From positions 1 to 24,303 of the forward strand of contig JASHQT010000099.1 of NCBI GenBank assembly GCA_030039005.1: a DNA stretch of 24,303 nt, in the 5' to 3' direction. Position numbers and translations under genes: made by a program. Origin of the DNA: Bryobacteraceae bacterium. GTDB taxonomy: Bacteria; Acidobacteriota; Terriglobia; Bryobacterales; Bryobacteraceae. Below the pieces are notes generated by a model. It saw only the letters and a list, made by a program, of their open reading frames with translations. It ran no database searches and had not been told where the DNA came from. This document shows positions 1 to 24,303 of this stretch, in pieces (position 1 is the stretch's first letter; each line of letters begins with the position of its first letter).

Positions 1-903
1 ATGTCGCCATTCGGCCACTTACGGCTGCTGGAAGCCGAGAGCATCCATATTATGCGCGAGGTGGCTTCCGAGTTCCAGCGGCCCGTGATGCTATATTCCA
101 TCGGGAAGGACTCCTCGGTCCTGCTGCGGCTGGCGCAGAAGGCCTTTCATCCGGCGCCGATCCCGTTCCCGCTGCTGCACATCGACACTACCTATAAGTT
201 TCGCGAGATGATCGAATTTCGCGATCGTTACACGGCGGAGATCGGGGCCAAGCTGATCGTCTACACCAATCGCGAAGCCATTGACGACGGCGCGAACCCC
301 TTCAAGTTGGGCACTTCGCGTTGCTGCGCGCTGCTGAAGACCAAAGCTTTGCTCGACGGTCTGCGTCAGGGCAACTTCGACGCCGCCATCGGCGGAGCGC
401 GCCGCGACGAAGAGAAGTCGCGCGCCAAAGAGCGCATCTTCTCATTCCGCGACGAAAAGGGCCAATGGGATCCCAAGAACCAGCGGCCGGAGCTGTGGAA
501 TCTGTTCAACCCTCGCATGCACCCCGGCGAAAGCCTGCGCATTTTTCCCCTGTCCAACTGGACTGAAATGGACATTTGGCAGTACATTCACGCCGAGAAA
601 ATCCCGATCGTTCCGATGTACTTCGCCCAGGATCGAGAAGTGCTGGTGCGGGGCGACTCGTTAATCATGTTAGAGCAGCCCTTCATTCCGCTGTTGCCCG
701 GCGAGAAGCCGCAGATCGTCCGCTGCCGGATGCGGTCGCTGGGGTGCAGCCCGTGTACGGGCGCCATTCGCTCGGACGCCGATACCCTTCCGAAAATTAT
801 CGAAGAGCTGGTTTCCTTCCGGCGCTCGGAACGCGAAAATCGCGTGATCGATCACGATCAGGAAGGCTCGATGGAAATCAAGAAACGCGAGGGGTATTTC
901 TGA
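1..903 (+). CDS. cysD: Sulfate adenylyltransferase subunit 2 (CysD)
   Basis: Small, catalytic subunit of the heterodimeric ATP sulfurylase, which makes adenosine 5'-phosphosulfate (APS) from ATP and sulfate in the cytoplasm. The 300 residues match the usual CysD length (about 300) and are colinear with the E. coli protein from the LEAESIHI segment to the C-terminal KKREGYF. The PP-loop nucleotide-binding motif SIGKDS is at residues 33-38, and the conserved [15 protein letters not shown] and [11 protein letters not shown] blocks are present. The ATG is the first base of the window, so any promoter lies outside and a start slightly upstream cannot be excluded; the N-terminus nevertheless looks complete. 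The stop TGA (901-903) overlaps the ATG of the next gene as TGATG, so the two subunits are probably translationally coupled. Confidence 0.96.
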
Positions 904-2573
904 TGGCGGCCGTGGCCGAACAACCGCCGTCGTTCTCCATCGAGGATTTCCTCGCCCACGAGCAGGCCAAGGATCTGGTCCGTTTTACCACCGCCGGCAG
1001 CGTGGACGACGGCAAATCGACGTTGATCGGGCGGCTGCTCTACGATTCGCAAAACGTTTACGAGGACCAGATCAAATCCGTCACCAAAGCCTCGGTGAAC
1101 CGCTCGGCCGGCCCCATCGATTTTTCGCTCCTCACCGACGGTCTGCGCGCCGAGCGCGAACAGGGCATCACCATCGACGTCGCCTATCGCTATTTCGCCA
1201 CGGCGCGCCGCAAGTTCATCATCGCCGACACGCCGGGACACGAGCAGTACACGCGCAACATGGCCACGGGCGCTTCCACGGCCGACGTCGCCGTGATCCT
1301 GATCGATGCCCGCAATGGCGTGTTGCAGCAGTCACGCCGCCATGCCTACATCGCATCGCTGCTGGGCATCCCCAACTTCGCCATCGCGGTGAACAAAATG
1401 GATGCCGTCGGCTACGACGAATCCATCTTCGGCGCCATTGAGCGGGAATTCCGCGGATTCTTGCACAAGCTAAACGCGCCGCACGTCTATTTTCTGCCGA
1501 TCAGCGCGCTCGAAGGCGATAACGTGGTGCGGCGCAGCCGCAACATGCCCTGGTTCGAGGGCCCCAGTCTGCTGGAGTTTCTCGAGACCGTACCGGTGCA
1601 TCACCGCACTCGCGCGGCCGACTTTCGTTTTCCCGTCCAGCGCGTCATCCGGCCAAACCAGGACTTCCGCGGGTACGCTGGACAAGTGGTCTCCGGCAGC
1701 ATTCGCCCCGGCGACGGCGTGCTGGTATTGCCGTCCGGGTTGCGCTCCCGCGTGAAGAGCATCGAGACTTTCGACGGTCCGCTCGATGAAGCTGTGGCGC
1801 CGCTCTCGGTGACTTTGACGCTCGAAGACGAGGTAGACATCAGCCGCGGCGACATGCTGGCGTCCTCGCAAAGGCCGCCACATGCCGCGCGCCAGTTCGA
1901 TGCGAGCGTGGTGTGGCTGAACCAACAGCCCCTGGACTTAAGCCGCCCCTACGTGCTCAAACACACCTCTCAAAGCATGCCCGCCGAAGTAAAGGCAGTG
2001 CGGTATCGCGTGAACGTGACCACACTGGCGCATGAGCCGGCCGGCAGTCTGGAGATGAATGGGATCGGTGTGCTGCACATCGAAACCAGCCGCCCCATCT
2101 ACTTCGACGCGTATTCGCACAATCGCGCCACGGGCAGTTTGATCCTGATGGACCCCACCACCAATGCCACCGTCGGCGCGGGCATGATTCTGGCGCCGGT
2201 GACGCTGGAACACGAGCGGCCGAGACCCGAGGCCATCGTTCTTCGCAACGAGCGCGTCACGCCCATTGAGCGCATCGCCCGCTACCGGCATGGAGGCGAA
2301 ACCATAGCGCTGGGATATCGCAAAACCCTGGCTTGGTTACTCGAGCGGAAACTATTCGACCGCGGATGCGCTGTGACGGTGATCGAGCACGCCTCCGAGG
2401 AAGCACTGACCGCGCTTGAGCAGGCCGGACTGCTGGTTTTGTTGGTATCCGGCACGCCGGCGTGGGAATTGCCATTCGATGACGCCGAGGCCGCCAAGTT
2501 CGTGATCGCGGCACTCGAAGAGCGCGAGACGCTGTTGCGGCGCGAATCGCTGACCGGCGGCGAAGGAATTTAG
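903..2573 (+). CDS. cysN: Sulfate adenylyltransferase subunit 1 (CysN), with degenerate APS-kinase-like tail
   Basis: GTPase subunit of ATP sulfurylase; GTP hydrolysis drives APS formation by CysD. The GTPase motifs are clear: P-loop GSVDDGKST (residues 32-40), DTPGH (109-113) and NKMD (164-167), followed by the EF-Tu-like beta-barrel domains. I chose the ATG at 903 because the CysN family similarity starts there, it overlaps the cysD stop (TGATG), and GAGGGG at 889-894 is a good ribosome site 8 bases upstream; the frame stays open further upstream only as a shadow inside cysD. At 556 residues it is about 80 longer than E. coli CysN. The extra tail (from about residue 434) resembles the APS kinase part of CysNC fusions (KTLAWLLERKLFDRG versus GKSTxAxxLExxLFxxG) but has no P-loop and is much shortened, so I read it as a kinase remnant. 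Confidence 0.94.
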   Translation: MAAVAEQPPSFSIEDFLAHEQAKDLVRFTTAGSVDDGKSTLIGRLLYDSQNVYEDQIKSVTKASVNRSAGPIDFSLLTDGLRAEREQGITIDVAYRYFATARRKFIIADTPGHEQYTRNMATGASTADVAVILIDARNGVLQQSRRHAYIASLLGIPNFAIAVNKMDAVGYDESIFGAIEREFRGFLHKLNAPHVYFLPISALEGDNVVRRSRNMPWFEGPSLLEFLETVPVHHRTRAADFRFPVQRVIRPNQDFRGYAGQVVSGSIRPGDGVLVLPSGLRSRVKSIETFDGPLDEAVAPLSVTLTLEDEVDISRGDMLASSQRPPHAARQFDASVVWLNQQPLDLSRPYVLKHTSQSMPAEVKAVRYRVNVTTLAHEPAGSLEMNGIGVLHIETSRPIYFDAYSHNRATGSLILMDPTTNATVGAGMILAPVTLEHERPRPEAIVLRNERVTPIERIARYRHGGETIALGYRKTLAWLLERKLFDRGCAVTVIEHASEEALTALEQAGLLVLLVSGTPAWELPFDDAEAAKFVIAALEERETLLRRESLTGGEGI

Positions 2574-2609
2574 GGGAGCCGCGACCGTGAGGGACCGGAA
2601 GTAACAACC

Positions 2610-3281
2610 ATGACGTTGGACCAGAAAATCGAAGACGCGTCCGAGTTAATCGGTAACGTGTTCGCCCAAAACAACGGCGCCGCCTGCGTCACTTGCAGCT
2701 TTCAGACCGAGTGCATGGCGTTGGTGGATCTGGTCATCGCGCAAAGGCCCGAAATTCCGGTGCTGTTTCTCGAAACCGGCTATCACTTCCACGAGACCTA
2801 CGCTTATCGCGATCGGATGACCGAGCGCATGCACCTCAACCTGATCAACCTGGCCGCGAAGATGTCGGTGGCGGAGCAGGAATCGCAATTCGGCATTTTG
2901 AATCAAACCGCGCCGGACCGCTGCTGCGGCATGCGTAAAGTGGAGCCGCTGTTCCGCGGCCTCGCCGATTACGGCGTCTGGTTCGCGGCACTGCGCCGCG
3001 AGCAATCGCCCACGCGCGCGAACCTCCAAACGGTGGACTTTTTCAAGCTGCCCACCGGCCATCCATTGCTGAAGGTGAGCCCGCTCGCCGATTGGACCAA
3101 CGCTGACGTTTGGGCTTATCTGAAGCGCCGCGCCATTCCCGTCCTGCCGCTGTACGACCAGGGCTACACCAGCATCGGATGCGCGCCTTGCACCACGCCG
3201 CCGCTCGACCCCGATAATCCGCGCTCGGGACGCTGGGCCGGGCATAAGCTGGAATGCGGCATTCACATCCAAAGCGAGTGA
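2610..3281 (+). CDS. cysH: Adenylyl-sulfate reductase, iron-sulfur type (CysH family)
   Basis: Thioredoxin-dependent reductase of the assimilatory pathway, releasing sulfite and AMP from APS. The 223 residues carry the CysH-family ETGYHFHETYAYRD block (residues 55-68) and the ECGIH motif whose Cys216 is the expected catalytic nucleophile. Cysteine pairs C105-C106 and C191-x-x-C194 are the known ligands of the [4Fe-4S] cluster that marks APS reductases; PAPS-specific CysH proteins lack them. APS is therefore the likely substrate, in line with the absence of a working APS kinase in this operon. The start is the ATG at 2610, 36 bases after cysN, with a GGAAG ribosome site about 8 bases upstream. 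It is listed as phosphoadenylyl-sulfate reductase in many annotations; the cysteines argue for APS. Confidence 0.93.
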   Translation: MTLDQKIEDASELIGNVFAQNNGAACVTCSFQTECMALVDLVIAQRPEIPVLFLETGYHFHETYAYRDRMTERMHLNLINLAAKMSVAEQESQFGILNQTAPDRCCGMRKVEPLFRGLADYGVWFAALRREQSPTRANLQTVDFFKLPTGHPLLKVSPLADWTNADVWAYLKRRAIPVLPLYDQGYTSIGCAPCTTPPLDPDNPRSGRWAGHKLECGIHIQSE

Positions 3282-3291
3282 TCGGTAGCGT

Positions 3292-4044
3292 ATGGAGATC
3301 GTACTTGGGTTCATCATTGCGGTAGCGATCGGCGTTACGGGAGTGGGCGCGGGCGTCATCACAGCGCCGGTCCTGATCCTGTTCCTGCACGTCCCGCCCG
3401 CCCGAGCGGTCGGTACAGCTCTGGTGTTCAGCACGGCGGTGAAACTGCTCGTCGTCCCGATGCAGATTTACCGCAAGCAGGTGGACTACCGGATCTTGCG
3501 CTATCTGCTCGCCGGAGGAATTCCCGGCGTTTTGATCGGCTCCTTCATCCTCGCCAAGCTCAACGCCAAGGGGCAAAACGGCATCCTGTACGCGGCCCTG
3601 GGATCCACCATCGTCGTGATGGCGGCGCTGAACCTGTATCGCATGTGGCTGCATCCCACGCGGGGCAACCCGCGGGACCTCTCGCGCTGGCTGCCGGCCG
3701 TCGCGCTGCCCATCGGCGCGGAAGTCGGCTTTTCTTCGGCCGGCGCGGGCGCCATCGGTTCATTGGCATTGCTATGGATGACCCCGCTCACCGCGGCGCG
3801 CGTGGTGGGGACGGACCTGTTTTTCGGCTTGTGCCTGTCGATGATCGGCGGCGGCTTCCAGCTCACCGCCGGAAACTACGATCTGGCGATTCTCACGCAG
3901 TTGATCATCGGCGGCGTCTTCGGCGCCTTCGCCGGAACCTACCTGGCCGCCATCACTCCGCAGCGCGCGTTTCGCATCGTGCTCTCCCTCTGGCTCATCA
4001 CGCTGGGCGTGCAACTGTGCTGGAGCGGCGTCCAGCACTTATAA
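3292..4044 (+). CDS. TauE/SafE-family membrane transporter (probable sulfite/sulfur anion permease)
   Basis: Integral membrane protein of 250 residues with several hydrophobic segments across its length. It has the internal duplication typical of TauE/SafE proteins: a Gly-rich GVTGVGAGVITAP segment at residues 14-26 and a related EVGFSSAGAGAIGSL segment at 144-158, each opening a half of the protein. Family members move sulfite, sulfoacetate or other organosulfur anions, usually outward. It starts 10 bases after the APS reductase stop, so it is cotranscribed and probably either exports excess sulfite or serves as the sulfate/sulfite carrier of the pathway; sequence alone does not give direction or substrate. 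No sulfite reductase follows in the window. The ribosome site before ATG 3292 is weak. Confidence 0.85.
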   Translation: MEIVLGFIIAVAIGVTGVGAGVITAPVLILFLHVPPARAVGTALVFSTAVKLLVVPMQIYRKQVDYRILRYLLAGGIPGVLIGSFILAKLNAKGQNGILYAALGSTIVVMAALNLYRMWLHPTRGNPRDLSRWLPAVALPIGAEVGFSSAGAGAIGSLALLWMTPLTAARVVGTDLFFGLCLSMIGGGFQLTAGNYDLAILTQLIIGGVFGAFAGTYLAAITPQRAFRIVLSLWLITLGVQLCWSGVQHL

Positions 4045-4133
4045 ATTCGCCCGCAAATGAGTTAATTCGCGATCACCTAAACGGACATGAAATAGGTACG
4101 CTAAGTGGATAGAAAATCGAACTGAAGAACGCC

Positions 4134-4619
4134 ATGAAACATCCAAAGAAATCGAGGCGCCAAGGGGTGATCAGGCAGCCTCTTGGTGTGTTGTTTGAGT
4201 TAGAGATCCCTGAACAATTGCGCGCAACCTTCAAGGAACTTAGAAAACGGCAAACGTTCAAGCGGAGTATCCGGATCGCACACGATCTCAACGCGCGTTA
4301 CGCCCGCCAGTTCGGCCTTGATCCAGCGCAGTCGGGGCGGCAAGAAGCGCTGCTGATGGATGCGCGCGCGATGGCTGAGGCTCACTTGACGGAAGCCGCG
4401 ACACCGCAGGGCAGGAAGAAACTGGCGGACAGAGTGTGGCGCGATTGCGTGGAGCGTCACCCCTATTATGCGTGCGGAGCATTTACGATTCTGTACGCGG
4501 AATTTGAGCAAGCGCTTCTGCATAAAGGTCACCCGTCGCCTGGCGATTTGTCACTCGCTCAGAGAGCGCAGCAAGCCAATGGGAACGAACTTGCCGGCAC
4601 CCGCAAATTGCAGAGCTAG
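4134..4619 (+). CDS. Hypothetical protein, basic N-terminus, no recognised domain
   Basis: I do not recognise this 161-residue protein. It begins with a very basic stretch (MKHPKKSRRQG) and continues as a soluble, charged, probably mostly helical protein rich in Ala, Arg, Glu and Gln. It has a run LRKRQTFKRSIRIAHDLNARYARQ around residues 36-60 and a HPYYACG motif near 114-120. There is no signal peptide or membrane segment. A weak GAAG ribosome-like site precedes ATG 4134. It lies 89 bases after the transporter gene on the same strand, so it may be read from the sulfur operon or alone. Its stop is 13 bases from the stop of the convergent ketosynthase-like gene. It could be a genuine small orphan gene; the coding call rests on its open frame, its position between genes and a plausible protein composition. 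Confidence 0.55.
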   Translation: MKHPKKSRRQGVIRQPLGVLFELEIPEQLRATFKELRKRQTFKRSIRIAHDLNARYARQFGLDPAQSGRQEALLMDARAMAEAHLTEAATPQGRKKLADRVWRDCVERHPYYACGAFTILYAEFEQALLHKGHPSPGDLSLAQRAQQANGNELAGTRKLQS

Positions 4620-4632
4620 CCGAAGAAGCATA

Positions 4633-5898
4633 TCAGGAGGAGACGGTTCGAACATGGATCGCGGCCGATTGCCCCGTCCACGAATGGCTCAGAAACACCG
4701 CGGAGCCGGGCGCAGCGGAAGATAATGGGACCGGTTGGGTCACCACGTTGATCATCACGCCATCCTGCCTCTGCCGGTGGCGCGCGACAGGGGGGATGAA
4801 TCGATGCTTTAGGGCCAGGATGCCTAGCGTGAGTTCCACCGCGGCCGTCGCAGCTCCCAAATAGCCGGTCAAACCCTTGAACGCTGTAATCGGCAAACGA
4901 TTGCCGGCGGCCTCGGACAAAATCACGGCCTCGCGTGCATCCGCCTCGGGAATGCCGAAGCCCGACGCCACCACGAAATCCGGCTGATCTCCCGATGCGG
5001 CCTCACGAAACGCAGTGGACGCGGCATCTGGCGATGCAAAAAGCTGCATCGACTGGCCGCCGCAAGACCGCGCGGCGAAGGCCGTGATCTCCGCGAGCAG
5101 TGGCGCCGTGCGAGCGCGAGCGTCGTTCCATCTCTCCAGGATCAGTACCGCCGCGCCTTCCCCCAGCACCAGGCCGTCGGCTTCCTGGTCAAACGGCCGC
5201 AAAGCGTCTTCCGGCGGTTGTGCGGAGAGGAAGCCGCGCTTCTCGAACGCTAGATAACACGCGGGCGTCACCAGACAGTCGCAACCGCCTGCGACTGCAA
5301 GGTCGCAGCGGCCTTCCATGAGATCCCGGCAAGCGGCGTCCAGGGCCAATGCGGAAGCTACGTCGGATTGCGCGAAATTGCTGCTCGGCCCGCGGGCGCA
5401 AATCTCCATCGCCAGCAGTGCGGCCGCGGAATTGGACAATGTCCGGAGTGGAAAATAGGGGTCGACCAAGCGGGAAGCCCGCCCACCCAATTGGTCCCAA
5501 TCCGGTCCGCCCTGGGCTGTGCGCGCCACTTCGAAAGCTCGAAAAAACTCGCTTGGTTCGGGACCGACGCGGCCGGAGCCTACGTGCACAGCCACACGGG
5601 ACGGCTCAAGGTTTTCCAAACGCACTCCCGCGCCGGCGACGGCCTGTTTGGCCGCGTGCACCAAGTGCCGCGCGCCGGGGTTCATGAATTTCTGATTCTT
5701 TGGCGCTCTCAACTCCTGGAGAGCGTAGGTTGGAATAAGACTCGCCGAACGGCAGTCATGACCACTGGTCTCAAACCGCGTGCAAGGGCCAATTCCGGAT
5801 CGCCCCGCGAGGCACTGCTCCCAGGCTTCGTCCGGATTGTTGCCGATCGGGGTCGCCAATCCCACGCCGGTAACGACAACCCGTTCCTTTGAATTCAT
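4633..5898 (-). CDS. Stand-alone ketosynthase-fold protein lacking catalytic residues (chain-length-factor-like)
   Basis: Thiolase-fold beta-ketoacyl synthase family protein of 421 residues, the usual size of FabF and type II KS subunits. It opens with the family signature RVVVTGVGLATPIG (residues 6-19). Aligned by eye with FabF, the nucleophile Cys is Asp179 (GPSSNFAQSD), the first His is Ser312 (VVASGFG) and the second His is Tyr346 (KGLTGY); the neighbouring Lys341 is kept. It therefore cannot condense acyl chains by the normal mechanism. This is the situation in chain-length factors, where the Cys is usually Gln. It may pair with an active KS, such as that of the synthase at 17252-22111, but it is a separate transcription unit about 5 kb away. 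I chose the ATG at 5898 by similarity; an in-frame ATG at 5919 would add 7 residues. Neither has a strong ribosome site. Confidence 0.82.
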   Translation of the reverse strand: MNSKERVVVTGVGLATPIGNNPDEAWEQCLAGRSGIGPCTRFETSGHDCRSASLIPTYALQELRAPKNQKFMNPGARHLVHAAKQAVAGAGVRLENLEPSRVAVHVGSGRVGPEPSEFFRAFEVARTAQGGPDWDQLGGRASRLVDPYFPLRTLSNSAAALLAMEICARGPSSNFAQSDVASALALDAACRDLMEGRCDLAVAGGCDCLVTPACYLAFEKRGFLSAQPPEDALRPFDQEADGLVLGEGAAVLILERWNDARARTAPLLAEITAFAARSCGGQSMQLFASPDAASTAFREAASGDQPDFVVASGFGIPEADAREAVILSEAAGNRLPITAFKGLTGYLGAATAAVELTLGILALKHRFIPPVARHRQRQDGVMINVVTQPVPLSSAAPGSAVFLSHSWTGQSAAIHVRTVSS

Positions 5899-6067
5899 AG
5901 CGTGGAGTCCCGCCCTCATCCGGGCCTAGGCCCCGCCCGAAACGATCCGCGAAGCCGGTGTGGAGTGACAGCGTGCATCAAGTCCGGCATTAAAGGTAAA
6001 GTATCGCATCTTGGAAGGTTGCGGACATAGGCTTTGCAAAGTCTGGAACTGATAGTACTCCAGGGGG

Positions 6068-6096
6068 TTGATCGTACGTTACTCGAAGGCTATACT
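6068..6096 (+). promoter_or_regulatory. Sigma-70-type promoter for the PEP-CTERM/S53 pair
   Basis: A -35 box TTGATC (6068-6073), a 17-base spacer and a -10 box TATACT (6091-6096) match the vegetative consensus at 4/6 and 5/6. A start near 6103 would give a short leader carrying the GGAGGA ribosome site just before the TTG at 6117. A palindrome AGTACT (6054-6059) sits directly upstream and could be an operator. Confidence 0.55.
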
Positions 6097-6116
6097 GTCG
6101 TGAAGCGGAGGATCTC

Positions 6117-6725
6117 TTGACAAAACTCTCACTGTTTACGGGGCTTGTGCTGGCTCTGGGGATTCCATGTTTCGGTAGCAGCTTCTACATTGGTTCAGAC
6201 ACAGCCTGCTTCTACGGCTTCAGCGATTCACCTTGTACGCCTGTATCAACTGAGACGGGACTCGGCTCTAACCTGAGCGGGAATCCAATTCTGGATTATA
6301 CGCCGGACGCGAGCTTCGCCGCTCCTGAGTCCGGTGGCTCCGTTGAACTCGGCAATTTCTATGTGCTTCCTTCGTTGCTGGGTGCCGAAGGTGGATATTT
6401 CACTCTCGACATTTCGTTCACCGATCCCACCGATGGCAGTCAGACCTTTACCGCCACTACCTTGGGCTTGGTGGTTTTCGGTTTGTTGGGTGCCGAAGTG
6501 ACGTTCGACCAGCCAACCACGGAAGCCTTCAGCTACTCCGGCGGGGCGTTCGATGTTTCACTGCCTAGCTCAGCGATTCTGATCGGATCGGGGGATACGG
6601 TCGCGCTCGACGCTACCATCACACCCATTATTACGCCTGAGCCCGATTCCGTAGCCGCGGTGCTCGGCGGACTGATTCTTCTCGGAGTCGTCGTCCGCCG
6701 GAAGGTCGCTCACAAAGTTTCCTGA
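6117..6725 (+). CDS. PEP-CTERM sorting-domain protein, secreted
   Basis: Exported surface or matrix protein of 202 residues. It has an N-terminal signal peptide (residues 1 to about 19, hydrophobic core LFTGLVLALGI), a Gly/Ser/Thr/Asp-rich, largely beta-type body, and a C-terminal PEP-CTERM signal: PEP at 174-176, a hydrophobic helix at about 179-193 and the basic stop RRK at 194-196. Proteins with this tail are processed by a membrane exosortase; none is encoded in the window. The start is TTG at 6117, supported by the GGAGGA ribosome site 5-10 bases upstream, the promoter at 6068-6096 and the signal peptide. A short repeated LLGAE (in the segments near residues 88 and 123) is the only internal repetition seen. 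The body matches no domain I know. The next gene, a peptidase, follows after 48 bases and is probably cotranscribed. Confidence 0.78.
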   Translation: MTKLSLFTGLVLALGIPCFGSSFYIGSDTACFYGFSDSPCTPVSTETGLGSNLSGNPILDYTPDASFAAPESGGSVELGNFYVLPSLLGAEGGYFTLDISFTDPTDGSQTFTATTLGLVVFGLLGAEVTFDQPTTEAFSYSGGAFDVSLPSSAILIGSGDTVALDATITPIITPEPDSVAAVLGGLILLGVVVRRKVAHKVS

Positions 6726-6773
6726 GTTTCAGCGACGGTTTACACGATCACGCCCCGGTGAGGCAACTCGCGT

Positions 6774-8438
6774 TTGTTGAATAAAATTAAACTTTCAGTG
6801 AGGTGGCCCCGTGTCGGAGCTACGCGCGGACCACTTTTAGTCCCGTTCGTCATGACGCTAATTTCTGTACTCCCCTACCAGGGGCGGGGGGAGAATCTCG
6901 CGACACGACATGTGCGGCCCGACGTGATCAATGGCAGGGCGTCGCTTGTAGGCTTCCTGCCTTCCGATCAGACTTTGCGTCTGGATGTCATTCTTCCACC
7001 ACGCAACACTTTAGAACTCGATGCGCTGGCGCGGAAGCTTTACGATCCCCAAAGCCCTTCCTACCGCCACTTCCTCAGCCTGAGCGAGTTTACGGAAAGA
7101 TTTGGATCGTCCGCACAGGATTACGCCGCCGTCGCGCACTTCCTGGAGGAGAACGGGATGAAGGTGACGCGCACTTCGCCCAATCGATTGGTATTGAATA
7201 TCACGAGTTCAGTAGCCAACATCGAGCGGGCATTCCAAGTCAGAATGGGTTTGTACCAGCATCCTACCGAGCCCCGAACCTTCTACTCGCCGGACCGGGA
7301 GCCCGTTCCTGCGGGGCTGGCAGTGCCGCTGTGGCACATCTCGGGGTTGGATAACTTCTCTATTCCTCATCCGGCCAGTCTCAAGCGAGCCGTGGAAGCC
7401 AGCGGTAACGCCAGTGGATCCGGGCCGGGTGGAGCTTTTCTAGGAAGCGATATACGATTGGCTTACTACAGCGGCAGCATGGCTGGCGCCGGCCAATCGG
7501 TGGGTTTGTTGGAATTCGCTGGATACAATATTACGGATGTTAACGACTACTTTTCGCAGGTGGGGCAGACGCTGGCGGTCCCGGTGATAGGTGTCTCCAC
7601 GGACGGTTCCAGCTTGAGCTGCACGGGCACATGTAGCGATACCGAACAGGCGCTCGACATCGAAGAAGCGATCTCCATGGCGCCGGGACTGAGCCAGTTG
7701 CGCGTGTACGTCTCCGACACGAGCGATGTCAGCATCTTCAACCGGATGGCGACCGACAATATCGCCAAATCGTTGAGCTGTTCGTGGGGATGGAGTCCCG
7801 CGGACCCAGCGGCGGACAATCCTATATTCCTGGAATTTCTATTACAAGGTCAGACGCTGTTCGTCGCCTCGGGAGATGCAGGCGCCTACAACGGCGCACA
7901 AGATGTTTTTCCAGCAGACGATCCGCTGGTGATCTCGGTGGGCGCCACTGTTCTTACCACTCAGGGCGCGGGCGGACCGTGGCTCTCTGAAACGGCCTGG
8001 AGCGACAGCGGCGGCGGGCCTTCTCCGAATAAATTCGCCATTCCGAAATACCAAACTTACCCGGGAGTAATCACCGCCGCCAACGGAGGCTCCACTACTT
8101 TGCGCAATGTCCCAGATGTCGCCGCCGAAGGCAACACCGACAACTATATATGCTATGACGGAACCTGCGCAGCGGGTTGGGGCGGTACCAGCTTTTCGGC
8201 GCCGCGTTGGGCTGCTTTTCTGGCGCTGCTCAACCAGCAATCCGTCTCGAAAGGCAAGGGAACTCTCGGCTTCGTGAATCCGATTCTTTATCCGTTTGGT
8301 CTGGGACCGAATTACTCGACCTACTTTCACGACATCACTAGCGGCAGCAACGGAGCGTTTTCGGCCGAGAACGGCTATGACTTAGTGACAGGCTGGGGCA
8401 GCCCGAACGGCAACGCGTTTTTGTCCGCGAGTCAATAA
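6774..8438 (+). CDS. Secreted S53 peptidase (sedolisin/pro-kumamolisin family)
   Basis: Serine-carboxyl endopeptidase, usually acid-active and self-processing outside the cell. The 554 residues contain an N-terminal hydrophobic segment (about 20-35), a pro-kumamolisin activation domain (about 55-195, with SPSYRHFLSLSEFTERFG) and the catalytic domain (about 220-554). The S53 catalytic residues are Glu291 and Asp295 (EQALD), Asp368 in SGD and the nucleophile Ser473 in GGTSFSAP. The Ca2+ site is seen as FHDI (Asp520) with the GYDLVTGWGSPNG block. The start is TTG at 6774, with GAGG at 6760-6763 ten bases upstream; starting at the ATG of Met27 would cut into the export segment. It is predicted active. 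It may digest external protein or process surface proteins such as the PEP-CTERM neighbour. Its stop is 7 bases from that of a second S53 gene on the other strand. Confidence 0.92.
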   Translation: MLNKIKLSVRWPRVGATRGPLLVPFVMTLISVLPYQGRGENLATRHVRPDVINGRASLVGFLPSDQTLRLDVILPPRNTLELDALARKLYDPQSPSYRHFLSLSEFTERFGSSAQDYAAVAHFLEENGMKVTRTSPNRLVLNITSSVANIERAFQVRMGLYQHPTEPRTFYSPDREPVPAGLAVPLWHISGLDNFSIPHPASLKRAVEASGNASGSGPGGAFLGSDIRLAYYSGSMAGAGQSVGLLEFAGYNITDVNDYFSQVGQTLAVPVIGVSTDGSSLSCTGTCSDTEQALDIEEAISMAPGLSQLRVYVSDTSDVSIFNRMATDNIAKSLSCSWGWSPADPAADNPIFLEFLLQGQTLFVASGDAGAYNGAQDVFPADDPLVISVGATVLTTQGAGGPWLSETAWSDSGGGPSPNKFAIPKYQTYPGVITAANGGSTTLRNVPDVAAEGNTDNYICYDGTCAAGWGGTSFSAPRWAAFLALLNQQSVSKGKGTLGFVNPILYPFGLGPNYSTYFHDITSGSNGAFSAENGYDLVTGWGSPNGNAFLSASQ

Positions 8439-8445
8439 TAGACCG

Positions 8446-10308
8446 TTAGCGATGGTGCAGGGCGGAGTTAGGGTGGCTATTCTCGCGGCCTTCGGGCCGA
8501 CCGTTCCATAAGATGACCAGATTGTAGGCGTTCACGGAACCTAAACCCGTGGCGCGGTCATAGCCGACGCCGGCCGAATAGCCTAATTCTCCCCGGCTAC
8601 AGTTGGGGCTCGCGTTCGCACACGGCACGATATTGTTGCCGGAAACAACATCGTGGAAAATTTCGGGAGTCGACTGCGCCAGACGGTAGAGAGTGGGGTT
8701 AATATTGCCCAAGCCAAGCTGAGCGCTGGGATCATTGAGCGCGCGGTACTGATTGACCAGCGCTACCATGCCGGAGAAGACCGGTGTCGGCGCCGAGGTC
8801 CCGCCCACGCATAAAGTCTGGCCGTTGGCATAAATCGAATAGGGATCGTGCACGACGCTGCCGGCGAGGGAAACGTCAGGGACGTCCCGTACGCCGTCAT
8901 TTGGAACGCCCGTCCCTGCCTGCCAGTCAGGTTTGTTGAAGAAGACGCTCGCCCCGCCACCCGTAGAAAGAAGGGTTCCCGTTTCCGCGGCATCGTTCCA
9001 GGCGACTTCAGGAATGTAGGATAGGGCCGAGCTGCCATTGCCGGCGTTGGCGGAGGCCCAGTAGTTGCCATTGCCTTCCAGGAACTCGGTTCCACCGACG
9101 CCGGTAACTTCGGGAACGCTCGCTGGAAGGTCCACAGCAAGCCCATCCATCGCCAACTGCTCGGAGGTCAGGTCGCAGTCCGCCGCGCCGCTGTCGCCCG
9201 AAGCGGCAAGCCAGGTAATACCCATGGAATTGGCCTGCTTGGCGAGCATTTCGAAAAGCGCGGCCATCGAAGCCGACCCTGGAGAGTTTTGCTGCTCGCA
9301 CAGGCCATAGCTCGTGCTGATCACGGGCGCCAGAGCCTGATCGACGGCGTATTGAACCGACGTCCAAACGTCAGCCGAATAAACAAACACCACCGTGGCC
9401 TGTGGGGCAATGCCGCCGGCGTATTCCAGATCCAGGCTCGACTCGATCAAGTCGTCCGGGCTCACTCCCGGATCTTGGCTACCGGTCGCCAAAACGAGTT
9501 GCGGATCATTAGGAGGTAGACCGTAATTCACGCGGAACTGTTCGATGTCAGAAAGATGAATGTCAGTTTGTCCAGCGACGGCGATCTTCTGGCCCGCTCC
9601 GTTGATGCCTATCTGATAAAGGGGAGCGATGTTATAGATGGTGGCAAAATCTCCGGGAACCAGGGCATGGTTGCCCGAAGCGAACGTGAAATCGGCTGCC
9701 GAGATGGCCCGGGCAGGCTTGGTTCGAAAGTCGTCCAATCCGCGGATCTGCAGCACCACGCCCCCGATGGCCGACGGAACGGAAGGATCGCCAGCGTTGG
9801 CGTAATGCGATTCCCCGTTAGCGCTGTATTGGTGAATTTCAGTCTGGAATGCTGTTCTTACCTGGGCCGCCGTTCCACTAAATGTCACCGAGGTTCGCGA
9901 GCGAGCGACGTAATCGATATGAAGGCCGTTGCTTGCGAGCCAGGAGATCACGGTAGTCATGTCATCCGGCTGAAGGCCAAAACGATCGGCGTATTGCTCC
10001 GGTGTGAGCCAATGGCGATAATTCGGCGATGATGCATTCCGCTGCTCGCTGAGGAGTTCGTCCAAAGCCCGGGATTGCGTGGAGGAAGGTTGAAAAACCA
10101 GCGTTACTCCGCTGATTTTGGCCAAGGGATCGAGTGGCCCCTGATCGTCTTCCGCGCGAGCTCTCGGATTCCGGTTCCCGGCGAGAATTGTCCTTTGGGT
10201 GGTATCGAGCGGCTGAGCAACGCGACGCGCGAGGGTTTGCGCTCCGACTGACGCACAAACAAGGGCGGCAGTAATAGATGTTACGAAAACTCGGTGCCGG
10301 GCGAACAT
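8446..10308 (-). CDS. Secreted S53 peptidase (sedolisin/pro-kumamolisin family), second copy
   Basis: A second serine-carboxyl peptidase, 620 residues, clearly diverged from its neighbour at 6774-8438. It has a signal peptide (about 1-23, ending VGAQ), an activation prodomain (about 60-195, SPNYRHWLTPEQYADRFG) and a catalytic domain with Glu289 and Asp293 (ESSLD), Asp372 in SGDSG and the nucleophile Ser505 in GGTSAP. The Ca2+ site is FHDV (Asp553) with GYDRATGLGSVNAYNL. All expected catalytic residues are present, so activity at acid pH outside the cell is likely. Cysteines around residues 563-570 may form a disulfide. A hydrophilic Asn/Arg-rich tail (601-620) follows the catalytic domain. 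The start is ATG 10308, where the signal peptide begins. The 215 bases upstream separate it from the PEP-CTERM gene on the same strand, so it may have its own promoter. Confidence 0.93.
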   Translation of the reverse strand: MFARHRVFVTSITAALVCASVGAQTLARRVAQPLDTTQRTILAGNRNPRARAEDDQGPLDPLAKISGVTLVFQPSSTQSRALDELLSEQRNASSPNYRHWLTPEQYADRFGLQPDDMTTVISWLASNGLHIDYVARSRTSVTFSGTAAQVRTAFQTEIHQYSANGESHYANAGDPSVPSAIGGVVLQIRGLDDFRTKPARAISAADFTFASGNHALVPGDFATIYNIAPLYQIGINGAGQKIAVAGQTDIHLSDIEQFRVNYGLPPNDPQLVLATGSQDPGVSPDDLIESSLDLEYAGGIAPQATVVFVYSADVWTSVQYAVDQALAPVISTSYGLCEQQNSPGSASMAALFEMLAKQANSMGITWLAASGDSGAADCDLTSEQLAMDGLAVDLPASVPEVTGVGGTEFLEGNGNYWASANAGNGSSALSYIPEVAWNDAAETGTLLSTGGGASVFFNKPDWQAGTGVPNDGVRDVPDVSLAGSVVHDPYSIYANGQTLCVGGTSAPTPVFSGMVALVNQYRALNDPSAQLGLGNINPTLYRLAQSTPEIFHDVVSGNNIVPCANASPNCSRGELGYSAGVGYDRATGLGSVNAYNLVILWNGRPEGRENSHPNSALHHR

Positions 10309-10523
10309 CGCAAGCCCGCGAGTGGCTGGATATCTTCAGACAACCCGCGCTCCGGTAAAGTGATCGGATGCCAGGCAGTGCGACCAACATAAGATTTTTC
10401 TCTTGTACCCGGAGGGGAGAATGCGGAGCGAGGTTAGTACCGGAGTACCTTGCAGGGACCGGCAGGCCAGTGGACCCGCCGGGGAACGAGAACTAAAGAG
10501 GACCTAAGGGGGCTAGCGGGAGA
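10309..10523. other. Intergenic gap between PEP-CTERM and S53 genes
   Basis: This non-coding stretch of 215 bases lies upstream of the second S53 gene on the - strand. It contains a short direct repeat AGTACC (10436-10441 and 10444-10449). I see no convincing promoter, terminator hairpin or riboswitch, but it is the likely location of the peptidase's control region. Confidence 0.4.
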
Positions 10524-11171
10524 TTACCTTGTGGCCCAGGCTGCCAGGCGCTTCCGCACCAGGATGCCGAGAGCCGCTAGGCCGCACAACGGAAGAACGG
10601 TGGAGGGTTCCGGCACGGAACTCACTGCGCCGAAACTCGCGTTCGATACCTGCGAGCTGATCGCGTATCCGTTCTGATTTCCGAGCGTGATGTCGGTGAG
10701 CGTGAGACTTCCGCCACCGGGGCTGTTCGCCGTGAAGTCGAGGACGGCCAAGGTGAAAGCCGAAGCCTGATCGCTGGTGAGAGTGGCGGAAGTGTCGAAG
10801 GAGACTTCGATCAGCGTCTCGGCATCCGTCCCGGCGCTCGCTTCGGTGACGCTATAGCTCGATCCGCCAATCGCCAACTGGTCGCCTAATGTGGGATCGC
10901 CGAAGGTGACGTTGTCGAACGTAAAATTACTGGGGAAATCGACAGTAATGTCATAGGTGCCGAGCGCCGTACCGCTTCCCAGCCCGCTGATATCGAGATC
11001 CACCGAAGTTGTGGAGCCGACGTTGACTTCCGGCGAGGTAGGCACGATGGAGAGCGTGGCTGCGGCGGCTGTCTGAAGGCACGCGAAGCAGACGAAAATC
11101 GCAAGCGCACTGGCGCGTAACGCCGCCGCCCGCGAGGTTAGGGAACGGGGGGAGCTGTCCTCTTTAAGCAT
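10524..11171 (-). CDS. PEP-CTERM protein with cohesin-like beta domain
   Basis: Exported protein of 215 residues. It has a signal peptide (about 1-38, hydrophobic ALAIFVCFACLQTAAAA), then one beta-rich domain opening TLSIVPTSPEVNVGSTTSVDLDISGL, a pattern I associate with cohesin/carbohydrate-binding-like folds found in many PEP-CTERM proteins. It ends in a textbook sorting tail: VPEPST (186-191), a hydrophobic helix (about 192-205) and a basic end RKR (206-208). A membrane exosortase from elsewhere in the genome should process it. I start it at ATG 11171, where GAGGA lies 7 bases upstream and a normal signal peptide results. A longer TTG frame from 11237 has no ribosome site and would bury the signal sequence. 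It lies 115 bases after the FkbH-fusion gene on the same strand and could be read from that operon or from the weak promoter at 11249-11278. Confidence 0.83.
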   Translation of the reverse strand: MLKEDSSPRSLTSRAAALRASALAIFVCFACLQTAAAATLSIVPTSPEVNVGSTTSVDLDISGLGSGTALGTYDITVDFPSNFTFDNVTFGDPTLGDQLAIGGSSYSVTEASAGTDAETLIEVSFDTSATLTSDQASAFTLAVLDFTANSPGGGSLTLTDITLGNQNGYAISSQVSNASFGAVSSVPEPSTVLPLCGLAALGILVRKRLAAWATR

Positions 11172-11178
11172 TATTTGG

Positions 11179-11183
11179 TCCTC
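11179..11183 (-). promoter_or_regulatory. Ribosome binding site deciding the PEP-CTERM start
   Basis: On the - strand this reads GAGGA, 7 bases before ATG 11171. It supports that start over the longer TTG frame beginning at 11237. Confidence 0.6.
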
Positions 11184-11248
11184 GTGTTTTAAATCAAGAG
11201 CTAGCAAAATGTTACCGAGGAAGCTGGAGCGTGACAACCCTGAACCGT

Positions 11249-11278
11249 ACTATAACTATGTTTACAAAAATCCCGTAA
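11249..11278 (-). promoter_or_regulatory. Possible promoter upstream of the cohesin-like PEP-CTERM gene
   Basis: Read on the - strand there is a TATAGT -10-like box (11249-11254; 5/6) preceded after 18 bases by TTACGG (11273-11278), a poor -35 box. It lies in the 115-base gap after the FkbH-fusion gene, in an AT-richer stretch. A direct repeat AGTACTTG (11278-11285 and 11293-11300) overlaps its upstream edge. The call is weak. Confidence 0.25.
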
Positions 11279-11286
11279 GTACTTGC

Positions 11287-14073
11287 CTAAATAGTACTTG
11301 TTTGCGCTGCTTGAGCCGCAATTTCGGGCGCGTGTAGTTCGACGTGCGGAGGAAGAGGGCGAATCTCCGAGATGGAGATCTCCCACTGATGAGGCGAGGT
11401 CTCAGTGAACCCGCTCCGCAACAGAAAGTCCTTCACCTGTGCGTTGCGCGGACCTTTGACGAAGGGGGCGACGAGCTTTGTGGCGCCCTGCAGACGGCCG
11501 GTTTCGCCCATGGCATAGAGGAAGGCGTCTTCTACGCCGCGGCCGAGAACCCGGCAGCTCATCAGGAGGGTGTCGATCTCGGAATAGCCTGCTTGGGGCC
11601 GGATCGCGCAGACCCCCACGAGGCCGTATTCGCCGAAACGGTCACTGGCCCGCAGAGTGAGGACAGCCGCATCCGAGCCGAGCGCCCGCATCTCGCCGAC
11701 GGTGCGCCGTTTGAGCGAAAGGTTAAACTGATTGGTACGCTGGGTGAGCTGGGCGACGCGCGGCCATTCCTCGTTGCCCGCGTGATTGATGTCCACGCGA
11801 AGCTGCAGACTTGCCAGAAAGCCTTCCAGGCTGGGAGCCTCGTTCAGTTCACGTTGGCGGACGCCTTCCTCCTGGATCATGCGCGTGCGAGAGGCGTCCT
11901 CGTCGGTGACCTTGGCGGCGTCGAACAGCCAAAGCCGCGAGAGCGTTTCACAGTACTCGGCGGGATCGGGCGGGAGCGGGACAACGTGCACTTGGGGAAG
12001 CGAAGATTGGACTTCGTTGCGCACGAACGGGTCGTCATCCAGGAAAACGAACGAATCGATGCCGACGTTCAATTCCGCGGCCAACGAACGCAAATTCTCG
12101 GACTTCGGCATCCAGTTGACGCGCCAGGCGGCGATATCGGAGGGCCTCAGGATCATTTCCGGATGGCGCTCGAAAACGTCGCGCACGTCGCGCTCCTCAT
12201 TCTTGCTGACTATGACAAGTAATAATCCGCGTTCTTTCAGACGCTGGATGTGGCGCTGGAACATCTGAAAGCCGCGGCCGGCGCCGTCGGAGCCGAGTTC
12301 GATGCCTTCCAAACCCACTTCGCCGACTACCCCGCCCCACAGCGTGTTGTCGCAATCGAGCGCCAAGACTTTCGACGGGCTGCGGCGAGACGAGCGGATC
12401 CGCCTAACCAGCTCGATGGCGAGGTCGCGGTACACCTGTGGAGAATACGGACCGCGCGTCAGGATTTCGCTTTGATTGGACCGCGAGTTTGCGACGCCGA
12501 GGCGCTCCACGACGCCGGAAAAATCGAGCAGCTCGACGCCCGGGAGCCCTTCCGCCACTTCTTGCCAGCGTGCCCGGATCGAACCCACGGAATCGGCGGC
12601 GCTGAAGGCGGAAACCAGGGGTGGTAGCGTGCCGACCATTAATTGACCGGACGGCTGCGCGGCGAAATTTTCCAGCGCTGCGAGCAAACTGTCCAGCAAA
12701 CCGCCGGAAGCGTGAGCGGCCAGATCTTCCGGACGCGTCAGCACTAGGTTGATCCCGTCGGGGTTAGCGTAGAAGGGCCCCTCGCGATCGAGCAAAGCCT
12801 GGAGGATCTGGTTGTATTCGGCGAAGACCGGCTCGATCTGGAAACCGAATGCGCGGCCCCAGAGCTTGAGCGGGGCGGCGATGGCATGCAGCGTGAAACT
12901 GGCGGCCATGACGACGCGAATGGGTTTGCCGCCGGAGGTCTGCTCGAAACGCGCGGCCAGCGCGCGCGTGGCTTCAGCCGGATCGAGCAACGGCAGCATG
13001 TCCAAATCGTTTGGCAATGTGACGGCTTCCGGAACTTCGTGCTGTGTCGGTACGATGGCGCCTTGACCGGCGAGCTTCCTTCCCTCGGCTAATTGCGCGA
13101 CATCGGCGAGGCTGCGGATTCGTAGCACGTCGGCTGCGTCCACGGGAGCGCCGTAGCGGGAGTAGATGGCGGCGGCGATAGCGATTTGACCGAGGGAATC
13201 CCAGTTCGCGCAGTTGGCCTGCGAAAAATCGCCGGACTGTTCGCCTTCGGGAATGTTCAGCGCTTCGATGACGAGACGGCGAATGTTGGGGCCGACTGGA
13301 GTGGTGTCGGCGGCCGCTGTTGCAGCGGGTGTTTCCACGGGAGCGGCGCCGTCCCGATGGCGCAGAAAACGGGCCGGATGTCCGCCCCAAAATTCGTTGG
13401 CCGGAACGATGGTGAAAGGTTCCAAAATGGAGCCGGGCTCGATCACTGCGTCATGGCCGATCACACAGCCGAGCGGGATGCGCGATTCGCCTCCAATGGT
13501 GGCGCGATCGCCGATGGTTATCGGGGCGGTAATAAAAGCCATGGCTCCGTCCAGGCGAGGCGACTGCGCGTGCGCGACAATCGACGCCCGGCCGCCGACC
13601 AGCGCTCCTTCACCGATAGTGGTAAGGTCGGGGTCGTAAAGATAACCCCACAAACGAGCCCGCTTGCCGACGCGCGCCGATGGCGCATAGGCTCTCAGGT
13701 ACAGATTCCCGAAAGTGGCGGAATGGCCGAGCGCGCCCGCGATCGGCAGGGCCTTCAAGACCGCGAAAAGAGAATAACAGAAGAGGGCCGTGATCAACCC
13801 GGGATCGGCGTCCGGGCTGCTTTTTCCGGGCTCAAACACGGCGTGGCTAGGCTTGGGATGGCGGCGGCCAAGTCGCGCGCAAGTGAAGCCCCACAGCCAC
13901 AGCGCAATCAACAGCCAGGCGAAGTAAAGCACCGGCGCGAGGATCAGCCAGTGATACCACTGCCAATACCGGGCTCCCGCCAGAAACGTCAAGGCAACCA
14001 CCATGGCTGAAGAGATCACCATCGGCGTGATCACTAAAACAAGCGTGATAAGGTCGACGATCAACTCCGTCAT
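11287..14073 (-). CDS. Membrane-anchored fusion: beta-helix acyltransferase-like domain, carrier domain and FkbH-type glyceryl transferase
   Basis: This 928-residue fusion has four parts. Residues 6-33 and 43-63 (and perhaps 94-115) are membrane helices. Residues about 120-240 are a left-handed beta-helix of hexapeptide repeats (TIGEGALVGGRASIVAH, ITIGDRATIGG, EFWGGHPARFLR), like acyltransferase-type end domains of some NRPSs; His168 is a candidate catalytic residue. Residues about 260-335 are a carrier domain with WDSL, Ser293 being the phosphopantetheine site. Residues about 383-905 are FkbH-like: an SGNH-like N-part, then a HAD-IIIC phosphatase core (ALDCDNTLWGG, Asp573 and Asp575; Ser623-Lys624; FLDDDP, 677-682), then a GNAT-like end (QRTNQFNLSLKRR, CRVLGRGVEDA). 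FkbH enzymes dephosphorylate 1,3-bisphosphoglycerate and load glyceryl onto a carrier thiol; here the carrier is built in. ATG 14073 has GGAG about 8 bases upstream. It is the last clear member of the biosynthetic operon. Confidence 0.85.
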   Translation of the reverse strand: MTELIVDLITLVLVITPMVISSAMVVALTFLAGARYWQWYHWLILAPVLYFAWLLIALWLWGFTCARLGRRHPKPSHAVFEPGKSSPDADPGLITALFCYSLFAVLKALPIAGALGHSATFGNLYLRAYAPSARVGKRARLWGYLYDPDLTTIGEGALVGGRASIVAHAQSPRLDGAMAFITAPITIGDRATIGGESRIPLGCVIGHDAVIEPGSILEPFTIVPANEFWGGHPARFLRHRDGAAPVETPAATAAADTTPVGPNIRRLVIEALNIPEGEQSGDFSQANCANWDSLGQIAIAAAIYSRYGAPVDAADVLRIRSLADVAQLAEGRKLAGQGAIVPTQHEVPEAVTLPNDLDMLPLLDPAEATRALAARFEQTSGGKPIRVVMAASFTLHAIAAPLKLWGRAFGFQIEPVFAEYNQILQALLDREGPFYANPDGINLVLTRPEDLAAHASGGLLDSLLAALENFAAQPSGQLMVGTLPPLVSAFSAADSVGSIRARWQEVAEGLPGVELLDFSGVVERLGVANSRSNQSEILTRGPYSPQVYRDLAIELVRRIRSSRRSPSKVLALDCDNTLWGGVVGEVGLEGIELGSDGAGRGFQMFQRHIQRLKERGLLLVIVSKNEERDVRDVFERHPEMILRPSDIAAWRVNWMPKSENLRSLAAELNVGIDSFVFLDDDPFVRNEVQSSLPQVHVVPLPPDPAEYCETLSRLWLFDAAKVTDEDASRTRMIQEEGVRQRELNEAPSLEGFLASLQLRVDINHAGNEEWPRVAQLTQRTNQFNLSLKRRTVGEMRALGSDAAVLTLRASDRFGEYGLVGVCAIRPQAGYSEIDTLLMSCRVLGRGVEDAFLYAMGETGRLQGATKLVAPFVKGPRNAQVKDFLLRSGFTETSPHQWEISISEIRPLPPHVELHAPEIAAQAAQTSTI

Positions 14074-14135
14074 CTGTTTATCTCCGGGCTTGGGTTAGCG
14101 CGCATGATTGGGGAGAGTTCAGCGTGATGCGTGCG

Positions 14136-15590
14136 TCATGATTCCTGATCCGCCGCGGCCTGCGCTGCCAGCTTGCGTTGGATGCCCGCGGTGGCTCCGC
14201 GGTTCAGGGCATAGGGCGAAATGAGCGCGATGGATCCGATCAGCATCGCACCGGGAAGCACACCATATAAGATCGCCAGACGGTTGGCGGTGAGAGCGGA
14301 CTGAACGGCCGAACCGGCCGCCAGGTGCACGTAATATTGGAGGACGAATCCGCCGATGAGCACGGCAAAGCCGGAGGCTACTTTTTCGCCGAAATTCAGC
14401 ATGCCGAAAAAGACGCCTTCGCGGCGCGAACCGGTGACCAGCTCATCCTGATCTGCGACATCAGCGAGCATGGACGCGGGTAGCACCCATAAGGCACTGG
14501 CGAAAACACCCGCCAGGGCATAACCACCGATGAGCGGCCAAGCCTTGCCGATGCCGAGCGGCTTACCGGGTCCGATGAGGTAGGTGGCGGCGATGAGCAT
14601 CACGGCGGTGCCCAGCATTCCGGTGGCGTAACAGGTTCGTTTCTCATAGTGGCGTGCCAACGCAAGCCATAATGCGATTCCAACGCATGCCCCGACCCCA
14701 AATGCCACTTGCACCAGGCTGAGAATGCCCGCTTGATGAACCTGGGCGCACCAGGTGAAGAAATGAACCGCCAGTCCGGCGTTGATGATCACCGCGGTAA
14801 AGAACACGGTGTAGGAGAGCCAGATGGAGCGGAAGGCGCGATTGGCGAGGGCCAGGTGAAAGCCGCGGTAAAAACCGAGCATATGCAGGGTGCCTTGGTG
14901 GCCTCCGGGATCCTGGTGCCCGGAGGTGCCGAAGAAAGCGACCAATCCGGTGACGGTGAGCAGCGCGCCGAACACCAGGCCCATGCGGGCGTAATTCTGA
15001 TAATCGAGCTTGGGATCGATGCCGGAGGCGCTATGGCGGAAGAAGAGCAGAAACGAGAGCGCGGCGGCGGCCAGAGCGCCAATCAAACCGCAGATGGAAC
15101 GCACGGCGTTCACGACCGTGCGCTGGTCGTAGTCCTGCGTCAGCTCGGCGCCCAGACTCAAATATGGAATGCGATAAATTGCGGTGGTGATACGAAAAAG
15201 GATCAAAATGCATGCAAACCAGCGCAGCAGTCCATGGCCGGTGCTCAGAGCGTGCGGCGGGAAGAACAGCGCCGCGAAACACGGTCCCATGGTGCAAGCG
15301 CCGAGGAGCATGTAAGAGCGCCGGCGGCCCAGCCGGTGACGGCTGTGATCGGAGCGGTATCCGATTAACGGATCGATGACGGCGTCGAGCGTCAATCCCA
15401 AGGCCGAGACCAAGCCCAGGAGCGGGGCGGGCAGGCCCAATACAGAGTTGTAAAAGAAGAGCAGGAAGAGTCCGAACAGTACCATGCTGCCGGTGATGGG
15501 AATTTCGCCGATCCCGTACAAGATGATACGAGACAATCCGGCTGATCTCACTGGTGCGGGTGCGGCCAGGGAGGCGATTTGCGGCTGCAT
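14136..15590 (-). CDS. MFS transporter of the GPH/MFS_2 cation-symporter type
   Basis: Polytopic inner-membrane transporter of 484 residues with about 12 hydrophobic segments. The family hallmark is between helices 2 and 3: Asp69 and Asp73 (LDAVIDPLIGYRSD), then Asp81 and GRRR (88-91), as in melibiose-type glycoside/cation symporters. A related conserved segment, ADVADQDELVTGSRREGVFFG, follows the mid-protein helices. GPH members carry sugars and glycosides, while related MFSD2 proteins carry lysophospholipids, so a glycosylated or lipid-like product or precursor is possible but not shown. The start ATG 15590 has a perfect AGGAGG (- strand, 15598-15603) 7 bases upstream. It sits 65 bases after the phosphatase gene and 62 bases before the FkbH fusion, inside the operon. 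Confidence 0.87.
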   Translation of the reverse strand: MQPQIASLAAPAPVRSAGLSRIILYGIGEIPITGSMVLFGLFLLFFYNSVLGLPAPLLGLVSALGLTLDAVIDPLIGYRSDHSRHRLGRRRSYMLLGACTMGPCFAALFFPPHALSTGHGLLRWFACILILFRITTAIYRIPYLSLGAELTQDYDQRTVVNAVRSICGLIGALAAAALSFLLFFRHSASGIDPKLDYQNYARMGLVFGALLTVTGLVAFFGTSGHQDPGGHQGTLHMLGFYRGFHLALANRAFRSIWLSYTVFFTAVIINAGLAVHFFTWCAQVHQAGILSLVQVAFGVGACVGIALWLALARHYEKRTCYATGMLGTAVMLIAATYLIGPGKPLGIGKAWPLIGGYALAGVFASALWVLPASMLADVADQDELVTGSRREGVFFGMLNFGEKVASGFAVLIGGFVLQYYVHLAAGSAVQSALTANRLAILYGVLPGAMLIGSIALISPYALNRGATAGIQRKLAAQAAADQES

Positions 15591-15655
15591 CAGCGGACCT
15601 CCTGGGTGCGGGGTAAAGCCATTGGATCTGGCGAGCGCCGGTTCATAGATCCCGG

Positions 15656-17248
15656 TTACTCGATATACCCCAAGTCACGCAGGCGTTCCAGGATGGCCTG
15701 CTCGTCTTCGCTGCTCAACGCGGCGGGGGTGGTATCGGCCGAAGCGGAAGCCGCAACGGCGCCGCGGCGCACCAATTGCCGCGCGGCGGGATCGTATATT
15801 TCCTCGGGAACGCGTCCTTGCATTTCTTCGGGGACCGCAAGACCAAGGCTGTGCAGAACCAGCGGCGCGACATCGAGGATGGAGAGCTCGCTGGCGTTTT
15901 GGCCCGCGGGAATGCCGGGGCCGGCGGCTGAAAAAATTCCTACCGGATGGTGTTGGCCCGCGATCTCGTCGCGCCAGGACAGAACTTCGTTGGAAGGCAG
16001 AATCGAGACGCTCGCGTGGCCCGTGAGACCTAACGTCAGGTCCGGCGCGACATCGCCCAAGGGACCCGAGAAAGCCTCTTCGCGGGTCACCACGCGTTCG
16101 ACTACGGGTTGCCTGGTGTCGGGATCGGTGAAATTCAGCAAATCGCCGATCAGGCGCTCGCGTAAGGATTCGTAATCGTCCGCGGGCACGCCGCCGTGAC
16201 CGTTCTTAGCGCCATGAATGAAGATTCCATTGCTGGTAGGTGTGGCGGCGAAGGCGGTGGTACGCTGCCAATCGATCATCCAAGTGTGGCGGGCTACCTG
16301 GCTGACTCCCAGGAGAGCGCCGCCCGTATCCCACTGGGCTGCTTCGGCGGACCATCTTAAATAGCCCTGCTTCTCCAGCCACGAATTGAGATGGAACACG
16401 CGGCGCGTGGAGCAGAAACCGTGGTCTGACGCCATGATCACGGTGGCTTCGGGGCCGGCAATGGCGCACATGCGGCCGATCAGGTCGTCGAGGCTGCGGA
16501 AATATTCGATGCACAGCGCGCGGGTCTGGTGTTCCCACTCCTGTTCGAGCGGGCGGGCGTCTTCGGGGCGCAGGAAACGCCAGCAAAGATGCTGGAGCTT
16601 GTCGACGCCGTCCAACAGGACGGCCGTGAGGTCGCTCGGATTTTGTTCAGTGAGATGGCGAAAGATCTCGAACCAGTTGCGTTCGCGGCGCGTGTGTAGC
16701 TCGATCCAGGGGCCGAACTGTTCGGGATCGGCGCAGCCCTCCGTGGTCTTCTCTTCGAGTTTGATGTCCATGGCGAGTTCGCGCGGATTAAAGCCCGGTA
16801 CGGTTTTGAGAGTGTCCATCAAGGATTCCGGCCAACACGCCAGCCGTAGCTGGCGCCACGGCACCCAACCGGGGACCACATAGCCATTCAAGCGCGGTGG
16901 CGGAAACATGGAAGGAAAATTGAGTGCGGTGACGCGCAATTCGGCCTGCGAGGCGAGGTCAAAGATGGTGGGCGTTTTCACGTCGTGCGAAGTGAAAAAG
17001 CGGAGGTGCCGGTCTTCGGCGGACTCCATGCGGAAGAAATCGAAGACACCGTGGTTGCCGGGCGTGCGGCCGGTCATCAGGGAAGTCCAGGCGGGCGGCG
17101 TCAGCGGAGGCACGATGGTTCGCAAGGGAGCGCGAGCGCCGCGGGCCCAAAGCGCACCAAGCTGCGGCATCACACCGCTCTCGACCATGCGATCGAGAAT
17201 AGTGAAGGTAGCGCCGTCCAGCCCGAGGAGAAGAGTTCGGATTGGCAT
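15656..17248 (-). CDS. Alkaline-phosphatase-superfamily phosphodiesterase/phosphatase (NPP-like)
   Basis: Metal-dependent hydrolase of 530 residues related to nucleotide pyrophosphatases/type I phosphodiesterases. The two-metal site can be traced: Asp11 (LLGLDGATF), nucleophile Thr50 in TPPAWTSLMTG, Asp216 and His220 (DKLQH), Asp275-His276 (ASDHGF) and His433/His434 (GQHHPVG). There is no Cys/Ser formylglycine motif (C/S-x-P-x-R), so it is not a sulfatase. No signal peptide is seen, so the enzyme is probably cytoplasmic. A low-complexity Ala/Ser stretch (about 495-512) precedes a C-terminal ERLRDLGYIE tail that recurs in homologues from acidobacteria. The gene starts 3 bases after the stop of the large synthase, so it is cotranslated or coupled with it and likely acts on the same product or a phosphorylated or nucleotide-activated intermediate. 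The substrate cannot be read from sequence. Confidence 0.85.
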   Translation of the reverse strand: MPIRTLLLGLDGATFTILDRMVESGVMPQLGALWARGARAPLRTIVPPLTPPAWTSLMTGRTPGNHGVFDFFRMESAEDRHLRFFTSHDVKTPTIFDLASQAELRVTALNFPSMFPPPRLNGYVVPGWVPWRQLRLACWPESLMDTLKTVPGFNPRELAMDIKLEEKTTEGCADPEQFGPWIELHTRRERNWFEIFRHLTEQNPSDLTAVLLDGVDKLQHLCWRFLRPEDARPLEQEWEHQTRALCIEYFRSLDDLIGRMCAIAGPEATVIMASDHGFCSTRRVFHLNSWLEKQGYLRWSAEAAQWDTGGALLGVSQVARHTWMIDWQRTTAFAATPTSNGIFIHGAKNGHGGVPADDYESLRERLIGDLLNFTDPDTRQPVVERVVTREEAFSGPLGDVAPDLTLGLTGHASVSILPSNEVLSWRDEIAGQHHPVGIFSAAGPGIPAGQNASELSILDVAPLVLHSLGLAVPEEMQGRVPEEIYDPAARQLVRRGAVAASASADTTPAALSSEDEQAILERLRDLGYIE

Positions 17249-17251
17249 GAG

Positions 17252-20200
17252 TTAAGATTCGCCCTTTCGTTGGGGGCTGAGTTCGAGATTCGCTCGGTGG
17301 GCAGTCGCGGGACCTGAGTAGGCGGCATAGATGTAATCGCCCCGCCGGCTGGTGGGGACCACAAATTCTACTGCCGCGCCGGGAGCGGCGACGCGAACGG
17401 CCCCGCTTGCCAGATCGAAACCCGCGATGCTCAAGCGTTCGGGCACGTACTTGAGCGCATCCGCGAGCGCACGTTTAGCGCACTGGGTGGACAGGTCGTC
17501 TTCCGCGACATCCCGCTTGGTTCCACCCCAGCGCGCCATGGAAACTCCTACGCGATCGCCGGGGTGAAGCGATGCCATCGCGATGGCTCTTTCGCCATCG
17601 TAGGCGGCCGAGACGATGGGCTGGATACCCAGGCGCGTGACCCAACCTCCGCCCACGATCAGCTCGCCTCGCGCATTGACGTCAATCAAGATGTCGGCGG
17701 GAAACAGGCTGATGCCGCGGCTTTGCGTCATCAGGCGCCGCACCGCATCTTTAGCTACGCAACGGACGAGCAGCCATTCGGCACGGGCAGGATCGGCGGG
17801 ATTCATCTCCTCCCAATGCTTCTTCTCCGAACGGCTCAGCATGAGGCCGGCGACCATTTTCCCCCAAACGCCGAAGCTGGTCTGCAAAAACCCGGCGGGG
17901 AAGCGATCCAGGCACACGCATGTGGTATCCGGGCGGCCATTGGCCAATTCGGGCGTGTCGGTGGAGAGCACGACGTCGCGCGGTTCAGCGCGGAAATTCC
18001 TCACATCGGGGGGCTGGAAGAAACGGCGGTCCGTCCAGTCTTCCACACGATACAGTACCTGGCCGGACAGATCGAGAACTTCAAGGTCGCAGCGCAGATC
18101 GCGCTCGGTGATTTCGTGGATAATCACGCGGCTCTCGATGCGCGTGCCGACGGGAGGCATGGCGGAGAAGCACTGGAGGCGGCGAAAGCGATAAGGGAAC
18201 AGGTCACACGTCGGATCCACCTGCTCCAGAGACCAGAATCCGCTGATCTGCCCGGCGGCATCGAGAGTTACCGGATCGATCACGAACCGCAGGTCGGGTT
18301 TTCCCAGCAGCAGCAGATCGTGGCGCAGAATTTCCATGGTGGCGGTGCAGCCGTTGGTCCCGGTGCGATCGAGCCGGATCACAGCGCGCAGGCGGGGGCC
18401 ATGGAACAAGCCCCAGGGGTACAGAGTGCCTTCCTTCCACTTGGATATCTTGGGCTCCTGGAGTTCGAAGGGAAGCGGAGCGGGAGCGGCGGGATAGCGC
18501 TCGGCGAACACCACCGTGGATTCCATCCACAGAGGACGGATGGCCTTGCCTTCCACAGCCTCGCGCATTTCAACACGCACTACGCCAGGCTCGATCTGAG
18601 TGGCCGTCATCTCCAGCACGGGGAAGGGAGGATCCAACGCGACCCAGCGCTGCGAGCGCATGTCGCGCATCTCTACGACGACCTTACCGGGCTCCAGCAA
18701 AGCCGCGGCTTCGGAGAGGATTTCCATGCTGACGGTGAGTGGAATGACCGCGTGTCCGATTAATTCGGGGTCTTCGACCGAAAGATCCCGGCCGAGGGCG
18801 TGATGTTCGTAGAGGGGTTCGAGCGCTGTGCGGTAGATGCTGCGGGCGCGCACGCCGGGAACTAATTCGAGAACTTGGGTGATGAATGGTAGTTGCTGAT
18901 GCGACGGTGCTGGCGCGGCGGCTTTCGCCGGGATCGCTGCGGGAGCTGGTGCATGGGGCGCTACGGCGGACGGTTGTGGGGTGCGTCCAGTTAGCGCCGC
19001 AGCCATTACCTGTTGCTGCATCGCGAGAAACTGCTGCATGGTGGTGAAGTGCCGCTCCATCACCGAACCGCGCGGCGAAACCGCCGGAGATATGCTGGCG
19101 GGGGACGGCGGCGCGAAAGCGAGGGCCGGTACGGGGGTGATCGGGGCTGCGAGCGGAGCATGTCCATTCGCACTGCGCCCCTTCGCCTCGACAGCGGGAG
19201 CAGCAGCGGGCGCCGCGGCTGGCGCGGGTTGTTCCCGGCGCGGGAGCTTGAAATCAGCCGGCAGCGTAAGTGGTTCGATGCAGAGTTTCAGGCGCGTCTT
19301 GGGCTTGCGGACGGCATTCGGATCGACAGGGCGCGGATCGCGACGGCTATACAGATGCTCCAGCCGCAGCGGAACTCCGTGCGCGAATAGTATGGCCAGT
19401 GCATGGTTCAGTTGCAAAATCCCGGAGCGGTGCTGGACGTTCGAAGCCACGGCCAGATAGTTCTTGCCGCGCAACACATCCTCGATGAAGCTCTTCAGAT
19501 TGCCGCGCGGGCCGACCTCCAGGAAGATGCGCGCGCCATCTTGGTACATCTTTTCGATAGCTTCCCGGAAGCGGACGGTTCTGGACCAGCCGCTGGCGGC
19601 GATTTGGCGGATTTCGTCAGGATCGTCGGGTAAACGTTCCGCGGTGACGCAGGAGTAGAGTGGCAACCGGGGCTTGCCGATGCGCATGGCGCGGAAATAA
19701 TCCTGCAGCCGTTCGCTGAACACACGGAACCAGGGAGAATGGTAGCCGCGCGCGAAAGGCAGTTTCTGGCAGATGGCGGGAGTGGAAGCGAGATCGCGCT
19801 GCACTTCGTCGATGGCCGCCGGCTCGCCGCAGAGCACTACTTGATTCGGGCAATTGTCGATGGCGAGATACAAGCGGCCTTCGCTTGCGGCCACCATTTT
19901 TTCGAGATGCTGGTGATCGGCGCCGCCGACCGCTAGAAGCATGCATTCGGGGATCCGGTTCTCCGACTTCATCTCTTCGAAGATCCGGTTCACCGCGCGA
20001 ATGCTCGCGGTCAGCTCGTGCTCGTCCTCTAGCTGAACGGCCTCGGCGGAGGCCAGAGCCGTATGTTCGCCCGTGCTATGGCCCACCATCATGTCGGGCT
20101 GGACGCCCAGGTTGCCGAGCAGCCGGAACATGGCGCCGTTGGCTGACAGCACGGCTTCGGTTCCCAGGTCCATGGACCACAGACGCTCGGAGGAAGAGAA

Positions 20201-22111
20201 CAGGGGCGGCGGCACCAACAGCTCGCTCGGCAAATAACCGCGCGGATGGTCCAGGTAGGCGCGATCCGCGAAATCGAACACCTCCCGGACCTCGGGGAAG
20301 TGCAGGGAGAGGTCCACCAGCATGTTGGTGTATTGCGCGCCCTCGCCGGGGAAGACAAAAGCCAGCTTGCCTTCGGCGGCGAGCTGCTGGCGGAAATAAT
20401 AGATGCCGTCGGCTTGGCGGATTTTGGCCGACTTGGGATCGGCTAACCGTTTGGACGCTTTTTCCAGCTTCTCGAGCAAGTCCTGGCGCGAGGTAGCGAC
20501 GATGCCTAGCCGCTCGGGGCCGAAGGGTTTGGTGTTGACCGACCAGGCCAGGTCCTTGAGCGAAAGCTCGCCCGGAAAATCCGCGATCATGCGGCCGAGC
20601 GCCTGTGCTTCGGCGGCGAGCCCGGCGGCATCGGAAGCCGTCAGCGCGAACAGTTCGCTATCCCAGCGTTGGTGCAGCAGCGTGGCGGGAGGCTCAGGAA
20701 GGTACTCTTCCAGCACGGCGTGCGAGTTCACGCCGCCGAACCCGAAGGCGTTGGCGCCGGCGCGGCGCGGACGGTCGCGATGCGCGTGAATCCAGGGGCG
20801 CGTCTCCGTATTGATGTACAAGTTGCTAGTGTCGGCTTCGAGCTTGGGGTGTGGTTTCTCGCAATGCAGCGTGGGTGGGAGGACCTTGTGATACAGCGAC
20901 AACGCGGTCTTGATGATGCTCGCCATTCCGGAAGCCGGGATGGAATGGCCGATCATGGATTTCACCGAGCCCAAAGCGCAGCGCGGCAGCTCGCCGGCAC
21001 GCTTGCCGAAGACGCGGTTCAAAACTTCCAGTTCGGTCGCGTCGCCGACGAGCGTAGCGGTACCGTGGCCTTCGATGAGCTCGATGGTGACAGGGTCTAT
21101 GCCGGCCATTTCGTAGGCGCGCCGGATGGCCAGCTCTTCACCTTCAGGCCGTGGCGCGAGCAAGCCCAACGCGCGGCCGTCGCTCGATACGCCCATGCCT
21201 TTAATGACGGCATAAACGCGGTCCTGATCCCGTTCGGCGTCTTCGCGGCGCTTGAGCACCAGGAAACCCGCCCCCTCGCTAAGCAGCGTTCCGTCGGCTT
21301 CGCTATCGAAGGGACGAATCTGTCCCTTCCGCGAGAGTCCCTTCATCTGAGAAAAAATGATCAGAATGGGCGAGGAGTTGGCGGCGTGCACGCCTCCGGC
21401 CAGCGCCATGTCGCAGCGCCCGGTGAGCAACTCGCGGCACGCGATGTCCAGCGCCAGGAAAGCAGAGGCGCAGGCGCCGTCGACGTTGAAGGTGGGCCCC
21501 ATCAGGTTCAGCCGGTTAGCGATGCGGCCGCTCACGATGTTGGGCACCGCGCCCGGCAGATTATCCGTGGTCAGATGCGGCATACTGGCGCGCAAGTTCT
21601 GGCGGATGAGCGCCAGTTCTTCGGGCGTGTGTTCGGGGTGAAGCTGTTTGAGGATCTGAATGGTGGCGTCGATGGATACCCAGCGCTGGATCACCGTGGA
21701 GTGGCCGCGGCTGATGTATCCGCCGAAGCCGAGAATCACGCCCGTGCGTTCGCGGAAGCGATCCATGCGGCGCGGGTCCGCGTAGCCTGCGTCGGCCAGA
21801 GCTTCCGAGGCCGTGCGGATCGACAAGAAAGAATCGGCAGCCGAACCCTCCACTGAACCCGGCATAACGCCGAATTCGAGTGGGTCGAACTCCGCCAGCT
21901 CCTTCAGGAAGCCGCCGCGCTTGGTGTAGGAGCGGTCATCGGCGCCGGAATCCGGATCGTAGAACAGCTCGGGGTGCCAATCCTCGGGCGCGTCGGAGAT
22001 GGCGTCCACCTTGTTGACGATGTTCTCCCAGAACTGCTGCAAGCTGCCCGCGCCCGGGTACAGGCACGACATTCCGATGATCGCGACATCGCCTTGGACG
22101 GCAACACTCAC
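17252..22111 (-). CDS. Pfa-like polyketide/lipid synthase: KS-AT-linker-DH with degenerate PPTase-like C-terminus
   Basis: Multidomain synthase of 1619 residues. KS (about 1-470): active triad Cys214 (GACASA), His349 (GHGTAT), His389 (MIGHS). AT (about 580-905): Ser679 in GHSTGE, His791. Ala/Pro-rich linker (about 958-1075) with an embedded Met/Gln helix (1018-1040). DH double hotdog (about 1085-1380): His1103/1104 in EHHALG and Asp1284 in DAAGQ. The last 200 residues resemble the phosphopantetheinyl transferase end of enediyne-type PKSs (EWLLVRCVAKDAV at 1445-1457), but the Mg2+/acid motifs are lost: GVSMA at 1522-1526 in place of GIDVE, and KRA at 1546-1548 in place of KEA. It has no carrier or KR domain; these are in the preceding gene, whose stop overlaps this GTG start as GTGA. 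GGGAGA lies 6 bases before the GTG. It probably works iteratively with its neighbour. Confidence 0.9.
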   Translation of the reverse strand: MSVAVQGDVAIIGMSCLYPGAGSLQQFWENIVNKVDAISDAPEDWHPELFYDPDSGADDRSYTKRGGFLKELAEFDPLEFGVMPGSVEGSAADSFLSIRTASEALADAGYADPRRMDRFRERTGVILGFGGYISRGHSTVIQRWVSIDATIQILKQLHPEHTPEELALIRQNLRASMPHLTTDNLPGAVPNIVSGRIANRLNLMGPTFNVDGACASAFLALDIACRELLTGRCDMALAGGVHAANSSPILIIFSQMKGLSRKGQIRPFDSEADGTLLSEGAGFLVLKRREDAERDQDRVYAVIKGMGVSSDGRALGLLAPRPEGEELAIRRAYEMAGIDPVTIELIEGHGTATLVGDATELEVLNRVFGKRAGELPRCALGSVKSMIGHSIPASGMASIIKTALSLYHKVLPPTLHCEKPHPKLEADTSNLYINTETRPWIHAHRDRPRRAGANAFGFGGVNSHAVLEEYLPEPPATLLHQRWDSELFALTASDAAGLAAEAQALGRMIADFPGELSLKDLAWSVNTKPFGPERLGIVATSRQDLLEKLEKASKRLADPKSAKIRQADGIYYFRQQLAAEGKLAFVFPGEGAQYTNMLVDLSLHFPEVREVFDFADRAYLDHPRGYLPSELLVPPPLFSSSERLWSMDLGTEAVLSANGAMFRLLGNLGVQPDMMVGHSTGEHTALASAEAVQLEDEHELTASIRAVNRIFEEMKSENRIPECMLLAVGGADHQHLEKMVAASEGRLYLAIDNCPNQVVLCGEPAAIDEVQRDLASTPAICQKLPFARGYHSPWFRVFSERLQDYFRAMRIGKPRLPLYSCVTAERLPDDPDEIRQIAASGWSRTVRFREAIEKMYQDGARIFLEVGPRGNLKSFIEDVLRGKNYLAVASNVQHRSGILQLNHALAILFAHGVPLRLEHLYSRRDPRPVDPNAVRKPKTRLKLCIEPLTLPADFKLPRREQPAPAAAPAAAPAVEAKGRSANGHAPLAAPITPVPALAFAPPSPASISPAVSPRGSVMERHFTTMQQFLAMQQQVMAAALTGRTPQPSAVAPHAPAPAAIPAKAAAPAPSHQQLPFITQVLELVPGVRARSIYRTALEPLYEHHALGRDLSVEDPELIGHAVIPLTVSMEILSEAAALLEPGKVVVEMRDMRSQRWVALDPPFPVLEMTATQIEPGVVRVEMREAVEGKAIRPLWMESTVVFAERYPAAPAPLPFELQEPKISKWKEGTLYPWGLFHGPRLRAVIRLDRTGTNGCTATMEILRHDLLLLGKPDLRFVIDPVTLDAAGQISGFWSLEQVDPTCDLFPYRFRRLQCFSAMPPVGTRIESRVIIHEITERDLRCDLEVLDLSGQVLYRVEDWTDRRFFQPPDVRNFRAEPRDVVLSTDTPELANGRPDTTCVCLDRFPAGFLQTSFGVWGKMVAGLMLSRSEKKHWEEMNPADPARAEWLLVRCVAKDAVRRLMTQSRGISLFPADILIDVNARGELIVGGGWVTRLGIQPIVSAAYDGERAIAMASLHPGDRVGVSMARWGGTKRDVAEDDLSTQCAKRALADALKYVPERLSIAGFDLASGAVRVAAPGAAVEFVVPTSRRGDYIYAAYSGPATAHRANLELSPQRKGES

Positions 22112-22123
22112 CTGGCATCTCCC
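22108..22123 (-). promoter_or_regulatory. Translational-coupling junction (GTGA) with ribosome site
   Basis: On the - strand, GGGAGA (22118-22123) lies 6 bases before GTG (22109-22111), and the TGA of the upstream synthase (22108-22110) shares two bases with that GTG. This fixes the start of the 1619-residue synthase and implies coupled translation. Confidence 0.7.
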
Positions 22124-24303
22124 AACGCGTGAAGATAAGTTTGGCCGGCGGGGAGCGCGTTCTTACCCCAGGGACCGCCACCCAAGATGATCACGGGCTC
22201 ACGCGAGGAGCCGGTTTCGATTTCCCGCAGCGCGGCCTCGCTGCCTTCGCGCAGCGGGATGATTTCGATGCCCAGCGCCATGAACTGCTTGCGGATGTGC
22301 TCGGGCACCATGTTGGCCTGATCCCAGGGACCCCAGTTGACGGATACCACGCGGCTGGGCCAGGCGCCCGCCAGGCGCATCGCCATGCCGTTCATGATTC
22401 CGTTCGCGGCGCCGTAATCGGCCTGGCCGCGGTTGCCGAAAGCGGCGGTAATGGAAGACATCAGCAGCAGACAGCGCAAGCCCTCCGGCCGCAGTTTTCT
22501 TTCCAGGACGTAAGCACTGTCGGCCTTGGTGTGCACCACGCGGTCGAACGATTCAGGCGTCTTGTCGCGAATGAGCTTGTCCTCGATAATCCCCGCGCCA
22601 TGGATCACCACGTCCAATCGGCCGTGGCGGGCATACACTTGATCGATCACCGCGCCAAAGGCTGCTTCCTCGCGAACGTCGACGCCGTGGTATTCGACGC
22701 GCGCGCCGGTGCGCTTCAGCGCGTCCAACGTGCTGCGAATTTCGCGCTCCTTCAGCAAACGCTGGACGGAAACTTCGACGTCGGCGGGGCGAACGCTTGC
22801 GCCGGAGGCTCGCAGCTGCTGGAGGACCACTGCTTTCAGGCGGTCCTTGTCGGCGATGCTCGCGGTTTCGGCTGGCTCGGGAGCTTCGGGCAGTGCGGTC
22901 GCGCCTGCGATGACCAGCGTGGGATGGTAGCGTTCGGCGAGCAGACGCGCGATTTCGGCCGTGATTCCGCGCGCGCCGCCGGTAATCATGAACACCCAGT
23001 CGGAGCCGATGGCAAGGCGCGGCTCACCGTTCAAATCGGCGCAGCGCATCAACGCGGTTAGACGGCGATCGCCGGGGAGTCCCACTTGCAGCGTGTCGTC
23101 GGTGGAACCGAGTTCATCGAGCAGCTTCTCTTTCAACACGCCGACCGGATCGGACAAATCCAGATCGACGACCTTACAGCGCGCTTCTGGGAACTCGAGA
23201 GCGACGGTCTTGGTGAAATCGGCGACGCCCTGATGTGTGGGTGGTGTGGCGACTTCGGGCTGTAAGCCGAATACGCCAGCGCGTCCGGTGGCGACGGCGA
23301 TCAATGCTCCACCGGCTGGTCCAGTCTGGCGGATGTCCTTTTCAGAGGTCTGCAAGAGCCCGTAGAACGACTTGATGTCCTGCTGGAGATGGTCGCGCCA
23401 TTCCTTGAGATTGCTGCGGGGATCGCCGGCTTCGATGCGTAGCGGCAGCAGATGAACCAGCGCACCGATCGCGCCGTGGCGGGCGCGGACGAACTGCACC
23501 AGTTCTTTCACGATGACGGCATTCGTCAGGTCGCCGGTCACGACCTGGTCCGTGGTCAAAGGTCCGTTCCTGCTGTGCCGCACCAGCACTACCTTTTCTC
23601 CGGCGCGCGTCCAGGTTTCCGCGACGCCGGCGGCGATGCCGGTTTCGTCGTCGGTGATCAACGATACACGTCCGGGATAATGCTTTGGCATGCCTCGACG
23701 CGGGCAATCTGCGGCCGCGAACGTGAAGCGAGGAATTTCGGCGTGGGGCTGCGCGGGAGTAGCCGGCACGGCCGCTTCGGCAGCTCTCAGTGCCGCGGCG
23801 ATGACGCTCGCGATTTCGCGCAGGCTGGGCGCGGCAATCAGCTTTTCCATCACGGCCTGTAATTTGGTCTGTTCTTCGGCGGTGCAGAGCTGCTGATAGG
23901 AACTTAAAATCTCGACGCGCTTGATGGAATCGATGCCGAGGTCGGCTTCGATGCTCGCGTTCACATCCAGGATTTCGGCCGGGTATCCGGTGCGCTCGCT
24001 CGCGATGCGCACCACTTCGGCAAGCACGTCGCGCGCCGGCGCCGCGGCAACCGGTACCGGTGTGGGCGCAGGCGTTGACGGAGCGGGCATCGATGAAACG
24101 GATACCGCGACGGGAGGTGCCGCCGGAGAAGCGCCGGCGCCCAACGCCGCGATGATCACGCTCGCGATTTCGCGCAGGCTGGGCGCGGCAATCAGCTTGT
24201 CCATCACGGCCTGCAATTTGGTTTGTTCTTCGGCGGTGCAGAGCTGCTGATAGGAGCTTAAAATCTCGACGCGCTTGATGGAATCGATGCCGAGGTCGGC
24301 TTC
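22108..24303 (-). CDS. Pfa-like synthase, C-terminal part: tandem acyl carrier domains and ketoreductase (partial, 5' end outside window)
   Basis: The gene enters the window already in frame, so only its last 731 residues are seen. They contain two acyl carrier domains with DLGIDSIKR motifs, whose phosphopantetheine serines are visible residues 8 and 126, spaced 118 residues apart. Ala/Pro-rich linkers join them. A ketoreductase follows: a non-catalytic half (about 200-430) and a catalytic Rossmann half (about 435-720) with TGGARGITA (441-449), the LMSS serines (616-617) and Tyr630/Asn634 of YGAAN. The long insertion with REIRSTLDALKRTGARVEYHGVDV is typical of PfaA-type KRs. PfaA proteins read KS-AT-ACPn-KR, so a KS and AT upstream of the edge are likely but unseen. 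It overlaps the next synthase by GTGA, which suggests equimolar production. The total number of carriers is unknown. Confidence 0.88.
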   Translation of the reverse strand, partial: EADLGIDSIKRVEILSSYQQLCTAEEQTKLQAVMDKLIAAPSLREIASVIIAALGAGASPAAPPVAVSVSSMPAPSTPAPTPVPVAAAPARDVLAEVVRIASERTGYPAEILDVNASIEADLGIDSIKRVEILSSYQQLCTAEEQTKLQAVMEKLIAAPSLREIASVIAAALRAAEAAVPATPAQPHAEIPRFTFAAADCPRRGMPKHYPGRVSLITDDETGIAAGVAETWTRAGEKVVLVRHSRNGPLTTDQVVTGDLTNAVIVKELVQFVRARHGAIGALVHLLPLRIEAGDPRSNLKEWRDHLQQDIKSFYGLLQTSEKDIRQTGPAGGALIAVATGRAGVFGLQPEVATPPTHQGVADFTKTVALEFPEARCKVVDLDLSDPVGVLKEKLLDELGSTDDTLQVGLPGDRRLTALMRCADLNGEPRLAIGSDWVFMITGGARGITAEIARLLAERYHPTLVIAGATALPEAPEPAETASIADKDRLKAVVLQQLRASGASVRPADVEVSVQRLLKEREIRSTLDALKRTGARVEYHGVDVREEAAFGAVIDQVYARHGRLDVVIHGAGIIEDKLIRDKTPESFDRVVHTKADSAYVLERKLRPEGLRCLLLMSSITAAFGNRGQADYGAANGIMNGMAMRLAGAWPSRVVSVNWGPWDQANMVPEHIRKQFMALGIEIIPLREGSEAALREIETGSSREPVIILGGGPWGKNALPAGQTYLHALGDAR
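23804..23949 (-). repeat. Direct repeat copy A (acyl carrier domain, distal)
   Basis: This 146-base segment encodes the core of the second visible carrier domain. It matches 24158-24303 at 142 of 146 bases, offset by exactly 354 bases (118 codons). Only one of the four differences changes an amino acid (Glu/Asp in the MEK/MDK position). Flanking linkers are unrelated. Confidence 0.9.
24158..24303 (-). repeat. Direct repeat copy B (acyl carrier domain, proximal, cut by window edge)
   Basis: This is the partner of the copy at 23804-23949. The repeat runs off the window, so its true length and the number of further copies are unknown. Confidence 0.9.

What the first reader, a model, noticed from the sequence alone, without database searches (positions are those of the whole stretch)
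11287..24303. Pfa-like lipid/polyketide operon with a built-in glyceryl-unit enzyme: candidate undescribed pathway
Five tightly spaced - strand genes encode tandem-ACP/KR, KS-AT-DH, an AP-superfamily hydrolase, a GPH transporter and a membrane FkbH-ACP-beta-helix fusion. Tandem GIDSIKR carriers and the KR type are seen directly and are known hallmarks of PUFA-synthase-like secondary lipid synthases. FkbH enzymes are known to feed glycerate-derived units into polyketides. I know of no described product from this combination. The inferred product is a long acyl or polyketide chain extended or capped with a C3 glycerate unit at the membrane.
Basis: partly seen in the sequence, partly recalled or inferred. 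Interest (0 to 1): 0.8.

Follow-up and report, generated by a model that had tools for sequence, protein, structure and literature searches.

The report
Lipid-synthase operon beside FkbH fusion enzyme
A bacterium, probably from soil, carries a multi-enzyme machine resembling those that build omega-3 fatty acids, followed by a membrane enzyme predicted to handle a glycerol-derived unit, but the related loci that could be read have the machine without that enzyme, so the proposed joint product is unproven.

Summary
The five minus-strand genes exist as described. Genes 1-2 belong to a Pfa-like iterative "secondary lipid" synthase. The window cuts gene 1; in relatives it is ER(FabK/PfaD-like)-KS-MAT-ACP(n)-KR, and the nearest passes the PfaA cut-off. 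Gene-2 relatives occur in 12 of 257 genomes of one order (probably Bryobacterales). The AP-superfamily hydrolase is beside it in 10, followed in 10 of 10 readable loci by an alpha/beta hydrolase that the window lacks. GPH recurs in two. The membrane fusion (helices, LacA-like beta-helix, ACP, FkbH) is at none of ten loci read over 15 kb, and 80 fusion-profile loci show no DH/PPTase, AP or close GPH homologue. It is a widespread module of its own (79 of 84 hits). Yet the only one of the 257 genomes with a full fusion is also a synthase genome, on another contig. A joint glyceryl-lipid pathway is possible, not shown. New variant of a known kind.

The parts
22108..24303 (-). Synthase subunit A, C-terminal fragment (runs off the window): two tandem ACPs (GIDSIKR) and KR; in relatives the gene is ER(FabK/PfaD-like)-KS-MAT-ACP(n)-KR, with or without DH
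   Evidence: relatives
17252..22111 (-). Synthase subunit B: KS with Cys/His/His kept, PfaB-like AT without the malonyl Gln/Arg pair, DH with His and Asp kept, decayed PPTase
17252..17944 (-). Decayed AcpS/Sfp-type PPTase domain at the C-terminus of subunit B
   Evidence: profile of four sequences, AcpS E 1.8e-8; top 20 Foldseek hits are AcpS
15656..17248 (-). AP-superfamily phosphohydrolase (PF01663), core Asp/Thr/His residues kept; conserved partner of subunit B
14136..15590 (-). GPH-type MFS_2 transporter; also beside the synthase in two relatives (G159, G056)
11287..14073 (-). Membrane helices - LacA-like left-handed beta-helix (His168) - ACP (Ser293) - FkbH (HAD-IIIC Asp573/Asp575, Cys840) fusion

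Best explanation
The locus holds a two-subunit iterative acyl synthase of the Pfa (PUFA-synthase-like) kind with its usual AP-superfamily phosphohydrolase and a transporter, followed by a separately evolving enzyme. Subunit A, cut here, is predicted to load malonyl units onto tandem ACPs, condense them and reduce them with its KR and N-terminal FabK/PfaD-like ER. Subunit B adds KS and DH activities and, with a PfaB-type AT, is predicted to take the finished chain off the ACPs and pass it to an acceptor. B's own PPTase has decayed, so ACP activation must come from elsewhere. Acceptor, chain length and the substrate of the phosphohydrolase are unknown. The downstream membrane protein is predicted to make glyceryl-S-ACP from 1,3-bisphosphoglycerate on its own carrier domain. 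Its LacA-like beta-helix could then transfer the C3 unit, or another acyl group, to a membrane acceptor. It belongs to a widespread family mostly found away from this synthase, so it is most likely a neighbouring or recently recruited module. Shown: domains, conserved residues and synteny. Inferred: every chemical step.
For: Nearest A subunit (G159, its N-terminus cut by a contig end) passes the PfaA model (1240.5 bits, cut-off 1010.1) and has NMO/FabK-type ER, KS, AT, four PP-binding stretches and KR. AT: 7 of 7 A subunits keep Gln and Arg at the malonyl columns, 27 of 27 B subunits compared lack both; PMC12895367 (passages) reports loss of this pair in bacterial PfaB and names PfaB the terminal acyltransferase. 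KS and DH residues kept in B. PPTase: the His of hShxH, the Asp of GIDxE and the Glu of WxAKE are lost in the window and its six closest homologues (P0213-P0218) and kept in G159, G056, G222a, G130, P0220, P0221, P0224, P0226-P0229. AP hydrolase adjacent in 10 of 12 genomes. FkbH: Asp573, Asp575, Lys657 and Cys840 identical in 24 of 24 aligned sequences (the window's plus 23 of 84 hits). The beta-helix aligns with galactoside O-acetyltransferase at an invariant His168. Fusion apart from the synthase.
Against: Same-strand spacing of 62 bases and no clear terminator between GPH and the fusion favour one transcript. The single genome of 257 with a full fusion (G175) is also a synthase genome, and another synthase genome (G149) has a contig-end FkbH piece 55% identical to the window's; both have short synthase contigs. 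The missing alpha/beta hydrolase suggests a changed pathway end here. No assay data exist.
Confidence: 0.62

Rival explanations
1. Joint pathway: the fusion replaces the conserved alpha/beta hydrolase as the finishing enzyme, so that the Pfa-like acyl chain is capped by, or esterified to, a glyceryl unit at the membrane.
For: In 10 of 10 readable relatives' loci an alpha/beta hydrolase directly follows the AP gene (nine, G026); in the window it is absent and GPH plus the fusion stand there. Spacing of 65 and 62 bases. The one full fusion among 257 genomes is in one of the 12 synthase genomes. Fusion loci elsewhere often hold biosynthesis genes: PKS-type genes in 5 of the 18 best loci, with SDR, glycosyl-, sulfo- and acyltransferases among the neighbours scanned.
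Against: 0 of 10 synthase loci (9 genomes) read over 15 kb hold the fusion; 0 of 80 fusion-profile loci carry the DH/PPTase, AP or GPH genes at E 1e-6. GPH comes with the synthase without the fusion in G159 and G056, and in G159 both the alpha/beta hydrolase and GPH are present. Hits of the fusion and of B share no contig length except the window's own.
Confidence: 0.25
2. FkbH here feeds a hydroxy/methoxymalonyl or tetronate-type pathway, as in actinobacterial polyketides, with the missing partner genes outside the window.
For: FkbH domain far above cut-off with its own ACP. Some homologues carry MaoC plus SDR or methyltransferase domains at the C-terminus (P0016, P0018, P0052; P0019, P0022, P0034, P0041, P0053). 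The glyceryl-ACP routes are set out in PMC7489565 (passages).
Against: No dehydrogenase pair, O-methyltransferase or FabH-like protein among the ten window proteins scanned; the only extra KS (4633-5919) seems to have lost its three catalytic residues (by eye).
Confidence: 0.08
3. The first two genes are not a lipid synthase but an aromatic or complex polyketide PKS.
For: Gene 2 matches generic PKS models and solved PKS chains; its own PfaA score is below the cut-off (603.9 against 1010.1).
Against: Tandem GIDSIKR carriers, PfaA-level score of the nearest A subunit, fused FabK/PfaD-like ER and PfaB-like AT.
Confidence: 0.05

Closest known systems
Pfa synthases and 'secondary lipid synthases' (PMC3098273: section 7 and passages read)
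   Same: Tandem ACPs, KR, KS-MAT in one subunit, a second KS-AT/DH subunit, FabK/PfaD-like ER, PPTase linked to the synthase.
   Different: Two subunits, with ER fused to A (in relatives) and PPTase fused to B (decayed in the window). Described Type R (Koribacter, Solibacter) is KS-MAT-CLF-ACP(3-6)-KR plus a separate PPTase gene; its product is unknown. Type M (Frankia) may be nearer, since Frankia homologues of B carry KS, AT, DH and PPTase domains, but the figure showing its layout is not held.
PfaB terminal acyltransferase (PMC12895367, passages read)
   Same: AT without the malonyl Gln/Arg pair. The paper gives Asn for Arg in one PfaB; the window has Val at the aligned column with Asn next to it.
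   Different: Part of a KS-AT-DH-PPTase-like protein instead of stand-alone AT or KS-AT.
FkbH glyceryl-ACP enzymes (tetronate and methoxymalonyl pathways, PMC7489565, passages read)
   Same: HAD-IIIC/FkbH domain with conserved residues and a carrier protein.
   Different: Fused to membrane helices and a LacA-like beta-helix; no FabH-like or dehydrogenase partner found in the window.
Pls/PosA terminal domain (TIGR02353)
   Same: Weak match over the beta-helix region (37.9 bits).
   Different: Far below the cut-off of 423.1; no adenylation domain found.
Galactoside/maltose O-acetyltransferases (1kqa, 1ocx)
   Same: Same beta-helix type, with the conserved His aligned to 1kqa (its catalytic role in LacA is recalled).
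   Different: Membrane-bound and fused to ACP-FkbH; donor probably an acyl-ACP rather than acetyl-CoA (inferred).

Membership tests
Pfa-type secondary lipid synthase | Tandem ACP domains in one protein | tested here: met
   Two GIDSIKR carriers in the visible fragment; up to four in relatives, fewer in some
Pfa-type secondary lipid synthase | Subunit A scores as PfaA (TIGR02813) | tested here: inconclusive
   Window gene is truncated: 247.1 bits against 1010.1; nearest relative G159 A scores 1240.5 (the only relative tested)
Pfa-type secondary lipid synthase | PfaD-like enoyl reductase | tested here: inconclusive
   Outside the window; NMO/FabK-type N-terminus in G159 A
Pfa-type secondary lipid synthase | PfaB-like AT without the malonyl Gln/Arg pair | tested here: met
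   signature from PMC12895367
Pfa-type secondary lipid synthase | Linked active PPTase | tested here: not met
   Domain present but its motifs are lost. PMC3098273 lists a nearby PPTase for 14 of its 20 types, so the feature is not required
Type R of PMC3098273 | KS-MAT-CLF-ACP(3-6)-KR followed by a separate PPTase gene | tested here: not met
   A KS-AT-DH-PPTase-like gene follows instead
Type M of PMC3098273 | Gene layout as in its Figure 1 | not testable with these tools
   Figure not held; only Frankia homologues of B seen
FkbH | TIGR01686 above cut-off, HAD Asp pair and Cys kept | tested here: met
   302.7 against 146.65; residues invariant in 24 of 24; which residues are catalytic is recalled
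FkbH | Forms glyceryl-S-ACP | not testable with these tools
   Needs an enzyme assay
Glycerate-utilisation (tetronate) operon | FabH-like condensing enzyme and Agg4/Agg5 homologues beside FkbH | tested here: inconclusive
   None among the ten window proteins scanned; the sequence beyond 24303 is unseen
Pls/PosA | TIGR02353 above cut-off | tested here: not met
   37.9 against 423.1

The most novel reading that the evidence does not exclude
In this lineage a membrane LacA-like O-acyltransferase with its own glyceryl-loading FkbH-ACP engine took the place of the conserved alpha/beta hydrolase at the end of a Pfa-type operon. Chains that relatives release by hydrolysis would here be joined to a glycerate unit at the membrane, while the synthase's own PPTase became dispensable. 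This would be an undescribed class of glyceryl lipid with a new termination mode.
Probability: 0.17. Interest if true: 0.7.

Novelty: new variant of a known kind. Interest (0 to 1): 0.42.

Why it matters
The synthase-phosphohydrolase-alpha/beta-hydrolase set is a conserved lipid pathway of unknown product, probably in Acidobacteriota, and its parts now suggest testable steps (PfaB-type release, phosphatase, transporter). The beta-helix-ACP-FkbH fusion is a widespread enzyme whose predicted product, a membrane-transferred C3 unit, can be assayed directly. Keeping the two apart until linkage is shown prevents a wrong pathway from being annotated.

Tried and rejected
Considered and rejected: (1) that the C-terminus of gene 2 is only DH: relatives show a PPTase there (PF01648 in precomputed domains; motifs). 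Pfam finds nothing in the window's own copy, which fits decay. (2) That the fusion is a Pls/PosA synthetase (far below cut-off). (3) That the fusion generally travels with an MFS gene: MFS neighbours were seen in L005, L013 and L015, and by cluster in L014, but neighbours in the other 14 of the 18 best loci were scanned only in part, and the MFS_2 in L015 is only 23% identical to the window's GPH; left as a lead. (4) Literature for a described beta-helix-FkbH fusion or a product of this operon: the listings showed none; only the held open library was searched, and most listed papers were not opened. (5) PMC13291983 (hybrid PUFA-synthase survey) was searched for FkbH, Acidobacteri and glycer: zero hits each. 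(6) The DH-PPTase search over 399 genomes of the class gave 4 genomes, 3 of them already known; the fourth, G371 (L151), was not followed up apart from AT and DH hits.

Limits: no genome is held for the window, so the taxon (probably Acidobacteriota, Bryobacterales) is inferred from homologues named Bryobacteraceae/Bryobacterales. One search lists 120 of 2,173 AP homologues. The three homologue searches scored only the 8,000 or so candidates sharing most words. One search scored three candidates per genome and up to eight, so a split fusion could be missed. The model of the fusion has weak confidence over the beta-helix (pLDDT mostly 55-65, about 40 in the linker after it); its listed Foldseek hits appear to be mostly HAD and GNAT-like folds, none a beta-helix enzyme by title.

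Mended on re-check: G159 A is cut at its contig end (I had called it complete); the fusion-absence count now covers only loci read over 15 kb; G175 as both synthase and fusion genome and the G149 fragment are now told; odds moved slightly for that (best 0.65 to 0.62, joint pathway 0.22 to 0.25, novel case 0.15 to 0.17).
Full report
Observation. Gene 1 (22108-24303) runs off the window and shows two ACPs and a KR. Gene 2 (17252-22111) is KS-AT-DH. Gene 3 (15656-17248) is a PF01663 AP-superfamily protein. Gene 4 (14136-15590) is an MFS_2/GPH transporter. Gene 5 (11287-14073) contains an FkbH domain at 302.7 bits against a cut-off of 146.65. A PEP-CTERM protein ORF starts 49 bases behind gene 5 on the same strand, so the 3' end of the operon is not certain.

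Subunit A. Relatives of gene 2 were searched with its last 520 residues. They occur in 12 of 257 genomes of the order of G001, the genome behind a contig titled Candidatus Solibacter. Reading around them shows a complete upstream gene of 2,584-2,884 residues in six loci (G222a, G178, G130, G222b, G174, G247) and one of 2,598 residues in G159 that is cut at its N-terminus by the contig end. The G159 protein reads NMO (FabK/PfaD-like ER), KS, AT, four PP-binding stretches and KR, and passes the curated PfaA model (1240.5 bits, cut-off 1010.1); no other relative was put to that model. In G159 and G222a the gene ends after the KR, as the window's fragment does; in G178, G130, G222b, G174 and G247 a further DH-like stretch follows.

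Subunit B. In the window KS Cys, His and His, the AT Ser and His, and the DH His and Asp are in place. In 27 of 27 B subunits compared (the window's, 19 of the 62 listed hits, 7 locus sequences) the AT lacks the Gln/Arg pair that 7 of 7 A subunits keep. PMC12895367, of which I read passages, reports that this pair is absent from bacterial PfaB, with Asn in place of Arg in one case, and that PfaB is the terminal acyltransferase. In my alignment the window has Val at the Arg column and Asn at the next. By analogy B should transfer the finished chain and not malonyl; this is inference.

A decayed PPTase. The last 230 residues of B match nothing in Pfam. The same region in relatives carries PF01648, and a four-sequence profile that includes the window finds AcpS structures (E 1.8e-8). 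A model of the window's copy (mean pLDDT 63) has holo-ACP synthases as its top 20 Foldseek hits, best E 2.5e-3. The His of hShxH, the Asp of GIDxE and the Glu of WxAKE are kept in G159, G056, G222a, G130, P0220, P0221, P0224 and P0226-P0229 (with Phe for Ile in two and Gln for the motif's Glu in G130). They are lost in the window and in its six closest homologues P0213-P0218. P0219, P0222, P0223, P0225, P0230 and the more distant G222b, G174 and G247 are also truncated or degenerate, so the loss is not unique to this lineage. The window's organism must then activate its ACPs with another enzyme.

Neighbours of B. An AP-superfamily gene is adjacent in 10 of 12 genomes (in G026 at one of two loci; in G056 divergent from B); the two others are G149, whose contig ends there, and G232, where it is absent. 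Its core residues are at least 98% conserved over 130 aligned sequences. An alpha/beta hydrolase directly follows the AP gene in 10 of 10 loci where that stretch was read (nine, G026; in G175 the contig ends first), but no match is found in the window. A GPH transporter like the window's (54% and 49%) lies at two loci, G159 and G056; a third MFS_2 of 36% lies about 12 kb downstream of the AP gene in G130.

The fusion protein. Order: helices (residues 2-31, 39-71 and further ones), beta-helix, ACP, FkbH. A nine-sequence profile of the first part matches galactoside and maltose O-acetyltransferases and gamma carbonic anhydrases; His168, invariant (24 of 24; 9 of 9), aligns with the His of 1kqa that I recall as catalytic. 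The best solved relative of the FkbH part is 3slr. Asp573, Asp575, Lys657 and Cys840 are invariant. Of 84 database hits (one is the window's own protein), 83 match the ACP, 83 the FkbH part, 80 the beta-helix, and 79 both beta-helix and FkbH. Some carry two ACPs (P0017, P0020, P0021), some C-terminal MaoC plus SDR domains, some a methyltransferase.

Do fusion and synthase belong together? Against: 0 of 10 synthase loci (9 genomes) read over 15 kb or more hold the fusion. 1 of 257 genomes has a full-length relative (G175, 50%), and 1 of 257 has the beta-helix part (the same genome); its 7.5-kb contig has an SDR before and a DnaJ-type protein after the fusion and no synthase gene. 0 of 80 fusion-profile loci carry the DH/PPTase, AP or GPH genes at E 1e-6 in the flanks held, though L015 has a distant MFS_2. 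Shared contig lengths: AP with B four times, fusion with B only the window's own, fusion with AP none; an offset control gives 0.05-0.06 by chance. For: the spacing, no clear terminator, the lost alpha/beta hydrolase, and co-occurrence: G175 is one of the 12 synthase genomes (12 of 257 is about 5% by chance), and G149, another of the 12, has a contig-end FkbH piece 55% identical over 196 residues. The synthase contigs of G175 and G149 are 3.5-9.4 kb long, so linkage there is open. I conclude that the fusion is most likely an independent module, and I keep the joint pathway as a minority reading.

Mechanism in steps. Shown: gene order, domains, conserved residues. Inferred from families: malonyl loading by A, condensation, reduction, dehydration by B's DH, release by B's AT, dephosphorylation of an unknown intermediate by the AP enzyme, transport by GPH; for the fusion, glyceryl-ACP formation as set out for FkbH-like enzymes in PMC7489565 (passages), and O-acyl transfer by the beta-helix.

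Known or new. PMC3098273 (section 7 and passages read) describes twenty types of such synthases, including Type R in Koribacter and Solibacter and Type M in Frankia, with uncharacterised products. The window does not fit the Type R layout; Type M could not be tested. Frankia and Streptomyces homologues of B with KS, AT, DH and PPTase domains show the subunit itself is not new. I therefore rate it a new variant of a known kind, with moderate interest.

Noticed in passing
window 4633-5919 (-): An isolated FabF-like protein whose three KS catalytic residues all look lost (SDVAS at the Cys motif, no motif His residues; by eye), like a chain-length-factor or pseudo-KS, without a partner KS beside it.
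   Followed up: partly
window 6774-8438 (+) and 8446-10308 (-): Two convergent pro-kumamolisin/subtilase-type peptidases end to end, near two PEP-CTERM-like proteins (10524-11237, and 6117-6725 by eye).
   Followed up: no
window 576-4044 (+): Sulfate-assimilation genes: CysN-like GTPase, then by eye a CysH-type reductase (2610-3281) and a TSUP-like permease (3292-4044).
   Followed up: no
P0016, P0018, P0052; P0019, P0022, P0034, P0041, P0053: Beta-helix-ACP-FkbH fusions extended by MaoC plus SDR domains or by a methyltransferase; other homologues have two ACPs. They suggest that the glyceryl unit is processed further in some lineages.
   Followed up: partly
contigs of 83123, 47666 and 70210 bases: Two different copies of the fusion appear to lie on one contig in three cases (inferred from equal contig lengths).
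   Followed up: no
L013, L017: In a cyanobacterial and an Akkermansiaceae genome, full-length fusions lie near PKS genes ending in a thioester reductase (NAD_binding_4); in L017 a sulfotransferase lies between.
   Followed up: partly
L137 and L141 (G175): Stand-alone beta-helix proteins of about 265 residues related to the fusion's N-terminus, in the one genome that holds both a full fusion and the synthase.
   Followed up: no
G222b, G174, G247 (L114, L116, L118): The PPTase domain of subunit B is degenerate in these more distant relatives too, so integrated PPTases in this family seem to decay repeatedly.
   Followed up: no
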